In this document: positions 1-64,000 of the stretch, in pieces
Position numbering within the stretch: the stretch's first letter is position 1
How the letters are laid out: every line of letters starts with the position of its first letter
Source: Aquidulcibacter sp.
GTDB lineage: Bacteria; Pseudomonadota; Alphaproteobacteria; Caulobacterales; Aquidulcibacteraceae
Reading direction: 5' to 3'
Length of the DNA stretch: 64,000 bases
NCBI GenBank assembly: GCA_027532555.1
Contig: JAPZTJ010000029.1
Coordinates: 1 to 64,000 of the forward strand
Translations under genes and position numbers: made by a program
The notes under the pieces: model-generated
What the model was told of the DNA's origin: nothing
Seen by the model: the letters and a program-made list of their open reading frames with translations, nothing else
Databases searched by the model: none

Positions 1-519
1 GATGATGTTGGGGCACTCAACCCCCTGCGAGAGACATTGGGCTTAGAAGGCATTCAGTTCACCCAAGGCATCTTCAGCTGGAAGGGTTTCATCTACTACA
101 AATGGCAATTCTCGGAAATTATGCAGGGCCTGATCCGCGTAACAAAGGAGATGGACAAGATCACGCCATCGGGCCCTAATGATGTCGCAACGCCTGAAGA
201 ATTCAGTGCGCTTAAAGCATCCATCCGGTTACGGATCCGGGACACCGCTCGTAGCTGTAGCCAAGCTCTGACGCTCTATGATGATGCGTTCTCCGACCTT
301 GTAGATCGAGGCAATACTGCAGCTTTCCGTAGGTTCCTGGTGAAAGCGCCACTGCTCTTCCTGGATATTGGCCATTCGATCGGCATGATCTCACATATCG
401 CGTCATTCTGGAGTTACCGCTTCCATAGCGGCTCGGTCGAATTGCTCAAATGGAAAGAATTCTATGATATTCTTCTAGAGTTTCAGGCTGGGCTTGCTCC
501 CCGCCCTTCTCCAGCTTAG
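1..519 (+). CDS. Hypothetical protein, C-terminal part (5' end outside window)
   Basis: The reading frame is open from the first base of the window to a TAG at 517-519, so this is the C-terminal part of a longer protein; the TTG at 37 is only the first possible internal start. About 172 residues are visible. They are mixed alpha-helical in character, with a charged segment (VTKEMDKITPSGPND), a hydrophobic stretch (APLLFLDIGHSIGMISHIASFW) that could be a membrane or buried helix, and an Ala/Pro-rich end. I recognise no family. The frame is not paralleled by a better one on the other strand. No function is proposed. Confidence 0.55.
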   Translation, partial: DDVGALNPLRETLGLEGIQFTQGIFSWKGFIYYKWQFSEIMQGLIRVTKEMDKITPSGPNDVATPEEFSALKASIRLRIRDTARSCSQALTLYDDAFSDLVDRGNTAAFRRFLVKAPLLFLDIGHSIGMISHIASFWSYRFHSGSVELLKWKEFYDILLEFQAGLAPRPSPA

Positions 520-634
520 CCTTTGTAAAGCAAACGCCAAAGCCAGAGCTGCGAGCCATAACAAAAGTCTTGAACGAGGCACTTTTCGTGATCACCCAAA
601 ATTGGGCTTCACCAGAAGAGACATTGGGAACAGG

Positions 635-1369
635 TCAGTCTGTCAACGTGACATCTTGGCTAATTTTACCGCCATCCAAGCATAGGCACATGCTGCCAGT
701 GATGCGATCGCGATGGCCCGTGGTGTCGATGCGGGCCCAGTGCCAGAGGAGCGCTAGATTGTTCTCGAAACTGAGTTCGCGTTCAAAGATGATATGGGAC
801 TGCGGAAAGGCCAAAAATTGCGCAAGCCACCAGTTCTTGAGCTCAGTCACCCCACCTTCCAAACTTGGACCGCTCCAATGGGCGTTGCCGTCATAGAGAT
901 CTCTAAGGGTCGAGACAGACCTACCATTCCAAATCCTATGTAGGCTTTGGGCTGTTACGCTGAATCCTACAAGATCAGCGGGCCCAACTTGACCCTTACC
1001 AGAATCCAGCTCGCCAAGTGGCTGGTGATGGCACCGCATTGGCTCTTGGTTAGGTGCGCGCGTGATCACTGTGTCTGCAGATATTCGGCCATTTTCCAGT
1101 TTGGTCCAATAATGCCTGCGTACGCTTACGTTATCGGGCGATAGCCACTCAACGTCCGCAAAGCCCTCCGTGCTTGCGTTGATTTGAAATCGCCAACCTG
1201 AAAATTGGGCGAGGTCAGCAAGTACAAGTTGTCGAATAGCGTCTCGCCCGAAAATGAGTTCGCCGCGACACCGACGGATCGCGCGATGCAAGTAAAGGCG
1301 TTCAAAAGCGCCGACATTTTCGTGGACATAGAGTTCGGTCAACATCTCGGCCAGAGTCATAGCACTCAT
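635..1369 (-). CDS. SnoaL/NTF2-like two-domain protein
   Basis: This 244-residue protein appears to contain two NTF2-like (SnoaL-type alpha+beta barrel) units. The first has an FGRDAIRQLV segment (about residues 40-50), the 'designated helix' pattern typical of SnoaL-like proteins. The second has NGRSVSTLRDLYDGNAHWSGP (about 145-165). It is shorter than its two paralogues in this locus. SnoaL-like folds include polyketide cyclases, dehydratases and ketosteroid isomerases, but the fold alone does not fix the reaction. The start ATG overlaps the stop of the upstream gene by 4 bases (ATGA), so it is probably the last gene of the cupin-SnoaL-SnoaL operon read leftwards. Expected to be cytoplasmic; no signal peptide is seen. 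Confidence 0.65.
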   Translation of the reverse strand: MSAMTLAEMLTELYVHENVGAFERLYLHRAIRRCRGELIFGRDAIRQLVLADLAQFSGWRFQINASTEGFADVEWLSPDNVSVRRHYWTKLENGRISADTVITRAPNQEPMRCHHQPLGELDSGKGQVGPADLVGFSVTAQSLHRIWNGRSVSTLRDLYDGNAHWSGPSLEGGVTELKNWWLAQFLAFPQSHIIFERELSFENNLALLWHWARIDTTGHRDRITGSMCLCLDGGKISQDVTLTD

Positions 1370-2430
1370 GCTCCACCGCTGATTTGGTGCCAGAGGGCGA
1401 TCTCGTCAAAGATTGTGGTTTCCTCGACGATAACCCCTCCCAATGTACGCCAATGGCTGATCGCCAAAATATAAAGAGGCGCACCACTTGGGGGGCCATA
1501 GAGGCCCGTGCTGTCATGGGTTCCAGCGAAACTCCAACGTACTGCAATGTCAGTAAATGGACCTTCGGTGACAGAGCCAACATGGTCAACGCGAATGCGC
1601 GCCCCCTTTGACATCGACACTAATGCGCCGATCCATCCTGCTACTTCCCCGTGGCCAAACAGCAAACGGGCATCCGGCCCTACCCAGTGGGCATGGGGCG
1701 CATATACTTCCCTAACCCGCGACAATCGACGCAAGTTCCAAATTTGTTGGAACACCAAATGGGCAAACTCTTCAGGATCCTTAGCCGGATCTGGAAAAGA
1801 TGGCGTGGAAAATTCCGGTGCCGCCTCACAAAGCACTTCGTCCATGGCCTTTGCGCGCCAGTCCGCAATGCCTGAGTGGGCAGCCGACAAGACCTTGGCT
1901 TGGGCGTGCCCCAAGGCCTTTGCGCTCGTCCCCAAGTCACGGGCGATCTTAGCATTGTCCCGCACCAGCCATTCTTCGACAATGCGGTTTTCAAGGCACA
2001 AACAATCCGCAATCGTGGTAAAACAAACACTGCGCCCAGTTGCCGGCCCAAATTCCCCGTCACCTTGATGGGTGGCATGGCTCGTGATGCGATGGGAAGA
2101 ATGATAGCCGTCTACCTCATTGCCAGACCAAATAACGGCCTCGCCTACCAGAGTTCGGTCGGGAAAACTGTTCAAGGTCTTGAGCGTCCCCGCGATCACG
2201 CCTTCGACGCCAGCAACATCACCACTCATCAAATGAATGGGACAATCCTGACTATAATGGGTGGCGATGAGGCCAATATCCTTTTCTTCCCAAATCCGGT
2301 GCGTGCACCGAATGATATAGTCGATGATATCAACATATATGTGGTCAAAGCCCTTCATGGGCTGCCGACGCGCGCCTTGTTGCGCAAGCAGCTCAGCAAT
2401 ATCTCGACCATAGAGGCCTAAAGCACTCAT
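1366..2430 (-). CDS. SnoaL/NTF2-like two-domain protein
   Basis: This 354-residue protein has two tandem SnoaL-like domains. The first, about residues 30-170, includes VEGVIAGTLKTLNSFPDRTL and a following beta-rich part with YHSSHRITSHATHQGDG. The second, about 210-350, includes IWNLRRLSRVREVYAPHAHW and FGHGEVAGWIGAL. The N-terminal half resembles the 'ester cyclase' branch of the SnoaL family. I placed the start at the ATG ending at 2430 because the longer frame (to 2481) would run 44 bases into the upstream cupin gene. It sits between a cupin and another SnoaL protein in a tightly packed operon. Substrate and reaction are unknown; a role in isomerisation or dehydration of a ring or keto intermediate is only a guess. 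Confidence 0.65.
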   Translation of the reverse strand: MSALGLYGRDIAELLAQQGARRQPMKGFDHIYVDIIDYIIRCTHRIWEEKDIGLIATHYSQDCPIHLMSGDVAGVEGVIAGTLKTLNSFPDRTLVGEAVIWSGNEVDGYHSSHRITSHATHQGDGEFGPATGRSVCFTTIADCLCLENRIVEEWLVRDNAKIARDLGTSAKALGHAQAKVLSAAHSGIADWRAKAMDEVLCEAAPEFSTPSFPDPAKDPEEFAHLVFQQIWNLRRLSRVREVYAPHAHWVGPDARLLFGHGEVAGWIGALVSMSKGARIRVDHVGSVTEGPFTDIAVRWSFAGTHDSTGLYGPPSGAPLYILAISHWRTLGGVIVEETTIFDEIALWHQISGGA

Positions 2431-2437
2431 TGTGGCA

Positions 2438-3484
2438 CTATACCTTTTTGACGACGTGAATGACGCTGTCTTGGTTGGCAATGATCATGGGGTCGTGTTG
2501 GTGCGGCACAGATAAAGTATCGCCAATCTGCAAGAGCACGGGCCCATTTTCACACGTCAGCGTCAATGCACCTTTGTGAACGAAGATCACGGTACCAGCT
2601 ACTTCTTCAAGCCTCTGGCCTTCGTTCAATGAAACTTGTGACAGGCTGAAGCCATGCTCGCCGCGCAAAACTCCGTTTCTGTCGATGATCGGAAATGTGC
2701 CCGGTCTTGCCTTTGCAACAAAGGACTCCGCCTCCGCCTGTGTGGCGACATGGAGAGATGCTACTTGCTTTGCGGTTGTTTCGGGCATGATGGCCGCACC
2801 GGCTGGTACGGTTTGCCCTGCTACGGTGTCAATCAATTGACCGGTCTCAAGCAAAATGAGGCCATGCTTTCGTGCCAGTTTAAAGACATCCGGTGCCCAG
2901 AGCACGCGGCCGGGATCATCCTCTCCCAATACTGCCCACAGGAACCCAATGTCTGAGCCAATATTGGTAAAGCCGCGAAACATGCCAGTCGGTATCGAAA
3001 TGACATCCCCGGGCCCCATTTCAACTTGAGCATCTTGACCTGTTTCACCCAGATCGAAGCGCCAGTGCCCTGTATGAACCAAGAACACTTCCGCGGTATC
3101 GTGGCTGTGTTGGGAGTTGACACATGCTGGCGGTTGTCGAGCACCGCCAATATTGAACCCATGTGGTTCTGCAATATGGACATATTGATCAGGATTTTCG
3201 GAGACACCGGGGCCAATAATGGTGAAATTCTCTTTCGCTTCCGAACCCGGCGAGCGACAATCGATGAAAGCATTGTAGCACGGACGTAGGTCTATGTAGC
3301 GCACCAAGCGCGCTTCCCAGTCCTTAGCGCTCAAGGGGCGCAGACCATCATGGGATATAGAGACAAAATCGTGAGCCACCCAAACCATCCAATCATCCGA
3401 GCCTGTCAATCCACAGGCCCTTTCAACACCGTAAAGGCCACCTGCTTCACAATAAGGGTTTACGACCGTTGCATTCGAAGTCAA
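2438..3484 (-). CDS. Double-cupin domain protein
   Basis: The protein of about 348 residues has two cupin barrels. One centres on CVNSQHSHDTAEVFLVHTGHW with a following GPGDVISIPTGMFRGFTN, which has the HxH...E...G cupin motif 1 and a motif 2 lacking the usual final His. A second, weaker one near the C-terminus is VIFVHKGALTLTCENGPVLLQIGDTLSVP. Cupins include dioxygenases, isomerases and sugar-binding proteins. The start is uncertain: TTG codons lie at 3517 and 3484 and an ATG (MVWVAHDF) at 3388. The candidate LacI operator covers 3470-3483, which makes the ATG at 3388 attractive; none has a clear Shine-Dalgarno. It is divergent from the SnoaL gene at 3486 and is the first gene of the leftward operon. 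Confidence 0.6.
   Translation of the reverse strand: MTSNATVVNPYCEAGGLYGVERACGLTGSDDWMVWVAHDFVSISHDGLRPLSAKDWEARLVRYIDLRPCYNAFIDCRSPGSEAKENFTIIGPGVSENPDQYVHIAEPHGFNIGGARQPPACVNSQHSHDTAEVFLVHTGHWRFDLGETGQDAQVEMGPGDVISIPTGMFRGFTNIGSDIGFLWAVLGEDDPGRVLWAPDVFKLARKHGLILLETGQLIDTVAGQTVPAGAAIMPETTAKQVASLHVATQAEAESFVAKARPGTFPIIDRNGVLRGEHGFSLSQVSLNEGQRLEEVAGTVIFVHKGALTLTCENGPVLLQIGDTLSVPHQHDPMIIANQDSVIHVVKKV
3470..3483. promoter_or_regulatory. Candidate LacI-family operator 1 (cupin/SnoaL divergent promoter)
   Basis: TGCATTCGAAGTCA is a 14-bp pseudo-palindrome with TG/CA ends and a central CG, the general form of LacI/GalR-family sites. The identical 14-mer occurs at 6279 before the TonB receptor, and a one-base variant at 9836 before the HisD-like operon that contains the lacI gene. 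Here it lies between the divergent cupin and SnoaL genes, two bases before the rightward ATG at 3486. Confidence 0.6.
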
Positions 3485-3485
3485 T

Positions 3486-4511
3486 ATGCTTTGGATGAAC
3501 GATTCAAAAAACCTCAAGCGTAACTACTGGCGAATGATCGATGCGACGCGCGATTTAAGCTTAAACGCGTCTAGCCTCTTGAACCAACTTTACGCCCCAA
3601 ACTGTGTCATGTCGGTCTGTGCTCCTTTTGACCGCGCCAATGGTGATGCGTTGATTGGTCGGGATGCCATTTATGAGGGCTTCTTCGCGCCCTTATTGGC
3701 GTCTTTCTCCAACCTTGAGCGCCGTTCTGACATCTTGGTGCAGGGCGAGTTCAAAGCTGGCGCTTGGATCGCGAGTTACGGCTGGCTCATTGGCAAGTTT
3801 GAAAGCAATTTTTTTGGTATCAAGCCAACTCACCGCCATCACTGGCTAAGATTCGGCTGGTTTGAGCGTATCGAAGATGGGCGCGTTGTTGAAAGCATTG
3901 TCATCCTTGATGTGCCAAGACTGATGATTGAGTGTGGCGTGTGGCCAGTTCGAGCGCAATTGGGTGAGGATTGGTCGCCTGCCCCGGCTGCGCAGGACGG
4001 AGTTCAGCTCAATTTCTCTGACCCTCAAGATAGCGAAAAAAGTCTGAAGCTGGTTGAAGCGATGATTGCCGGCCTCATGAGTTATGACGGCAAATCATTG
4101 AAAAGCATGGGCATGACCCGCTTCTGGACGCCCCAATTTCATTGGTATGGTCCGGGAGGCATTGGTAGTGCACGCGGACATCAAGACTATGAGCAGACAC
4201 ACCAGCAACCCTTTTTGACGGCCTTCCCGGATCGCATTGGCGGCAATCATCGGTGCCGGATTGGCGACGGGGCTTTGGTGGCATCCTCAGGCTGGCCCAG
4301 CATCAATGCGACGCATTCGGGCGACGGCTGGTTGGGAATCGCTGCCACCAACAAGCGCATTACCATGCGCGTTATGGACTTCTGGCGTCGCGAGGGCGAC
4401 TTCCTCAGTGAAAACTGGGTCTTTATTGACATGATCGATCTGCTCCAGCAGTTCGGCATCGATGTGTTTGCGGGCCTTGAAGCAGACGCAAAAGCGTGGG
4501 GAAAGTCATGA
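3486..4511 (+). CDS. SnoaL/NTF2-like two-domain protein
   Basis: This 341-residue protein has two SnoaL-like units. Unit 1 (about 15-160) carries LYAPNCVMSVCAPF, GRDAIYEGFFAPLLASF and a WFERIEDGRVVESIVILD strand pair. Unit 2 (about 185-330) carries MTRFWTPQFHWYGPGGIGSARGHQDYE. It is the third such protein in the locus, on the other side of the divergent promoter. There is no visible ribosome-binding site before ATG 3486; ATG 3495 and ATG 3534 are in-frame alternatives, and the first would give a nearly leaderless message just behind the operator. It overlaps the symporter gene by ATGA, so both are probably translated together. Reaction unknown. Confidence 0.65.
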   Translation: MLWMNDSKNLKRNYWRMIDATRDLSLNASSLLNQLYAPNCVMSVCAPFDRANGDALIGRDAIYEGFFAPLLASFSNLERRSDILVQGEFKAGAWIASYGWLIGKFESNFFGIKPTHRHHWLRFGWFERIEDGRVVESIVILDVPRLMIECGVWPVRAQLGEDWSPAPAAQDGVQLNFSDPQDSEKSLKLVEAMIAGLMSYDGKSLKSMGMTRFWTPQFHWYGPGGIGSARGHQDYEQTHQQPFLTAFPDRIGGNHRCRIGDGALVASSGWPSINATHSGDGWLGIAATNKRITMRVMDFWRREGDFLSENWVFIDMIDLLQQFGIDVFAGLEADAKAWGKS

Positions 4512-6112
4512 AGTTTGAAACACTTGATTGGACCATCGTCATCGCTTTCTTGGTCGGCAATCTGGTGCTTGGCTATTTTTTAGGTCGAAAGGTCACCACT
4601 GCCAAAGAGTTTAATGTGGGTAGTGGCAATACACCTTGGTGGGCAATCGGCTTATCGGTGATAGCCACCTATATCAGCGCCCTTTCCTTTTTGGGCGCGC
4701 CCGCTTGGGCCTATAAGGATGGGCTAGCCGCCTTAGCGATTCATCTGAACTATCCGATTGTCATCATTTTAGTCACGGGATTTTTCTTGCCGTTCTTCTA
4801 CATGAGCGGCGTTTCCTCGATTTATGAGTATCAAGAGCGTCGGTTTGGACAATTAAGTCGGGCCGTTATGTCCATTATCTTTTTGGTCACCCAAGGGCTC
4901 TCAACCGGTGCGATCCTCTTTGCGACCGCCCTTGTTTTGAAATTCATAACTGGGATGTCCATTCCCATGGCTGTGGTCATCGTGACGATTATGGCTTTGA
5001 TCTATACCACGATGGGGGGCATGCTGGCTGTTATCTGGACAGATGTATTCCAAGCAGCGGTATTGTTTGGCGGCGCGATCGTTATTCTTATTGCGCTGTT
5101 TGTTTCCATGCCAACGCCCGTCGGGGAGGTCTTATCGAACTTGAAAGAATTGGGGCGGTTGAGCGCGATTGACTTCACGCCTGACCCCACCGTCGCGACG
5201 ACCATTTATTCCGGCCTTTTCGGTATGACCCTGTTTCACATTACCGTTTATGGCGCGAACCAGATGATGGTTCAGCGCACTTTGGGAGCCAAGAATATCG
5301 GAGACGCGAAGAAGTCCTATCTCTTGATGGGGTATGCCGCTTTCCCGATCTACTTTCTGTTTTTCTTCATCGGCGTGCTCGCCTATGGCTATTATGACGG
5401 CAAGCCCTTTGACGAGTCCAATCAAATCATCCTGCAGTTCGCGGCTGAATCTGGCGTGCCTGGTCTTCTCGGCATTCTCGCAGCGGCGGTTTTGGCGGCG
5501 TCCATGTCGACATTAAGCTCAGCCTTCAACTCAATGGCGACAGCCAGCGTCGTCGACTTCTACCAGCGCTATTACAAGAAAGATGGTGATGATGCGCATT
5601 ATCTGCGCGCGACCCGCATAGCCACTGTAATTTGGGCTGTTGTCGTTATTGGCCCAGCGATCCTCTACGATCAATCCAATGGCTCAATTCTCGAAGTCTT
5701 AAGCGAGATCGGCAGCTATTTTGTCGGCGCGAAGCTTGGCATGTATGGCTTGGGCTTCTTCTCAAAACATACAACCGAACGCGGGCTGATGGCCGGTGTT
5801 GTCGCAGGCTTTGCCATCATTGGGTACGTAGCAAATTACACAGATATTGCTTGGCCTTGGTTTTGTTTGATTGGCGGGGTTGCAACTGTCATTATCGGAT
5901 GGACCACAAGCCGCATTCTGGACGGCAAGCAAGCGGAATGGTCGCCCTATTCGGTGCCCGGTCAGCAAGCGCGCTTTGCAGCCGAAGGTCGGCCACTCAA
6001 AGATGGCAATTGGAATACAATGCCTGGGGCTATTGATAAGCAAAGCCTGTGGTTGGTCCTATATCTCTTTGCCACGCTGATCGGCTTGGCTCTGTTTGAA
6101 TATCTCGTCTAA
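4508..6112 (+). CDS. Sodium:solute symporter (SSS family)
   Basis: This 534-residue polytopic inner-membrane protein of the sodium/solute symporter family has about 13 hydrophobic segments. The N-terminus (DWTIVIAFLVGNLVLGYFLG, then TTAKEFNVGSGNTPWWAIGLS) and the helix AVLAASMSTLSSAFNSMATA are typical of SSCF/SGLT-like transporters. It would bring an unidentified small organic solute into the cytoplasm with Na+. The ATG at 4508 overlaps the SnoaL stop codon (ATGA), so I prefer it to the GTG at 4496. With the downstream TonB receptor it makes an outer-membrane/inner-membrane uptake pair for the substrate of this island. Sugar, sugar acid and carboxylate substrates are all possible in this family; the sequence does not decide. 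Confidence 0.85.
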   Translation: MKFETLDWTIVIAFLVGNLVLGYFLGRKVTTAKEFNVGSGNTPWWAIGLSVIATYISALSFLGAPAWAYKDGLAALAIHLNYPIVIILVTGFFLPFFYMSGVSSIYEYQERRFGQLSRAVMSIIFLVTQGLSTGAILFATALVLKFITGMSIPMAVVIVTIMALIYTTMGGMLAVIWTDVFQAAVLFGGAIVILIALFVSMPTPVGEVLSNLKELGRLSAIDFTPDPTVATTIYSGLFGMTLFHITVYGANQMMVQRTLGAKNIGDAKKSYLLMGYAAFPIYFLFFFIGVLAYGYYDGKPFDESNQIILQFAAESGVPGLLGILAAAVLAASMSTLSSAFNSMATASVVDFYQRYYKKDGDDAHYLRATRIATVIWAVVVIGPAILYDQSNGSILEVLSEIGSYFVGAKLGMYGLGFFSKHTTERGLMAGVVAGFAIIGYVANYTDIAWPWFCLIGGVATVIIGWTTSRILDGKQAEWSPYSVPGQQARFAAEGRPLKDGNWNTMPGAIDKQSLWLVLYLFATLIGLALFEYLV

Positions 6113-6121
6113 CGTCGACCA

Positions 6122-6149
6122 AGTCTTGCATGCGCATGCGAATAAGACT
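6122..6149. repeat. Inverted repeat downstream of symporter gene
   Basis: AGTCTT (6122-6127) and AAGACT (6144-6149) flank a perfect 12-bp palindrome GCATGCGCATGC (6128-6139). It lies just behind the symporter stop codon. It could fold into a hairpin and slow or end transcription, but it has no T-tract, so a terminator role is uncertain; a protein-binding site is also possible. Confidence 0.35.
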
Positions 6150-6278
6150 GGGTCCCGCAAGCCTCATTGAGCTTGGTGGCAGATCATATTGTGGGCATTT
6201 CTGCCACACTTGTTGATTTCTCGTTCAAGCAGCGCCCAAATCGTGCCTTGAAGCGATCTCGACCTGTTAAATTCTGCT

Positions 6279-6292
6279 TGCATTCGAAGTCA
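6279..6292. promoter_or_regulatory. Candidate LacI-family operator 2 (TonB receptor promoter)
   Basis: This is an exact copy of the 14-mer at 3470 (TGCATTCGAAGTCA), 45 bases before the receptor ATG. It overlaps a possible -35 box TTGCAT (6278-6283), followed after 17-20 bases by an AT-rich TCATATTATC stretch (6301-6310) that could supply a -10 element. A repressor bound here would cover the promoter. Confidence 0.6.
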
Positions 6293-6337
6293 TAATACAA
6301 TCATATTATCTTTCGAAAAATCGAGGGAGTCCTTGCG

Positions 6338-8986
6338 ATGCTGAATAATTTCGTCACTCACGCGTCAAAGTCAACGCTTTTAGCAACCATTTCCGGGTTG
6401 GCCTTTATGGTCGCTACGCCGAGTTTTGCTCAGCAAAGCACGACTGAAGCGACAGCCGAGCCTGAGCGCGGCATCGAAACCGTTGTTGTGACCGCGCAAC
6501 GGCGTGAAGAAAATCTGCAAAATGTTCCCCTCTCCGTATCCGCTTTCAGCGCCGCACAAATCCAAGCGCGCGGCCTCACGGATATGTCGCGCCTCGAAAA
6601 CTCTGTGCCGGGCCTAACATTTGGTCGCTCCGGTGTTGATGCTCGCCCAGCCATTCGCGGTGTCCGGACTGAAAACGTCGGCGTCAATGGGGATACCACG
6701 ATCGGCTTCTTCATCGATGGCGTGTATCAATCTCGTGCAGCACAGGCGACTTTAGGCTTCGTCGACCTCGATCGCGTTGAAGTTTTGCGCGGGCCACAGG
6801 GCACGCTTTATGGCCGCAACACATTTGGCGGCAATATTTCTATCGCAACTGCCCAGCCTCGCCTTGGACAATTCAAAAGCGGACTAGATGTTACGGTCGG
6901 CGAGAATAACAAGGTTCGGATTGAGCCGTTTGTAAACATCCCTATTTCTGAGAATGCCGCTTTGCGCATTAGCGGTGCTTCGGAAGATGATGATGGCTAC
7001 GTGAAGAACGTCAATCCGAGCGGGAACAATCTGTTTGACGAAAAGACACGCTATATGCGGGCAGCCCTTCTGCTCAAACCAACCGACAAATTGACAGCGA
7101 CAATCAAGATTGACAGTGGAACCCGCGGTGGTGCAGGCGGCTCAGCGTTCGGCTACAAGCTTGCCGGTACCTTCTTTGACATCCCGTCAAATCAGCAATT
7201 GTTCAATGCGACTGCCATTCGCAATTTGAACACACGTGGCGGTAACCGCGACGGGGTTGTCGATGCCCCCCTCACCATTGATGCAGGCATTCCCTTGTTT
7301 GCCGCCGGCGACCCATACACCATCGATACCGATCAAAAGACAATTCTAGACCTGACCTCAACAGGCGCTAGCGCGAATATTGCCTATGAGTTTGGCTCCT
7401 TCACGCTTAAGTCCATCACGGGCTTTGCAGACTTCGAGGCCATCCGCACTTCTGACACTGACTTTTCGGCCAGCACCATCGGCACGGACTATCAGCTCAC
7501 CTCGGCTAAGACTTTCAGCCAGGAATTCCAAATTCTGTCCCGTGGCGAAGGCCCACTCAGCTATGTTGTGGGTGCCTATTATTTTGACGACGAATTGCGT
7601 GGCGTCTTCATCAACGAGCAAGTCCCAAGGACCATTCGCGGGGTAGGAGCACCAGTCTCCCTGCCGGTTGCTGGGGGAGGCTTCTATGATGAGCAACGTG
7701 CCGATACGACGTCCATCGCTGCCTATGCGCAGGGAAGTTATGCGGTCACCGAAGCTTTGAAGCTAACGGCAGGCCTCAGATTCACCCGCGACACCAAGGA
7801 CTTTAAGTTCGCCAATGCGGCAGCTGTCTTACCGCTAGCTGGAACGCCACCAACCCCTGTTGGAACGGCAATTACGTTGGCTACTGGCGGCATTCCGGCG
7901 AGCGCTTTTGGCTCTAAGGGTGCTCCTACCAATTGTGTGTTTCCCGCAACCGCTATTCAGCCACGCCCAGGCTTTGCCTGCTTAGCGGCCAACACGGCCG
8001 TGTTGACCGGTGCGACTTACGACACTGCAGAGTTTGAGAAGCTGACTTGGCGCTTGGCCGCTGATTACCAGCTGACCGAGAATAACCTGTTTTACGGCTC
8101 TATCTCAACGGGCTTCCGGTCCGGGGGCTTCAATTCCGGCCAGAACCAAGCTGCTCTGACCCCAACTTTCAAGCCCGAAGAGGTCACAGCTTTTGAAGTC
8201 GGCAGCAAGAACCGCTTCTTGGACAACACGTTGCAGCTGAACGTCGCCGCCTTCTTCAATCAATATGACAGCCTTCAAGAGCAGCGGCAGATCCCAGCTG
8301 GGAATACGACCCTGTCGATTATCGAGAACAGCGGTAAAGCCGAAGCTACGGGTGCAGAGATCGAGGCCATCTGGCGTCCGATCGATGATTTGACCCTCAA
8401 CCTCTCGCTCTCTGTTTTGGATGCGACATACACCGACTATACCAATGTGCCCTTGCCATTTGGGACCTCGATTGTTGTGGCTGACGCGACGCAGCTGACC
8501 CCGACGGTTGTCAACGGCATCACGATTGCAAATGCTGGGCAACGCCGTGTTTTCGCGCCAGGGTACAAATGTGGTCCAGTGCCGGGAACGGGAACTGGGG
8601 CCGTTGGTGCCCCTGCCCTTGCCTTTGGCTGTGATCTGACCGGCAAGAAATTGCCTTATGCATCTGACTATTCCGGCAGCTTCTCGGCGCAATACGTCTT
8701 TGATCTTGGCAGCCTTGGGCAGGTCACCCCGCTCGCCGTTCTGACATTCAGCAGCGGCTTCTATGGCCAGCCAGCTAACTCGATTTTGGACAAGCAAGAC
8801 GCCTATACAAAAATCGACCTGCGCGTCACGTGGGACATTAATGATAATTTGTCCGTTGCGGGCTTTGTGAACAATGTGACCGATGAAGCGACGGCAACCC
8901 GCTTTGTTTGGGGCGGCGGCGGGGCGATGCAAGCCAGCTATGCGCCGCCTAAGCTTTGGGGGATCAAGGCCAACTTGCGCTTTTGA
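6338..8986 (+). CDS. TonB-dependent outer-membrane receptor
   Basis: This 882-residue TonB-dependent receptor has a signal peptide ending near ATPSFAQQ (about residue 31), a TonB-box-like ETVVVTAQRR and a plug domain (ENLQNVPLSVSAF to RVEVLRGPQGTLYGRNTFGG). A long beta-barrel follows, closing with the aromatic C-terminus KANLRF. A good Shine-Dalgarno (GAGGGA) precedes the ATG. It would carry a substrate of the island across the outer membrane using TonB energy. It is of the type that sphingomonads and Caulobacter use for plant- or algae-derived carbohydrates, aromatics and other organic compounds rather than the siderophore-labelled type. It has its own promoter with the shared operator, a 225-base leader from the symporter and a strong terminator behind it. 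Confidence 0.9.
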   Translation: MLNNFVTHASKSTLLATISGLAFMVATPSFAQQSTTEATAEPERGIETVVVTAQRREENLQNVPLSVSAFSAAQIQARGLTDMSRLENSVPGLTFGRSGVDARPAIRGVRTENVGVNGDTTIGFFIDGVYQSRAAQATLGFVDLDRVEVLRGPQGTLYGRNTFGGNISIATAQPRLGQFKSGLDVTVGENNKVRIEPFVNIPISENAALRISGASEDDDGYVKNVNPSGNNLFDEKTRYMRAALLLKPTDKLTATIKIDSGTRGGAGGSAFGYKLAGTFFDIPSNQQLFNATAIRNLNTRGGNRDGVVDAPLTIDAGIPLFAAGDPYTIDTDQKTILDLTSTGASANIAYEFGSFTLKSITGFADFEAIRTSDTDFSASTIGTDYQLTSAKTFSQEFQILSRGEGPLSYVVGAYYFDDELRGVFINEQVPRTIRGVGAPVSLPVAGGGFYDEQRADTTSIAAYAQGSYAVTEALKLTAGLRFTRDTKDFKFANAAAVLPLAGTPPTPVGTAITLATGGIPASAFGSKGAPTNCVFPATAIQPRPGFACLAANTAVLTGATYDTAEFEKLTWRLAADYQLTENNLFYGSISTGFRSGGFNSGQNQAALTPTFKPEEVTAFEVGSKNRFLDNTLQLNVAAFFNQYDSLQEQRQIPAGNTTLSIIENSGKAEATGAEIEAIWRPIDDLTLNLSLSVLDATYTDYTNVPLPFGTSIVVADATQLTPTVVNGITIANAGQRRVFAPGYKCGPVPGTGTGAVGAPALAFGCDLTGKKLPYASDYSGSFSAQYVFDLGSLGQVTPLAVLTFSSGFYGQPANSILDKQDAYTKIDLRVTWDINDNLSVAGFVNNVTDEATATRFVWGGGGAMQASYAPPKLWGIKANLRF

Positions 8987-9010
8987 TCTCTAGCTAATGC
9001 GAGAAATAAG

Positions 9011-9041
9011 GGCTGCCGTTGAGAAACGGCAGCCTTTTTTT
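9011..9041 (+). terminator. Rho-independent terminator after TonB receptor
   Basis: A perfect 10-bp stem GGCTGCCGTT/AACGGCAGCC with a GAGA tetraloop is followed by seven T residues. It sits 25 bases behind the receptor stop codon and directly before the end of the convergent SDR gene. Confidence 0.93.
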
Positions 9042-9043
9042 GC

Positions 9044-9799
9044 CTATTGCGCCGTCCAACCGCCATCAACGAGGAGGCTTGTCCCAGTAACCATGCCGGA
9101 AGCGGGGCTCGCAAGGAATAGAACAGCGGCAGCAACATCTTCGGGCTGCCCGATCTTGCCCATGGGGATCATGTTTTTGACAAAGCCCAGGAAGGCAGGA
9201 TCATCCAGCATTGGCTTCGTCATAGCGGTTTCAATGAAGGTTGGCGCAACTGAGTTTACGCGTATGCCCTTAGGTGCAAGCTCTACCGCCATGGCTTTGG
9301 TTAAGCCTTCAAGCGCGTGTTTGGTCATGCAATAGACGGTACGCCTTGGTGACCCAACGTGACCCATCTGGCTTGTGATATTGATGATCGAGCCGCCGCG
9401 TCTATGCGCTAACATCGACTTTACGGCCGCTTGAGCTACCAAATAGGCGGCCCGAACATTGAGTCCCAGCATCCGATCGAGCGTTTCAAGATCGACATCC
9501 TCGATCAACAGCGGACGATTCATGCCAGCATTATTGACCAGAATGTCGATCTCCATTTTGCCCAAATCCTCGATAAATCGGGGATCGGTCACATCACCGA
9601 CCATGGGCAGGATGTTGGTGTGTTGAGCCGCCAGTTCCTGCAAATCTGCACCGCTTCGTGCTACCGCATGCACTGTTGCCCCTGCCTCTGCGAGGCAAAG
9701 CGCGATGGCAGAACCCAGTCCTCGACTAGCCCCTGTCACAACGGCGATGCGCCCTGAAAGCCCCTGTGCCCAGGTCGGAAGCATTGTCCTATCGCCCAT
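9044..9799 (-). CDS. Short-chain dehydrogenase/reductase (SDR)
   Basis: This 251-residue classical SDR has the Rossmann motif TGASRGLG near residue 19, NNAG near residue 88, the catalytic YxxxK as YCMTK with an upstream Ser (NITSQMG), and the C-terminal VTGTSLLVDGGW typical of the FabG-like/dehydrogenase group. It should oxidise or reduce an alcohol or keto group with NAD(P)(H) in the cytoplasm. The start at 9799 has an AGGA about ten bases upstream; ATG 9784 is an alternative. It is divergent from the HisD-like gene, with candidate operator 3 between them, so it is probably controlled together with the rest of the island and acts on a pathway intermediate. Confidence 0.88.
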   Translation of the reverse strand: MGDRTMLPTWAQGLSGRIAVVTGASRGLGSAIALCLAEAGATVHAVARSGADLQELAAQHTNILPMVGDVTDPRFIEDLGKMEIDILVNNAGMNRPLLIEDVDLETLDRMLGLNVRAAYLVAQAAVKSMLAHRRGGSIINITSQMGHVGSPRRTVYCMTKHALEGLTKAMAVELAPKGIRVNSVAPTFIETAMTKPMLDDPAFLGFVKNMIPMGKIGQPEDVAAAVLFLASPASGMVTGTSLLVDGGWTAQ

Positions 9800-9835
9800 A
9801 ACTGTATCCTATTCTTGTTTACGCAATTTGGTCTT

Positions 9836-9849
9836 TGCATTCGCAGTCA
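9836..9849. promoter_or_regulatory. Candidate LacI-family operator 3 (SDR / HisD-like divergent promoter)
   Basis: TGCATTCGCAGTCA differs from the copies at 3470 and 6279 by one base and keeps the TG...CG...CA pattern. It lies between the divergent SDR and HisD-like genes, 54 bases before the latter. Because the lacI gene is the second gene of the rightward operon, this site would also give autoregulation. Confidence 0.6.
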
Positions 9850-9903
9850 TTTCCGTTAGCGTAGCGCGCAACAGAGGTAAGTTTCAAGCACTGGGAGGCT
9901 AAT

Positions 9904-11193
9904 TTGGCCAAGTATCTTAAATCCGGAATCAGTGAGACTGCGGCTGAAGAAGCCGATGCTGATGTGCGGGCAACGGTCGAGGCCATCATTCAAGACATCA
10001 AAGCTAGAGGCGATGATGCTGTCCGTCATTGGTCGTTGAAATTCGACAATTGGGGGCCAGATGACTTTCGGCTCGGTCAAGACGCGATTGATGCTGCCTA
10101 CCGCGCGCTAAGTCCACAGACGATCGAAGATATCCGCTTCGCGCAGGCACAAGTGCGCAATTTTGCCCAGATCCAAAGAGACGCGCTCAAAGACGTCGAG
10201 GTAGAGACATTGCCCGGCGTTGTTTTGGGGCATAAGAATCTGCCGGTGAACAGCGTGGGCTGCTATGTGCCCGGCGGCAAATATCCTTTGGTCGCCTCAG
10301 CGCATATGAGTGTGGTGACCGCAAAAGTTGCCGGGGTGAAGCGAATTGTATCCGTGGCCCCGCCTTATCAAGGGGTACCCAATCCTGCGATTGTTGTTGC
10401 CATGCATATGGCTGGAGCAGATGAAATATACTGCATTGGAGGCGTCCAAGCCGTTGCGGCCATGGCGCTTGGAACATCGACGATTGCCCCGGTGGACATG
10501 ATCGTAGGCCCGGGCAACGCTTATGTTGCGGAAGCCAAACGTCAGCTCTTTGGCCGAATCGGGATCGACCTATTGGCCGGCCCCACCGAGACGCTTATCA
10601 TCGCTGATGATAGCGTCGATGGCGAGCTCTGCGCCGCTGACCTATTGGGGCAAGCCGAGCATGGTCCCAACTCGCCGGCTGTTCTACTAACCAATAGCGA
10701 AAAGCTGGCCCATGACACGATGGCCGAGATTGAACGGCAGCTGACTATCCTGCCAACAGCCGCGATCGCAGGAAAGGCATGGGCCGATTATGGTCAAGTC
10801 ATCGTAGCAGACAGCTATGAGGAGATGGTCACGATAGCCGATAAAATCGCGTCCGAGCATGTCCAAGTGATGACACGTGACCCCGATTACTTCCTGACTA
10901 ACATGACCAATTATGGTGCCCTCTTTTTGGGCGCACGCACCAATGTCAGCTATGGCGACAAAGTCATCGGAACCAATCACACGCTACCCACACGTGGCAA
11001 TGCCCGCTTCACCGGGGGGCTTTGGGTCGGAAAATTCATTAAGACCTGTACCTATCAGCGCGTCTTGACCGATGAGGCCAGTGTGATGATAGGTGAATAT
11101 TGCTCGCGCCTTTGTGCCATAGAAGGCTTTGCAGGCCATAAAGAGCAGGCAGATATCCGGGTGCGACGTTATGGCAAAAAAGAAACCGCTTGA
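9904..11193 (+). CDS. Histidinol-dehydrogenase-family oxidoreductase (HpsN-like)
   Basis: This 429-residue protein of the HisD family keeps the zinc and catalytic residues of HisD: Q250 and H253 ([11 protein letters not shown]), E318 and H319 (ASEHV) and D352 ([14 protein letters not shown]). The [17 protein letters not shown] and [15 protein letters not shown] segments are those I associate with catabolic HisD homologues such as sulfopropanediol dehydrogenase HpsN rather than with histidine biosynthesis, and no his genes are nearby. It probably performs a four-electron NAD-dependent oxidation of a primary alcohol to a carboxylate. The TTG start at 9904 has a clear GGGAGG five to six bases upstream. 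It is the first gene of the operon with lacI, hydrolase, MetE-like and aldolase genes. The true substrate is unknown. Confidence 0.82.
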
Positions 11194-12205
11194 TCAAACT
11201 AATCAGGAAAAAACTGGGGTAACATCTTATGATGTCGCCCGCAGAGCTGGTGTGTCCCAGTCTGCGGTTAGCCGGGCATTTAGAAAAGGTGCCTCGGTCG
11301 CACCGGCGACGCGGGCGCGGATCGTCGAGGCAGCGCAAGCGCTGGGCTATGAACCCAATGCGATTGCCCAAGGCTTGATAACCAAGCGCTCAAACCTCGT
11401 CGCGATCATCATCTCAAACTTGACCAACCTTTACTATCCCGAAGTTTTGGCCGAACTCACCCAACGCCTGTCACAACATGGCGTACGGGTGCTTTTGTTT
11501 AGCCTCGCTGCTGAATCCGACGTGGAGGAGGTTCTTGGCCAAGTTTGGCGTTACCGTGTTGATGGCGCGATCGTGGCTGCCCGTTTGTCTACCGACCAAT
11601 TGGTAGCATTCTCCAATCGCGGCGTCCCTTTGGTTCTCTATAATCGGGTTGGTGAAGGCGTTCCCGTCGCAAGTGTCTGTTGTGACTCTGATTTGGGTGA
11701 GCGCGCTTTGGTGGACGGCTTGGTACAGGCTGGCCATACATGCTTCGGGATTATCGGCGGTCCTGCCGATTCTTACGTGGGCGAAGAGCGCGCCAATGCA
11801 GCGATCAATCGTCTTGCCCATTATGGCATCAAAGCAGAATTTGTCCGCGGACAGTTTGATTATGAGAGTGGTGGCGCTGGCCTGAAAACACTCATGGAGC
11901 TTACAGACAACAAGCTAGACGCCCTGATCTGCGTCAATGACTTGATGGCAATTGGCGCCATGGACACAGCGCGAAACATCATCGGCAAGAAAGTACCCAA
12001 CGACTTGTCCATTACGGGCTTTGACGGCGTTAGTCCGGCAACTTGGGAGGCCTATCAACTCACGACGGTACGCCAGCCCGTGCGACGCATGACCCAAGCA
12101 GCGGTTGCGATGTTGTTGGAGCGTATTGAGAGTCCTGACATTTCTCCAGAACAGCGGTTGTTTGCCGGTGAATTGCTTTCTGGGCGGTCGGCACGTTTGT
12201 TGTGA
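11171..12205 (+). CDS. LacI-family transcriptional regulator
   Basis: This 344-residue regulator has an N-terminal LacI helix-turn-helix ([23 protein letters not shown], about residues 18-40), a hinge ([13 protein letters not shown]) and a periplasmic-binding-protein-like effector domain ([17 protein letters not shown] onward, with [15 protein letters not shown] and [10 protein letters not shown]). It probably represses the island and is released by the substrate or an intermediate. ATG 11171 gives the normal domain start, whereas the frame from 11129 adds residues read out of the HisD-like gene. It overlaps the HisD-like gene end by 23 bases and the hydrolase start by 4. The three 14-bp sites at 3470, 6279 and 9836 are its candidate operators. 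Confidence 0.88.
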
Positions 12206-12939
12206 CTTCGCCCCCGACCCTTGTTTGGATAGCAGGCCATATGTGCGACCACAGGCTTTGGCAGGATGTGGGCCCCATCGACGCTTATCCAAATGTGTTT
12301 GCTGCCATTACCCAGTCCGATAGTATCGAAGCTTTGGCACAAAATGTCCTGAAGACTGTTGAAGGTCCCATTATCCCGGTTGGCTTTTCCATGGGGGCTA
12401 TTGTGAGCCTTATGATGGCCAAACTGGCACCAGAGCGCTTAGTCGGGATGGTTCTTTCCAGCACCAATTGCACCGCAGATTTGCCTGAAAGATCGGCCGC
12501 GCGCTTATCCCAGCAAGCCCACGTCAAGGACGGCCGATTGAGCGCTATCGTTCGCGATGAACTGAAGCCGCATTATCTGAGTCCTGCCACCCAGGGCCAG
12601 AAGCGCGCGCAAATCCTCGACTTAACTTTGGAAATGGGCCTAGCACTTGGCCAGGACGTATTCTTGCGCCAGAGCGAGGCCCTGCGAACCCGCCCAGCCT
12701 TATGCAACGTGATCAACAACTTTGCTGGACCAATCCTTGTGCTTGCCGGAGCCGACGACAGCTTATGTCCGCCCGCTTGGCACACCGCCATGGCAGCGCG
12801 CACCAGCCGCGCCAACTTTGTCGAAATTGAAGGCGCAGGCCATTTGGTGCCGCTAGAGCAGCCAGCCGCATTCAAGCAGGCCATTTCAACTTGGCTCACC
12901 AACCTACAAGCAACGCTGAAGCAGGAGATGAACGCATGA
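12202..12939 (+). CDS. Alpha/beta-hydrolase
   Basis: This 245-residue alpha/beta-hydrolase has the nucleophile elbow GFSMG (Ser63), an acid in GADDSLCP (Asp185 or Asp186) and the catalytic His in GAGHLVPLE (His214), so the triad is complete. There is no signal peptide, so it acts in the cytoplasm, most likely on an ester, thioester or C-C bond of a pathway intermediate. The GTG start at 12202 overlaps the lacI stop codon (GTGA), and its own stop overlaps the MetE-like start (ATGA), which shows strong translational coupling in the operon. Confidence 0.85.
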   Translation: MTSPPTLVWIAGHMCDHRLWQDVGPIDAYPNVFAAITQSDSIEALAQNVLKTVEGPIIPVGFSMGAIVSLMMAKLAPERLVGMVLSSTNCTADLPERSAARLSQQAHVKDGRLSAIVRDELKPHYLSPATQGQKRAQILDLTLEMGLALGQDVFLRQSEALRTRPALCNVINNFAGPILVLAGADDSLCPPAWHTAMAARTSRANFVEIEGAGHLVPLEQPAAFKQAISTWLTNLQATLKQEMNA

Positions 12940-14087
12940 GCGAGCGCATTTTAACCACCCATGTCGGATCCTTGCCGCGCTCAAAAGCCGTTACCGACCT
13001 GATCTTTGCCGCCGAGCGCGGCGATCCTATTGACCAAGCCCAGTTTGATGATGTGATTGGCCGGGCCGTTGATGAGACCGTCGCCAACCAAGTGCGGGTT
13101 GGGATCGATCTGGTTTCAGATGGCGAAATGTCGAAAATTTCCTATGCGACCTATATCAAGGACCGCATTACTGGCTTTGATGGCGATAGCCCGCGGACCC
13201 CGCCCTCCGACCTCGAAGCTTTCCCTAGTTTTCTGAACCGCCAAGCCAGTGGTGGTGGCACACCGACCTATCGGCGCCCAAAATGTGTTGGGCCGGTCGC
13301 GGTGAAGTCTATGGAACCTCTCAGAGCCGACCTTGGCTTTATGGCTGCTGCGCTTGCGAACCATAAACCCCTTGCAGGCTTCATGAATGCGGCCTCACCC
13401 GGCGTTATCGCGCTGTTCCAGCCCAATGAGCATTATAAAACGCAGGATGACTATCTCGAAGCGCTCGCTGAAGCCATGCGCCCTGAATATGAAGCGATCG
13501 TCGCCGCTGGCCTGATCTTGCAACTCGACAGCCCAGACCTAGGGCTTGGGCGGCATATGATGTATAAGGACCGGAGCGACGCAGACTATCTCAATCTCAT
13601 CGGCACGCATGTGGATGTGCTAAACCACGCGCTTCGCAATGTGCCTGCAGACCGTGTTCGGATGCACGTATGTTGGGGCAATTATGAGGGACCCCACCAT
13701 CATGACGTTGAGATGGGGGTCATCTTACCGACACTGATGAAAGCAAAGCCGGCTGGTTTACTATTTGAAACCTCAAATCCACGTCACCAACATGACTGGA
13801 ATTATTTTGTTGAGATGCTGGCCATTATTCCCGATGACAAAATCCTGATTCCGGGCGTGATTGATTCAACCACGAATTTCATTGAACATCCCCGTGTGGT
13901 CGCTGAACGCATTGAACGCTTTGCTGGAATCATCGGTCGAGAGCGCGTGATTGCAGGTACCGATTGTGGCTTTTCAACATTTGCAGGCTTTGGCGCGGTG
14001 GATCCAGAGATTGTTTGGGCCAAGCTGAAGACATTGGCAGAAGGCGCGGCACTAGCCAGCGCGAGACTCTGGAGCAAAGCAGCGTGA
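12936..14087 (+). CDS. MetE-like zinc-dependent alkyltransferase
   Basis: This 383-residue protein matches the C-terminal catalytic domain of cobalamin-independent methionine synthase (MetE) but lacks its N-terminal half. Short proteins of this kind include epoxyalkane:coenzyme M transferase and other thiol alkyltransferases. The zinc ligands can be placed at H244 and C246 (MHVCWGN), E278 (LLFETSNP) and C344 (GTDCGFS). The N-terminus TTHVGSLPRS is typical of the family. ATG 12936 overlaps the hydrolase stop (ATGA), so the longer frame from 12891 is rejected. The catabolic setting suggests transfer of an alkyl group from or to a thiol during breakdown of the substrate rather than methionine synthesis; this is inference. 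Confidence 0.8.
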   Translation: MSERILTTHVGSLPRSKAVTDLIFAAERGDPIDQAQFDDVIGRAVDETVANQVRVGIDLVSDGEMSKISYATYIKDRITGFDGDSPRTPPSDLEAFPSFLNRQASGGGTPTYRRPKCVGPVAVKSMEPLRADLGFMAAALANHKPLAGFMNAASPGVIALFQPNEHYKTQDDYLEALAEAMRPEYEAIVAAGLILQLDSPDLGLGRHMMYKDRSDADYLNLIGTHVDVLNHALRNVPADRVRMHVCWGNYEGPHHHDVEMGVILPTLMKAKPAGLLFETSNPRHQHDWNYFVEMLAIIPDDKILIPGVIDSTTNFIEHPRVVAERIERFAGIIGRERVIAGTDCGFSTFAGFGAVDPEIVWAKLKTLAEGAALASARLWSKAA

Positions 14088-14833
14088 GCGCGTTTCGAGA
14101 CAAATTGCTTTCCGGTGAGGTCATTGCAGCCACATGGGTCAAAACACCAAGCCCGATGATTGTTGAAGTCCTAAGTCTCAGCTCTTTGGACTGCTTGGTG
14201 CTTGATGCAGAGCATGCCCCTTTTGACCGGACCACCTTGGACCTGTGCATCTTGGCGGCGCGGGCCTATGGGAAGCCCGTCCTTGTAAGGCCTGCATCCA
14301 GCAGCCATGAGCAAATCCTCAATGCGCTTGATTGTGGTGCAGATGGCGTTGTCCTCCCGCATATCAGAAGTGCAGAGGAAGCAGCTGAAGCCGTGAAGGC
14401 GTGTCACTATGGTCGCGGCGGTCGCGGATTTGCAGGCTCTAGCCGTTCAGCGGGTTACACGACGAAGGGCATGGCGAAGCATCGTGAAACAGCCAAAGAT
14501 GTGATCGTCATTGCTCAAATCGAGGATGTGGAGGCCGTTGAAGACATAGATGCAATTGCCCGAGTGGCAGGCGTCGATGCTCTCTTCATTGGCCGCGCGG
14601 ACCTCACCGTCGCTTATGGCGCGGTAACGCCAGATGATGAGATTGTTGTAGCTGCGGTCGACAGGATTGTGGCGGCAGGAAAAGCTGCAGGAAGGGTCAC
14701 TGGCATGTTCCTAGGTCGTCCCAGCGATGTACCAATTTGGCGGGAAAAGGGGGCTAGCCTCTTTGTCTTGGGCTCTGATCATGATTTTATTCTTCAGGGT
14801 GCCGCAGCCCTTGGCCAGGTCATTAGAGGATGA
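14084..14833 (+). CDS. HpcH/HpaI-family class II aldolase
   Basis: This 249-residue protein is of the HpcH/HpaI aldolase/citrate lyase family. Visible family segments are CLVLDAEHAPFDRTTLD, VLVRPASSSHEQILNALDCG, GADGVVLPHIRSAEEA, GGRGFAGSSRSAGY and VIAQIEDVEAVEDIDAIA. Such enzymes use a divalent metal and pyruvate enolate to split 2-keto-hydroxy acids, releasing pyruvate or a related product and an aldehyde. It would be the final carbon-carbon cleavage step of the island. I chose the GTG at 14084 because it overlaps the MetE-like stop codon and starts right at the conserved domain; the longer frame from 13964 is read-through of the upstream gene. Last gene of the operon. Confidence 0.85.
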   Translation: MSAFRDKLLSGEVIAATWVKTPSPMIVEVLSLSSLDCLVLDAEHAPFDRTTLDLCILAARAYGKPVLVRPASSSHEQILNALDCGADGVVLPHIRSAEEAAEAVKACHYGRGGRGFAGSSRSAGYTTKGMAKHRETAKDVIVIAQIEDVEAVEDIDAIARVAGVDALFIGRADLTVAYGAVTPDDEIVVAAVDRIVAAGKAAGRVTGMFLGRPSDVPIWREKGASLFVLGSDHDFILQGAAALGQVIRG

Positions 14834-14974
14834 TGGGATGGGCAGGTCGAAGGCGAAGCTCCCCCTTCCAAGGCAGTCGGCGGCCTTTAGCCGGCTCCAT
14901 GAATGCCTACATCTAAGGACAAGCCTCTCGGGTTTGGTACAAAAGACGCGCTTCAGTTTATGTGACCACCGATC

Positions 14975-15487
14975 TCAGGCGTAAAAGGCCGGATGAAAGC
15001 TGAATCGGCCCGCTGGGATCGTGTTGTCGAGCGGTAGAACCATGAAGTATTCGGCGGGTTCGTTCTTCGGCGCATTTGCCGCAGAAGGAATAAACCCGTG
15101 GCGGGAATAATATTTGGTATTTCCCACGAGAATGCAGCCGCGGGCTTTTCGGGCGTTCATCCACGATTTGGCTTCTTGAATAAGCAAACCACCCACGCCC
15201 ATTCGCTGCAGGGCCGGCTCAACGGAGATCGGGCCAAGTCCAAACCATCCCTCCACCCCGCTCTCGTGGGCGACGGGCGAGATCGCAACATGACCAACGA
15301 CTTTTCCATGCTGCTCCGCCACGAGGGAAAGGCTAAGCGCACCCACATTCCGCAAGATATTAATTAGGTCCTGTTCGTTACCGCCTGCGTAAGGCATGGG
15401 TGCAAAGGCCCGCTTGGTCACGTCGTAAATCGCGCCATGATCTCTCAGCTCTTCTGGTCTGATCAGCATGTTCGTTAGTTGATTCAT
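14975..15487 (-). CDS. GNAT-family N-acetyltransferase
   Basis: This 170-residue GNAT acetyltransferase has the acetyl-CoA loop VEPALQRMGVGGLLIQEA (a Q/RxxGxG/A motif, about residues 92-105), preceded by the beta-strand pair VVGHVAISPV and followed by YYSRHGF, a segment common in YhbS-like GNATs. The type is 'GNAT family, predicted N-acetyltransferase YhbS'. The acceptor is unknown and could be a small molecule or an N-terminal residue. The gene stands alone, convergent with the catabolic operon, with no clear terminator between them, and is separated by 135 bases from the ABC exporter operon upstream. Confidence 0.8.
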   Translation of the reverse strand: MNQLTNMLIRPEELRDHGAIYDVTKRAFAPMPYAGGNEQDLINILRNVGALSLSLVAEQHGKVVGHVAISPVAHESGVEGWFGLGPISVEPALQRMGVGGLLIQEAKSWMNARKARGCILVGNTKYYSRHGFIPSAANAPKNEPAEYFMVLPLDNTIPAGRFSFHPAFYA

Positions 15488-15622
15488 ACCTAAAACTTTC
15501 GTGTGTTATCGACAGTCTTGTGCCTTGAACATGGGCGAGCTTCAAGCCGGCATACCTTTCTGGTGAATCTCTTCATGGCACCCCATTCGTGCACCAAGAC
15601 AGAAAACGGGCAATGACATGCC

Positions 15623-16885
15623 CTAATGGACATTCTCACCCGACGGATGCTCAAATGCAGGTGCTGCATCAAAGTCGGCTGGGGTGAAGGGCTTGGCCTT
15701 AAACAGATAGGGATAATAGTAGGTTCTAAGGCGGGTATGATAAGCCCGTATGCGATCCTGATAGCTCGATTGTGCGGCCATATCTGTCCGTGCAATCCGG
15801 TGGAGGCCACGCTGAATGGCAATCGGAGGCAAGGCGAGAGCAACAAGTCCTGCTCGGGCGTCACGCTCTGTGATCCCCGCCCGATAGGCCCGCGACAATG
15901 GCTCAACGTGCTGATCACCTAAATGCTGGAATGCATAATACCATTTCCATTCAAAAGGACGTTGCATGGGCGGCGAAGTCGCATATTCGGGATAGAGTTT
16001 GTAAAAGCGCTGCAATGTCGCATCGCGATCTACATCCCAAGCATCATGCACCGCTTCGCGGTTCTCGCGCATAATAGCCGCCCCGTCGGGAATTGGAGTG
16101 GTCGCATTGATCACCAGATTGGAACCGGCAGGCCCAATCAAGGTAATCACAAACCAGATGGTAGCCTGCACAGCCGCATTGGTGGGTGAGCTACCGGTAC
16201 CTTTTGCGATCAAAGTTGCAATCAGGGTCCAAAACCCAACCAATGTGAGAATAAGCGAAGTAAACGCTATTGTCTCGCTTAGTCCTGCCCCACTGATCAG
16301 AGCACCGCCCCAGAAAACAAATACGAGCACCGCGCTGACCAGACCAAAGCGAACTGCAATGCGGGGCAGCCAAACGCGCATTCGCGCCTTTGGAAGGGCC
16401 TGCAAACTCGCAAGTCGACCGGCCTCACGCTCACCCGACCAAAGATCGTAAAAAAGCACGATCAGAACCAACGGCGCCAAATAGATCAAGACAAAGGCAA
16501 AATCGAAACGGCCGGGCAATGCCAGCTCTGGGTTATGGGCTTCATTCTCATGAATTTGGCCCTCGAGCGCTAGAGCCCGAATACGTAAGATAGACGGGGC
16601 AATATCGCGCTGGCCGAGGGCGGCAAACGCTAGGGTAGACGGCGGGTCCCAAGTTGGGTGAAAGCGATAATAGGCCGCATCGCCCGCATCGGTGGCAAAG
16701 GTCTTGATCGCGGCCGTATCTGTCTTTTGTAGGGCGATAACTTCACTAATGGCCGCCTTTTGTCTGGCGACTTCCTGTAACCCCAGTCCGACTGACAATG
16801 CAGCTAAACACGTCAGAAGTGCTATCGTCCACACACTGGCGCGTTGGCCCAATAGGAATTTGATTTCCCGCCAGAGGTGCCTCAT
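15623..16885 (-). CDS. ABC-2 type transporter permease (DUF3526-like)
   Basis: This 420-residue membrane protein has one N-terminal transmembrane helix (VWTIALLTCLAALSVGLGL), a periplasmic region of about 110 residues, then a cluster of helices starting with FAFVLIYLAPLVLIVLFYDLWSGEREAGRL, the signature of ABC-2 permeases of the DUF3526/NosY-like type, and a second large periplasmic loop followed by a C-terminal soluble part. It forms a transport unit with the neighbouring permease and ATPase: its start overlaps the upstream permease stop by 4 bases. The C-terminal segment with repeated Tyr (TYYYPYLFKAKPF) matches the usual end of these proteins. Substrate unknown. Confidence 0.78.
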   Translation of the reverse strand: MRHLWREIKFLLGQRASVWTIALLTCLAALSVGLGLQEVARQKAAISEVIALQKTDTAAIKTFATDAGDAAYYRFHPTWDPPSTLAFAALGQRDIAPSILRIRALALEGQIHENEAHNPELALPGRFDFAFVLIYLAPLVLIVLFYDLWSGEREAGRLASLQALPKARMRVWLPRIAVRFGLVSAVLVFVFWGGALISGAGLSETIAFTSLILTLVGFWTLIATLIAKGTGSSPTNAAVQATIWFVITLIGPAGSNLVINATTPIPDGAAIMRENREAVHDAWDVDRDATLQRFYKLYPEYATSPPMQRPFEWKWYYAFQHLGDQHVEPLSRAYRAGITERDARAGLVALALPPIAIQRGLHRIARTDMAAQSSYQDRIRAYHTRLRTYYYPYLFKAKPFTPADFDAAPAFEHPSGENVH

Positions 16886-18330
16886 AGCGCCCTGCCCGCC
16901 AAAACGCGGCCACTCCAGCCAGCCAAAATCACCGTTGCCCCGAGCCAGAGCGCAAGGATTAGAATTGGGGTGATAGCGGCGGACAAGCGATCTGCAGCGC
17001 TTGTGGGCTTAAACACAAAGTCCGGCACCTTGGCCCAATTAGTGGCGCCAATGCGGGTGCGCTTCTCGGCCTGGGGATCTTTGGACCGAGCGGCATCATC
17101 AGCGAGACTTAATCGATTGCGGTGCAGTCCATTAAGATATTGCACCATGGCAAACCGGTGGGCCTCGCTTTGTTGTAAGAAACGCAAATGGGTTTCAAGG
17201 TCGGTCCCCGCCCCTGCCATCGACACGCGGCGCACGGCAAGGGCTGGGCTGAAGATCGACAGATTGGCAACAATGTTGCTTTGTGCTCGCTGAGTGGTGG
17301 CTAACTCGGCAAAATGCATGGCAAACAGACGCGAGGTTAGCGCCTCCCCTTCAGCAGAGACGGCCCCCCGGAAGTTAAAAGGCAAATCCTCCACTTTGGT
17401 CACGCCATAATGGGCCAAGGTGCGCGCCTTAAAGGCGGCAAAGAAAGGATCATCGGGATTGTGGCTGTCGCCCAATTGGCGCAACTCTGCTTGGATCGTC
17501 AGATCGGTTGCTGCCCGGCTCTCTAAGGGTTCTAAACGGTTTGCCAGTTCGGCGGCCCCGCGTGGGGCTACAACGGCAATGAAACACCAAATGCCGATAA
17601 GGACAAGCAAGGCTGCTTGACCTGACCGAGCCAAGGCTGAGGTCGCAATAATGCCCACAACCCAGATCAGCATATAAAGACCATAGCCCAGCCCAACCAT
17701 AGCCGCGGCACCCGCTTCGCTAGGCATGACAATGGCCATCAGAACTAGGGTCAACCAAGCGGGGGCGATTGCAACAAGGCCGACAGAGCCAAGCGCGAGG
17801 GTTTTGCCGAGGATAATATCCCGGGCTGTGACACCTGAAGACAGAAGAAGCCTTAAGCTGCCGCGCGTACGTTCGCGCGTGATCATCGAAAAGCCCAAAA
17901 AAATTAGTAAAAGAGGCGCGAGGGTTTGGAGGACAAAGGCCGGCGTCAATTGGCCAAAGCGCATGAGGCTTGAGTTCTCGCGCACCGCAGAAATGGTCGC
18001 ACTATTTTGACGATGGCCTTCCAGATAAAGCGTGGTACCGCTGAAGGGATCAATGCCTGGATCAAACCCGGCTAGGGTACCAATCGGGCGGTACACATAG
18101 CTGCCATAATGCACCATGCGGTGGGGATGGCGGGCGGGTTGGGCTTCAAACAGCGCATCTGTTTCAGTCTGATTGGCGATACGGCCTAGGCGCTCCTGCG
18201 CCATGTGGGCATAAGAGGTTGCTGCGGCAATTGTCGATAAAAGCAGCAAGGCAATCACGCCAATCAAGGCCACGCGCGAGCGCACCATTAAGGCAAGCTC
18301 AGCCCACGCGATTAGACAGACGCGCCTCAT
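16882..18330 (-). CDS. ABC-2 type transporter permease (DUF3526-like)
   Basis: This 482-residue membrane protein is paralogous to the next gene. It has an N-terminal helix (LALMVRSRVALIGVIALLLLS), a periplasmic loop with RHPHRMVHYGSYVYRP, the helix pair FVLQTLAPLLLIFLGFSMITRERTRGSLRLLLSSG typical of ABC-2 permeases, further helices, a periplasmic domain and a C-terminal helix (ILILALWLGATVILAGW). With the partner permease it should form a heterodimeric pore driven by the ATPase encoded just upstream (start/stop overlap of 4 bases). ABC-2 permeases of this kind usually export or remodel rather than import, but the operon also has a TonB receptor, so direction cannot be read from sequence. Confidence 0.8.
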   Translation of the reverse strand: MRRVCLIAWAELALMVRSRVALIGVIALLLLSTIAAATSYAHMAQERLGRIANQTETDALFEAQPARHPHRMVHYGSYVYRPIGTLAGFDPGIDPFSGTTLYLEGHRQNSATISAVRENSSLMRFGQLTPAFVLQTLAPLLLIFLGFSMITRERTRGSLRLLLSSGVTARDIILGKTLALGSVGLVAIAPAWLTLVLMAIVMPSEAGAAAMVGLGYGLYMLIWVVGIIATSALARSGQAALLVLIGIWCFIAVVAPRGAAELANRLEPLESRAATDLTIQAELRQLGDSHNPDDPFFAAFKARTLAHYGVTKVEDLPFNFRGAVSAEGEALTSRLFAMHFAELATTQRAQSNIVANLSIFSPALAVRRVSMAGAGTDLETHLRFLQQSEAHRFAMVQYLNGLHRNRLSLADDAARSKDPQAEKRTRIGATNWAKVPDFVFKPTSAADRLSAAITPILILALWLGATVILAGWSGRVLAGRAL

Positions 18331-19064
18331 GCAGCGGCATGCCCGACGCGCGCATGGGTGAATGCGCCATAGAGGGCTTGTAGATCAAATCTTCGATTTG
18401 CGCCTTGGGCTTGCCACTCTGACGCCAGCTTGCCGTCGATGATCAGGCCGATTGTATCGGCTACAGCAACCGCACCCAAAAGATCATGGGTCACCATCAA
18501 AATCGCCACATCGCTCGCCTTAAGGTCCAAGAGGAGAGCATGGAAATCCTGCGTCGCTTGCGGGTCCAGACCTGTTGTTGGCTCATCGAGCAACAGGACT
18601 GGCGTTCGACGCAACAAGGCAAGCGCGATGGCCGTCTTCTGGCGCATGCCTTTGGAGAAGGCACCTAAGCGTTGGTCTTGTGCGGCAGGGTCTAGTCGGA
18701 CTTGAGCAAAGGCCTCTTCAATCTGGGCCTTGGTGCACGATTGGCCAGCTAGGCTCAAAAAATAGTCCACATTTTCGCGCGCGGTTAAGTGCTCGTAGAG
18801 GGCAACTGTTTCAGGTAAATAGGCGACTGATGCGCGCGCAGCATCGGGCTGGCTTGCGGGGTCTTTGCCGTCGACAAGCACCTGACCACTCACAACTGGC
18901 AAGAGGCCCAAAGTGGCAAACAAGGCAGTGGACTTTCCCGCACCATTGCCACCCAACAGAGCGTAAATATGCCCCGCAGGCACACTCAGCGTCAGGCCAT
19001 CGAGCACGCTACGACCGCCGCGCTCTACCACCAGTTCGCTAAGCGACAGACCTTCACCCCCCAT
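18327..19064 (-). CDS. ABC transporter ATP-binding protein
   Basis: This 245-residue ABC ATPase has Walker A GGNGAGKST, a Q-loop near LPETVALYEHLTARENV, the signature LGAFSKGMRQK, Walker B PVLLLDEPTTGLD and the H-loop MVTHD. The CcmA/NosF-like sequence (TVALYEHLTARENVDYFLSLAG) fits the ABC-2 exporter class. It energises the two permeases encoded downstream, with which it overlaps by 4 bases; its start is 12 bases behind the stop of the TonB receptor, so the four genes form one operon. Confidence 0.9.
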   Translation of the reverse strand: MGGEGLSLSELVVERGGRSVLDGLTLSVPAGHIYALLGGNGAGKSTALFATLGLLPVVSGQVLVDGKDPASQPDAARASVAYLPETVALYEHLTARENVDYFLSLAGQSCTKAQIEEAFAQVRLDPAAQDQRLGAFSKGMRQKTAIALALLRRTPVLLLDEPTTGLDPQATQDFHALLLDLKASDVAILMVTHDLLGAVAVADTIGLIIDGKLASEWQAQGANRRFDLQALYGAFTHARVGHAAA

Positions 19065-19076
19065 CCTATCGCACCC

Positions 19077-21215
19077 CTAGAAACTGTAGCGCAAAGCCAC
19101 CGTCACATTGCGCGGGGCACCCGGTGCAACCCACAGCCTGCTGAATGAATTGGTGTAGAATGTGGTGTCGGCCAGATTATTGACTTGAGCCGACAATTCC
19201 AAATCATCGGTCAGATCATAAGTCGCAAACAGTCGCAGCGTGGTATAGGCGGGCAACTCAAAGGCCGTTGCCGTTTCACCTAGACGATCGCCCACATAAA
19301 GCAGACCACCGCCGATTTCCAACTCGCGCCCGCCAACCTCATATTCTTTCGAGATCAGTGCGCTCAATGTATGCTCAGGCACATTGATCAAGCGGTCGCC
19401 CTTTTTAAGGAGCGCGGCAAAATTGGGATCAAGGCCATCCTTGGCAACTTGCGCGTCCACAAAAGCATAAGACAGACGCAGGTCTAATTCGCCTGGCAAT
19501 TCGGCAGTCACATCAACTTCAAGGCCACGGCTTTCCGCCTCACCAATGGCCAGCGAGAAACCTGCGTTGATAGGATCTGCTGTGATGATGTTCGTCTTGG
19601 TCATGGAGAAGGCAGCAATTGTGGCTTCCAAATCGCCATCGAGCAAAGTGAACTTACCGCCCAATTCGAAGGATTCAGACTCCTCGGGTGCAAAAGCCTT
19701 ACCGGCAAAATCGGTCCCCGAATTAGCTCTGAAACCCTGGCCATAAGACCCATAGAAGGTGAAAGCGTCACTGGCTTCAAAGACAAAACCGGCTTGCGGG
19801 CTGAACTTGGTATCGCCGAACGATGTCGAGCTATTATTGGCCCGGTTCAAACCGGAGCTGGAGAAATCGTCATACCGCCCGCCCAAGCGGATTTGGAGCC
19901 GATCACTCACTTTGATTTGGTCTTGAATATAAAAGCCCCAAGCCTCTTGCTCGTCCAAGCGATTGGATTGTGGACCCGGTGTTGGCAGTGGGAATTGGCC
20001 ATAAATGGGGTTGAGAATATTAATTACATTGCCCGCAGCTGGGCTTGGGTTGCCGGCAACCGAGGGTGGCCGAAAGCGCAAGAAGAGCTGGTCATTGGAG
20101 AATTGGTCATAGTCGAAGCCTGCCAAGAGACGATGCTCAAGCGCGCCGGTTTCAAACCGCCCGCTGATTTCAGCGCGGTAAACGGTGTGTTCGGCCTCAT
20201 AATCGCGGAAGCGGCGTTGGCGGGACAGGGTTTGACCATCGACAAATAGGCGTTGCCGCGCGGTGGCCAGCTCGGCTTCGGTGGAAAAGCCTTGCAGATC
20301 GGTGGTGCGATAGCCTGCTCCGACCAAAAGGCTCCAATCATCATTGAAATCATGTTGAAGTTGCAATTGATGGCCGGTTGCATCGGCCTGAAGTGGCCCA
20401 TCACCTGGCTCGCCGAGGAAACGCGAGGTTGGAACAACACCCAGCTTGTTATTGAGTGAAACGACGCCGCGATCAAAGGGCAGTTCTTGGCGTGTAATTT
20501 CGCCTTCATAGGTCAGGCTGGTCTTCGGAGTGATCCGCCATTGCGCGGAAGGAAAAATCCCAGACCGTGTGGACTCAAGCGTATCGCGGAAACTATCGCC
20601 CTGCTCGTAAAATCCATTGAGGCGCACCGCAACTTTCTCGCTCAAAGGACCCGTCCAATCGCCATCGACGCGGACTTTGTCAAAGCTGCCGACCGCGACC
20701 CCAATCGCGCCTTCAGTCTCAAATTCAGGCTTCTTGGTGACCAGATTGACGGCACCGCCCGGCTCGCCACGACCGAATACGGCCGCGGTGGGACCTTTTA
20801 AAATCTCGATCCGTTCGACGCCGACAATGTCGCGTGGTCCACCAAAGCCACGACCGGCATTAAAGCCATTGACGAGATAACCGCTGGGCAAATTCTCGTC
20901 GCCTGCAAAGCCGCGCACCGCGAAATTATCCCAGAGGCCACCAAAGTTGTTTTGGCGCGCCATGGATGCCGACAAGTCCAACGCATCGGAAAGACGGGTG
21001 ATCCCGACTTCCTCCAATGTGTCTGCTTCCAGAATGTCGACAGATTGGGGCGTCAGCTTCAAAGGAATGTCGGCCCGATAGGCTTGACGCTGCGCGGTCA
21101 CGACAATGGTTTCTGATTTGGCTTCCTTTTGTGCGGGATCGGCAAAAGCCACAAAAGGCGTCAATGTAGCGCCAATCAAGGCGCTAGATAAAAATGAAAG
21201 TCGTCGAAATGTCAT
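19077..21215 (-). CDS. TonB-dependent siderophore-type receptor
   Basis: This 712-residue outer-membrane receptor has a signal peptide ending near FVAFADPAQ, a TonB box SETIVVTAQRQ, a plug with VERIEILKGPTAAVFGRGEPGGAVNLVTKKP (the segment typical of ferric-siderophore receptors) and a 22-strand-type barrel ending in VALRYSF. By family it binds a chelate such as a ferric siderophore, but no siderophore synthesis, periplasmic binding protein or FhuB-type permease is encoded here; instead it leads an operon with an ABC-2 exporter. An imperfect 18-bp palindrome lies 61-78 bases upstream. Alternatives are uptake of another metal complex or a peptide. Confidence 0.9.
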   Translation of the reverse strand: MTFRRLSFLSSALIGATLTPFVAFADPAQKEAKSETIVVTAQRQAYRADIPLKLTPQSVDILEADTLEEVGITRLSDALDLSASMARQNNFGGLWDNFAVRGFAGDENLPSGYLVNGFNAGRGFGGPRDIVGVERIEILKGPTAAVFGRGEPGGAVNLVTKKPEFETEGAIGVAVGSFDKVRVDGDWTGPLSEKVAVRLNGFYEQGDSFRDTLESTRSGIFPSAQWRITPKTSLTYEGEITRQELPFDRGVVSLNNKLGVVPTSRFLGEPGDGPLQADATGHQLQLQHDFNDDWSLLVGAGYRTTDLQGFSTEAELATARQRLFVDGQTLSRQRRFRDYEAEHTVYRAEISGRFETGALEHRLLAGFDYDQFSNDQLFLRFRPPSVAGNPSPAAGNVINILNPIYGQFPLPTPGPQSNRLDEQEAWGFYIQDQIKVSDRLQIRLGGRYDDFSSSGLNRANNSSTSFGDTKFSPQAGFVFEASDAFTFYGSYGQGFRANSGTDFAGKAFAPEESESFELGGKFTLLDGDLEATIAAFSMTKTNIITADPINAGFSLAIGEAESRGLEVDVTAELPGELDLRLSYAFVDAQVAKDGLDPNFAALLKKGDRLINVPEHTLSALISKEYEVGGRELEIGGGLLYVGDRLGETATAFELPAYTTLRLFATYDLTDDLELSAQVNNLADTTFYTNSFSRLWVAPGAPRNVTVALRYSF

Positions 21216-21275
21216 TGTGCCTCAGCGCGTCTATAACGGGTCAACCTGGGTGTTCAAAAAGAACTTCCCTTTTTT

Positions 21276-21293
21276 GTTATATTATCACATAAC
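21276..21293. promoter_or_regulatory. Imperfect palindrome upstream of siderophore-type receptor
   Basis: GTTATATTATCACATAAC (18 bp) is an inverted repeat with GTTAT/ATAAC arms, in the AT-rich promoter region of the receptor operon. It may be an operator. It does not match the usual Fur box well, so a Fur site is not claimed. Confidence 0.35.
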
Positions 21294-21397
21294 AGATGGA
21301 AGGGGGGAAATGCAGCGAGTAGGCTGAAATCTTGTGTGCTTTTCAATAATTTGAACAATCCTAGGCCGAGGTTCAATCTACGAAACCCGCGCATATT

Positions 21398-21691
21398 TCA
21401 CTTATCATCGCCTTCATTAGCTTTTGCCCCGGGCAGAATGTGCACCCTGATCAGTCGGCTGTCGACGAAATAGCGTTGCGCTAGGGCTTGAAAGTCCTCG
21501 CGCCTTAAGGAACGCAAGGTGGGCAAATAGTCCGTTTGAGACTGCCAAGGGCGAACCTCGCGCTCACCAATGTCGCGTTTGGCCAGCACGTCAGAGATTG
21601 TCGACACCCAACATTCGTTGGCTTCACAGTCTTTGGGCCAACCAGTGCCAGTCTCGAAGACACCAAGGTCAACTATCTGGCCAGAAGTCTA
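21398..21691 (-). pseudogene. Fragment resembling the C-terminus of an M16-type peptidase
   Basis: An open frame of about 97 codons runs leftwards from the TAG that ends the lipoprotein gene. The last 50 residues (WQSQTDYLPTLRSLRRED, then FQALAQRYFVDSRLIRVHILPG) resemble the end of M16 (insulinase/PqqL-like) zinc peptidases, where a helix and a final strand ending in a V-x-P-like turn close the protein. The catalytic HxxEH domain is absent. A GTG at 21607 could start a 69-residue product, but no ribosome-binding site is clear. I read it as a remnant; a small independent protein cannot be excluded. Confidence 0.35.
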
Positions 21692-22327
21692 CCGAGACGG
21701 TTGTGGGGCCTTTTGGTCAACAGAGGGCGTTCCCCAAGGTGGCGGCGGTGCAGAGATCTTTTGGCTCAGATCAAATTCAAAGCGCACATGCCGGTTTGGT
21801 CGCGTGACCTCATAAATGAAACGCTTTCCGGGCTCAACTTCCATCCCCCAAGTATTGAGTGATGAATTTGGTCGCCCAATCCGTTCAAAAAGCGCCTTTG
21901 AAAAGGCATCAGCAGGAAATTCTTGGCGGTTAGCGGTGCCCGGTGTCAGGGTGCGACCGCCATATTGTGTGACTTCATCTTCGGTGCCGTCCGCATGACG
22001 ATGGTCGTGCTTCAACTCAATCCCCGCCTCGGCCCCCCCAGCTTTGCGTGTAAGCACCCATGTGCGCGACCTGTCATCTTCGACATGTAGGGGGATTTTG
22101 ATGGTATCTGCGGTGCAACTGCGAACATGCATGACCATCGCCTTTCCCTTCAGATCTGCATCCATTGGATGGTCCGTTACCATTTTACCGGCAAAGGCTT
22201 GACCACATAGTTTAGACACAGTGTCAAAGAATCGATCGTGATCGCTCTTTGTGACACGGGTTTGGGGCGACAAGGCGCAAGCGGCCAAGAACCCAGTCAT
22301 TGACAAAAGAAGCAAGAAACGCGGCAT
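21689..22327 (-). CDS. Predicted lipoprotein, unknown function
   Basis: This 212-residue protein has a lipoprotein signal peptide (LLLLSMTGFLAAC, lipobox LAAC, Cys17), so it should be anchored in the cell envelope. The mature part has Cys residues in KLCGQAF and VRSCTAD, which could form a disulfide, and beta-rich segments (SRTWVLTRKAGGAEAGIELKH, VRFEFDLS). I recognise no named family. It ends with a Pro-rich tail (APPPPWGTP). It stands upstream of the M16-like fragment and divergent from the RegB gene. Confidence 0.7.
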   Translation of the reverse strand: MPRFLLLLSMTGFLAACALSPQTRVTKSDHDRFFDTVSKLCGQAFAGKMVTDHPMDADLKGKAMVMHVRSCTADTIKIPLHVEDDRSRTWVLTRKAGGAEAGIELKHDHRHADGTEDEVTQYGGRTLTPGTANRQEFPADAFSKALFERIGRPNSSLNTWGMEVEPGKRFIYEVTRPNRHVRFEFDLSQKISAPPPPWGTPSVDQKAPQPSR

Positions 22328-22566
22328 CTATGAATCCACCCCAACTCATTCCAGTCTAACCAGACACTGAATAGCTTTGAACATCAAGTGAAAGCTTTGT
22401 ATTGAACTTTTCTGTCTTAGAAAATGAAACATACAAAAAGCCCGCCATATTTTAGTTGGCGGTGCAAAGCGGCCGACATTCATCTTCACCATCCCAAGCG
22501 ATTTGCCGCAAACGATTTGCATGCGGCAATCTATCGCATAAGGATCATGCAAAAGGCGTTACACGA

Positions 22567-23934
22567 ATGGCCACGGGTGCTTATGCTGATCGCATGGACA
22601 GACTTTCGAAAGATCAAGAAATTATCGCGGCGGCTATTGCGGTCAATGCGCCCTTTGTAGGCCGCCTTCGATCGCGAACCTTGGTTAGTTCGCGCTGGTT
22701 TGCTCTGATTGGCCAATTCATCACCGTTTTGGTGGTGCATTTCGGCTTCAAGTTCGAATTGCCCTTACTGGCTTGCCTTTTAACGATTGCGGCGAACATC
22801 ACGCTGAATATCATGATTACCGTTGGCCTGCCGCCACAACGTTTGGTGCGGCAGTGGGAAGCAGCGGCACAACTAACCTTTGACGTGCTGCAATTGGCAT
22901 TTTTGCTCTATCTGACTGGCGGGATTGCCAATCCATTCTGTCTGCTTTTGATCGCGCCAGCCACGATTGCGGCCTCAACGCTGCAGCCGCGCTGGACGCT
23001 GAGCATTATTGCGGTGACGGTTTTGAGCGTTTGCGTACTGGCGCTTTACTCCTATCCCCTGCCCTGGCTTCCAGCCGCCACGTTCGAACTTCCAGCCCTT
23101 TATCAATTCGCAATGGCGTTTGCGATTATCATCGGCCTGATCTTCACGGCGAGCTATGCGTGGCGCGTGTCCTTGGAAGAGAGCCAGTTGGCGGATGCCC
23201 TGATCGCGACCCAAGAAGTGCTGGCACGCGAACAGAGACTGGCGGCCTTAGGTGGCCTTGCGGCTGCGGCGGCGCATGAATTGGGCACGCCCTTGGCGAC
23301 AATCCAAGTCACAGCAAAAGAAATGTTGCGTTCGCTACCGCCCAATAGCCTCGATATGGAGGATGCCGAACTCATCTTGTCCCAAGCCCAGCGTTGCCGG
23401 GAAATCTTGCGCAATCTGACCAATCAGAAGGAAATCTCGGAATCGATGACCGACACCTTGCCCTTTGGGCAATTGCTAGAGGAAGTAGCCGAACGACACC
23501 CCGAAATGGGCCAGAAGGCCGTCCTGTTTGATATTCAGGGTCCTGAAGGCATGGGTGAGCTGATGGTTATTCGCAAACCTGCCATCCTCTATGGACTTGG
23601 CAATATGTTGGAGAATGCCATTCAATACGCACGGCAAGCCGTCACGGTTTCTGCCAAATGGGACGAGCGAAGTGTGCGCGTAACCATCACCGATGATGGG
23701 CCGGGCTTTGATGAGGCCATATTGGACCGTTTGGGCGAACCCTATGTGTCCACCAGTCTGCAAGGCTCTGCCTCTGCGAACGGGCGTGAGGGTATGGGGC
23801 TTGGTTTCTTCATTGCCAAAACCCTGCTGGAGCGCTCAGGCGGGCAGGTCTCGTTCTGGAATGGCTTAAGGCCGGGCGAGGGTGCCGTGGTTCAAACGGT
23901 TTGGCCTTTGTCGGCGATTGCCGCGAAATCCTGA
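22567..23934 (+). CDS. regB: RegB/PrrB/ActS-type redox sensor histidine kinase
   Basis: This 455-residue membrane histidine kinase has six hydrophobic segments in the first 200 residues, the ubiquinone-linked heptapeptide GGIANPF (118-124), an H-box with phospho-acceptor His237 (AAHELGTPLATI) and a Cys at 277 exactly 40 residues later in AQRCREIL, the spacing I recall for the redox-active Cys of RegB. N, G1 and G2 boxes follow (NMLENAIQYA, DDGPGFD, GMGLGFFIAKTLL). It senses the respiratory redox state and phosphorylates the RegA-like partner encoded 69 bases downstream. I chose ATG 22567; an upstream frame to 22456 adds an unlikely basic N-terminus. RegB/A controls carbon, nitrogen and respiratory genes in alphaproteobacteria. 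Confidence 0.9.
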   Translation: MATGAYADRMDRLSKDQEIIAAAIAVNAPFVGRLRSRTLVSSRWFALIGQFITVLVVHFGFKFELPLLACLLTIAANITLNIMITVGLPPQRLVRQWEAAAQLTFDVLQLAFLLYLTGGIANPFCLLLIAPATIAASTLQPRWTLSIIAVTVLSVCVLALYSYPLPWLPAATFELPALYQFAMAFAIIIGLIFTASYAWRVSLEESQLADALIATQEVLAREQRLAALGGLAAAAAHELGTPLATIQVTAKEMLRSLPPNSLDMEDAELILSQAQRCREILRNLTNQKEISESMTDTLPFGQLLEEVAERHPEMGQKAVLFDIQGPEGMGELMVIRKPAILYGLGNMLENAIQYARQAVTVSAKWDERSVRVTITDDGPGFDEAILDRLGEPYVSTSLQGSASANGREGMGLGFFIAKTLLERSGGQVSFWNGLRPGEGAVVQTVWPLSAIAAKS

Positions 23935-24003
23935 CCCTCAACGCAAAAAGGCCTGCGACGTCTTGTCACTTGCAGAGTGGGCGGTTTGGGTCCAAAAAAC
24001 GCC

Positions 24004-24558
24004 ATGGCCGTAGACTTAGTCATCGAAGCACTACCCGATCGCTCCCTCCTCGTGATGGACGACGACGCGCCCTTGCGCAATCGCTTGGCCCGCGCGCTGG
24101 AGAGCCGCGGCTTCTCTGTCAAGACAGCGGCAGGGGTTGAAGAGGCCCTGATCATTGCCCGCACTGACCCGCCAGCATTTGCCGTTTTGGACTTGCGCCT
24201 TGAAGATGGCTCCGGACTTTCAGTGGTGGAAGAATTGCATGTTCGTCGCCCCGATGCACGGGTGGTCATGCTAACTGGCTATGGCAATATTGCCACGGCG
24301 GTTGCAGCCGTTAAAGCCGGTGCCATTGATTATCTGTCCAAGCCAGCGGACGCCGATGATGTCGTCAAGGCCCTTATGGCACAAAGCGATCATTTGCCAG
24401 ACCCCCCTGCCAATCCGATGAGTGCAGACCGGGTACGCTGGGAACATATTCAACGGGTGTTTGAGCTTTGCGGACATAATGTGTCTGAAACTGCGCGCCG
24501 CTTAAACATGCACCGGCGTACATTACAGCGCATTTTGGCCAAACGAGCCCCGCGCTAA
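24004..24558 (+). CDS. regA: RegA/PrrA/ActR-type response regulator
   Basis: This 184-residue response regulator has a receiver domain with acidic pocket MDDD (18-21) and phospho-acceptor Asp63 (FAVLDLRLEDG), the T/K switch positions in VVMLTGYG and YLSKPAD, a Pro linker (LPDPPANPMSADRVRWEHI) and a Fis-like helix-turn-helix (NVSETARRLNMHRRTLQRIL). Length, Asp position and the HTH match the RegA group. The GTG at 23977 would add nine residues; ATG 24004 gives the usual length. It is cognate to the upstream kinase. Confidence 0.92.
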   Translation: MAVDLVIEALPDRSLLVMDDDAPLRNRLARALESRGFSVKTAAGVEEALIIARTDPPAFAVLDLRLEDGSGLSVVEELHVRRPDARVVMLTGYGNIATAVAAVKAGAIDYLSKPADADDVVKALMAQSDHLPDPPANPMSADRVRWEHIQRVFELCGHNVSETARRLNMHRRTLQRILAKRAPR

Positions 24559-24657
24559 AGCTTTATTCCTTGACGTCGACAGCGCGCTCCATAACGATGG
24601 GGCAAAGGGATCGCGCAACCAGCGTAGAATCCAAACCATGCTCATAGGATTGTCATC

Positions 24658-26118
24658 TTGGAACATCTCGACGTGCTAATTGTTGGTGCCGGCATTTCAG
24701 GCATCAGTGGGGCTTACCACTTAAAAAGCCAATGCCCCGGCAAAAGCTACGCGATTTTCGAAGGTCGATCTGCCATTGGCGGCACTTGGGACCTGTTCCG
24801 CTATCCAGGTATCCGGTCTGACTCCGACATGTATACGCTGGGCTTTTCCTTCAAGCCTTGGACGGAAGCCAAAGCGATTGCAGACGGGCCTTCGATCCTG
24901 AACTATCTGCATGAAACCGCCGACGAGCATGCGATTAAGTCCAAAATCCGATTGAACCACCGCGTGGTTTCCGCAGCCTGGGATTCTTCGAGCGCGCGCT
25001 GGACGATTGATTACACCTCTGGCGAGAGCCAAGACAAAGGCCAGCTGACCTGCAGCTTCCTTTATATGTGCACCGGCTATTATAATTATAGCCAAGCCCA
25101 CCGCCCGGAATTTGTGGGCGAGGAGAGCTTCAAGGGCCAGATCATCCACCCACAATTCTGGCCAGAAAATCTTGATTATCGCGGCAAGAAGGTCGTGATC
25201 ATTGGCAGTGGTGCCACAGGTGTCACCTTGGTACCTGCCATGTCCGGCCAAGCTGCACACGTCACCATGTTGCAAAGGTCGCCCACCTATGTGGTGTCGC
25301 GGCCGGGCGAAGATGCCTTTGCCAATAGCTTGCGCAAAATCTTGCCGAACAAGCTGGCTTATGGCTTGATCCGTTGGCGCAATGTGCTGTTCCAAATGTA
25401 TTTCTACACCATGGCGCGCAAGCACCCGGCACAAGTTAAAGAACGGTTGTTGGGCCTATTGAAAGAAGAATTGCCTGCCGATTTCGACATGGCAAAGCAT
25501 TTTACGCCAAGCTACAATCCTTGGGATCAGCGTCTGTGTTTGGTACCCGATGCAGACCTCTTCACGGCCATTAAGGCCGGCAAGGCCAGTGTCGTGACTG
25601 ATTATATTGATCGCTTTGACGATGCAGGTATTGTCCTGAAATCTGGTGAGCGCATCGACGCCGATATCATTGTCACGGCAACTGGGCTGCAGCTGCAAGT
25701 CTTGAGCGGCGTGCCGTTTCAGGTGGATGGCAAAGCCGTCGATTTCTCCAAAACCTTCTCTTACAAGGGTATGATGTATAGCGGCGTGCCGAACCTCGCC
25801 TCTGCATTTGGCTATACCAATGCGTCTTGGACCCTCAAGGCTGATCTAACGGCAGAATACATGTGTCGCCTGATCAAGCATCTCGATGCGACCGGGCAAA
25901 CGACGTGCCTCCCAGAAAAGGGCATTGAGGCTTTAGAGCCTGCGCCTTGGCTCGACTTCTCATCCGGTTACGTCACCCGCGCCATGGAGAGCTTCCCGAA
26001 GCAAGGCCATGTCGCCCCATGGAAAGTGCATCAAAATTATGCGCTCGATCTGATGGCGTTCCGATTTGGAAAATTGGAAGATGACGTGATGCATTTCTCC
26101 AAGCCAAAGGCCGCCTAA
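24658..26118 (+). CDS. Flavin monooxygenase, Baeyer-Villiger type
   Basis: This 486-residue FAD/NADPH monooxygenase has an N-terminal FAD Rossmann motif (GAGISG, 10-15), IGGTWDLFRYPGIRSDSDMYT, the Baeyer-Villiger fingerprint FxGxxxHxxxWP as FKGQIIHPQFWP (158-169), and a second Rossmann motif for NADPH (GSGATG). It resembles the EtaA-like group that oxidises ketones to esters or sulfides and thioamides to S-oxides. The TTG at 24658 is used as start because the FAD motif follows at the usual distance; no stronger start is near. It stands alone; the actual substrate is unknown. Confidence 0.85.
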   Translation: MEHLDVLIVGAGISGISGAYHLKSQCPGKSYAIFEGRSAIGGTWDLFRYPGIRSDSDMYTLGFSFKPWTEAKAIADGPSILNYLHETADEHAIKSKIRLNHRVVSAAWDSSSARWTIDYTSGESQDKGQLTCSFLYMCTGYYNYSQAHRPEFVGEESFKGQIIHPQFWPENLDYRGKKVVIIGSGATGVTLVPAMSGQAAHVTMLQRSPTYVVSRPGEDAFANSLRKILPNKLAYGLIRWRNVLFQMYFYTMARKHPAQVKERLLGLLKEELPADFDMAKHFTPSYNPWDQRLCLVPDADLFTAIKAGKASVVTDYIDRFDDAGIVLKSGERIDADIIVTATGLQLQVLSGVPFQVDGKAVDFSKTFSYKGMMYSGVPNLASAFGYTNASWTLKADLTAEYMCRLIKHLDATGQTTCLPEKGIEALEPAPWLDFSSGYVTRAMESFPKQGHVAPWKVHQNYALDLMAFRFGKLEDDVMHFSKPKAA

Positions 26119-26175
26119 GAGGTCTTAGCGGCGTCTGGATGGACAGGGCTGGCCAACACCTGCCATGATTGTGCG

Positions 26176-27423
26176 ATGATCGAGTCCTCCATCGAAGTCC
26201 CTCCCCTGCCCGTTATTGTCATCGGTGCAGGCCCTGCCGGTCTATTTGCCGCTGAATATCTGGCAAAGGCTGGCCACAAGGTGCATGTCTATGACGGCAT
26301 GGCATCGGTGGGTCGAAAGTTTCTGTTAGCAGGGCGTGGCGGCCTAAATCTCACCCACAGCGAAGCACTCGTACAATTCAAACCGCGCTATGGTGCGTCG
26401 CGGGAGTGGACGGGGCCTTGGCTAGACGCGTTTCCGCCCGATCGCCTTAGAGCTTGGGCTGAAGATCTCGGCCAGCCCCTATTTGTCGGGTCCAGCGGGC
26501 GCGTATTCCCCCGAAGCCTCAAGGCATCACCCCTTCTGCGCGCATGGCTTCGGCGACTTCAAGACCTTGGCGTCACCATCACCACCGGCGCGCGCTGGAC
26601 AGGTTTCTCAGAAACCGGAGCCGCTCAATTTTCCCATCGCGACGGGTCAAGCAGCGAGCAAGTCGGCTCTGCCATCCTGTTAGCTCTCGGAGGCGCGTCT
26701 TGGCCAAAGCTCGGCGCAGATGGTGCTTGGACTTCTGTTTTAGACCAAGTTGGCGTGGGCATTACCCCGTTGGAAGCTTCTAATGTCGGCGTAAAGGCAG
26801 CATGGACAGAGACTTTGAAGTCAGGGTTTGGTGGTGCAATTTTAAAGAATGTCGAAGTTCGTCTCGGTGACGCGCGCGCGCGTGGCGATCTGGTCATCAC
26901 AGAAACCGGCCTTGAAGGTGGACCCATTTATGCTTTGTCACCTGCCCTTCGCGAGGCCTTAAAGCACAGCACGTGTCAAATCCAGATTGATCTGCGACCC
27001 GATATTGAGACAGAAGCACTTGCCCAGCGGCTCGTGAAAGCCAAAGCCGGTCAGTCGATTTCGACGGCGCTGAAGAGCCATTTGAAGCTGGCACCTCCTG
27101 CCATTGCCCTGATGCGTGAGGCTACCGGCAATAAGCTACCCGTCACCGCTGTGGGTCTCGCGCGCTTGATCAAATCACTCCCCATCGAGCTTACAGGTCT
27201 TGCTGGACTAGAGCGCGCCATTTCAACGGCTGGCGGGATTAATCCGGATAGTGTCGACGAGCAGCTAATGCTGACAGCACGCCCGGGGGTCTTTGTTGCT
27301 GGCGAAATGCTCAACTGGGATGCCCCAACCGGGGGCTATCTTTTGCAGGCCTGCTTCTCAAGCGCCGTCTTGGCAGCCAAGGGGCTCGACGCTTGGGTCC
27401 GAAAGGGTGTGGATCAGAGCTGA
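26176..27423 (+). CDS. BaiN/RdsA-family NAD(P)/FAD-dependent oxidoreductase
   Basis: This 415-residue flavoprotein has an N-terminal GAGPAGLFAAEYLAKAG, then VGRKFLLAGRGGLNLTHSE, a segment diagnostic of the HI0933/BaiN-like family (TIGR03862-like branch), and a C-terminal FAD motif with GVFVAGEMLNWDAPTGGYLLQACFSSA. The family includes bile-acid reductase BaiN, but most members are uncharacterised, so the substrate is not claimed. It starts 57 bases behind the monooxygenase and overlaps convergently the end of nagA by ten bases. Confidence 0.82.
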   Translation: MIESSIEVPPLPVIVIGAGPAGLFAAEYLAKAGHKVHVYDGMASVGRKFLLAGRGGLNLTHSEALVQFKPRYGASREWTGPWLDAFPPDRLRAWAEDLGQPLFVGSSGRVFPRSLKASPLLRAWLRRLQDLGVTITTGARWTGFSETGAAQFSHRDGSSSEQVGSAILLALGGASWPKLGADGAWTSVLDQVGVGITPLEASNVGVKAAWTETLKSGFGGAILKNVEVRLGDARARGDLVITETGLEGGPIYALSPALREALKHSTCQIQIDLRPDIETEALAQRLVKAKAGQSISTALKSHLKLAPPAIALMREATGNKLPVTAVGLARLIKSLPIELTGLAGLERAISTAGGINPDSVDEQLMLTARPGVFVAGEMLNWDAPTGGYLLQACFSSAVLAAKGLDAWVRKGVDQS

Positions 27424-28553
27424 ACGCCGCCCTGCCATACCTGCACCAGATTGGCATCGCCATCCAATTGCACAAAGTCAGCCCGCGCGCCCACCACCAG
27501 CCGACCAACATGGCCTTCTAGGCCCATGGCCCGCGCCGGGGTATGGCTGGCCATCTGCAACGCCCCGGCCAGTTCAACACCGACCTGGCGCATCATGACG
27601 CCAATCGCATCGTTCAGGGATAAGTTCGAGCCGGCTAACACTCCGTCGGGGGTGTAACACGTCAGCCCGCGCGCAAAGATCTTCTCGCCCTTCAACTCAA
27701 ACCAATCTTGGTCTGAGCCCAAAGTTGGCATGGCGTCACTGACCAAAACCGCGCGCTCGGGTCCAAGCAAACGGGCCACAAGAGCCATGTTGGCGACATG
27801 AACATGCACCCCATCGGCAATCAAGCCCGAGAAGGAGGTTGCGCTCAATAGGGCCGCTCCAACGACACCCGGAGCACGGCTGGATAGCTGGCTCATCGCA
27901 TTAAAAATGTGGGTGAAACCCCGAAGCCCTTCGGCCTCTGCTGCGACGATTTGCTCATAACTCGCATCAGTGTGGCCAGCAAAAACGATCGCACCTCGCC
28001 GAACCAGTTCTGCAATCGCGCCCTTTGGCGCGGTTTCTGGTGCCAAGGTGATTAAAGTCTTTCCCCGCTTTAAGCGGGTCAGTAATTCAATCGCTTGTTG
28101 GTCGAGGACTTTAAACTTCGAGGCGTCATGCACGCCTTTTCGGCCGGCATTCAGGAAAGGCCCCTCAAGGTGAATCCCAAGGATCCCCGGCACCCCGGCC
28201 TCAATCGCTGCATCGACGGCCTCAATCGCTTGCGCGATCTTGTCCAAGTCATCCGAGATCAAGGTTGGCAGAAGCGAAGTTGTACCAAACTTAGCATGGG
28301 CTCTTGCGATGGTCGCAATGGTTTCCACGCTCGGCGCATCATTAAACAAAGCCCCACCACCGCCATTGACCTGAATATCAACAAAGCCTGGCGCGAGGGT
28401 GTCCCCGTTCAGATCAACTCGATGATAGCCCGCCGGTATGGCTAAGTCGGGCCCAATCGCTTCAATTCTGCCGGCGGACGCCAGCAAGGTCTGACCCTCA
28501 ACGAGGGTGTCGCCAAGAGCCAAACGACCATTCTGGAAGACGTAAGTAGTCAT
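27414..28553 (-). CDS. nagA: N-acetylglucosamine-6-phosphate deacetylase
   Basis: This 379-residue amidohydrolase removes the acetyl group of GlcNAc-6-phosphate in the cytoplasm. It has the metal-binding motif of the family, LAPGFVDIQVNGGGG, then HLEGPFLN, FAGHTDASYEQI, FTHIFNAMSQL and the catalytic Asp in VSDAMPTLG. It overlaps the SIS deaminase gene upstream by 4 bases, giving the pair that converts GlcNAc-6-P to glucosamine-6-P and then fructose-6-P, as used for chitin or peptidoglycan amino sugar recycling. No NagK or NagP is seen nearby. Confidence 0.93.
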   Translation of the reverse strand: MTTYVFQNGRLALGDTLVEGQTLLASAGRIEAIGPDLAIPAGYHRVDLNGDTLAPGFVDIQVNGGGGALFNDAPSVETIATIARAHAKFGTTSLLPTLISDDLDKIAQAIEAVDAAIEAGVPGILGIHLEGPFLNAGRKGVHDASKFKVLDQQAIELLTRLKRGKTLITLAPETAPKGAIAELVRRGAIVFAGHTDASYEQIVAAEAEGLRGFTHIFNAMSQLSSRAPGVVGAALLSATSFSGLIADGVHVHVANMALVARLLGPERAVLVSDAMPTLGSDQDWFELKGEKIFARGLTCYTPDGVLAGSNLSLNDAIGVMMRQVGVELAGALQMASHTPARAMGLEGHVGRLVVGARADFVQLDGDANLVQVWQGGVQL

Positions 28554-29584
28554 TGTGTTTCTGTGACTTTATTCAGCCAAGGTGGCGCATCGGGGTTTCG
28601 CCCACGTGCGCGGGCTAAGGCCTCTGCACAGGCATAAAAGGAAGAGACCTGGCACAATGGCGCAACCAGTGGATGAAGCCCCGACAATGTTGGTAACTCA
28701 ATGGCACCAGGAAGCGGCCCACCCGAAGCAAACACGCGGGCTTGGCGGGCTGAGAACTCCTCGCTTAAGGCCGGGAAACTGGCTGCGGCTTCATCCATGG
28801 GGGAAATCATGATCACGGGGAAGCCCGCCCCAACAATCGCCATGGGCCCATGGCGAACTTCGGCAGCTGAAAAGGCTTCCGCATGCAGGGCGCTCGTCTC
28901 TTTCAGTTTGAGGGCCATCTCATGAGCAATCCCAAAAGTTAAACCTCGACCGATTACAAACAGACTTTTGGCATCCAAAAGCGCATCACCGAGCTTGGAC
29001 CAATCGCGCGCAAAGGCGTCGCTGATGTGATCACCAGCTTGTTCTAACGCGCTAAGAAGCTCTTGGTCCTCGCTCCACTCAGCGACTAAATGAACGATGG
29101 CAGACAGCGAAGCAATGTAGGATTTGGTAGCAGCAACCGCCAATTCAGGACCGGCGTGAAGCGGCACGAACACATCAGCGGCTTTGGCAGCAGGGGATTC
29201 TGCATCATTGACCATCGCTACAACAAAAGCGCCCGCCTCCTTTGCGAAAGCGATGGACGTCAAAATGTCCGGGCTCTTCCCGGACTGCGAGATGACCAGA
29301 AACAGCGCGCCATCTAAGTCGCTGAGCGGTTTGCCAAAGATCGACGAGGTGGAAGGCGCATGCGAGGCGACCAGGACGCCAAGTCGTGTTTCAATCGCAT
29401 ATTTGCCAAAGCCTGCTGCATGGTCGGACGACCCGCGCGCGCAGGTCAGAACAAGGCGGGGCCTGTTCGCGCGCAAACGCGCGCCCAAGCTTCTCATCAG
29501 GACCTTATTCGCTTGAAATTGGCGGCGAACAACCTGACCGGCATCATGTGCCTCAGACCACATCAAGGTGCTGGAATGATTCAA
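28550..29584 (-). CDS. SIS-domain glucosamine-6-phosphate deaminase (NagB-II type)
   Basis: This 344-residue protein has two SIS domains as in the isomerase half of GlmS, without the glutaminase half. It has LTCARGSSDHAAGFGKYAIE, the sugar-phosphate loop VISQSGKSPDIL and VAATKSYIASL in domain 1, and FVIGRGLTFGIAHEMALKLKET and AEVRHGPMAI in domain 2. Such proteins next to nagA act as the alternative deaminase NagB-II, making fructose-6-P and ammonia from glucosamine-6-P. TTG 29584 is taken as start because GGAGAG lies five bases upstream; ATG 29563 is an alternative. It is the first gene of the two-gene operon. Confidence 0.88.
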   Translation of the reverse strand: MNHSSTLMWSEAHDAGQVVRRQFQANKVLMRSLGARLRANRPRLVLTCARGSSDHAAGFGKYAIETRLGVLVASHAPSTSSIFGKPLSDLDGALFLVISQSGKSPDILTSIAFAKEAGAFVVAMVNDAESPAAKAADVFVPLHAGPELAVAATKSYIASLSAIVHLVAEWSEDQELLSALEQAGDHISDAFARDWSKLGDALLDAKSLFVIGRGLTFGIAHEMALKLKETSALHAEAFSAAEVRHGPMAIVGAGFPVIMISPMDEAAASFPALSEEFSARQARVFASGGPLPGAIELPTLSGLHPLVAPLCQVSSFYACAEALARARGRNPDAPPWLNKVTETQ

Positions 29585-29688
29585 AGGGGCTCTCCTAATG
29601 TAGCCTCATGTGACGTGACTCGCCACAGGAGCCCAGCTATCTGCTAGATGGTCTTGATAAAAGTTTTTTGAAGTGAGGAGCTATAACC

Positions 29689-30090
29689 ATGGCCTATTGG
29701 CTGTTGAAGAGCGAGCCCGATAGTTTCTCATGGGCTGACCAAGTGGCGCGGGGCGATGCGGGTGAACCATGGACTGGCGTGCGCAATCATCAGGCCAAGA
29801 ACTTTCTGAAACAAATGGCGGTTGGGGACTTGGCCTTCTTTTATCATACCGGCGATGAGAAGCAGATCGTCGGCGTAGTCGAAGTGATCAAGACCGCCTA
29901 TCCAGACCCAACGGATCCTGCGTGGTTTGCAGTTGATGTTGTTGCGCGCGAGCCATTGAAGAGGCCTGTCTCGCTAGCGCGCATCAAGGCCGACCCAGCC
30001 TTGTCAGAGCTCGCTTTGGTGAAATCGCCCCGTCTTTCCGTCCAGCCCGTATCAGACGACCATTGGCACCATCTCTTCAGCATGGCCTAA
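29689..30090 (+). CDS. EVE-domain protein
   Basis: This 133-residue single-domain protein has the EVE (PUA-like) fold: MAYWLLKSEPDSFSW at the N-terminus, GVRNHQAKNFLKQMAVGDLAFFYHTG, VGVVEV and a C-terminal LSVQPVSDDHW. EVE domains bind modified bases in DNA or RNA; the stand-alone bacterial form is widespread and its job is not settled. A GAGGAG ribosome-binding site precedes the ATG at good distance. It converges on the GtrA gene, overlapping by 4 bases. Confidence 0.9.
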   Translation: MAYWLLKSEPDSFSWADQVARGDAGEPWTGVRNHQAKNFLKQMAVGDLAFFYHTGDEKQIVGVVEVIKTAYPDPTDPAWFAVDVVAREPLKRPVSLARIKADPALSELALVKSPRLSVQPVSDDHWHHLFSMA

Positions 30091-30512
30091 TTGGATTTAG
30101 CTTTGAATATCCGTCCATAGGCTAGGAAGTTGAAGGTTGACGCCACAATTGTGCCAGCTGCCATTGCAAACAGCAGGGGAAGGGTCGCGAAAGTGGCACC
30201 GACAAAAACCAGATAATTGATTAAAAGGCCAATCAGGCTTGCGGCCACATAAGCAACCACTTCCTGTAGACTGGGCCAGCCTGTTGCGGCAAAGGTTGCT
30301 TGCCGGTTGAGCACAAAGGTGAAGAGCACCACCACAATCAAAGACAGCGCGCGGCTGAGATAGACATCAAGGCCGAGGTGAACCAAAGCCAAGACCAGAC
30401 CTGCATCCAAGACAAAAGCCAAACCGCCCACCACCACAAATCGGAAGATGCGGGCCGAAGTGGAGGAAGCTGTAAAGAGATCTGATAGCTTCACACCGGA
30501 ACTTTCTTGCAA
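30087..30512 (-). CDS. GtrA-family membrane protein
   Basis: This 141-residue protein has four transmembrane helices in the GtrA pattern: FRFVVVGGLAFVLDAGLVLAL, ALSLIVVVLFTFVLNRQATF, a third around VVAYVAASLIGLLINYLVF, and a last with ATFNFLAYGRIF-like ending. GtrA proteins are thought to flip polyprenyl-linked sugars for glycan or O-antigen modification. It is divergent from the large GT-C-like membrane protein gene, which fits a shared role in envelope glycan synthesis (inference). Confidence 0.85.
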   Translation of the reverse strand: MQESSGVKLSDLFTASSTSARIFRFVVVGGLAFVLDAGLVLALVHLGLDVYLSRALSLIVVVLFTFVLNRQATFAATGWPSLQEVVAYVAASLIGLLINYLVFVGATFATLPLLFAMAAGTIVASTFNFLAYGRIFKAKSN

Positions 30513-30705
30513 TTTGGCCGATTAGGAGCCGACGGAGAGTAGCAGCGACAAAGCCGCTGAGACATAAGATTGTATCAGCCCCCGTTCTTCATCGCAGATT
30601 CAGGCTTCTGTGTCAGATGGAATTCCCACATGCCAGGTTCTGTTCATAAACCGCAGCGCACTTTATGCAGTTCTGGTGCGACGTAACCTGCGGTGTCCCA
30701 AGTCG

Positions 30706-32508
30706 ATGTCTCTTGCTGAATCTTCAAATCCGACTGAACAGCCCCCTAAGACTTCACCAGTCAGGCTTTTATTTCGCCTCGTTCTTGTTGGCGCGATTCT
30801 GATTGCGTCCTATCAGATGCTTAGTCCCTATTGGACGCGCGTTTCGACGTGGAACTTGTCCGATAATGACGATGCCATGCGGGTGCTTCAGGTACGAGAC
30901 TGGTTGGCTGGGCAAGCCTGGTTTGACGTCTCCCAACACCGGTTTACCGAGCATCCTATCAGCAACATCCATTGGTCTCGCATTGCCGACCTACCGCTTG
31001 CTTTGACGACGCTGATTACCAGCCTGATGTTTGGCCAATCCATGGGTGAAAAGGCTGCAGCCTTCTTCACGCCGATGTGGCTGGGTTTGGTCTATGTGAT
31101 CATTGCAGCAAAAGCGTCAGTTGCCTTGGGCGGGAAAAAGGCATTCTTGCCCGCGATCTTCCTCATAAGCTGTGCGCCCGCCGTTTTGCCTTATTTCTTG
31201 CCCGGGCGGGTTGATCACCACGGACTACAGCTTCTTTTTCTTTCGGCAGCCTTGTGGGGATTGATTGCTGGTGGCGCACGGATGGCCGTTTTGAGCGGGA
31301 TCGCCATCGCCTTGGGCATTGGCGTTGGCTTAGAAGCGCTACCGTTACAGATTGTGTTGATCGGCTGGGTCGCGCTGCGCTGGGCCCTGCGCGGGGCAGC
31401 CGTACAAGATGAAACGCGCTGGTTTGCTGCTAGTCTCGGCCTGGGCCTCGCCATCTGTTTTGTCGCCACCGTGCCAGAAGCGAAATGGGCCGCCCCGGTT
31501 AATGACGCAATTGGTCGGGGCCATGCCGTTTTGGGCTTGGTTGGTGGTCTCCTCTTGGCCGTTGCGACCTTTTTCCCGACCGCACGTCTAGGCTCTAAAG
31601 ACGGCATTGTTGTGCGCCTTGTCCTGCTGATAATGATTGGTGGCATTGTACTGGCAGGCGTGCGCTACTTCCCAGAAGTCATTGTGCCGCCTTATGACCA
31701 GATTGACCCGCTGTTGAAGCGACTTTGGCTGAATAATGTCACCGAAGCCGCACCAATGATGAAGGCGAAGTTGAGCGCGATCCTCGGGGTGACTTTGTTT
31801 CCGGTCTTAGCCGGAATTGCCAGCATAATTGCGCTCCTTTGGGCGAAGGACAAAGAGCGGGACTTGTGGATCCTGGCTGCGTTGACAATTTTTGTTTCCG
31901 TCGCCTTGGCTGTTTTCTGGCAAGGAAGAGCGGCTGGTCTTGCGACCACGGTTTCTGGGATCATGGCCGCCGCCCTGATTGGCAAACTGATGGAGCAGGT
32001 CAACTTCAAGACAGCACTCATCGCGGCTCTCATTGTCAATCCAATTATCCCGGGCTTTGTTGGCTCAAAAGTCGCCGAATATTTTGAGCCCAAGATCAGC
32101 AAGTTTTCAACCGGCGGGGGCTCAGGCTGTTTTACCGAACGGGCCTTTAGCGGCCTTAAGGCACAGTCTCCCGGTCTGGTTGTGGCTCCCATTGATATGG
32201 GCTCGCGCATTTTGTTGACGACCCAGCACCGGGTTCTTGCTGTCCCCTATCACCGCAATAACAAGGGCAATTTAGCCTCCTACCGCTTGTTCATGGCCCA
32301 GCCAGATGTCGCCAAGACCATGGCGAAGGATCTTGGTGCATCTTATTTGGCGATTTGTACTAAATCGGCAGAGGTCGCTATTTTGTCGCGCGAGGCGCCT
32401 AAGGGCTTAATGGCTGAACTTAGGGATGGACGTGTTCCCGCTTGGCTAACCCCGATTGAAAAGCCGAAAGGCTCGAACGTGCAAGCTTTCAGGGTAAATC
32501 TTGACTAA
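30706..32508 (+). CDS. Polytopic membrane protein, GT-C/STT3-like
   Basis: This 600-residue inner-membrane protein has about twelve hydrophobic helices and a soluble C-terminal domain (about 450-600). The first external loop carries an acidic cluster WNLSDNDDAMRVLQVRDWL, and a second loop has PGRVDHHGLQ. Acidic motifs and a DHH motif at these places recall the catalytic loops of STT3/AglB-type oligosaccharyltransferases and other GT-C glycosyltransferases that use polyprenyl-phosphate sugars. No specific acceptor or donor can be named. I use ATG 30706 (MSLAESSNP) since the longer frame adds a basic, unlikely N-terminus. The neighbouring GtrA gene supports a lipid-linked sugar role. Confidence 0.65.
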   Translation: MSLAESSNPTEQPPKTSPVRLLFRLVLVGAILIASYQMLSPYWTRVSTWNLSDNDDAMRVLQVRDWLAGQAWFDVSQHRFTEHPISNIHWSRIADLPLALTTLITSLMFGQSMGEKAAAFFTPMWLGLVYVIIAAKASVALGGKKAFLPAIFLISCAPAVLPYFLPGRVDHHGLQLLFLSAALWGLIAGGARMAVLSGIAIALGIGVGLEALPLQIVLIGWVALRWALRGAAVQDETRWFAASLGLGLAICFVATVPEAKWAAPVNDAIGRGHAVLGLVGGLLLAVATFFPTARLGSKDGIVVRLVLLIMIGGIVLAGVRYFPEVIVPPYDQIDPLLKRLWLNNVTEAAPMMKAKLSAILGVTLFPVLAGIASIIALLWAKDKERDLWILAALTIFVSVALAVFWQGRAAGLATTVSGIMAAALIGKLMEQVNFKTALIAALIVNPIIPGFVGSKVAEYFEPKISKFSTGGGSGCFTERAFSGLKAQSPGLVVAPIDMGSRILLTTQHRVLAVPYHRNNKGNLASYRLFMAQPDVAKTMAKDLGASYLAICTKSAEVAILSREAPKGLMAELRDGRVPAWLTPIEKPKGSNVQAFRVNLD

Positions 32509-32518
32509 TTGGGAATCG

Positions 32519-32536
32519 GTGGTTGATCCCCCGTCA
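32519..32536. repeat. Isolated iteron-like sequence
   Basis: GTGGTTGATCCCCCGTCA differs by one base from the copy at 34610 (GTGGGTGATCCCCCGTCA) and shares the CCCCCGT core of the iteron array at 33861-33966. It lies ten bases behind the membrane-protein gene. About eight bases further an inverted repeat GGCTCGG...CCGAGCC (32544-32573) could be a weak terminator. Confidence 0.45.
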
Positions 32537-32708
32537 TTGGGCAGGCTCGGCGTCACTTGCAAAGATCCGAGCCCAGAAAATCGTTGATTCTATAAGCATT
32601 ATTATCCAGCGAGCCGTACGCCCTTTCCCGCCTGAGCTGATTTGATTCGGGGTATTGCACACCGCCGCCCGATTGTGTTTGAAGGTATAGACAGATTAGG
32701 AGACGCCA

Positions 32709-33710
32709 GTGTCAAAGCGCCAGAAAGGGCCCCTGCCCTATCCTGCCCCAGGAATTGGTGCCGCCTGGCTGGGAGATAGCCCTGCCTTTGGGTTTGGCGA
32801 TGGGATGATGAAGTTGGGCGAACAATACCTCACCTGTCATCAGGGCGGTATGCTCGCCATGCAGGCCAGTCCCGACGGTCAATCCATCTGGACGGCAGGG
32901 GATGACGGCAGGCTCGTTCAAGTCGATCTTCAGGGTCAAGTTCATGAACGTCTTCATGTCCCGCGCAAATGGCTCGACTCGTTGGCGATCTCCTCAGATG
33001 GCAGCTTTGTCGCCGTCGCGGCGGGCCAGACCGTGCATGTCGTTGGCCAAGATGGCACATCTCAAGAGTTGCGGCCACCGAAAGGACCAACAGCTTTAGC
33101 CTTCGCCCAGGACGGACAAGAGCTTGCCGTTACCCATAGCGGGGGCGTGAGCCTGTTTGAGCTGTCGTCTGGAGAGCTAGTGCAAGAAATCCCATGTGCC
33201 GGTGGTCCCATCTCTGTGGCCTATGGCGCAGATGATACGTTTTTGTATGTCGGCCTGTCAGAACCGGCTTTGGCTGGATGGCGTCTTCAAGACGGGCAAG
33301 CCTTTAAAATGGGTGGCTATCCGGCCAAGCCCCGCCACCTCGTGCAGAACAAGACGGGCTCTGTCCTTCTCACCTCCGGCGGCCCTGCTCTGCTCGCTTG
33401 GCCGATCGTGGCCGGCAAAGGTCCGATGGGACAATCGGCTGGCCTGTACCGGCCACGGCTAGGGCTAGTGACTTGTGTTGCCGTTCATGAAGCGCGGGCA
33501 TTAGTTGGCTGGTCGGATGGGGGGGTGGACCAAGTTGATCTCTCGTCAGGTAAGACAGGCTTCTTAGCAGGCCCGCGCCCTCGCACTGAGCTTTTGGACG
33601 ATCCCCGCAAGATGCGCCGCTCGATCCTAAGTCTCGCTTTCCATGCGTCTGGCAAACGCTTCGCCTATGTGGGCGAAGATGGTAGTTTTGGCCATCAATG
33701 GCTTCAATGA
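32709..33710 (+). CDS. WD40-repeat protein
   Basis: This 333-residue beta-propeller-like protein has several WD40-type repeats, seen as QASPDGQSIWTAGDDGRLVQVD, AISSDGSFVAVAAGQTVHVV, AFAQDGQELAVTHSGGVSLFE, a weaker GADDTFLYVG and AFHASGKRFAYVGEDG. There is no signal peptide, so it is probably a cytoplasmic scaffold or a protein with an unknown partner. The GTG start at 32709 has an AGGAGA six bases upstream. It ends just before the replication-origin region; a role in replication is not implied. Confidence 0.8.
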   Translation: MSKRQKGPLPYPAPGIGAAWLGDSPAFGFGDGMMKLGEQYLTCHQGGMLAMQASPDGQSIWTAGDDGRLVQVDLQGQVHERLHVPRKWLDSLAISSDGSFVAVAAGQTVHVVGQDGTSQELRPPKGPTALAFAQDGQELAVTHSGGVSLFELSSGELVQEIPCAGGPISVAYGADDTFLYVGLSEPALAGWRLQDGQAFKMGGYPAKPRHLVQNKTGSVLLTSGGPALLAWPIVAGKGPMGQSAGLYRPRLGLVTCVAVHEARALVGWSDGGVDQVDLSSGKTGFLAGPRPRTELLDDPRKMRRSILSLAFHASGKRFAYVGEDGSFGHQWLQ

Positions 33711-33730
33711 ATCGGGTAAGCGCCTTAAAC

Positions 33731-33768
33731 TGGGCTTGGGCACATCTTGATGTGTGCCCAATAGCCCA
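33731..33768. repeat. Long hairpin behind WD40 gene, left edge of origin region
   Basis: TGGGCT...AGCCCA (outer arms) and TGGGCACA...TGTGCCCA (inner arms) form a 14-pair interrupted stem around a short loop. It may terminate the WD40 transcript, although no T-tract follows, or insulate the origin from incoming transcription. Confidence 0.55.
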
Positions 33769-33770
33769 CT

Positions 33771-33840
33771 TATAAAGACTCTTAATAGAAGAGTTAAAGA
33801 GTTAAGTGCCTCAAAAGTGCCTTTTTAGGTCTTATCTTCA
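33771..33840. other. AT-rich direct-repeat stretch, candidate DNA-unwinding element
   Basis: This AT-rich segment contains GAGTTAA twice in tandem (33791-33804 area) with an inverted CTCTTAAT just before, and AAGTGCCT twice. It lies directly beside the iteron array, the usual place of the melting region in iteron-type origins. Confidence 0.5.
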
Positions 33841-33860
33841 AAGGGTTGCAGAGACCCCTT

Positions 33861-33966
33861 GCGGGCGTTCCCCCGTGGATTAGCGTCCGATACCCCGAAG
33901 CCCCTGTGGGTGTTCCACCGCCAGTCCGGCGCCCGTTCCCCCGACAAAAAGTGGGTGTTCCCCCGT
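33861..33966. repeat. Five tandem iterons, candidate replication origin (oriV)
   Basis: Five repeats of consensus GYGGGYGTTCCCCCGY start at 33861, 33883, 33906, 33929 and 33951, that is, at 22, 23, 23 and 22 bases: two helical turns, so all face the same side of the DNA. Copies 1, 3 and 5 are closest to consensus and copy 2 is the most degenerate (GCGTCCGATACCCCGA). The adjacent AT-rich stretch and the repA gene about 0.7 kb away support an origin bound by RepA. No protein gene covers 33711-34038; the 82-codon frame there is just the repeat translated. Confidence 0.75.
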
Positions 33967-34038
33967 TGGTTTGGGGGGCCATAAGGTGGATTGTGTTTCT
34001 TAGGATAGATGGCGAAAGATGACTTGCTCGAAGCAAAT

Positions 34039-34521
34039 TCAACGACTCTTCTCAGAAACCAATTCTCGGAGCACGACGCCGCCGGTTTCTGTTACAGAAA
34101 GGATCGCGCGGATTGGGCACCTGCTTTCTTCACGACTGCCAATCATGATTTGGTGGCCATCCTTCACAAAGTCGAATGCGCCAGATTGATCGGACAGGAT
34201 GAGGAGGCCGATGGGCTGACTTTCCATGTCGCGGGTTTGAATGAGCGAAAAGCCGATCGCGGTTTTGGCAACTTTTTCCGGTTGCGTTCCGGAATCAACG
34301 GGCCAAAAGGTCATGGCGTAATTGCCTTTAGCAAGATTTAGCTCTGGCCCAAGCTTGGAAAGGTCGCCAACAGGTAAGTTCCTTATAGGGAGTACTTCCA
34401 GCGCGTTTTGGCAATTGGCGTTAGACGTCGAGGTTATTGTGGTTTGGGACCATGCGTTTGAGCTCCAGATACTCATGGAGAGCGCGCAGTAGATGAAAGT
34501 CTTCAAGAGTGATTTTGACAT
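34039..34521 (-). CDS. Secreted hypothetical protein
   Basis: This 160-residue protein has a signal peptide (LLKTFIYCALSMSIWSSNAWSQ, cleavage near AWS-Q). The mature part has two Cys residues (NANCQNAL and ESRCPIRAI) that may pair, and beta-strand-like segments (NYAMTFWPVD, IGLLILSDQSG). No family is recognised. It lies between repA and the iteron array, in the same direction as repA, but has its own 108-base upstream region. Confidence 0.6.
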   Translation of the reverse strand: MSKSLLKTFIYCALSMSIWSSNAWSQTTITSTSNANCQNALEVLPIRNLPVGDLSKLGPELNLAKGNYAMTFWPVDSGTQPEKVAKTAIGFSLIQTRDMESQPIGLLILSDQSGAFDFVKDGHQIMIGSREESRCPIRAILSVTETGGVVLRELVSEKSR

Positions 34522-34609
34522 GGTGAGTACCCAGGGCTCCTATACTTAGCAAACGATACCTGTTTCCGTCGGTTCCACGTCTTCTATGTCTACTCGTGAC
34601 ACCCCCAAA

Positions 34610-34627
34610 GTGGGTGATCCCCCGTCA
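34610..34627. repeat. Single iteron-like copy at the end of repA
   Basis: GTGGGTGATCCCCCGTCA matches the iteron consensus except for the TGATC centre and lies two bases from the repA stop codon. With the copy at 32519 it forms a second subtype of the repeat. Confidence 0.5.
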
Positions 34628-34629
34628 GG

Positions 34630-35547
34630 TCACAGAAGCAAATCGCCTTGCTTTTTGGCGATGGTGTCGGCGTACAATTGGTCAAATTCAACGATGGCGT
34701 CGGATATGGCGGTGCGTTCGCCAGCATCTCGTCGGATGAAGTGGGCGGCAGGGGAGCCGTCGGCGGCTTTGACGATGGTCATGCTATATTCTGGCAATTC
34801 ATCGCGTAGCGCGATCTTGCGCATCATGCGGGCGAACTCTTTGGGTTCGGAATCAGAGCCTGTTTTGTCTTTCAGAACCGAGAAGCGGCAGAGCCAGCCC
34901 TTCTTTTGATCGCCCGCATGCTTGCGCGCAATCCGGTAAAGCGCTCTCTCCAGCCCACCGGTTAAGCTGAAATAGTCGGGGTGCATGGTCAGCAATTGCT
35001 TTTCCTGCGTCACCCCTTCGTAGATCCAGTTGGACAAGGTAATGCGCAAGGCGCGCGGCTGTTCGGTGATGGGGTCAACCTCAATGTCCCATTCATCAAT
35101 CCAGGAAAAGCGGCGGTCTCTGCCTCGCTTGGCACGTAGCGATGTGAAGATGGTGGTCGAGGCCAAACGGTCTAGGGCAGCGCGCAGCTCTTGATAGCCC
35201 TTGCCGCCAGTGTCACGCTTAATGGCGCGCAGAAGGTCGTAGGCGGTGGTGCGTAGCGTGCGCGGCAGATCATTGACGCCCTGCTGCTTCAACCGGTTCA
35301 AGGCGCTTGCTGCCCAGATCAATATATCGGCGTCCCAGATCGTGGCCATGCCATAGGCGGGTACGGCTTCAACCTTGACCCAAACTTCGCCATCGGGGCT
35401 GCGGTAATCGATAGGCTTCAGGCGTTTGCGCTTTTGCAGCGAGAAGAAGGGCCGCTCCATCGTCTCGCGTTGATCCTTCAACGGGATGTCGTGCACCATC
35501 GGGATGAAGAAATCGAACTGAGGATCATCTTTGCGTCGCGCGGACAT
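34630..35547 (-). CDS. repA: Replication initiator protein RepA (RPA family)
   Basis: This 305-residue protein is of the plasmid 'replication initiator protein A' family found on alphaproteobacterial plasmids and chromids. Recognisable parts are PQFDFFIPMVHDIPLKDQRETMERPFFSL at the N-terminus, VEAVPAYGMATIWDADILIWAASAL, TTAYDLLRAIKRDTGGKGYQELRAALDRL (a winged-helix-like region) and SLTGGLERALYRIARKHAG. It should bind the iterons and start replication. I use the ATG at 35547; the longer frame to 35664 runs through a hairpin leader. It is the third gene in a parA - ribbon-helix-helix - repA array, which copies the logic of repABC with a different initiator. Confidence 0.9.
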   Translation of the reverse strand: MSARRKDDPQFDFFIPMVHDIPLKDQRETMERPFFSLQKRKRLKPIDYRSPDGEVWVKVEAVPAYGMATIWDADILIWAASALNRLKQQGVNDLPRTLRTTAYDLLRAIKRDTGGKGYQELRAALDRLASTTIFTSLRAKRGRDRRFSWIDEWDIEVDPITEQPRALRITLSNWIYEGVTQEKQLLTMHPDYFSLTGGLERALYRIARKHAGDQKKGWLCRFSVLKDKTGSDSEPKEFARMMRKIALRDELPEYSMTIVKAADGSPAAHFIRRDAGERTAISDAIVEFDQLYADTIAKKQGDLLL

Positions 35548-35571
35548 AGCTGTCTCTCTCTTTCGAACATC

Positions 35572-35597
35572 GCCCTCTATCTCGCATGCGAGAGGGC
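35572..35597. promoter_or_regulatory. Hairpin in the repA leader
   Basis: GCCCTCT and AGAGGGC arms enclose, and partly overlap, the perfect palindrome CTCGCATGCGAG (35581-35592), 25-50 bases upstream of the repA ATG. It could act as RepA autoregulation site or as an RNA structure that limits repA translation. Confidence 0.45.
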
Positions 35598-35776
35598 AAA
35601 AGCGTGTCCCCGGTGACGCACCGCCATGGTGCATGGAATGGAGTGTCCCGATTCGAGGGCCCAACCAAGGTAAGGGGCCCTTTTCGGTGGTATCTAGATG
35701 ATCCTATCTGATTCTGCGCATGCAGAAGATAAATCTGGGGTGCGCTACCACACAGGTGGAGCTGTCGACCCGTCTG

Positions 35777-35788
35777 CATGTGGACACG
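35777..35788 (-). repeat. 12-bp partition-site candidate, copy 1
   Basis: CATGTGGACACG is the exact reverse complement of the 12-mer CGTGTCCACATG at 36922 and 37067. It lies between the ribbon-helix-helix gene and repA, in a 298-base region without genes (35548-35845). Confidence 0.55.
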
Positions 35789-35845
35789 TCTTCAAGTCGT
35801 CACGGGGTCGTGACTAGGCCACCCTGCCCTATTTTGGGAGTGGGT

Positions 35846-36226
35846 CTAGCGCTCACCCATCGGGTGCTTGCCATAATGGCGCAGGACGAAATCGAGGCCC
35901 TCACCCACCAAGTGTTGCACGGTGACGTCCCGCTCTGCCGCGAGAATACGCAGCGAGCGTGAGAGTTCTGGGCTGAAATAGCCCGCAACCATCACCCGGC
36001 CATCGCGAGCTTTGGCCTTTTGAGGCACGGGCATCGCAAAATTGGGAGGCGCAAAGACCGGCGCGGCTGCCATGGGTTCGGCTACCGCGACTGGGGCTGG
36101 CGCAAACTGCGGCTCAGCAACTTGTTGGCTATCCTGATTGGCCGGAGCCGTCATTTGGTATGGGCTTGTATTTGGTTGTGCAGCTACGGCGGCGAGACGC
36201 GCTGCGAGGCTTGGTGCTTTGGCCAT
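35846..36226 (-). CDS. Ribbon-helix-helix protein, probable partition adaptor
   Basis: This 126-residue protein has a disordered Ala/Pro/Gln-rich N-terminal half (APANQDSQQVAEPQFAPAP) and a C-terminal ribbon-helix-helix-like DNA-binding unit (VMVAGYFSPELSRSLRILAAERDVTVQHLVGEGLDFVLRHYG). Small proteins of this build sit next to ParA on many plasmids and act as centromere-binding partner (ParG/CopG-like) instead of ParB. It follows parA by 34 bases. Its DNA target is probably the 12-bp repeat around the operon. The start ATG has a GAGGGAAGGGG stretch upstream. Confidence 0.78.
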   Translation of the reverse strand: MAKAPSLAARLAAVAAQPNTSPYQMTAPANQDSQQVAEPQFAPAPVAVAEPMAAAPVFAPPNFAMPVPQKAKARDGRVMVAGYFSPELSRSLRILAAERDVTVQHLVGEGLDFVLRHYGKHPMGER

Positions 36227-36260
36227 CTATGTCCCCTTCCCTCTCGTTAGAATGTGATGA

Positions 36261-36908
36261 TTAAGCCGCTTGGGCGACGGTTTGCGTTTTTGTGAGGCGG
36301 CCCATCATCCAGTCAAAGACCGCATCGACTTCGCTGGCGGCCTTACAGCCTGGCTCATATTCACTGGCGGTATGGCCATCGACCACGGCGTGACGGAAAG
36401 CGGCGCGTTCTGTCAGGCAGACCGGGGCCAATGGCATGCCAATGCCGCGGACAACAGCGGCGGCATCTTCGACCAAGCTGGCAGCGCGCGGTGGGACGGC
36501 GTTAAAAATCGTATAAGCGGGCTTTTGCGCGATGCGCATCAATTCCCCGGTGGTCTTGATGGCATGGAGGTCAAAGGCGCTGACCCGTGTCGGCACCAAA
36601 ACTAGATCAGCAGCGCGTGCGGCTGAGACGGCTGCTGCGTCTGCGGCTGGTGGGCTGTCTAGGATGCAGAGATCGACGCCGGCTTGCGCGGCTTCCTGCA
36701 ACGTTGCCTCAAGGCGGGTGTAAGGCGTGGCCACGACGGCTGGATTGTCCCCTCCCCGCCAATCGCCCCATTGGGCGGCTGTGGCTTGCGGGTCGAGGTC
36801 GATCAAAGCGACTGACATACCCTTGCGGGCACCTGCAACGGCGAGGTGAACCGATAAAGTGGTCTTTCCTGCCCCACCTTTCTGGCTGACTATGGCTACT
36901 ACATGCAT
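36261..36908 (-). CDS. parA: ParA-family partition ATPase
   Basis: This 215-residue ParA/MinD-type ATPase has the deviant Walker A KGGAGKTT with the signature first Lys, switch I region DLDPQATAAQWGDWR, Walker B-like VDLCILDSPP and a C-terminal helix. It is short and lacks the N-terminal HTH of type Ia ParA, so it belongs to type Ib, whose partner is usually a ribbon-helix-helix protein, as here. The ATG at 36908 has GAGGAGG seven to eight bases upstream; the frame to 36980 is rejected. It moves and positions the replicon before cell division. One copy of the 12-bp repeat abuts its ribosome-binding site, suggesting autoregulation. Confidence 0.92.
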   Translation of the reverse strand: MHVVAIVSQKGGAGKTTLSVHLAVAGARKGMSVALIDLDPQATAAQWGDWRGGDNPAVVATPYTRLEATLQEAAQAGVDLCILDSPPAADAAAVSAARAADLVLVPTRVSAFDLHAIKTTGELMRIAQKPAYTIFNAVPPRAASLVEDAAAVVRGIGMPLAPVCLTERAAFRHAVVDGHTASEYEPGCKAASEVDAVFDWMMGRLTKTQTVAQAA

Positions 36909-36921
36909 CTTTCTACCTCCT

Positions 36922-36944
36922 CGTGTCCACATGCTGTCATGTGG
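36922..36944 (+). promoter_or_regulatory. 12-bp repeat copy 2 with inverted repeat, parA operator/parS candidate
   Basis: CGTGTCCACATG (36922-36933) directly precedes the parA ribosome-binding site. CCACATG (36927-36933) and CATGTGG (36938-36944) also form a perfect 7-bp inverted repeat with a 4-base loop, ideal for a dimeric repressor. Confidence 0.6.
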
Positions 36945-37066
36945 TAAGTCCGGCGCGTCGTCATCTGGGGGCGCCCACATTTAGAGGGCCCCACAAGTGG
37001 GCATGAGAGACATGGCGCGGTGTCGCCCTGTCCGAAGCTGGACTTGTTGAAGAGTCGCCGCCTCCC

Positions 37067-37078
37067 CGTGTCCACATG
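37067..37078 (+). repeat. 12-bp partition-site candidate, copy 3
   Basis: CGTGTCCACATG is an exact copy of the sequence at 36922, and the bases around it are also alike (CCTCC before; TG after one variable base). Confidence 0.6.
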
Positions 37079-37334
37079 TTGAAATCCTAGGCTCTAAACC
37101 TTAACGATTCCTTATCGACCATCTGAAAATTCGCCTCAGAGGCGATTATAGAGGCGGGACGGTTGTCCGGCCGTCTTTGAGCAGAGAGGGGCCTGCTTGT
37201 CGATTTCTAGGTCGAGGAGGGGCAGGTGAGGGGGCCAGTCGCAATGTAAAGCCGCGCTGGCGCGCGCTGCAGCGCAAATTGGTCCTGTGTTGTCCAAATT
37301 CTAGCCTGAAGCGGCAAGTTTGTCGGGTTGTGGG

Positions 37335-37346
37335 CGTGTCCACATC
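37335..37346 (+). repeat. 12-bp partition-site candidate, near-copy 4
   Basis: CGTGTCCACATC matches 11 of 12 positions. Further degenerate versions, TTTGTCCACACG near 37448 and ACGTGTCGACGC near 37480, follow. The whole stretch 36909-37663 (755 bases) holds no convincing gene: the long rightward frame from 37177 is Arg-rich shadow sequence. I read it as centromere/regulatory DNA. Confidence 0.5.
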
Positions 37347-37663
37347 ACGACGCTTCCCCGTGCTGAGATGTGGGCTTGTCAACGTTTCATTGTATCCGAC
37401 TGAGGACAAGGGGAGACGTGGGCACGTGTACAGGTCGCCCTTGTTGATTTGTCCACACGCAGACATGACTTCTGTGAGGACGTGTCGACGCAAAAAAGAG
37501 CTGGACGGGGAGGCGCAGAGCGTAATTCTGCCGTCAAGGGCTCGCGCACGGACAATTGGTGGTCAAGCTGACGGCGAGGTACCACTCAGGAAGGGCTCGA
37601 GTAGCATCCGCAAATCATCGGGGGATCACACACAGCCCGGCAAGGCCGCTCACCCTGCGCGTA

Positions 37664-40615
37664 CTAGCAAAAAGCTGGTTCAGAAGGGGCTTTATACTTT
37701 TCACAGCAGGCATAAAGTGCCAGCGCCATGGTCTGTGCATCGGCATGGCGAGCCATCGCCCAAACAGGACCCGCTTGCTTCCAATCTGGCTCGCCATTGC
37801 CAGCGTTACGCCAAATCCACGCCACGGCGTCATGGATCAGATCATCGAGAACAATGTCCTGATCAACCCGATAGTCCGGATCACGCTCGTGCCGGTTAGC
37901 CAGGACATTCAACGCTTCAAGGCAGAAGGTGCGATAAGCAGGGTCGGGGATTGTCTCCAGACGAACCTCAATCTCGAGGGCGAAATCCTTCTCCCAAGCA
38001 GTGAGGTCGGACCTGGCAACAGCGGCATCTAGGCGATTGTTGGCCCCAAACACGATGCCAGGGCACACATGGAGTAGGGACCACAGCCGTGCGAAGAAGT
38101 CACTGCCGACACGGGTCAGAACGCCCAAACGTACCCGCCATTGTTCCCAGTCGCTGCCAATTGCCTGTGCAGAAGGGGTCAAGGCGAAAGTCGGGGCAGG
38201 GGAGACCACCGCCCGCACAGAGGGTGTCTCGAGCAAGATCGCCTTCACGCGGTCAAACAGGACGCTGGGCGGTTCTGCCACCAGATTCTCCATCCCGCCG
38301 ATTTCTTCTTGACCCAAGCGATCGACAATCTCTGCTAGCCTAATGGTCCGCATGCCGCGCACCGCATTGGAGTCTGACTTACTAAACAGACCCAATGCCT
38401 GCAGTACCTCTTGAGCGATGACTGCATGTAATTTCGAATGAAGACCCTCTTCAATCATGGTCACCAGCTCCCCCTCAGGAACCGGACGTGTGATAACGCG
38501 ACCCTCGCCAAGGCCTAAGCGCCTTAGGCGCACCACAATGTCCTTGGCGGAATCCTGCAAGCGCGGATCGGTACGGTTCAGCCACGCGGCCCCCCGCCGC
38601 GCTGTTGCCCAATCCCCGGCTCTCCCAGCCGCTTCATAAGTCCGCTCAACTTCTGTCGGGTCCCCTGAAGCGATCGCATCATCGAGACCTCGACCAAATC
38701 CATTTTTCTGGGGTTCTGGCAAACCTTGGTTGTCATCCGCGCGCAATTCCGGTGGCAGAAGAGAGCCAATTGACTGTGATTTGGCTTGGGCGCGCAGGGC
38801 TTCCTCAATCCGAACCAGCTTGGTGCGCGCAAAATCGACCTGACCTCGCTGAACTTCGTGGAGGAGATCAATCAGGCGCTCGACGCCAGTGCCTTGCATG
38901 GCGGTTGCATCGACACATAGGATGAAGACCGGATTGTCCTGCCCGCGCCAATGCCGGGCGACATAACGTAGATCGCCACGTAAACGGCGCGCCCGAGCTG
39001 CGGCATCATAGCGAATATGGTGGTCGTGGGCCTCTAGCAAGGTCGCAGAGAACAATACGTGCTGGCCTTCCGATTCATAGACATAGGCATTTGCAAGTGG
39101 CCCAAGACGCTTTTCAGGGCGCCCGGTTAGACCCAAATGCTGATTCCTGCCGATCTGAGTCCAAACACTGACCAGGTCTCCTGCCGGGCGAATGATCACC
39201 TCCGAACCAAGCTCTGACATCTGATCTGAGATCAGGCCAAGGCCTTGGAGCTTGGCAGCGGTTTCTGCATCTTCTGCGACAATGACAAAAGCGACCTCTG
39301 CCTGATGGGTGCGGTTCAGATGATGGCGACGACCTAGCGGATCAATGTCTTCGGGCGCTAGCAGGCCTTCTTGTAACATGGCCCCCAGCGCCCAGAGTGA
39401 TTGTGCCCAAAGAAGTGGCAGATTGGCGTTGGCAACCCGGTCTTGACTACCTGGAGCAGCGGCTTCGGCTTCAACGGCATCGGCTTCCACGTAATAAAGC
39501 TCTGGCAAAAGTGGCAGGCCATCGCGCATCTGAAACAGCGGCTCCAGCCGATCCGCCCAAGCGCCCGCCCCCCGCTTATCCCCGGTCATCTCTGCATCGA
39601 CGAGAAGGTAGGTAAAGAAGAGTGGCCATTCGGACTCGATATTGGCAAATTTTGAAAGCTCACCGGCATGATAGTGCAAGCGATGCTCATCTTCCACGGT
39701 CGTTTGGTGGCCATCGCGCAAGAAACGCTTGCAGCCATACCTGCCGGCAAGGCGATCCAAGATCCGACTGCGTGTATGGGCGATCATCACCTTGTCGTCG
39801 AGGGCAAAAGCTGGCCAGCCAACAACGGCTAGAAGTGCGGCATCGGTTTCTTTTGAGGCAGATTCTCCTGGCAGCAGAACCTGCAAAGTCTCTCGTGCAC
39901 GGGCGATGTCATCAGCTGGCACGCGGATCGGTCCACGAGCGCTACAGCCAAATTCGAGGCCGTCTAAGGCCTCCAGCGCCGCTTTGGCGATTCCGACGGA
40001 GCTGGCGTTGATTTCAACCACGCCGTCATTGGATTTGCGCCCGCGTTCCCAAATACCGTAATCGGCAATTCGGTAGGCCGGCCCAATATAATGCACGAGG
40101 TTTTGGACAAAATCGACTTCATCGGCGGTTTCAACCACTTTGAGGCCACCGGCTGTCATTTGCGCTAAGAATAACAAGAAAAGCGACGTGGCATCAATTT
40201 GCAGATGACCCCAATGGGCGTCGCCGACCACGGGCTTACCGCTCGCCGCATCATATTTGGCGTGCAGGCCATCGAGCGGGTCTTGGGTGTATTTGAACTT
40301 TTCAACTTTGTCGGCCTGACCCATCATGGCCGACAAGAGGCCGCGCATCAGCCGGACGACACTGGCCTCTAAATGGGCAGCGCGCTCTGACCTAGGATGA
40401 TCTAGGCGCTTATAGGCACAAGCAAGGCCCCATGCGCCAAGAATGGAATAGACATTGTCGCGCACCCACGCATGCGCATAGTCCCCGTGGACAGTTTTGG
40501 CCGTACTGGCAGGCAAAAGCCCAGCTTCAGCGCTCAATCGCTTGAGAAAGATCGCGTCAATATGGTCATACCAATGACTAAGACGCGCTTCCAAATTCGG
40601 GGTCAATGCGCTCAT
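37664..40615 (-). CDS. Phosphorylase-kinase alpha/beta-like protein (GH15-like domain)
   Basis: This 983-residue protein closely resembles eukaryotic phosphorylase b kinase alpha and beta subunits over its length. The N-terminal (alpha/alpha)6 GH15-like domain shows HAWVRDNVYSILGAWGLA (48-65), SVVRLMRGLLSAM, DKVEKFKYTQDPLDGLHAKY, GHLQIDATSLFLLFLAQMTA and DYGIWERG with a possible catalytic Glu190; ESEWPLFFTY (327-336) has a possible second. The C-terminal region (SDFFARLWSLLHVCPGIVFG and FALEIEVRLETIPDPAYRTFCLEAL) matches the conserved C-terminal part of the animal subunits, as I recall them. No kinase (gamma) gene or glycogen phosphorylase is in the window. It is the last gene of the glgB-glgX-malQ operon, five bases behind malQ. 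It may bind or hydrolyse alpha-glucans, or regulate glycogen enzymes. Confidence 0.85.
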   Translation of the reverse strand: MSALTPNLEARLSHWYDHIDAIFLKRLSAEAGLLPASTAKTVHGDYAHAWVRDNVYSILGAWGLACAYKRLDHPRSERAAHLEASVVRLMRGLLSAMMGQADKVEKFKYTQDPLDGLHAKYDAASGKPVVGDAHWGHLQIDATSLFLLFLAQMTAGGLKVVETADEVDFVQNLVHYIGPAYRIADYGIWERGRKSNDGVVEINASSVGIAKAALEALDGLEFGCSARGPIRVPADDIARARETLQVLLPGESASKETDAALLAVVGWPAFALDDKVMIAHTRSRILDRLAGRYGCKRFLRDGHQTTVEDEHRLHYHAGELSKFANIESEWPLFFTYLLVDAEMTGDKRGAGAWADRLEPLFQMRDGLPLLPELYYVEADAVEAEAAAPGSQDRVANANLPLLWAQSLWALGAMLQEGLLAPEDIDPLGRRHHLNRTHQAEVAFVIVAEDAETAAKLQGLGLISDQMSELGSEVIIRPAGDLVSVWTQIGRNQHLGLTGRPEKRLGPLANAYVYESEGQHVLFSATLLEAHDHHIRYDAAARARRLRGDLRYVARHWRGQDNPVFILCVDATAMQGTGVERLIDLLHEVQRGQVDFARTKLVRIEEALRAQAKSQSIGSLLPPELRADDNQGLPEPQKNGFGRGLDDAIASGDPTEVERTYEAAGRAGDWATARRGAAWLNRTDPRLQDSAKDIVVRLRRLGLGEGRVITRPVPEGELVTMIEEGLHSKLHAVIAQEVLQALGLFSKSDSNAVRGMRTIRLAEIVDRLGQEEIGGMENLVAEPPSVLFDRVKAILLETPSVRAVVSPAPTFALTPSAQAIGSDWEQWRVRLGVLTRVGSDFFARLWSLLHVCPGIVFGANNRLDAAVARSDLTAWEKDFALEIEVRLETIPDPAYRTFCLEALNVLANRHERDPDYRVDQDIVLDDLIHDAVAWIWRNAGNGEPDWKQAGPVWAMARHADAQTMALALYACCEKYKAPSEPAFC

Positions 40616-40620
40616 GTGGG

Positions 40621-42144
40621 TCAGCGTCCGTATTCTTTCGCGAGATCAAACAGCTTCTTACGGGCCGCCGGCTTAAAGTCGGCCGCCTCAAATCGCCAGT
40701 TCCAATTATCTTCAATCGTGCCGGGCGTATTCATGCGGCCGTTGCCGTCTAGGCCAAACACATCCTGTAACGCGATAATGGCGAGGTTGGACCCCGATTG
40801 CATAGCCAGTTCAATGAAGCGCCAATGAAGGTCAGTGCCGTCCCCGCCGAGGAGCTCTAGGGCAGCGGCGGCTTCCCGGGGCGCATCATTGGCGCGCTCT
40901 GCCGCCTCCCGACCATCATTCTTGAACCAACCAATCACCGTATTGTTGTCATGCGTGCTGGGATAGCAAACGGTCGCAGCGGGATAGTGGTAAGGGTGGC
41001 GCTCATTGTGCGGGGGGCCATCACCAAATTCAAACTCAAGGATTTTGAGGCCGGGAAAGGCAAATTTGTCGCGCAGGGTGATAACGTCTTCGGTAATATG
41101 CCCCAGATCCTCCGCAATCACTTTCAAGTCCGGTAGGGCTGTCATAATGGACGTGAACAGGGCATCGCCCGGAACATCGACCCATTGACCGTTAATCGCT
41201 GTGGTCTCGCCAGCCGGGGTTTCCCAACAGGATGCAAAGCCACGGAAATGGTCGATGCGCACCGCATCAGCAAAATCGAGCAAGCGACGCATGCGCGCGA
41301 CCCACCAAGAAAAGCCATCTTCGGCCATCTTGTCCCATTCATAAATGGGATTGCCCCAAAGCTGACCCGTCGAACTGAAATAGTCTGGCGGAACGCCCGC
41401 CCCGACGCGGGTATTAAAATCTGCATCCAGTTTAAACAAATCGGGACGCGCCCAAACGTCGGCAGAATCATGGGCGACGAAGATAGCCATGTCGCCAATG
41501 ATCATGATCCCCTTCGAGGCGGCATGAGCGCGCAAGCGCTGCCAGCGAAGATCAAACAGGAATTGCAGGGCCTCAATTGCCGAAATCTCAGAGGCGAGCG
41601 ACTTGCGTGCCTCTGCTAAAGCCTTAGGCTCTCTCCGGCGCAGATCATCAGGCCAATGCATCCAACCTTGGCGCTGACGCGAAACCGAAATGGCTTCAAA
41701 TAACGCATAATCATCCAGCCATGCTGCACCATGCTTGGCCTTAAATGCCTGTAAGCCGCTGGCCATAGGATGGTCGGCTTGGGCTGCCAAGCGACCGCCC
41801 GCTAAGGCCAAGACTTTCAAACGGGCAGGGACGGTGACGTCATAATCAACTTTGATTTGCGGTAGGGCTTTAAGATGTGCGACTTCGTCGACGGACAAGA
41901 GCTTGGCTTCAACCAAGCCGTCGATATCAATCAGAAGCGGATTGGCAGCAAAGGTTGTCGTAGCCGAATAAGGGCTTGCATTATTGCCGGTCGCATTAAT
42001 CGGCAGGATTTGCCACAGCTTTTGTCCAGACTCCGCCAAAGCATCGATGAAGGCCATCGCGTGATCGCCGATTTCACCAATCCCATAGGGGCCAGGCAGG
42101 CTGGTTGGATGGAGCAAAATGCCACTAATGCGATCAAAAGCCAT
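40621..42144 (-). CDS. malQ: 4-alpha-glucanotransferase (amylomaltase)
   Basis: This 507-residue GH77 enzyme moves maltosyl units between alpha-1,4-glucans and frees glucose. Family segments include GILLHPTSLPGPYGIGEIG at the N-terminus, ALAESGQKLWQILPINATG, GDMAIFVAHDSADVWARPDLF, the nucleophile Asp in AVRIDHFRGF, the acid/base Glu in VIAEDLGHIT and the C-terminal TVCYPSTHDNNTVIGWF. I use ATG 42144 (MAFDRISG); a start at 42177 would overlap glgX by 44 bases. It lies between glgX and the phosphorylase-kinase-like gene in the glycogen operon and links maltodextrin from the importer to glucose for Glk. Confidence 0.93.
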   Translation of the reverse strand: MAFDRISGILLHPTSLPGPYGIGEIGDHAMAFIDALAESGQKLWQILPINATGNNASPYSATTTFAANPLLIDIDGLVEAKLLSVDEVAHLKALPQIKVDYDVTVPARLKVLALAGGRLAAQADHPMASGLQAFKAKHGAAWLDDYALFEAISVSRQRQGWMHWPDDLRRREPKALAEARKSLASEISAIEALQFLFDLRWQRLRAHAASKGIMIIGDMAIFVAHDSADVWARPDLFKLDADFNTRVGAGVPPDYFSSTGQLWGNPIYEWDKMAEDGFSWWVARMRRLLDFADAVRIDHFRGFASCWETPAGETTAINGQWVDVPGDALFTSIMTALPDLKVIAEDLGHITEDVITLRDKFAFPGLKILEFEFGDGPPHNERHPYHYPAATVCYPSTHDNNTVIGWFKNDGREAAERANDAPREAAAALELLGGDGTDLHWRFIELAMQSGSNLAIIALQDVFGLDGNGRMNTPGTIEDNWNWRFEAADFKPAARKKLFDLAKEYGR

Positions 42145-44233
42145 GTCCGGTCTTTCCAATTGTTCTAGAGGTGTCACGCGAAAACACGATAAGTGTTCGT
42201 GTTGGAAGTCGAATTGTTTGGCCGCCCGCTGCCACTTGATCCTGGGTTGGACGAATGGGGTCGGCAGTCGTCAATGCCATCCGCCAAACACCTGTCCCAG
42301 TGGGTGGCAAGATAAAGGCTGCATCCTCAAGGCTTGCATTAAACAGGATCAGCCAGCCACGTGGCTCATACACTGCGGCAAAACATTGGGTTTTGTGATC
42401 CATCCAGTCCTTATGGGTCATAAGATTGCCCCATACGCTCCACCAAGCAATCGTCGGCTCACGCTCACCTGGACCATTGGGATGGCCTTCGGGGAAGCTT
42501 GCGAACATCTCTTTGCGCAGCATGATCAGCTGCTTGGTAAAGGCCAAACGTTGTGCGCCAAGGCGCGAGCTGGGCAGACGCCAATCCAGCCAGCTGATGG
42601 CATTATCTTGCGCATAAGCATTGTTGTTGCCGCCTTGCGTGCGACCCATTTCATCGCCTGCCAACAACATAGGCGTGCCGAAGCTTAAAAAGACGCTGGC
42701 CAACATATTGCGCGCTTGGCGTTCGCGGAGCTCTTCAATCTCACGGTCAGCTGTTTCGCCTTCGACACCATAATTGGACGAGAAGTCATGATCACCGCCA
42801 TCGCGATTATTCTCGCCATTGGCGTGATTGTGCTTATGCGCATACCGCGTGAGGTCTAAAAGCGGAAATCCGTCATGGCACGCGACGAAATTAACGCTGG
42901 ACTCTACCGGCTTGCCCTTATTGCGAAATAAGTCTGGGGAACCCGCTAAGGCTTTGGCGAAGTTGCGTGCCATATCCTGATCGCCACGCCAAAACTGCCG
43001 GATTGAATCGCGAGCTTGGCCGTTCCAATCTGCCCATTCAGGTGGAAAGTCACCGACATAATAGCCCCCTGCGGCGTCCCAAGCCTCAGCAACGAGTTTG
43101 ACGTCTTGGAGACGCGAGTCTTGCCGGACCGCTTCAAAGAAGGGAGCCTCCCGGCTGAACCGGCTCGCCTCATCCAAGCCAAGTGAAGGGGCAATATCAA
43201 AGCGGAAGCCGTCGAGGCCATAGCATTGCACCCAATGGGCCAAAGACTCCACGATCAGGTCGCGGACTTGGGGGTGTCCGGCATTGAGCGTCGCGCCACA
43301 GCCACTGATATCGGCATAGCGGCTTAAGTCCTGCGGATCTAGGCGGTAGTAAGAAGCATTGTCGATGCCGCGAAACGACAGTGTGGGGCCATGCCGATTG
43401 CCTTCACACGTGTGGTTATAGACCACATCCATCCACACATCGAGATTGCGTGCATGGGCGTTTTGAACAAAGGCGCGCATTTCGGCTATTGGATCGCCTA
43501 GCGCGTAATCTTGGTGCGGCACAAAATAACTCAGGGTGTTGTAGCCCCAAAAATTGTTCAAGCCTTGATCAACCAAGAACCGGTCGTGGATGAATTGATG
43601 AACGGGCAACAGCTCAATCGTTGTGATCCCAAGCGCACATAAATAGTCGAGAGCCGCTTGACTGCCGAGACCCGCAAAAGTGCCGCGCTCTTTGTCCGAT
43701 AGGCTCGGCAGTTGCATGGTAAAGCCTTTAGCGTGCAACTCGTAAACCAGAGTCTCGCGCCAAGGCCTCGCGCCATGACGGGGCAGGGGGGTCAGTGCGA
43801 CAGGGTCCACGACCACAGCTTTTAAACAAGTCGCAGCATTGTCGCGATGATCGGGCATGCCATCGGGATCATGGCTCTCGTAAAAATAGCCAAAATGTTC
43901 TGGTCCCCAGCGGAATTGCCCTGCAACGGCTTTTGCATAGGGATCGAGCAACAGCTTATGGGGATTGAACAAATGGCCTTGATCAGGCCGGTAAGGGCCA
44001 TGGACGCGGTAGCCGTACACGGTACCCGCTCCAAGCTTAGGCGCAAATCCATGCCAGATGTCGCCTTTGCGAGCCGGAAGGTCGGCGCGCGCAATCTCGT
44101 GCTTTCCATCGCTTGAAAACAAGACCAGCTCAACCCGCACACCATGGGCACTAAACAGCGCGAAATTCACGCCACCCTCACCGAGCGTCGCGCCCAATTG
44201 ATTTGGGTTGCCAGGTTCCAGTCGCAGCACCAT
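42134..44233 (-). CDS. glgX: Glycogen debranching enzyme GlgX
   Basis: This 699-residue GH13 isoamylase-type enzyme hydrolyses alpha-1,6 branches of glycogen or limit dextrin in the cytoplasm. It has an N-terminal CBM48-like domain (LGATLGEGGVNFALFSAHGVRVELVLF, VYGYRVHGPYRPDQGHLFNPHKLLLDPYAK), the nucleophile Asp in GLDGFRFDIAPSLG, the acid/base Glu in LVAEAWDAAGGYYVG and the third acid in FVACHDGFPLLDL. The characteristic SSNYGVEGET and PMLLAGDEMGRTQGGNNNAYAQDN are present. Length is normal. It is 14 bases downstream of glgB and overlaps malQ by 11. Confidence 0.95.
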   Translation of the reverse strand: MVLRLEPGNPNQLGATLGEGGVNFALFSAHGVRVELVLFSSDGKHEIARADLPARKGDIWHGFAPKLGAGTVYGYRVHGPYRPDQGHLFNPHKLLLDPYAKAVAGQFRWGPEHFGYFYESHDPDGMPDHRDNAATCLKAVVVDPVALTPLPRHGARPWRETLVYELHAKGFTMQLPSLSDKERGTFAGLGSQAALDYLCALGITTIELLPVHQFIHDRFLVDQGLNNFWGYNTLSYFVPHQDYALGDPIAEMRAFVQNAHARNLDVWMDVVYNHTCEGNRHGPTLSFRGIDNASYYRLDPQDLSRYADISGCGATLNAGHPQVRDLIVESLAHWVQCYGLDGFRFDIAPSLGLDEASRFSREAPFFEAVRQDSRLQDVKLVAEAWDAAGGYYVGDFPPEWADWNGQARDSIRQFWRGDQDMARNFAKALAGSPDLFRNKGKPVESSVNFVACHDGFPLLDLTRYAHKHNHANGENNRDGGDHDFSSNYGVEGETADREIEELRERQARNMLASVFLSFGTPMLLAGDEMGRTQGGNNNAYAQDNAISWLDWRLPSSRLGAQRLAFTKQLIMLRKEMFASFPEGHPNGPGEREPTIAWWSVWGNLMTHKDWMDHKTQCFAAVYEPRGWLILFNASLEDAAFILPPTGTGVWRMALTTADPIRPTQDQVAAGGQTIRLPTRTLIVFSRDTSRTIGKTGHGF

Positions 44234-44247
44234 TGCGTTACCGTTTC

Positions 44248-46512
44248 CTATGCCGGAACGAGATAAAGGCCAGCAAGTGGTGGCAGGGTCAGGACGATGG
44301 AGGCCGGTTGGCCATTGAAGGGCACTGCTTCGGCCTCAACTTGGTTTGGACCGTCAAAATTGGACCCGTCATAGGCGGAGGAGTCCGTGTTCAGAATCAC
44401 CTTCCAAGCCCCGCCATGAGGCACGCCCACCCGATACTCAACACGCGGTACCGGTGTCATATTGATGAGGGCGAGAATTTTCTCTGAGCGATCATGATTC
44501 CAGCGCAAGAAGGCAAAAACCGAAACATCGGCGGCGTCTGCTTGCACCCATTCAAAGCCTGATGGGTCACAATCGCGCTGGTGCAGGGCAGGGGTGGACC
44601 GATAGAGATTGTTCAAGTCCCGGACCAGTGACTGAATGCCCTTGTGGCTTGGCTGATCTAACAAGTGCCAATCAAGGCTGCCTTCATGATTCCACTCAGC
44701 GACTTGGCCAAATTCCGCCCCCATAAACAACAGCTTCTTGCCGGGATGGGCCCACATCAACGCATAATAGGCGCGTAAGTTCGCGTAACGCTGCCAATCA
44801 TCCCCGGGCATGCGCGAGAAGATAGAGCCTTTGCCGTGAACGACTTCATCATGGCTGAGTGCCAGCATGAAGTTCTCAGACCACGCATAGGCAAGCCCAA
44901 AGGTGATCTCACCATGGTGCCAAGCGCGGTGGATGGGGTCGCGGCTCATATATTGAAGCGTGTCATGCATCCAGCCGAGGTTCCACTTGAACCCAAAGCC
45001 AAGCCCACCGTCATAGGTTGGCTTACAAACACCAGCCCAGGCGGTGGATTCTTCGGCCACCATCATGATGCCATCGGCTTCGCCATAGCACATCTCATTG
45101 AGACGACGCATAAATTGGACGGCTTCTAAATTGATATTGCCGCCGTAAATATTGGGGATCCATTCGCCATCGGCACGGGAATAGTCGAGGTAAAGCATCG
45201 AGCTGACCGCATCGACGCGTAGACCGTCAATCTTGAAGCGGTCGAGCCAAAACAGGGCCGATGAGACAAGAAAATTGACAACTTCGGGCTTGGTGAAGTC
45301 ATAAATATTGGTCTTCCAATCGGGATGGAAACCAAGGCGCGGATCGGCATGTTCATAGAGCGCCGTACCATCAAATCGGTTCAAGCCATGGCCGTCAATC
45401 GGGAAATGGGCCGGAACAAAGTCGCACAGGACGCCAATTTCAGCTGCGTGCAAGCGGGCGACAAGGTCACGAAACTCGTTCGCGGTGCCAAAACGGCTGG
45501 TGGCGGCAAACAGCCCAACTGGCTGATAGCCCCAAGATCCGTCAAAAGGATATTCGCTTAGGGGCATGAATTGGACATGGGTGAAGCCCATGTCGCGGAC
45601 ATAGGGGATCAGCCAATCGCCGAGTTCTGCATAAGTAAGCGGGCGATTGCCTTCTTCAGGCTTACGCCGGAAAGAGCCTGCATGAACTTCATAGACCGAG
45701 ATGGCCGCATCGAGACCATGGCGACTATGGCGTGTTCTCAGCCAATCTTGGTCTGTGTCCACGCTTTTAGGCGGGTCTACCAAGCGGCTGGCGTTGGCGG
45801 GGCGAAGCTCTGCCGCCTGTCCAAATGGGTCCGACTTCAAAGGCTGAAGATCGCCGTTTGCGCCGATGATCTCGTATTTATAGATGTCGTTGGCAGAAAG
45901 GCCGGGGATGAAAATCTCCCAAATGCCAGCATCATGGAGCTTGCGCATGATGTGGCGACGTCCATCCCAATTATTGAACGGGCCAACCACCGACACCCGC
46001 TGGGCCGCAGGGGCCCAGACGGCAAAGGCAAAGCCTTCGACATGATCTAGGGTGACCCGACGTGCGCCCAGACATTCCCAAGCCCGCCAAAGCTGGCCTT
46101 GGCGAAAGCGCAAAATTTCTTTCGTGCTTAAAACGCCGGCAAACCGATAGGGGTCCTCAAGGCGGACGACTTCGCCATCCCAGTTCGCCAGATAATGATA
46201 AGAAAGTGGCTGCTTCTTGGGTTGGGCAATTTGGGCCACAAACAGTCCGTCTGGATGCACCTTGGTCATGCTGATCGAGAGCTTTTGACCCTCGCAAATC
46301 AAGGTGACCTCATCGGCTGCCGGCAGAAAGCAGCGCACCAAAATCTCGCGTGTGCCATCATCAACATGCGGGCCCAAGAAGGCGAATGGGTTCGCGTGAG
46401 TTCCCTCTATCAAGGCCAACACGTCGTTCTGATCCGCCAGTGCAGGACCCAAAGCCGCTGCGCCGTTTGAAGGTGCCTTTTGTGCTTTTGCCCGGGTCGT
46501 CTTTGGGGCCAT
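44248..46512 (-). CDS. glgB: 1,4-alpha-glucan branching enzyme GlgB
   Basis: This 754-residue GH13 branching enzyme creates alpha-1,6 branches in glycogen. There are two CBM48-like N-terminal modules (first about 30-120 with NPFAFLGPHVDDGTREILVR, second about 130-230 with FAVWAPAAQRVSVVGPFNNWDGR), then the catalytic barrel: LCDFVPAHFP, nucleophile in KIDGLRVDAVSSMLYLDYSR, acid/base in IMMVAEESTAWAG, and LALSHDEVVHGKGS. The C-terminus has GSLDWHLLD and a beta domain. Length is typical of the long GlgB form. Its ATG overlaps the stop of the hexR-like gene (TAATG), showing coupling. glgA, glgC and glgP are not in the window. Confidence 0.96.
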   Translation of the reverse strand: MAPKTTRAKAQKAPSNGAAALGPALADQNDVLALIEGTHANPFAFLGPHVDDGTREILVRCFLPAADEVTLICEGQKLSISMTKVHPDGLFVAQIAQPKKQPLSYHYLANWDGEVVRLEDPYRFAGVLSTKEILRFRQGQLWRAWECLGARRVTLDHVEGFAFAVWAPAAQRVSVVGPFNNWDGRRHIMRKLHDAGIWEIFIPGLSANDIYKYEIIGANGDLQPLKSDPFGQAAELRPANASRLVDPPKSVDTDQDWLRTRHSRHGLDAAISVYEVHAGSFRRKPEEGNRPLTYAELGDWLIPYVRDMGFTHVQFMPLSEYPFDGSWGYQPVGLFAATSRFGTANEFRDLVARLHAAEIGVLCDFVPAHFPIDGHGLNRFDGTALYEHADPRLGFHPDWKTNIYDFTKPEVVNFLVSSALFWLDRFKIDGLRVDAVSSMLYLDYSRADGEWIPNIYGGNINLEAVQFMRRLNEMCYGEADGIMMVAEESTAWAGVCKPTYDGGLGFGFKWNLGWMHDTLQYMSRDPIHRAWHHGEITFGLAYAWSENFMLALSHDEVVHGKGSIFSRMPGDDWQRYANLRAYYALMWAHPGKKLLFMGAEFGQVAEWNHEGSLDWHLLDQPSHKGIQSLVRDLNNLYRSTPALHQRDCDPSGFEWVQADAADVSVFAFLRWNHDRSEKILALINMTPVPRVEYRVGVPHGGAWKVILNTDSSAYDGSNFDGPNQVEAEAVPFNGQPASIVLTLPPLAGLYLVPA

Positions 46513-47381
46513 TAGCGCGCATCCTCATAAAAAGTCGTGTCGTCCAAGCTGGCCTTTTGCGCGCTCTGCCGGTCCCGACGTCGTGCGTCAGCATAGGCAT
46601 TTTCGCGCTGCGACTGCAGCATTTCGGAATCTGCTTGCGAAAAATGTCCGCTTTTGGAAAGCCGCGCCTCGATCCCAAGACGGATGGCCTCAATGACTGC
46701 CGCATAGGCTAGGAAGTCGCTCAAGCCGATATCAAATTGGCCAAGAGCAATGGTAGCAGGCAAGCCCGCATGGCCGATCAGAGCAACCCGCCCACCTTGT
46801 GCGCAAATATCTTTAAGGCTTTGCTCTACCTCTGGGATCCGCTCGCTCGACTTCAGTGCGATCACCAAAACGCTGTCGCGGCGCCCACTAATGTCTGCTG
46901 TGGTTTGATCGGACACTTCTAGCCCACAGCTGCGCAACGCGCCCACCAGCGTGTCCGCAAACAAGGTTTCTGCGCCAGAATGGAGCACGATGATTCGCCC
47001 GCTGCCGGCGCAAATCTCCAAAAGCGTATCAATCTCATCAAGGGCTAGGCCAGCACCCTTTTGTCCAAGGGTCTTTGTGACCTGCTCAAAGAGCGCCTGT
47101 CCAAGGCCACTTGGGCCCTTCACATGCGGGTTCTGCCGGCTCATGGACAAGGTGCGACGCTCTAGGTCGCGCGCAAGGCTGAGCTTGAAATCCATAAAGC
47201 CCATGCAACCAATCGCCTTACAAAAGCGCATAATCGTAGGCTCTGAGACATCGGCGCGCTCTGCCAGATCGGCGATCGACATTTCAACCACCACCGTGGG
47301 GCGGCCCAGAACAAAGCGGGCTACACGCTGCTCAGACGGGCGTAGTTCGGCAAGATGAGAATCGATCTGACTGATGATCAT
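46512..47381 (-). CDS. hexR: RpiR/HexR-family transcriptional regulator
   Basis: This 289-residue regulator has an N-terminal RpiR helix-turn-helix (SIADLAERADVSEPTIMRFCKAIGCMGFMDFKLSLARDL, about residues 35-73) and a SIS sugar-phosphate domain (IIVLHSGAETLFAD, VLVIALKSSERIPEVEQSL). Length and HTH match HexR, which represses glucose and Entner-Doudoroff genes and is released by 2-keto-3-deoxy-6-phosphogluconate. Lying next to glgB and divergent from the importer/ED operon, it is well placed to control both. The palindrome at 47474 is its candidate site. Function as HexR rather than another RpiR protein is a reasoned inference. Confidence 0.8.
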   Translation of the reverse strand: MIISQIDSHLAELRPSEQRVARFVLGRPTVVVEMSIADLAERADVSEPTIMRFCKAIGCMGFMDFKLSLARDLERRTLSMSRQNPHVKGPSGLGQALFEQVTKTLGQKGAGLALDEIDTLLEICAGSGRIIVLHSGAETLFADTLVGALRSCGLEVSDQTTADISGRRDSVLVIALKSSERIPEVEQSLKDICAQGGRVALIGHAGLPATIALGQFDIGLSDFLAYAAVIEAIRLGIEARLSKSGHFSQADSEMLQSQRENAYADARRRDRQSAQKASLDDTTFYEDAR

Positions 47382-47473
47382 CGCTTTTTTCCCTCCCGCC
47401 CTTTGGTTGCTGACTTGATTTATACGAATATTCTGCGCCCAATGCCAGCCTTGAACGCGTGTTGCGCAGGTTT

Positions 47474-47488
47474 TGTAGTTTTGCTACA
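47474..47488. promoter_or_regulatory. Candidate HexR/RpiR operator
   Basis: TGTAGTTTTGCTACA has perfect TGTAG/CTACA arms around TTTTG, close to the TGTAAT-ATTACA form known for HexR sites. It lies in the 319-base gap between the divergent hexR-like and malK genes, which otherwise holds only promoter-like AT-rich sequence (TTGATTTATACGAATATT, near 47415). Confidence 0.55.
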
Positions 47489-47700
47489 TCAAATGTGCAA
47501 TACCAAAATCAAAGAACGGCAGGGCGACCCTACACAGGGCGGAAACTGCAGTCGGGGAGAGAAAAAGACCTAGTCGGGTGTTTATCTTGGCTTGGGACCG
47601 ATATTTGCCTTAACGGCAAAGGCTTGTCGGTTCGATAAATGGGTCCTCCGCGACTGAAATTTTCCTGCGTCCGCCACTAAAGCATGGGCAGGACAGCGGC

Positions 47701-48813
47701 ATGGCAGGCATCACTTTTGAAACCGTCGCAAAGCGATATGGCGAAACGGATGTCATCAGAAACCTTTCTCTCGACATCAAAGATGGTGAGTTCATGGTTC
47801 TGGTTGGGCCATCGGGATGTGGCAAGTCGACCGCCCTGCGGATGATTGCGGGCCTCGAATCGGTCTCAGCGGGCCAATTAAAAATTGCAGATCGGGTGGT
47901 CAATGATTTGAAGCCCAAAGACCGTGATGTCGCCATGGTGTTTCAATCCTATGCCCTTTACCCACATATGACGGTTCGCCAGAACGTCGCCTTTGGTCTT
48001 GAAGTGCGCAAAATGCCCAAGGCCGAAATTGAAAAGCGCGTTCAAGAAGCTTCGGCCATTTTGGGCCTCGACCCGTATCTGGACCGCAAGCCAAAGGCGC
48101 TGTCAGGTGGTCAGCGGCAACGTGTGGCGTTGGGCCGTGCGATTGTTCGCGACCCTTCAGTCTTTTTGTTCGACGAACCCTTATCAAATCTCGACGCTAA
48201 GTTGCGGACGGGCATGCGGGCAGAGATTTCGCGTTTGCAGAAGCGCCTAGGCACCACCGCCGTATACGTGACCCACGACCAAACCGAAGCGATGACCATG
48301 GGCGATCGGATTGCGGTCTTGGCACCATTGGCAGAGGCAGGCGACAGCAATCTAATGCAAGTCGGCACGCCTCTGGAACTTTATCACCGACCCAGCAGTG
48401 TTTTTGTGGCTCGCTTCATTGGTGCGCCCAGCATGTCGATTTTGACGACCCATTTGGCAGGGCGCGCGATTTCCCATGCAGCCTCGCCTGGCTTCGCCAT
48501 GCCAGAGCGTTGGGAGCCATCTAGCCAAGTCGGTGACAGCGTCCTGCTCGGCTTCCGGCCTGAGGACGTCCGTCTGGTCGGCCAAAATAGCTTTGTGGAG
48601 GCTGCCCATTTCAAGGGTCGGGTGGAAATGGTCGAAACTTTGGGGCACGAGGTCCTAACCCATCTCGACGTTGACGGTGCCACTTTAATCGCGAAGAGCC
48701 ATGGTGAAGCGCCCCTCCCGAAACTGGGCGAAATGGTCGAAGTTGAGGCTGATTTGAGCAAGGCTCACTTCTTTGATGTGTCGACAAACTTGCGCCTGAC
48801 CGAGAAGGCTTAA
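47701..48813 (+). CDS. malK: Maltose-type ABC transporter ATPase MalK
   Basis: This 370-residue ABC ATPase is of the MalK/UgpC group. It has Walker A GPSGCGKST, Q-loop VFQSYALYPHMTVRQNVAFGL, signature LSGGQRQRVALGRAIVR, Walker B VFLFDEPLSNLD and the H-loop YVTHDQTEAM, then a C-terminal TOBE regulatory domain (SVLLGFRPEDVRL). It powers the importer made by the next three genes. ATG 47701 is the first start in the frame. Starch/glycogen genes on both sides make maltodextrin the likely substrate; trehalose and glycerol-phosphate importers share this type, so the substrate is inferred from context. Confidence 0.88.
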   Translation: MAGITFETVAKRYGETDVIRNLSLDIKDGEFMVLVGPSGCGKSTALRMIAGLESVSAGQLKIADRVVNDLKPKDRDVAMVFQSYALYPHMTVRQNVAFGLEVRKMPKAEIEKRVQEASAILGLDPYLDRKPKALSGGQRQRVALGRAIVRDPSVFLFDEPLSNLDAKLRTGMRAEISRLQKRLGTTAVYVTHDQTEAMTMGDRIAVLAPLAEAGDSNLMQVGTPLELYHRPSSVFVARFIGAPSMSILTTHLAGRAISHAASPGFAMPERWEPSSQVGDSVLLGFRPEDVRLVGQNSFVEAAHFKGRVEMVETLGHEVLTHLDVDGATLIAKSHGEAPLPKLGEMVEVEADLSKAHFFDVSTNLRLTEKA

Positions 48814-48816
48814 GCG

Positions 48817-50103
48817 ATGGCCTCACACGAAAGTCACGGGGGATCACCCACCAAACGAACATTTCTTGCGGCCTCGCTAGGTCTGTCAGGCGCAGCGCTA
48901 TTGGCGGCGTGCGGTAAATCCGCAGATAGTAGGCACCCGGCACTGGTGGTTTGGCATGCGTATCGTGGGCGCGAGAAATCAGCCCTTGAGGAAGTGGCAG
49001 CGCTTTATTCAGCCCAAGTTGCCGGAAAGGCCCGCCCTGTCCGCTGTGTTGGCGTGCCCAATGATGCCTTCGCGGACAAGCTTTCTGCAGCGGTGCCCCG
49101 CGGGAAGGGGCCAGACTTATTTATCTTTTCCCACGACCGCTTGGGCGGTTGGGTCGAAAGCGGCAAAACTGTTGCACCGATCGATTTCTTCCTGAGTGAC
49201 GAAGATCGTCAAGGCTTTTTGCCGGGCATGCTGGATGCCACGACCTATAAAGGCGTAACCTATGCTTTGCCGCTGAATTTTAAATCAGCGGCTCTGATCT
49301 ATAACAAAAAGATGGTGCCCAATCCGCCGCGCACCACCAAAGAGCTTGTCGAGATTGCGACCAAGCTGACGGATAAAGGTCGCGGTCGATTTGGCTTTGC
49401 CTATGCCTATGACGATTATTTCTTCCATGCCGGCATTGGCAATGGGTTTGGCGGCGGTGCTTTTAATGCAGCAGGCGATTTGATCTTGAATGATCCTGCC
49501 AATGTCGCGGCCTCTGATCTGGTACGCAAGTGGCGATCTGAACTCAATCTCTTACCAGATGATCCCGCCAACTCTCTTGTGACGGCCCTATTCAATGAAG
49601 AGCGCGCTGCGATGGTTATGAGTGGGCCGTGGTTCTTAAGCGAGGCGTCTAAGTCGATTGATTTGGGTATTGCGGTTCTGCCAATGATATCTGAAGCCGA
49701 TGATAAGCCAATGCGGCCCTGGATGACGATTGAGGCCATCTATCTGGCTGCGGGTACGGCAGACGAACATGAGGCCTGGCAATTCGCAAAGTTTCTCGCA
49801 GGCCCACAGGCTTCTGCCATTATGGCGCAAAAGGGCGGGCAATTGCCGGCCTCGCAGGCGGCCTATAGCGTCCCTGCCATTGCCAACGACCCCATCATCT
49901 CCGCCTTTAAGGCCCAAGGTGCTTTGGCCGTTCCTATGCCTAATCTGCCAGAGATGACGCTGGTTTGGTCACCCGCTGACAAAGCGATGAAGCGGTTCAC
50001 CAAAATGGAAACAACCTCCAAATCGGCCTGGAATGATTGTCAGACAGAGGTTCAGGCGGCCATCGATGCCTTGCGGGCTTCCCAAGCTGGGGGGCGGGCA
50101 TGA
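48817..50103 (+). CDS. malE: ABC transporter sugar-binding protein (lipoprotein), MalE-like
   Basis: This 428-residue solute-binding protein has an N-terminal signal with KRTFLAAS and a lipobox LLAAC (Cys32), so it should be membrane-anchored on the periplasmic side. The mature part shows the family-1 sugar-binding pattern: ALVVWHAYRGREKSALEEVAALY, GPDLFIFSHDRLGGWVESG, YALPLNFKSAALIYNKKMVPNPP, AMVMSGPWFLSEA and AWQFAKFLAGPQASAIMA. It delivers a maltodextrin-like sugar to MalF/MalG. It starts 3 bases behind malK. Confidence 0.85.
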   Translation: MASHESHGGSPTKRTFLAASLGLSGAALLAACGKSADSRHPALVVWHAYRGREKSALEEVAALYSAQVAGKARPVRCVGVPNDAFADKLSAAVPRGKGPDLFIFSHDRLGGWVESGKTVAPIDFFLSDEDRQGFLPGMLDATTYKGVTYALPLNFKSAALIYNKKMVPNPPRTTKELVEIATKLTDKGRGRFGFAYAYDDYFFHAGIGNGFGGGAFNAAGDLILNDPANVAASDLVRKWRSELNLLPDDPANSLVTALFNEERAAMVMSGPWFLSEASKSIDLGIAVLPMISEADDKPMRPWMTIEAIYLAAGTADEHEAWQFAKFLAGPQASAIMAQKGGQLPASQAAYSVPAIANDPIISAFKAQGALAVPMPNLPEMTLVWSPADKAMKRFTKMETTSKSAWNDCQTEVQAAIDALRASQAGGRA

Positions 50104-51905
50104 AACGTAATCTAAGCGCTGTATTCTTTGCCCTGTTGGTCGTTATATCCGGGGCTTTATTCTTTCTCCAACAAGCCGCCCAGCATCGCGATCAAGCCGC
50201 GGCGGGCGCTATTGCGCTGGCCACCGCTTCTGATTTGGCCAACCTTGGCTCAAAAGGCCTAGAAGCGGGCTTGAGCGAGCAAGTCGTCGGCACCATGATG
50301 GCAGATGTGCTCAAGCGCTCTGGCCGGGAGGGGGACCGTTTTCGCCTTGTCCTGCGAAACACCAAGCAATTATCTGCCAGCAATTGGCCGGGCGACGCCG
50401 CGCCACGCCCTTTGGAAATCAGCGAAAAGCCTCTGTTCGATTTGATTCTGGGCTTGCCTGTGGCTGGGGCGAAGCTTGACCCCACCGCCGAAGGGGCCCG
50501 TGCGGCCGCACCGCTGGTCGTGGCTGAACAACGCGTTGGCATGGTCGAGATTATTCACACGTCACAGGTCGCTGGGCCGCCTCTGATTTCCCTGCTTCAG
50601 TGGGGAGCGATTGGTATGGGCGTGTTGGCCATCTTGGGTCTTGCCCTTGTCCAACCAAAGTTGGGCGCGTGGGCGGGTGTGGTTCTGCCCCTTGGTGTAG
50701 CTTTCGTAATTGGGCAATTGACTGGGGCTAATTTGGCCAGCACGGCTCAAATACTGCTCGATCATCTCAACACCACCGCGCGCGCTGTGGATGAAGCCAT
50801 GCGGGCGGTAGCTGTTTCAAACGGTGTTGCGCTTACGGGTGATGCCATTCGTCTCGACACAGCACGAGTTGCCGGTGCGGTAGATGGGGCGGCGCTCAAC
50901 ACATCGCTCCTTTTCCTAGGTGGACTTGGTGCCATCATTGGGGCCTTTATTAGCTTTGGCGCAGCCTCTTCCACCTGGCGTGCGCTGAAAGAAAACCCCA
51001 CTGCCTATGTTTATGTCGCGCCAGCCTTGATTGGCATGTTAGCGCTGGCCTTCTTCCCCTTCCTCTATGGCTTTGTTCTGTCCTTCACAGACACGACTTT
51101 GTTGAACCAAGGGGCTAGCTGGAGTGATCGCTGGGTAGGGCTGGCAAACTACGCGAGCATCTTGGGCGACTTTAACTTTGGCGGGGCCGGTGCCGCGGTT
51201 AACTATCAGAACTTTTATTGGACCCTTGGTGTCACCATTGTTTGGACCGTTTCAAACGTTGTTCTTGGGGTGGCAATTGGCCTCGGGATGGCGTTGTTGC
51301 TCAACATCAAGGGGCTACGCGGGGTTGCGATTTATCGCACGCTTTTGATCCTGCCTTGGGCCATTCCAAATTATATTACCGCCTTGACGTGGAAAGGGAT
51401 GTTCCACCCGCAATTTGGCGCAATCAATCAAGCCATCCAAGCTTTTGGCGGGCAACCCGTGCAGTGGTTTGATGCTGTGGGGCCCAGCTTCGTTACAGGC
51501 CTTGCCACCAATGTGTGGCTGTCCTTCCCCTTCATGATGGTGGTGGCGCTTGGTGCACTACAAGCTGTCGATGAAGATATGTATGAGGCGGCCCGCATTG
51601 ATGGGGCTTCGCCTTGGCAGCAATTCTGGTTGATCACCTTGCCAAGCCTGCGGCCCGCCCTTTTGCCCGCCATTATCGTCTCGGTGGTTTGGACGTTTAA
51701 CATGTTCAATGTGATTTATCTGGTCAGCGCCGGCCAACCCTCGGGGGCCAATGAGATCCTCGTGACACGCGCTTACCGGATCGCGTTTGAAGAATATCGT
51801 TACGGCTATGCCGCAGCTTATTCGGTCGTGATTTTCCTGATTTTGCTGATTTATGGCGTGTTCCAGATCCGCGCGACTTCCGCCACGGAGGCCAATAACA
51901 AATGA
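50100..51905 (+). CDS. malF: ABC transporter permease MalF-like, with N-terminal extension
   Basis: This 601-residue permease is longer than common MalF (about 300-510). The C-terminal third (about 370-590) is the classical BPD_transp_1 domain with the EAA loop EAARIDGASPWQQFWLITLPSLRPA. In front lies about 320 residues: a transmembrane helix (5-27), a periplasmic region with MMADVLKRSGREGDRFRLVL and VVAEQRVGMVEIIHTSQV, three or more helices and a second periplasmic part (LASTAQILLDHLNTTARAVDEAMRAVAVSNG) that looks like a sensor or cache-type domain. ATG 50100 overlaps the malE stop. It forms the pore with MalG. Confidence 0.88.
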   Translation: MKRNLSAVFFALLVVISGALFFLQQAAQHRDQAAAGAIALATASDLANLGSKGLEAGLSEQVVGTMMADVLKRSGREGDRFRLVLRNTKQLSASNWPGDAAPRPLEISEKPLFDLILGLPVAGAKLDPTAEGARAAAPLVVAEQRVGMVEIIHTSQVAGPPLISLLQWGAIGMGVLAILGLALVQPKLGAWAGVVLPLGVAFVIGQLTGANLASTAQILLDHLNTTARAVDEAMRAVAVSNGVALTGDAIRLDTARVAGAVDGAALNTSLLFLGGLGAIIGAFISFGAASSTWRALKENPTAYVYVAPALIGMLALAFFPFLYGFVLSFTDTTLLNQGASWSDRWVGLANYASILGDFNFGGAGAAVNYQNFYWTLGVTIVWTVSNVVLGVAIGLGMALLLNIKGLRGVAIYRTLLILPWAIPNYITALTWKGMFHPQFGAINQAIQAFGGQPVQWFDAVGPSFVTGLATNVWLSFPFMMVVALGALQAVDEDMYEAARIDGASPWQQFWLITLPSLRPALLPAIIVSVVWTFNMFNVIYLVSAGQPSGANEILVTRAYRIAFEEYRYGYAAAYSVVIFLILLIYGVFQIRATSATEANNK

Positions 51906-52780
51906 CGTCATCCGATCAAAAGCGCGCGCCCCTTTGGCTACATCCTATTTTGATACTCATCACGCTGTTTGCACTCTATCCGGTTTTCTGGGTCTTGGCG
52001 TTGGCGTTCTCAGGCACCCAGAATATTGGCTTGGCGGACTTGCCAGCCAATCCTGGCTTTTGGGATCGTATGCGGGCGGCAACGCCGGTACCGGCCCAAT
52101 GGTCAATGGAAAACTTTGTCGGCGTCTTGCGCGATCAGCCCTTCCTTCAATGGATGCTGAACAGCTTGTTGGTTGCGGCACTGACCACCGTGTTTGGCGT
52201 CGCTTTGGCTTGTTCGGCCGGCTATGCCTTCTCGCGCTTTCGCTTCAAGGGCCGCGAAACGGGCATGACCTTATTCCTCGTCACCCAAATGTTTCCGGGC
52301 ACCCTGATGCTGATCCCGCTCTATGTGATCATTGTGGATTGGCTGGATCTCGACAATTCGATTTGGGCTCTGGTGATTGTCTATTCAGTTACCGCCATTC
52401 CGTTTTGTGTGTGGATGTTGAAGGGCTATTTCGACTCCATCCCCATCGAGATTGAAGAAAGCGCGATCATGGACGGATGTTCCCCGTCACGCATTTTCTT
52501 TCAAATCGTCTTGCCTTTGGCTCGACCCGCCGTTGCCGTGACGGCTCTATTCAGCTTCATGACGGCGTGGAACGAGTTCATCCTCGCGGCCACCTTTATG
52601 GATGAAGAGGCGCTTTATACGGCCCCGGTGGGCTTAAGGTTCTTCGTCAGCGAATATTCCTCTCAATGGGGCTATTTCGCTGCGGGTTCTATCTTGGTTT
52701 CCCTGCCGGTAGTTGCCCTATTCTTGATGTTGCAAAGGTTCCTTGTGTCAGGCCTAACAGCCGGTGGGGTGAAGGGGTGA
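51902..52780 (+). CDS. malG: ABC transporter permease MalG-like
   Basis: This 292-residue inner-membrane permease has six helices and the EAA loop EESAIMDGCSPSRIFFQIVLPLARPAV. The N-terminus ILITLFALYPVFWVLALAFSG and the ending FLMLQRFLVSGLTAGGVKG are typical of MalG. The final LTAGGVKG tail probably reaches towards the ATPase dimer. It overlaps malF by 4 bases (ATGA). Confidence 0.92.
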   Translation: MTSSDQKRAPLWLHPILILITLFALYPVFWVLALAFSGTQNIGLADLPANPGFWDRMRAATPVPAQWSMENFVGVLRDQPFLQWMLNSLLVAALTTVFGVALACSAGYAFSRFRFKGRETGMTLFLVTQMFPGTLMLIPLYVIIVDWLDLDNSIWALVIVYSVTAIPFCVWMLKGYFDSIPIEIEESAIMDGCSPSRIFFQIVLPLARPAVAVTALFSFMTAWNEFILAATFMDEEALYTAPVGLRFFVSEYSSQWGYFAAGSILVSLPVVALFLMLQRFLVSGLTAGGVKG

Positions 52781-52784
52781 TCTG

Positions 52785-54458
52785 ATGAGGTGCCTCGCTC
52801 TTTGTGCGCATGTCCTTCTAGGCTTAGCCTTCGCCTCCGTGGTCTGGGCAAAGCCAGCCCCTGAGCCAATCGTGATTTCCAAGCCCATGGGCCAGACTGA
52901 AGCCCGTCTGCCCTGTAACCGCGGTGGAAGCCCGTTTTGCGAGCTTCGCCTCTATCAAGTCATGGTCGGGACGTTTGTCGATGGCACGCCAGATCACGAT
53001 CCGATTGGCGGCTATGGGCCCGGCCCGCATACCGGGGACATCAAGGGTGTTATCCAAGCTTTGGATACCATTAAAGCCATGGGTTTTAATGCCGTCTGGC
53101 TCACGCCTATTTTCGATAGCGCCGCCGGCAGCCCACAGCATCGTCATTCCGGCGAGAAAGTGGTCAATCCCCGCCTTGATGGCACCGGCTATTATCCGCG
53201 GGACTATTTCAAAGTTGATCCTCAATATGGCACGGCGCAGGATGTGCGCGATCTGATCGCGGCCGCCCAACAGCGTGACCTGAAAATCATTTTCGACGGT
53301 GTCTTTGGTCACCACAAAGGCAATCCTACCCCGTCACCCTCTGGTCTTGTTCCTGCGGCCTCCCAGCGTACTTCGGATTATTTTAATAGCCCTGAGACCT
53401 ATCCCGGTGAGGTGGTTGATTTTGCCAATCCCAAGTCGTTGGCTCTTTACGATGAAGTCGCCCGCTATTGGATCGATGTTTATGGCATTGATGGCTGGCG
53501 CTTGGATCAAGCCTATCAAGTGCCCAATCGGCCGATGGCGAGGCTGGTCAAATCCATCGCGCAGTCGTCGAAGGATCAGGGCAAGCTTGGCTATGTCGTC
53601 GGCGAGATTTGGGGCACGGCGGATAGAATTCGCGCCTCTCTGGGAACCAATGAAGAGCCTGCCTTACCCAGCGCGTTTGATTTCCCCACCCGTTATGCCT
53701 TGGTCCAAGTCTTGGCGACGGGTGAAGACGGCACGAAGGGCAAACCTGCCACGACTTTGCAGGACGGCTGGGCGATGGGCGCGCATGCCAGCTATCCTGA
53801 CCACGCCATTTTGAATTTGATGCTGGGCAATCACGACTTGGTCCGTTTTGGCGACTTAATCCAAAGGGCAGGGAAGGGCGACCTGAGTTCTGAGGCCTAT
53901 TGGGCCCGTCACCGTTTGGCTTTTACCTTCATGGCGGCTTGGTCTGGGCCGATCACCACTTATTATGGGGAGGAGGTGGGCGCTGAAGTCGCGGGATTCT
54001 CGATGAGATTGCCCAAAAATTGCGGCGAGGTTCAAAAGTGTGACGACCATATTGCTCGAAATATGGTCAAACTCCCCGGTATGAATGCAAAAAACACCGA
54101 TGTTCTGCCCAAAGCGCTTGCACTGCGCGACTACCTGACCGAGTTATTGGCCTTACGTAAGGTCAGCCCGGCGCTTTATGCCGGTTCGCGGACACATCTG
54201 TACTCGGATCAGCATCTCTATGTCGATCTCAAGGCGCTGGGCGCGGAGAAGTTTGTATTTGCTATGAATGTTTCTGATCTGCACCAAACCATTCGCTTGG
54301 CTAGAGGCGCGCTGTCTAACGAAGATCTCAGGGAAGCGCGACTGATGATTGGCGATATCAAGGTTCAAGGGACCGATCTTGGCCTTGAGATAGACTTGCC
54401 GCCGTTGAGCTCAGGCATTGTGCGCATCCAAACATCAGGGGACGCTGTACGTCCTTGA
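52785..54458 (+). CDS. Secreted GH13 alpha-amylase family protein
   Basis: This 557-residue GH13 enzyme has a signal peptide (LCAHVLLGLAFASVVWAKP, cleavage near residue 23), so it acts in the periplasm or outside. The catalytic triad can be placed: Asp241 in GIDGWRLDQAY, Glu274 in VVGEIWGT and Asp351 in MLGNHDLVRF; IIFDGVFGHHKGN holds the conserved His after strand beta-3. It would cut starch-like oligosaccharides into maltodextrins for the importer encoded just upstream. Nearby Cys pairs (PCNRGGSPFCEL; NCGEVQKCDD) suggest disulfides, fitting export. It starts 4 bases behind malG. Confidence 0.88.
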   Translation: MRCLALCAHVLLGLAFASVVWAKPAPEPIVISKPMGQTEARLPCNRGGSPFCELRLYQVMVGTFVDGTPDHDPIGGYGPGPHTGDIKGVIQALDTIKAMGFNAVWLTPIFDSAAGSPQHRHSGEKVVNPRLDGTGYYPRDYFKVDPQYGTAQDVRDLIAAAQQRDLKIIFDGVFGHHKGNPTPSPSGLVPAASQRTSDYFNSPETYPGEVVDFANPKSLALYDEVARYWIDVYGIDGWRLDQAYQVPNRPMARLVKSIAQSSKDQGKLGYVVGEIWGTADRIRASLGTNEEPALPSAFDFPTRYALVQVLATGEDGTKGKPATTLQDGWAMGAHASYPDHAILNLMLGNHDLVRFGDLIQRAGKGDLSSEAYWARHRLAFTFMAAWSGPITTYYGEEVGAEVAGFSMRLPKNCGEVQKCDDHIARNMVKLPGMNAKNTDVLPKALALRDYLTELLALRKVSPALYAGSRTHLYSDQHLYVDLKALGAEKFVFAMNVSDLHQTIRLARGALSNEDLREARLMIGDIKVQGTDLGLEIDLPPLSSGIVRIQTSGDAVRP

Positions 54459-54531
54459 GATAAAAACACTGATTTGGCGCTGTATTCCGCGACAAATCCC
54501 TTTAACCTTGAAGTTCCTATGGAGCGCTCCG

Positions 54532-55998
54532 ATGGCTGAATTCGTCCCCGTCCCCAGTTTTGATTTGGTAGTTTTCGGTGCGTCCGGGGATTTGGCACTG
54601 CGGAAGTTGTTTCCTTCGCTTTTTCATCGCTTCAAGGATGGGCAGATTCCAAGCGACAGCCGCATCGTTGGTGTGGCTCGCCAAATGATGACCAAGGACG
54701 CCTTTCGCAAGACCGTCAGCGAAGGCTTCGCGAGTCTGGCGAAGGGCGATCCCTCTACCGAAGCGTTTCAAGCGTTTTTGAGCTTGATTGATTATGTGGC
54801 GCTGGACGCTACCAAGGCAGATGGTCCGTGGGATCATCTTGTGCAATCGTTAGCAGGCGGCGACGATAAGGTCCGCGTGTTTTATCTTTCGACGCCGCCA
54901 TCTGTGTTTGGCGGCATTTGCGCCCAATTGCGCGATGCGGGCTTGGTGTCCCCAGCCTCGCGCGTGGTTCTTGAGAAGCCACTGGGTCGGGACCTTATGT
55001 CTGCCAAGGCAATCAATGATGCGGTGGCGGAGGTCTTCTCCGAAGATCGCGTTTACCGGATCGATCACTATCTCGGTAAAGAGACGGTGCAAAACCTTTT
55101 GGTCCTGCGCTTTGCCAACGCGTTGTTTGAGCCTGTGTGGTCGCGCGCGTCGATTGATCATGTGCAAATCACGGTTGCCGAGACGATCGGCGTCGGCAGT
55201 CGTGGCGATTATTATGACAAGTCGGGCGCGATGCGCGACATGGTGCAAAACCACTTGCTACAGCTTCTGTGCTTGGTGGCGATGGAGCCACCTAATTCGG
55301 TTGATGCCGATGCCATTCGCACCGAAAAGATCAAAGTGCTGCAAGCACTTGTCCCGATCGGCCCAGCCGACATCGCCAGTCACAGCGTGCGCGGCCAATA
55401 TCGTGCAGGCCTTGTCGAGAATGAGCCCGTAAAAGGCTATTTGGAAGATCTAGGTCCAGACCGCACGAGCTCGACCGAGACTTATGTCGCGCTCAAGGCC
55501 GAGATTTCCAATTGGCGCTGGTCTGGCGTGCCGTTTTATCTGCGCACCGGCAAACGTCTGCCGTCGCGTCGGTCTGAGATCGTCGTGACTTTTCGCCCAC
55601 CGCCCCACAGCCTCTTTGGCAATGGGGGCGAGCCCAACCAACTCGTGATGCGTTTGCAGCCCGATGAAGGCATGGAGATGTGGCTGCAGATTAAGGAGCC
55701 AGGCCCTGGGGGCTTGCGTGTTAAATCTGTGCCGCTCGACTTGTCCTACGAGACGGCTTTCACGCTGCGCTATCCCGATGCTTATGAGCGCCTATTAATG
55801 GACGTCGTACGCGGCAATCTCTCGCTCTTTATGCGTAAGGATGAGGTGGAATCCGCTTGGGCGTGGGTCGATCAGGTGATTGCGGCATGGGAAAGTGCAG
55901 GCACGCAACCCGATCCCTATGCTGCCGGTAGCGACGGCCCATTGCAGGCCGCATTGTTGATGGACCGTGACGGTCGCAAGTGGCGGGACCTTATATGA
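54532..55998 (+). CDS. zwf: Glucose-6-phosphate 1-dehydrogenase
   Basis: This 488-residue NADP-dependent enzyme oxidises glucose-6-phosphate to 6-phosphogluconolactone. It has the N-terminal Rossmann motif VVFGASGDLALRKLFPSLF, the substrate motif RIDHYLGKETVQNLLVLRFAN with the catalytic His region, and the C-terminal VPFYLRTGKRLPSRRSEIVVTF. ATG 54532 has GGAGCG upstream; the longer frame from 54418 is read from the amylase gene end. First of the Entner-Doudoroff genes, 73 bases behind the amylase. Its stop codon overlaps the pgl start. Confidence 0.97.
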   Translation: MAEFVPVPSFDLVVFGASGDLALRKLFPSLFHRFKDGQIPSDSRIVGVARQMMTKDAFRKTVSEGFASLAKGDPSTEAFQAFLSLIDYVALDATKADGPWDHLVQSLAGGDDKVRVFYLSTPPSVFGGICAQLRDAGLVSPASRVVLEKPLGRDLMSAKAINDAVAEVFSEDRVYRIDHYLGKETVQNLLVLRFANALFEPVWSRASIDHVQITVAETIGVGSRGDYYDKSGAMRDMVQNHLLQLLCLVAMEPPNSVDADAIRTEKIKVLQALVPIGPADIASHSVRGQYRAGLVENEPVKGYLEDLGPDRTSSTETYVALKAEISNWRWSGVPFYLRTGKRLPSRRSEIVVTFRPPPHSLFGNGGEPNQLVMRLQPDEGMEMWLQIKEPGPGGLRVKSVPLDLSYETAFTLRYPDAYERLLMDVVRGNLSLFMRKDEVESAWAWVDQVIAAWESAGTQPDPYAAGSDGPLQAALLMDRDGRKWRDLI

Positions 55999-56711
55999 CC
56001 TCCACGATGACAACCTTTCCGTTTTTGAGTTTCCCAAGCCGACCAGCGGCTGAAGAGGCCCTAGCTGCGGCTTTAGAGGCTGGCGTCCGCGATGCCCATG
56101 CCGAAGGGCGGCGGGCACGCATCGCTTTATCCGGCGGCTCTAGCCCTGAACCCGCCTATCGCGCCTTCGCTGCCAAAGACCTTGATTGGTCAAGGGTCGA
56201 TATCGCGCTGGTGGATGATCGCTGGGTCGATGTGGATCAGGCGGGCTCCAATCAGGCCATGATTCAGCGTGCTTTTGCTTCTGCGACCGGGGTCACAATT
56301 TTCGGCATGAAGCTGCCAACTTCCAGCCCGAAGCTGGCTGAAGCTGAATTGGATGGCGTGTACCGCGCCTTGCGCCCGTTTGATGCCATCGTGCTGGGCA
56401 TGGGGCCGGATGCGCATACCGCGTCTTGGTTCCCGGCCTCGCCTGATTTGGCTGCTTGTCTTGATCGACAAAGCCCTGCGACCGTTTTGGGTGTAGATGC
56501 CAGCCTCGCACCCGTGGCCGCACCCTATCTGGAGCGCATGACAGTGACTTTGCCGGTTGTCAGCGAAGCCCAGCAAATTCTGATCTTGGTGTTTGGGGCT
56601 GACAAAAAACAAGTCCTTCAACAAGCGCTTGATGCGCCTGTCACAAACGCGCCGATAAAAGCGGTTATTGATGCAACTGGAGCCCGATGTGTCGCATTGT
56701 GGGCCGAATGA
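55995..56711 (+). CDS. pgl: 6-phosphogluconolactonase
   Basis: This 238-residue enzyme of the NagB/DevB-like fold hydrolyses 6-phosphogluconolactone. Key segments are IALSGGSSPEPAYRAFA, VDIALVDDRWV (D-x-R active-site loop), SNQAMIQRAF and DAIVLGMGPDAHTASWFP. The ATG at 55995 overlaps the zwf stop codon (ATGA), so the earlier in-frame start at 55980 is rejected. It is the second step of the pathway. Confidence 0.94.
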   Translation: MTSTMTTFPFLSFPSRPAAEEALAAALEAGVRDAHAEGRRARIALSGGSSPEPAYRAFAAKDLDWSRVDIALVDDRWVDVDQAGSNQAMIQRAFASATGVTIFGMKLPTSSPKLAEAELDGVYRALRPFDAIVLGMGPDAHTASWFPASPDLAACLDRQSPATVLGVDASLAPVAAPYLERMTVTLPVVSEAQQILILVFGADKKQVLQQALDAPVTNAPIKAVIDATGARCVALWAE

Positions 56712-56726
56712 TTGAGAGTGATGACA

Positions 56727-58619
56727 ATGTCTAAGTCCCTTCATCCAACTATTGCTACTGTGACTGCCCGCATCGAGGCACGCTCTAAGGCACGCCGGCA
56801 ACGTTATTTGGATATGATCGACTCTCGGCGATCACCTGATCCGGCGCGCGCCCGTTTGGCTGCCGCCAATCAGGCGCATGGCTTTGCTGCTTGCCCTTTG
56901 CAAGACAAGGAGATGCTGAAGAACAGCCGCTGGGCCAATATCGGCATTGTGACGGCCTATAATGACATGCTGTCGGCCCACCAGCCGCTGGCGGCCTATC
57001 CCGACATCATCAAGTCCGCGGCGCGCAAAGCCGGGGCGACCGCGCAGGTCGCAGGCGGGGTGCCTGCTATGTGTGATGGTATCACCCAAGGCTTTGAGGG
57101 GATGGAGTTGTCGCTGTTCTCCCGCGATACCATCGCGATGAGTGCGGCAATTGCATTGTCGCACGATACCTTTGATGCGGCGATTTATTTGGGCGTGTGC
57201 GACAAGATCGTGCCGGGCCTTTTGATTGGCGCCCTTCGCCATGGCTGGCTGCCATCGATTTTCTGCCCCGCCGGGCCCATGCCATCTGGCCTGCCCAATC
57301 CGGAAAAGGCGCGTATCCGGCAGTTGTTCGCCGAAGGCAAAGTCGGCCGCGAAGCGCTATTGGAAGCAGAATCCCAAAGCTATCACAGCGCTGGCACCTG
57401 CACTTTTTATGGGACGGCGAATTCCAACCAAATGCTGATGGAGATTATGGGCCTCCATGTGCCTGGCACTGCTTTCATCAACCCCAACACGCCTTTGCGC
57501 ACGGCGCTGGTTGAATCCTGTGCCAAGCGGGCCAGCCAGATCACGCAATTGGGCGATAGCTATATCCCCATCGGCCATGTGGTTGATGCGCGCAGCATTG
57601 TGAATGCCATTGTTGGCCTGTGCGCCACCGGTGGCTCTACCAATCAAATGATTCATATCCCAGCAATCGCTCAAGCTGCAGGCCTGATTGTGGATTGGGA
57701 CGATTTCAATGATCTTTCGTCAGTGACGCCGCTTCTATGCCGGGTCTATCCAAATGGGATCGCGGACGTGAATCATTTTCACGCTGCCGGTGGTATGGGC
57801 TTCTTGATTAGGGAATTGTTGGACGCTGGACTCCTGCATGGCGACGTCTTGACCATCGCTGGCCAAGGGCTGGAAGCCTATACGAAAGAGCCCTTCTTGA
57901 CCGATGCAGGTCTTGAATGGCGCGAGGCCCCCACCATCAGCGGCGATACATCCGTTTTGGCACCTGTTTCTGAGCCCTTCTCCAAGGATGGTGGGCTTCG
58001 GGTCTTGCAGGGCAATTTAGGCCGCGCCTGCGTCAAGGTTTCAGCGGTGAAGCTGGAGCAACGGATTGTGGAAGCCCCCGCCCGGGTCTTTAAGGATCAA
58101 GCTAGCTTGCATGTCGCCTTTAAGGCGGGCGAGCTTGACCGCGATGTCGTGGTGGTCGTGCGCGGTCAAGGCCCAGCCGCAACCGGCATGCCCGAACTTC
58201 ATAAGCTGACCCCGCCACTGGGCGTTTTACAGGACCGTGGTTTCAGAGTCGCCTTGGTAACCGATGGCCGCATGTCGGGTGCTTCTGGCAAAGTCTTGGC
58301 GGCCATTCACGTCAGCCCGGAATCAAAGTCTGGTGGCTTGATTGGAAAAATCCGTGACGGTGATCTGGTTCGCGTCGATGCTGAGGCTGGGACCTTAGAT
58401 GCGCTGGTGCCCGATGAAATCTGGCAGGCTCGCTCGATCGACACCACTGTTGTTGAGGGCGTCACCCGCGGTTTTGGCCGAGAGATGTTCTCTATGTTCC
58501 GTGCCCTTGTCAGTCATGCCGAGCAGGGGGCAATGCCCTTTGGCGATATGGACCCAGATGAGGCCATCTTAGACCCAACCCAAGACCAAGCGCTAGAAGC
58601 AGCCGAGGCAGACGCATGA
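56727..58619 (+). CDS. edd: Phosphogluconate dehydratase
   Basis: This 630-residue IlvD/Edd-family dehydratase makes 2-keto-3-deoxy-6-phosphogluconate from 6-phosphogluconate with a 4Fe-4S cluster. The cluster Cys residues are placed in [21 protein letters not shown] and [30 protein letters not shown] is near the C-terminus. ATG 56727 fits the Shine-Dalgarno GAGAG; TTG 56712 and ATG 56721 are alternatives. It follows pgl by 15 bases and overlaps glk by 4. Confidence 0.96.
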
Positions 58620-59584
58620 GCTCACAAGCTATCCTCGTTGGCGATGTCGGCGGCACCAATGTTCGCCTTGCCATTGCTCATATTGATTCCAACAACCAAG
58701 TTGAACTCTCGCATGTCGAGCGAATGCCCGTCTTGTCTTTCCCAAGTTTGGAGGATGCAATCGAGGCGTGGCAGAAGGACGGACGGACCTTGCCGTCTTC
58801 GGCGGTATTTGCTCTGGCGGGGCCGACAGGCGCCGACGAAGTCCATTTTACCAATTCTTCTTGGGTGGTTTCGGCTTCGGCAACTAAAGCCCGCTTTGGC
58901 TTTCAGAGCGTGACTTTGGTCAATGATTTCGCCGCCCAAGCGCGCGCCGTGCCCTCCAACAATGCGGATGCGTTTGAAGTTCTGATTGAGGGGGAGGCGC
59001 GGCCAGATGCCCCAATCGTCGTCTTGGGGCCGGGTACTGGCCTTGGCATGGCACTTCTGGTGCCCAATGGCCAAGACTGGACCGTCATTTCTACAGAAGG
59101 TGGCCATCAGGCCTATGCGCCGTGTTCGGAGCGTGAACGCCAGATTCTGGAAGTGGTCGCCGAGGACTTGCCATATGTTAGCTATGAGAATCTCGTTTCA
59201 GGCTTGGGTCTGGACCGGCTTTACAAGGCCATCGCCAAGCTAGAGGGGCGGGTCGCTCGCCTCAAAGGGGGTGACGAGATTGGCCCTGCCGCAATCGCAG
59301 GCGATGATCCCTCTGCGGTTGAAGCGGTTGAAGTCATGATCCAATCCTTGGCAACCTTTGCCGGGAACGCCATTCTGGCGACCGGTGCTCGTGGCGGATG
59401 CGTGATAGCGGGCGGGGTTTCTGAAGCCCTAGCGCCCTTCATGCGAACCTCAGAATTTGTCGCCCGCCTGCTAATGCGCGGCCCGATTAGCGGCTATCTG
59501 GATGGTATTCCCGTTCGTAGAGCCCGCAACGCGTTTGCCGCTTTAGAAGGTGCTGCCTTCTTTGCCCCCAAGCATCCTTTGTAA
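58616..59584 (+). CDS. glk: Glucokinase
   Basis: This 322-residue glucokinase is of the E. coli Glk group, with the phosphate motif [14 protein letters not shown] near the N-terminus, [13 protein letters not shown] with the catalytic Asp, [15 protein letters not shown] and EGGHQAYAP. It phosphorylates glucose from amylomaltase or other maltodextrin breakdown, feeding Zwf. It overlaps edd by 4 bases, as in other alphaproteobacterial zwf-pgl-edd-glk operons. Confidence 0.95.
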
Positions 59585-59605
59585 TCTTTCGTCTAGGAGA
59601 GGTCG

Positions 59606-60235
59606 ATGACCAGCTTTGCATCCCAATTGAGAGCCGCCCCACTTATTCCGGTCTTGACAATTGCCGACCTCGACAAAGCCGAGGGCCTCGCCTTGGCACT
59701 CCAGGCTGGGGGTTTAAGGAACCTCGAAGTCACACTCCGCACCCCGGTTGCGCTTGAAGCGATTGCCTTGATGAAAGCCGCCGCGCCAGACTTGTTGATT
59801 GGTGCGGGGACGGTTCTGAGCGAGGGTGATGTTGAGGCCTGCTTCAAAGTTGGTGCCGACTTCATTGTGACACCGGGATCAAGTCCGGGTCTGCGGGCCG
59901 CACTTCTAAAAGCCGATGCCAATGTCATGGTTGGTGTGGCTACAGCAACCGAGATCATGAGTCGCTTGGAAGAGGGCTTTGGCGTGTTGAAATTCTTCCC
60001 GGCAGAACAATCTGGCGGGGCAGCCGCGCTGAAGAGTTTTGCTGGACCACTGCCCGATGCCCGCTTCTGCCCAACAGGTGGGGTGACGCCAGACAAGATC
60101 GAAAGCTATCTTTCGTTGCCCAACGTAATCGCTGTCGGCGGTACGTGGATCGCAACGCCGGAAATGATCAACGCGGGCGACTTTACAACCATTGAAGCAA
60201 ATGCTCGCATCGCAGCTGGATTCAAAAAATCATGA
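59606..60235 (+). CDS. eda: KDPG aldolase (2-dehydro-3-deoxy-phosphogluconate aldolase)
   Basis: This 209-residue class I aldolase splits KDPG into pyruvate and glyceraldehyde-3-phosphate. The Schiff-base Lys is K129 in VLKFFPAE and the Glu of the active site is E41 in NLEVTLRTP; GAGTVLSEGD and PTGGVTPDKIESYL are also family segments. A Shine-Dalgarno AGGAGA precedes the ATG. It follows glk by 21 bases and overlaps pyk by 4. Confidence 0.96.
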   Translation: MTSFASQLRAAPLIPVLTIADLDKAEGLALALQAGGLRNLEVTLRTPVALEAIALMKAAAPDLLIGAGTVLSEGDVEACFKVGADFIVTPGSSPGLRAALLKADANVMVGVATATEIMSRLEEGFGVLKFFPAEQSGGAAALKSFAGPLPDARFCPTGGVTPDKIESYLSLPNVIAVGGTWIATPEMINAGDFTTIEANARIAAGFKKS

Positions 60236-61647
60236 TCCGTAACCGCCGCACACGGATTGTGGCTACTTTGGGCCCATCCAGCCGTTCGCCCGAAATGACC
60301 TTGGCTTTGGCGCAAGCCGGGGTCGACGTTTTCCGCATGAATTTCAGCCATGGCAGCCATGAGGATCATGCTGAAGCCTATGCAAGTGTGCGTGCAGCAG
60401 AAAAAGCGACTGGGCGACCTATTGGGGTCCTGGCTGACCTTCAGGGTCCAAAGCTCCGCCTCGGGACGTTTGCGGAAGGCAAGGTGCAGCTCTTGAAAGG
60501 TGCGTCGTTCAGGCTTGATCGCGATCCAACGCCGGGTGACGTGACGCGCGCCTGCATGCCACATCCAGAAATTTTTGCGGCGCTGAAATCAGGCGATGAT
60601 CTATTGATTGATGACGGGCGGGTGCGCTTGCGGGTCCTCGAGCATGGCCCTGATTGGGCGCATACAGAGGTCATTCAACCCGGCACGGTTTCCGACCGAA
60701 AAGGCGTGAATGTGCCGACGGCAGTATTGCCGATCTCGGCCATGACCGAAAAGGACCGCAAGGACCTGATGTTCGCGCTCAGCCTCGGTGTGGATTGGGT
60801 TGCACTCTCCTTTGTGCAGCGTCCGGCCGATATGGCAGAGCTACGCAAGCTGGTGAATGGCAAGGCTGCCTGCTTGGCCAAGATTGAAAAGCCAGCCGCT
60901 CTTGAGAGCTTGGCTGAGATTCTCGACTATTGCGACGGCGTGATGGTGGCGCGTGGCGATTTGGGCGTGGAATTGGCTCCAGAAGATGTGCCGGTTGCTC
61001 AAAAGCTGATCCTTCGCATGGCGCGAGAGCGCGGTGTGCCAACCATTGTTGCAACCCAAATGCTCGAAAGTATGATTTCTGCTGCGGCTCCGACGCGCGC
61101 CGAAGCCAGCGACGTGGCCAACGCCGTCTATGAAGGCACTGACGCTTTGATGTTATCGGCCGAAACCGCCGCCGGACAATTCCCGATGGAGGCCGTTGCC
61201 GTCATGAGCCGGATTGCGGAGCGGGTTGAGGCCGATCCACGTTGGCCGGGCCTCATGGATGCCGAGCACGCCAACCCTGAAAGCGCGGTACCTGACGCCG
61301 TGTCGGCTGCTGCTCGTACCGCGGCCAACGCTTCAAAGGCCGCCTGTCTGGTCGCCTTTACCGCCACTGGCACGACAGCGCTGCGTGTGGCACGGGAACG
61401 GCCTTTGCAGCCGGTTTTGGTGCTGACCCCGAGTATCCGCACGGCCCGCAAGCTGGCCTTGGTCTGGGGGCTAGAATCCCGCGTAACCAAGGATCCCAAA
61501 GACGTAGAAGATATGGCCACAGTCGCTTCGGCTATGTCATCGAAAGTGGGGACCGCCAAATCGGGTGATCGCATTGTGATTGTCGCCGGTCTGCCATTTG
61601 GCACCAAGGGCGGCACCAATCTCATGCGGATCGCCCGGGCGACTTAA
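60232..61647 (+). CDS. pyk: Pyruvate kinase
   Basis: This 471-residue pyruvate kinase has an N-terminal RTRIVATLGPSSRSPE, ADLQGPKLRLGTF, the catalytic Lys in ACLAKIEKPAALESL, MVARGDLGVELAPE and the phosphoenolpyruvate loop GVPTIVATQMLESMI, then the C-terminal regulatory domain. Together with eda this gives a full route to pyruvate from glucose-6-phosphate except the lower glycolysis steps from glyceraldehyde-3-phosphate to phosphoenolpyruvate, which are not here. It overlaps eda by 4 bases. Confidence 0.97.
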   Translation: MIRNRRTRIVATLGPSSRSPEMTLALAQAGVDVFRMNFSHGSHEDHAEAYASVRAAEKATGRPIGVLADLQGPKLRLGTFAEGKVQLLKGASFRLDRDPTPGDVTRACMPHPEIFAALKSGDDLLIDDGRVRLRVLEHGPDWAHTEVIQPGTVSDRKGVNVPTAVLPISAMTEKDRKDLMFALSLGVDWVALSFVQRPADMAELRKLVNGKAACLAKIEKPAALESLAEILDYCDGVMVARGDLGVELAPEDVPVAQKLILRMARERGVPTIVATQMLESMISAAAPTRAEASDVANAVYEGTDALMLSAETAAGQFPMEAVAVMSRIAERVEADPRWPGLMDAEHANPESAVPDAVSAAARTAANASKAACLVAFTATGTTALRVARERPLQPVLVLTPSIRTARKLALVWGLESRVTKDPKDVEDMATVASAMSSKVGTAKSGDRIVIVAGLPFGTKGGTNLMRIARAT

Positions 61648-61656
61648 GGGGCTTTC

Positions 61657-62553
61657 ATGACAGCCGAGCTTCTGAACCTCTCCGCTTACGGTTTTGACCT
61701 GGCTGTTGCGCCCTTGGCGGGCGGGGGTATTGCGCGGCTGGATTGGCACGGTAAGCCCGTGTTGCGACCAGCTGTCGAGGGTGCCGTGGCAGCGCGTGAT
61801 CCACTGGGCCTGTCGTCTTTTCCGATGACGCCTTATGCCAGCCGCATCGTCGACGGGGTATTTGAGTGGGGCGAAGTCTCGACCCATATTCCGCCCAATA
61901 TGGCGGGCGGGGCCCATCCCCTTCATGGTATTGGCTGGCGTACGCCTTGGACCGTGGTCGCACAGGATGAAAACGCGATCGAGATCGCGCTGGTACATGA
62001 TGGCGACGCGAACTGGCCTTGGGCTTTCGAAAGCCGCCAGCGCTTTAATCTGCTTGAGGACCATGTCGAGGTCCAATTGTCGGTGACAAGCCGTGACCCT
62101 CGGCCATTCCCGTCTTCCCTTGGACCCCACCCCTATTTCTTATCCGAAGGGGCGGAAATCCAATTTGATGCCGCCCAACTTTGGGAGATTAGCGGCGAGG
62201 CATTGCCCAGCCATTTGGCCCGTCCAGCAGTTGTCGATCATTTGGCAGAAGGGGTGGCCGCGACCAGCCTTGATCTCGATCATTGCTTTGAAGGCTGGAA
62301 TGGCCGTGCACGGATTAAATGGGCGGAACATGGGGTAGAGGTTGGTGCAGCGGTCCTGGTGGGTGATACCCCGTGCCCTTGCACGCGCTTGCAGCTCTAT
62401 ACCCCCCCTCAAGCGGGCTTTTTCTGCTTAGAGCCCGTGACAGCCCGCGGTGTGTCCTTCACGGCCGCCAACCCTTACGAACTGGGCGTTGTAGAGCTTG
62501 TGGATCAAACCTTGACCATCATTACGACCCTGACGCCGTTCCGGGTCGGCTAG
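61657..62553 (+). CDS. galM: Aldose 1-epimerase
   Basis: This 298-residue mutarotase has the active-site His in SLGPHPYF (around residue 152) and Glu in FFCLEPVTA, with an N-terminal substrate-binding FPMTPYASRIVDGVF. It interconverts alpha and beta sugar anomers, here probably to give beta-glucose for Glk or Zwf. It starts 9 bases behind pyk and is the last gene of the long operon, converging with a hypothetical gene (4-base overlap). Confidence 0.9.
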   Translation: MTAELLNLSAYGFDLAVAPLAGGGIARLDWHGKPVLRPAVEGAVAARDPLGLSSFPMTPYASRIVDGVFEWGEVSTHIPPNMAGGAHPLHGIGWRTPWTVVAQDENAIEIALVHDGDANWPWAFESRQRFNLLEDHVEVQLSVTSRDPRPFPSSLGPHPYFLSEGAEIQFDAAQLWEISGEALPSHLARPAVVDHLAEGVAATSLDLDHCFEGWNGRARIKWAEHGVEVGAAVLVGDTPCPCTRLQLYTPPQAGFFCLEPVTARGVSFTAANPYELGVVELVDQTLTIITTLTPFRVG

Positions 62554-63263
62554 CGGTTGAGCTCAACCAGTTCGTACCACGTCTGCATATAGCCGCCCAC
62601 GCCGCCTTGAACGAAAATGGCGTCGCTATCATCGGTGATCCAGACGTCATAGACCGGATGTTCGCTGCTCATGCCGCTCGATCCATCATCCAAGAATTGG
62701 AAGTGGCGGGTCTGGAAGGTGCCAGCCTGGACTGTGATTTCTTCCTTGCCGAGATAAAGCCCATCGATGCGAACTGGGGCCAAGAAGGGCGGGGTTGCGC
62801 CGCGATGATCGGGGGAGGGCAGATACATGTTAAAGGTATGCCGCTTTTTGGCTTCCCAATCATGCAGGCTTAAGAAATAGCCGTCTGCTACAATGGGGTG
62901 GGTGCCAAAGCCATCAATCGGAGTGGCAAGGTCCACCCGTTGAGAGACCCGGCCAATGGTTGGCCCATAGCTCTCGCACTCAATATAGTCGTCGCCAAAG
63001 CGGAACCAGCCCGTGCCCATGAACTTATCGCCCACGGTTAGGCGGACATGACAGTCCATCGGCCGACGGTTGGCATCTATGGAGTAGATAATGTCGCGCA
63101 TCACGCTGGGGTCAGGTTCGGCGATAAAGCAATGAGCCCGTAGGGTGGTTTTGCCATCGCTATGATGGGTGAAACGAAAATCCTCTTCGCCGCGCGCCTG
63201 ATCCATCATGTGCGGCTTCTTTGACGTATAGGCAATCTTGCCGGTGATTGTACGATGCGTCAT
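62550..63263 (-). CDS. Hypothetical beta-rich protein
   Basis: This 237-residue protein without signal peptide has many beta-strand-like segments, for example RAHCFIAEPDPSVMRDIIYSI, MDCHVRLTVGDKFMGTGWFRFGDDYIECES and GVGGYMQTWYELVELNR. Similar 'lipocalin-like' hypothetical proteins occur in alphaproteobacteria, but I cannot name a family. The ATG at 63263 has an AGGAGG upstream; the longer frame (to 63458) is not credible. It is co-directional with the SDR gene to the right, 79 bases away. Confidence 0.72.
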   Translation of the reverse strand: MTHRTITGKIAYTSKKPHMMDQARGEEDFRFTHHSDGKTTLRAHCFIAEPDPSVMRDIIYSIDANRRPMDCHVRLTVGDKFMGTGWFRFGDDYIECESYGPTIGRVSQRVDLATPIDGFGTHPIVADGYFLSLHDWEAKKRHTFNMYLPSPDHRGATPPFLAPVRIDGLYLGKEEITVQAGTFQTRHFQFLDDGSSGMSSEHPVYDVWITDDSDAIFVQGGVGGYMQTWYELVELNR

Positions 63264-63342
63264 CCCATCCTCCTCTTGGTGTGCACAAAGCCTATAGGAA
63301 GTGCGGTAAGAACCAAAGTGGCATTTGCTGATGCTTTTAAGG

Positions 63343-64000
63343 TTAGGGCTGGATTTCCTGCCCGTCCCAAGCAAAGATCTTTCCGGTCTGCGCTGGCGTG
63401 AGGCGACCCAATACAGAGAGCAGCGCAGTAGCAGCAGTCTCAGGCTCAAAGATCTCATTCTTGGTATAGCGCTGAAGGAAAGGCTCTGACATGGCGCTTC
63501 GCACCGTACCAGGGTGCAGGCCGACGCAAATGACCTGCGGTCGGCGCGCGGCTAGCTCAATCGAAGCGGTACGGATCAATTGGTTCAGCGCTGCTTTCGA
63601 CGCACGATAGCTATACCAACCCCCTGTCTTATTGTCGGCGATAGACCCAACCCGCGCCGAGAGCGAAGCGATGATGGCGGTCCGGTCGCGGGCAAGCAAA
63701 GGCGAGAAATGCTTCATCACCAGCGCGGGGCCAATCGCATTAACCCGGAACAAGCGGGCCATGGTTTCGGGATCGAGCTCCCTTAACCCCTTTTCCGGGC
63801 GAATGGTGACGCCTTCATGGAGGATACCAATCGTATTGATGATTAAATCAACGCCACCTTCGACTTGGCAGGCACTGGCGGCTTGGATCAGGCTGGTTTC
63901 ACTTTCTAGATTGATGGCTAAGGCAGTTACACGTGGATCAGCGCTCTCAATTGCCTTGCGGCTGAGGGCAAAGATGTGTCGTGTGTTCGCGCTTTCCAGC
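63343..64000 (-). CDS. Short-chain dehydrogenase, CsgA/C-factor-like (5' end cut by window)
   Basis: The frame is open to the window edge, so the N-terminal Rossmann motif is missing and only about 218 C-terminal residues are visible. These include DLIINTIGILHE (replacing NNAG), VNAIGPALVMKHFSPLLAR, catalytic Ser in IASLSARVGSI and Tyr/Lys in WYSYRASKAALNQ, and PGTVRSAMSEPF. The pattern matches the CsgA-like SDR group. The ATG at 63762 is only an internal start. Substrate unknown. Confidence 0.85.
   Translation of the reverse strand, partial: LESANTRHIFALSRKAIESADPRVTALAINLESETSLIQAASACQVEGGVDLIINTIGILHEGVTIRPEKGLRELDPETMARLFRVNAIGPALVMKHFSPLLARDRTAIIASLSARVGSIADNKTGGWYSYRASKAALNQLIRTASIELAARRPQVICVGLHPGTVRSAMSEPFLQRYTKNEIFEPETAATALLSVLGRLTPAQTGKIFAWDGQEIQP

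Follow-up and report, generated by a model that had tools for sequence, protein, structure and literature searches.

The window, by which we mean the whole 64,000-nucleotide stretch of Aquidulcibacter sp. DNA analysed here (contig JAPZTJ010000029.1, assembly GCA_027532555.1), carries on its minus strand an open reading frame at 37664..40615, exactly the coordinates given in an earlier note on this DNA, that encodes a 983-residue protein resembling the alpha and beta subunits of phosphorylase kinase (PHK). This PHK-like protein comprises a GH15-like D1 domain delimited by PF00723 and by alignments (residues 25–432; 39320..40543, minus strand), regions resembling D2–D5 and the PHK C-terminal domain KPBB_C (PF19292; residues 819–938; 37802..38161, minus strand). 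Judged by eye, its N-terminus has no hydrophobic stretch.

The earlier note placed the gene with glgB, glgX and malQ, and all three were found directly upstream on the same strand: malQ, encoding a 4-alpha-glucanotransferase of family GH77 (40621..42177), whose stop lies 5 bases before the PHK-like start codon; glgX, encoding a glycogen debranching enzyme (42134..44233; TIGR02100 above cut-off); and glgB, encoding a branching enzyme (44248..46512; TIGR01515 above cut-off). An RpiR-family regulator (46512..47381, minus strand), with best NCBIfam matches of HexR type that fall below cut-off, is the first gene of this predicted rpiR-glgB-glgX-malQ operon and the PHK-like gene is the last, and the five genes are likely to be transcribed together. 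Divergent from the operon, on the plus strand, are genes for a sugar ABC importer comprising an ATPase, a MalE-like binding protein and two permeases (47701..52780), for which maltodextrin is the putative substrate (MalE and MalK matches below cut-off), and a GH13 alpha-amylase-family protein (52785..54458), a probable alpha-glucosidase whose top NCBIfam hit, maltodextrin glucosidase, falls below cut-off. These are followed on the plus strand by zwf, a probable pgl and a dehydratase gene of the edd/ilvD family (54418..58619), read as Entner-Doudoroff genes, a glucokinase gene (58616..59584; PF02685 above cut-off at 4.9e-87; the NCBIfam glk score of 209.9 bits narrowly misses its cut-off of 225.45), and eda (TIGR01182 above cut-off), pyruvate kinase and aldose 1-epimerase genes (59606..62553).

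Glycogen phosphorylase (GlgP, PF00343), which the earlier note reported missing nearby, had no match in the neighbourhood or in the rest of the assembly (completeness 100), and this genome has a single GH15 gene. None of the four weak GlgA matches in the assembly was above the curated cut-off (best 29.6 bits against 328.45). Consequently, the linkage to glgB, glgX and malQ holds but the 'glycogen operon' of the earlier note would more aptly be called a branched-glucan/maltodextrin operon.

Homology to phosphorylase kinase subunits

Profile searches showed PF00723 at residues 25–432 of the PHK-like protein (4e-56, 191.2 bits against a gathering score of 22) and PF19292 at residues 819–938 (5.5e-30; 104.7 bits, cut-off 27), and both C-terminal segments that the earlier note had likened to animal PHK lie inside the latter match. 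A phmmer search of PDB chains recovered PHKA1 (3.7e-153) and PHKB (4.7e-133), the sole further match at E≤10 being a ferritin (E 0.87), while a profile built from 21 sequences matched PHKA1 with 1086.5 bits and PHKB with 906.6 bits in segments distributed over most of the length, its remaining two matches being HNF-1-alpha (E 1.3). As the PHK chains were matched and no PDB glucoamylase was matched by sequence at E≤10 in either search, similarity confined to generic GH15 sequence was ruled out. The predicted model (pLDDT 78.4, pTM 0.82), which is weak at residues 188–200 and 302–323 (pLDDT <50) near one catalytic Glu, aligned to eight PhK chains with TM-scores by query of 0.82–0.85 and rmsd of 4.4–7.0. 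The PHK-like protein is a full-length homologue of PHK alpha/beta that goes beyond generic GH15.

Values of dN/dS for the PHK-like gene were 0.035–0.048 in the three usable of four same-genus pairs tried, rough estimates because dS in these pairs is high (0.78–1.6), and the gene looks to be under strong purifying selection. Together with full-length copies in six of eight other same-genus genomes, these values ruled out a frame artefact or pseudogene.

Distribution and gene neighbours of homologues

The PHK-like protein is no lone curiosity, as prokaryotic genomes contain at least 567 confirmed related stretches, and cyanobacteria, as judged from record titles, account for 68 of the 80 loci listed among these matches. 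In the family to which the window belongs, PHK-like genes occurred in 11, GlgP in 4 and GlgX in 13 of 60 genomes. Each of the 13 GlgX genomes had exactly one of the other two, a full-length PHK-like gene in nine and GlgP in four, but few lineages are represented, seven of the nine coming from one genus and all four GlgP genomes from another. No genome of the 60 had PHK-like and GlgP genes together or GlgX with neither, and the two short or fused relatives (G406 and G409) both lack GlgX. Elsewhere, PHK-like and GlgP-family genes were found together in four of six other Pseudomonadota, and GlgP-family matches occurred in 16 of 19 genomes reached through PHK-like loci (nine full-length and seven partial, 33–90 bits), including those of all seven cyanobacterial, all five Methylococcaceae and one Campylobacterales loci tested, some of them partial. 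This coexistence weakens a universal replacement of GlgP by PHK-like proteins and indicates that any such replacement is lineage-specific.

A same-strand glucokinase gene immediately follows the PHK-like gene (gap of -46 to 14 bases) at 6 of the 75 loci examined of L037–L112, as identified by Pfam at two loci and through a BLAST cluster at the other four. Five of these are Methylococcaceae MAGs, representing every member of that family among the 80 listed loci, and the sixth is a Campylobacterales MAG in which zwf, pgl, edd and eda follow the glucokinase gene. In a distant family, glgB and glgX flank homologues L024 and L025, and in L030 MalQ and the PHK-like protein are encoded in a single ORF. 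A gene of the glgB cluster was present at only one of the 68 listed cyanobacterial loci (L062) and genes of the glgX or malQ clusters at none, counts that rest on flanks of varying length and may overlook divergent copies. No consistent metabolic partner emerged at the cyanobacterial loci, whose neighbours, a few of them assigned by Pfam, include MgtE, a WecG-type transferase, a PD-(D/E)XK nuclease and others.

Catalytic residues and proposed function

The catalytic residues of PHK-alpha have been named as E185 and E371 (PMC10978961). Alignment of the two candidate catalytic Glu, as proposed in the earlier note, placed E190 and E372 of the PHK-like protein at these sites. Both Glu, and likewise the Arg of the WVRD motif, are present in 93 of 93 aligned bacterial sequences, a set that includes 68 cyanobacterial members and at least one duplicate pair (L028/L035); the Glu pair is also kept in all 20 bacterial representatives at <70% identity. 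PHKB has Lys at the E371 site and Gln at the WVRD Arg site. It is important to note that conserved residues are no proof of catalysis, as human PHK-alpha keeps both Glu and yet neither the alpha-gamma-delta complex nor the holoenzyme showed activity on maltose, isomaltose or glycogen (PMC10978961).

Conservation of the active-site residues, together with the neighbouring genes, suggests that the PHK-like protein may release glucose from stored glycogen-like polymers, a function that seems to have been lost in the animal PHK protein. We consider it probable that this is a GH15-type exo-hydrolase on a PHK-alpha/beta chassis that replaces glycogen phosphorylase in this lineage. Under this proposal, GlgB and MalQ would make and remodel a polymer out of imported maltodextrins and GlgX would remove branches, while the PHK-like protein, predicted to be cytoplasmic and kinase-free, would act in place of glycogen phosphorylase as an inverting GH15 exo-hydrolase that attacks branched alpha-glucan and maltodextrins from their non-reducing ends. 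Glucose from the chain ends would then pass through glucokinase to the Entner-Doudoroff pathway. The catalysis, substrate and product in this scheme are all inferred. As a precedent, PMC11046441 describes the glycogen phenotypes of Sulfolobus GH15 mutants as consistent with a catabolic role. Against the hydrolase reading, the GH13 protein of the locus could likewise produce glucose.

Alternative interpretations

The earlier note left the choice between sensor, scaffold and hydrolase open, and we favour the hydrolase because of gene context and the invariant catalytic residues. A catalytically silent protein, in which the GH15 pocket holds chain ends and D2–D5 recruits or regulates MalQ, GlgX or GlgB, would be analogous to the scaffolding of the kinase by PHK-alpha/beta and would account for the retention of a D2–D5 chassis that is superfluous for a plain glucoamylase; MalQ is moreover the adjoining upstream gene and the fusion partner in L030, and no activity was detected for the intact-looking site of human PHK-alpha (PMC10978961). 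However, a Glu pair and Arg without exception in the aligned bacterial sequences exceed the expected needs of a silent pocket, glucokinase/Entner-Doudoroff linkage occurs in separate lineages, and the genome has no detected GlgP to supply sugar phosphate, so that we regard a silent role as unlikely. The products of GlgX and MalQ include short, branched fragments in need of clearing. This would suit a GH15-fold enzyme of other specificity, such as an alpha-1,6 or alpha-1,2 glucosidase, a trehalase-like enzyme or a transglucosylase, and a dextran dextrinase is described in part of PMC12446779 as a GH15 hydrolase homologue. Such a specificity appears improbable in a neighbourhood devoted to alpha-1,4/1,6-glucan metabolism in which GlgX already supplies debranching.

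Full-length homology to PHK alpha/beta could also be taken to indicate a genuine regulatory subunit that serves a bacterial phosphorylase kinase with an unlinked Ser/Thr kinase, as the genome has one partial Pkinase match. This sole match lies on another contig (C46), which rules out a kinase partner in the neighbourhood and agrees with the earlier note that no kinase subunit is near; the same Pkinase occurs in the two same-genus genomes devoid of the PHK-like gene (G401 and G402) but went undetected in G398, where that gene is present. The gamma-contact residues of PHK-alpha, Y593 and K588, and the C-terminal CaaX farnesylation motif of a PhK subunit are defined in PMC10978961. At the two contact sites the PHK-like protein has Gln and Glu, neither Tyr at 593 nor Lys at 588 occurs in any of the 93 bacterial sequences, and the C-terminus (EPAFC) is not a CaaX end. 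With no GlgP found as a phosphorylation target either, a bacterial phosphorylase kinase is very hard to credit.

ADP pocket and origin of the eukaryotic subunits

Three of the four ADP-pocket residues of PHK-beta (R211, Y213, R214 and R274) are present in the PHK-like protein, and across the bacterial sequences they occur in 80, 89, 89 and 87 of 93, respectively, which is about average for D1 (mean frequency of the commonest residue 0.74 across 417 columns in 18 full-length representatives). PHK-alpha has A, Y, K and H at these sites. At the three that differ between alpha and beta the bacterial majority agrees with beta (3/3), in comparison to 72 of 338 differing columns overall. These residues in most bacterial members may be a lead to nucleotide gating. 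A more speculative and rather doubtful extension is that the bacterial proteins hydrolyse glucan under nucleotide gating and preserve a bifunctional ancestor which, after duplication, gave rise to an alpha that lost the pocket and a beta that lost the active site, both recruited as a kinase scaffold. That ancestor would have combined in one chain a catalytic site, whose form PHK-alpha keeps, and an ADP pocket kept by PHK-beta; duplication would have occurred in eukaryotes and the beta loss would correspond to E371 to K and Arg to Gln.

In a 40-row tree whose eukaryotic sequences are two human ones only, with a very long PHKB branch, PHKA1 and PHKB joined 18 cyanobacterial rows (SH-aLRT 96). 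PHKB still fell in a 19-row starred set (98) without PHKA1, while no starred set of at most half the rows held the eukaryotic sequence(s) when PHKB, or the two short forms, were left out. Placement of PHKA1 and PHKB outside all full-length bacterial members was not rejected (AU p=0.38). The kinase-free alpha-glucan role anticipated by the earlier note fits our findings, but its ancestral state is unsupported.

Comparison with known systems

The physiological significance of the PHK glucoamylase-like domains, especially the intact-looking site of alpha, has been said to need investigation in a 2024 PhK structure paper (PMC10978961). No study recognisable from its title and abstract opening as concerning a bacterial PHK-like protein was among the openly licensed papers listed, and the available part of PMC2639635 does not mention bacteria. 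A kinase-free bacterial relative that shares the catalytic pair and is encoded in a glucan operon, in a genome with no GlgP found, makes the role of these domains testable in a simple system, for which the fused and glk-linked forms are ready partners. If glucan hydrolysis proves true, PHK regulatory subunits very likely descended from a glucan hydrolase and a phosphorylase-free route of glycogen breakdown would be defined in these bacteria.

In comparison to GH15 glucoamylases such as that of Aspergillus niger and glycosidase 5z3a, the PHK-like protein shares PF00723 above cut-off and a fold match (5z3a E 3.6e-8; 3eqa E 2.1e-5), but this match is limited to D1 (TM by query 0.25–0.29) and lacks the corresponding sequence match in the PDB. 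The Caulobacter crescentus glucoamylase CauloGA, characterised in the available part of PMC3917699 as an exo-glucosyl hydrolase of maltodextrins and starch, is likened here by description only, as an alphaproteobacterial exo-glucosyl hydrolase; the control genome of Caulobacter vibrioides gave a GH15 match and no KPBB_C match. Cyanobacterial, Methylococcaceae and Campylobacterales PHK-like proteins belong to the same full-length family with the same catalytic residues, the cyanobacterial members being nearer to PHKA1 (51–54%, six representatives) and mostly outside glucan operons. PHKA1 and PHKB match the Aquidulcibacter protein co-linearly, at identities of 42.6% and 36%, respectively, in the compared D1–D2 part, and share its fold and KPBB_C domain, the catalytic pair being of the alpha type. 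The PHK-like protein differs from them in being shorter than the 1223 (alpha) and 1093 (beta) residues of the human subunits and in having no gamma or delta partner detected nearby, no CaaX end and changes at both gamma-contact residues tested.

Identity and distribution of the PHK-like protein

The minus strand ORF at 37664-40615 encodes a 983 aa protein with Pfam matches to GH15 (residues 25-432, 4e-56) and to the phosphorylase kinase (PhK) C-terminal domain KPBB_C (PF19292; residues 819-938, 5.5e-30), both far over gathering score, and an NCBIfam scan returned no family at E 0.01. Sequence search of the PDB matched human PHKA1 (3.7e-153) and PHKB (4.7e-133), with glucoamylases absent from the hits at E≤10, and a profile built from 21 homologues scored 1086.5 bits to PHKA1 and 906.6 to PHKB in ordered stretches running from the N-terminal through the C-terminal region. 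For an AlphaFold2 model (pLDDT 78.4, pTM 0.82), structural alignments to eight PhK chains spanned 1016-1083 columns and gave TM scores of 0.82-0.85 by query length, in contrast to GH15 enzymes, whose fold match was limited to the GH15-like domain (D1; TM by query 0.25-0.29). These sequence, profile and fold matches demonstrated that the PHK alpha/beta homology proposed in the earlier note is real and stronger than first claimed.

PF19292 was found in 7 of 398 sampled Pseudomonadota genomes, the window's genome counted, and in one of 14 control genomes (Synechococcus elongatus). The scan of genome contigs confirmed at least 567 related stretches and, among the matches listed, 68 of 80 loci were cyanobacterial, the others belonging to Methylococcaceae (5), Hyphomonadaceae or unnamed Alphaproteobacteria (3), and Thiotrichales, an unplaced gammaproteobacterium, Niveispirillum and Campylobacterales (one each). 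Near-relative genomes carried the gene in 11 of 41 cases, including the window's own. The family itself is not new, as bacterial PF19292 members are plainly present in public genomes.

Active site and nucleotide pocket

The catalytic pair of PHK-alpha is described as E185 and E371, with some catalytic residues missing from PHK-beta (PMC10978961). Glu occupied both positions, and Arg the WVRD-motif position, in all 93 aligned bacterial sequences (68 cyanobacterial, at least one gene entered twice as L028/L035), in contrast to PHKB with Lys at the E371 position and Gln for the WVRD Arg. Both Glu were also kept in 20/20 representatives sharing <70% identity.

PHK-beta is described as binding ADP through R211, Y213, R214 and R274 (PMC10978961); at these sites PHKA1 carries A, Y, K and H. 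These beta residues were present in 80, 89, 89 and 87 of the 93 bacterial sequences and in 12, 16, 16 and 15 of the 20 representatives, respectively, the window protein having P, Y181, R182 and R239. Across 338 columns that differ between alpha and beta, the bacterial consensus shared the beta residue in 72 and the alpha residue in 124, and departed from both in 142; against this background, the match of the bacteria to PHK-beta at each of the three pocket sites that differ is suggestive. The signal is not strong, since for half of the D1 columns the top residue occurs in ≥0.83 of 18 full-length representatives and since the pocket is changed at 3/4 sites in the gammaproteobacterial L036 and 2/4 in the Thiotrichales L077, with short forms L029 and L030 also deviating. 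L036:9905-13198 and L077:9902-13195 retain the catalytic Glu pair with changed pocket residues, and would provide natural controls for nucleotide gating.

Predicted operon organization and gene linkage

Only 5 bases separate the malQ stop from the PHK-like start codon and, further upstream in the same direction, glgX, glgB and an RpiR-family regulator gene follow with small gaps or overlaps; we infer that these genes are transcribed as a single unit. Divergent from this operon, the plus strand encodes a sugar ABC importer, a GH13 protein, zwf, a probable pgl, an edd/ilvD-family dehydratase, glucokinase, eda, pyruvate kinase and aldose 1-epimerase, several of these names being based on Pfam or on NCBIfam matches below cut-off. 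Directly past the operon on the opposite side (34630-36980) are an RPA plasmid-type replication initiator and a ParA partition ATPase, and the locus may belong to a plasmid or chromid. Beyond the window on the same contig, a further GH13-type gene (G000:C69:68877-69908), in an 844-aa frame with weak TIGR02100 matches, is perhaps a pullulanase.

Glucokinase directly followed the PHK-like gene on the same strand in 5/5 Methylococcaceae loci and in the Campylobacterales MAG locus L083, where PHK-like, glk, zwf, pgl, edd and eda occur in a row (6321-14947) with an aldo/keto reductase gene upstream. In two loci of a distant family (L024, L025) glgB and glgX adjoined the gene. A relative in the window's own family (L030:98-3613) encodes MalQ (GH77) and a short PHK-like part in one ORF, with about 100 residues between GH15 and KPBB_C compared to nearly 390 in the window protein; L029, its upstream part lost at the contig end, has the same short form beside cyclomaltodextrinase and GH97 genes. 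Among the 68 cyanobacterial loci, one (L062) had a glgB-cluster gene and none had a glgX- or malQ-cluster gene. In 11/75 loci of L037-L112 the PHK-like gene was immediately followed by a short gene from a single BLAST cluster (e.g. L047:3595-3972), whose one scanned member belongs to the PD-(D/E)XK nuclease family.

Co-occurrence with GlgX and GlgP

In the whole 3.49 Mb assembly of the window's genome (completeness 100), no glycogen phosphorylase (GlgP) and no GlgA over the curated cut-off were found, and the PHK-like gene was the single GH15 gene. GlgB and GlgX are present there and, should branched glucan be produced, MalQ and GlgB may assemble it from imported maltodextrin.

Our survey of 60 genomes from the window's family (GlgX called at E≤1e-60) identified PHK-like genes in 11, GlgP in 4 and GlgX in 13. 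Nine GlgX genomes had a full-length PHK-like gene and no GlgP match, four had GlgP and no PHK-like gene, and none of the 13 had both or neither; GlgX was incomplete and under curated cut-off in one genome of each set (G410 and G433, respectively). The two remaining PHK-like genomes (G406, G409) had short divergent forms and lacked GlgX. This pattern reflects few independent lineages, as 7/9 of the genomes pairing GlgX with a full-length PHK-like gene belong to one genus and 4/4 of those with GlgP to another. Elsewhere, PHK-like and GlgP occurred together in four of six other Pseudomonadota (G142, G340, G348 and G368; not G158 or G186), and 16 of 19 genomes reached via the loci had a PF00343 (GlgP) match, full-length in nine and partial (33-90 bits) in seven, the three without being those of L033-L035, the same as family members G398, G403 and G408.

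Origin and predicted function

The earlier note had also regarded the protein as a candidate for an ancestral, kinase-free role. In a 40-row tree, PHKA1 and PHKB grouped with cyanobacterial members (SH-aLRT 96) and the window's group branched earlier. In this tree, long branches meet, the root was set on short forms, other row sets were less supportive, and a topology holding all full-length bacterial members together was not rejected (AU p=0.38); for these reasons an ancestral state for the bacterial proteins is plausible at most.

The best reading is that the PHK-like protein is a predicted intracellular exo-hydrolase replacing GlgP in the window's lineage, which would work alongside GlgX and MalQ and would feed glucokinase and then the Entner-Doudoroff pathway. 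No title or abstract start among the openly licensed papers listed described this function, the alternation of GlgP with the PHK-like gene, the operons linked to glk or the fusion to MalQ. The main counter-evidence to the hydrolase reading comes from human PhK, as glucoamylase activity is reported as undetected for the alpha-gamma-delta complex and for the holoenzyme (PMC10978961). Precedents for the proposed role include a characterised maltodextrin glucoamylase in Caulobacter (PMC3917699) and Sulfolobus GH15 mutants, whose reported glycogen phenotypes are consistent with a catabolic role (PMC11046441).
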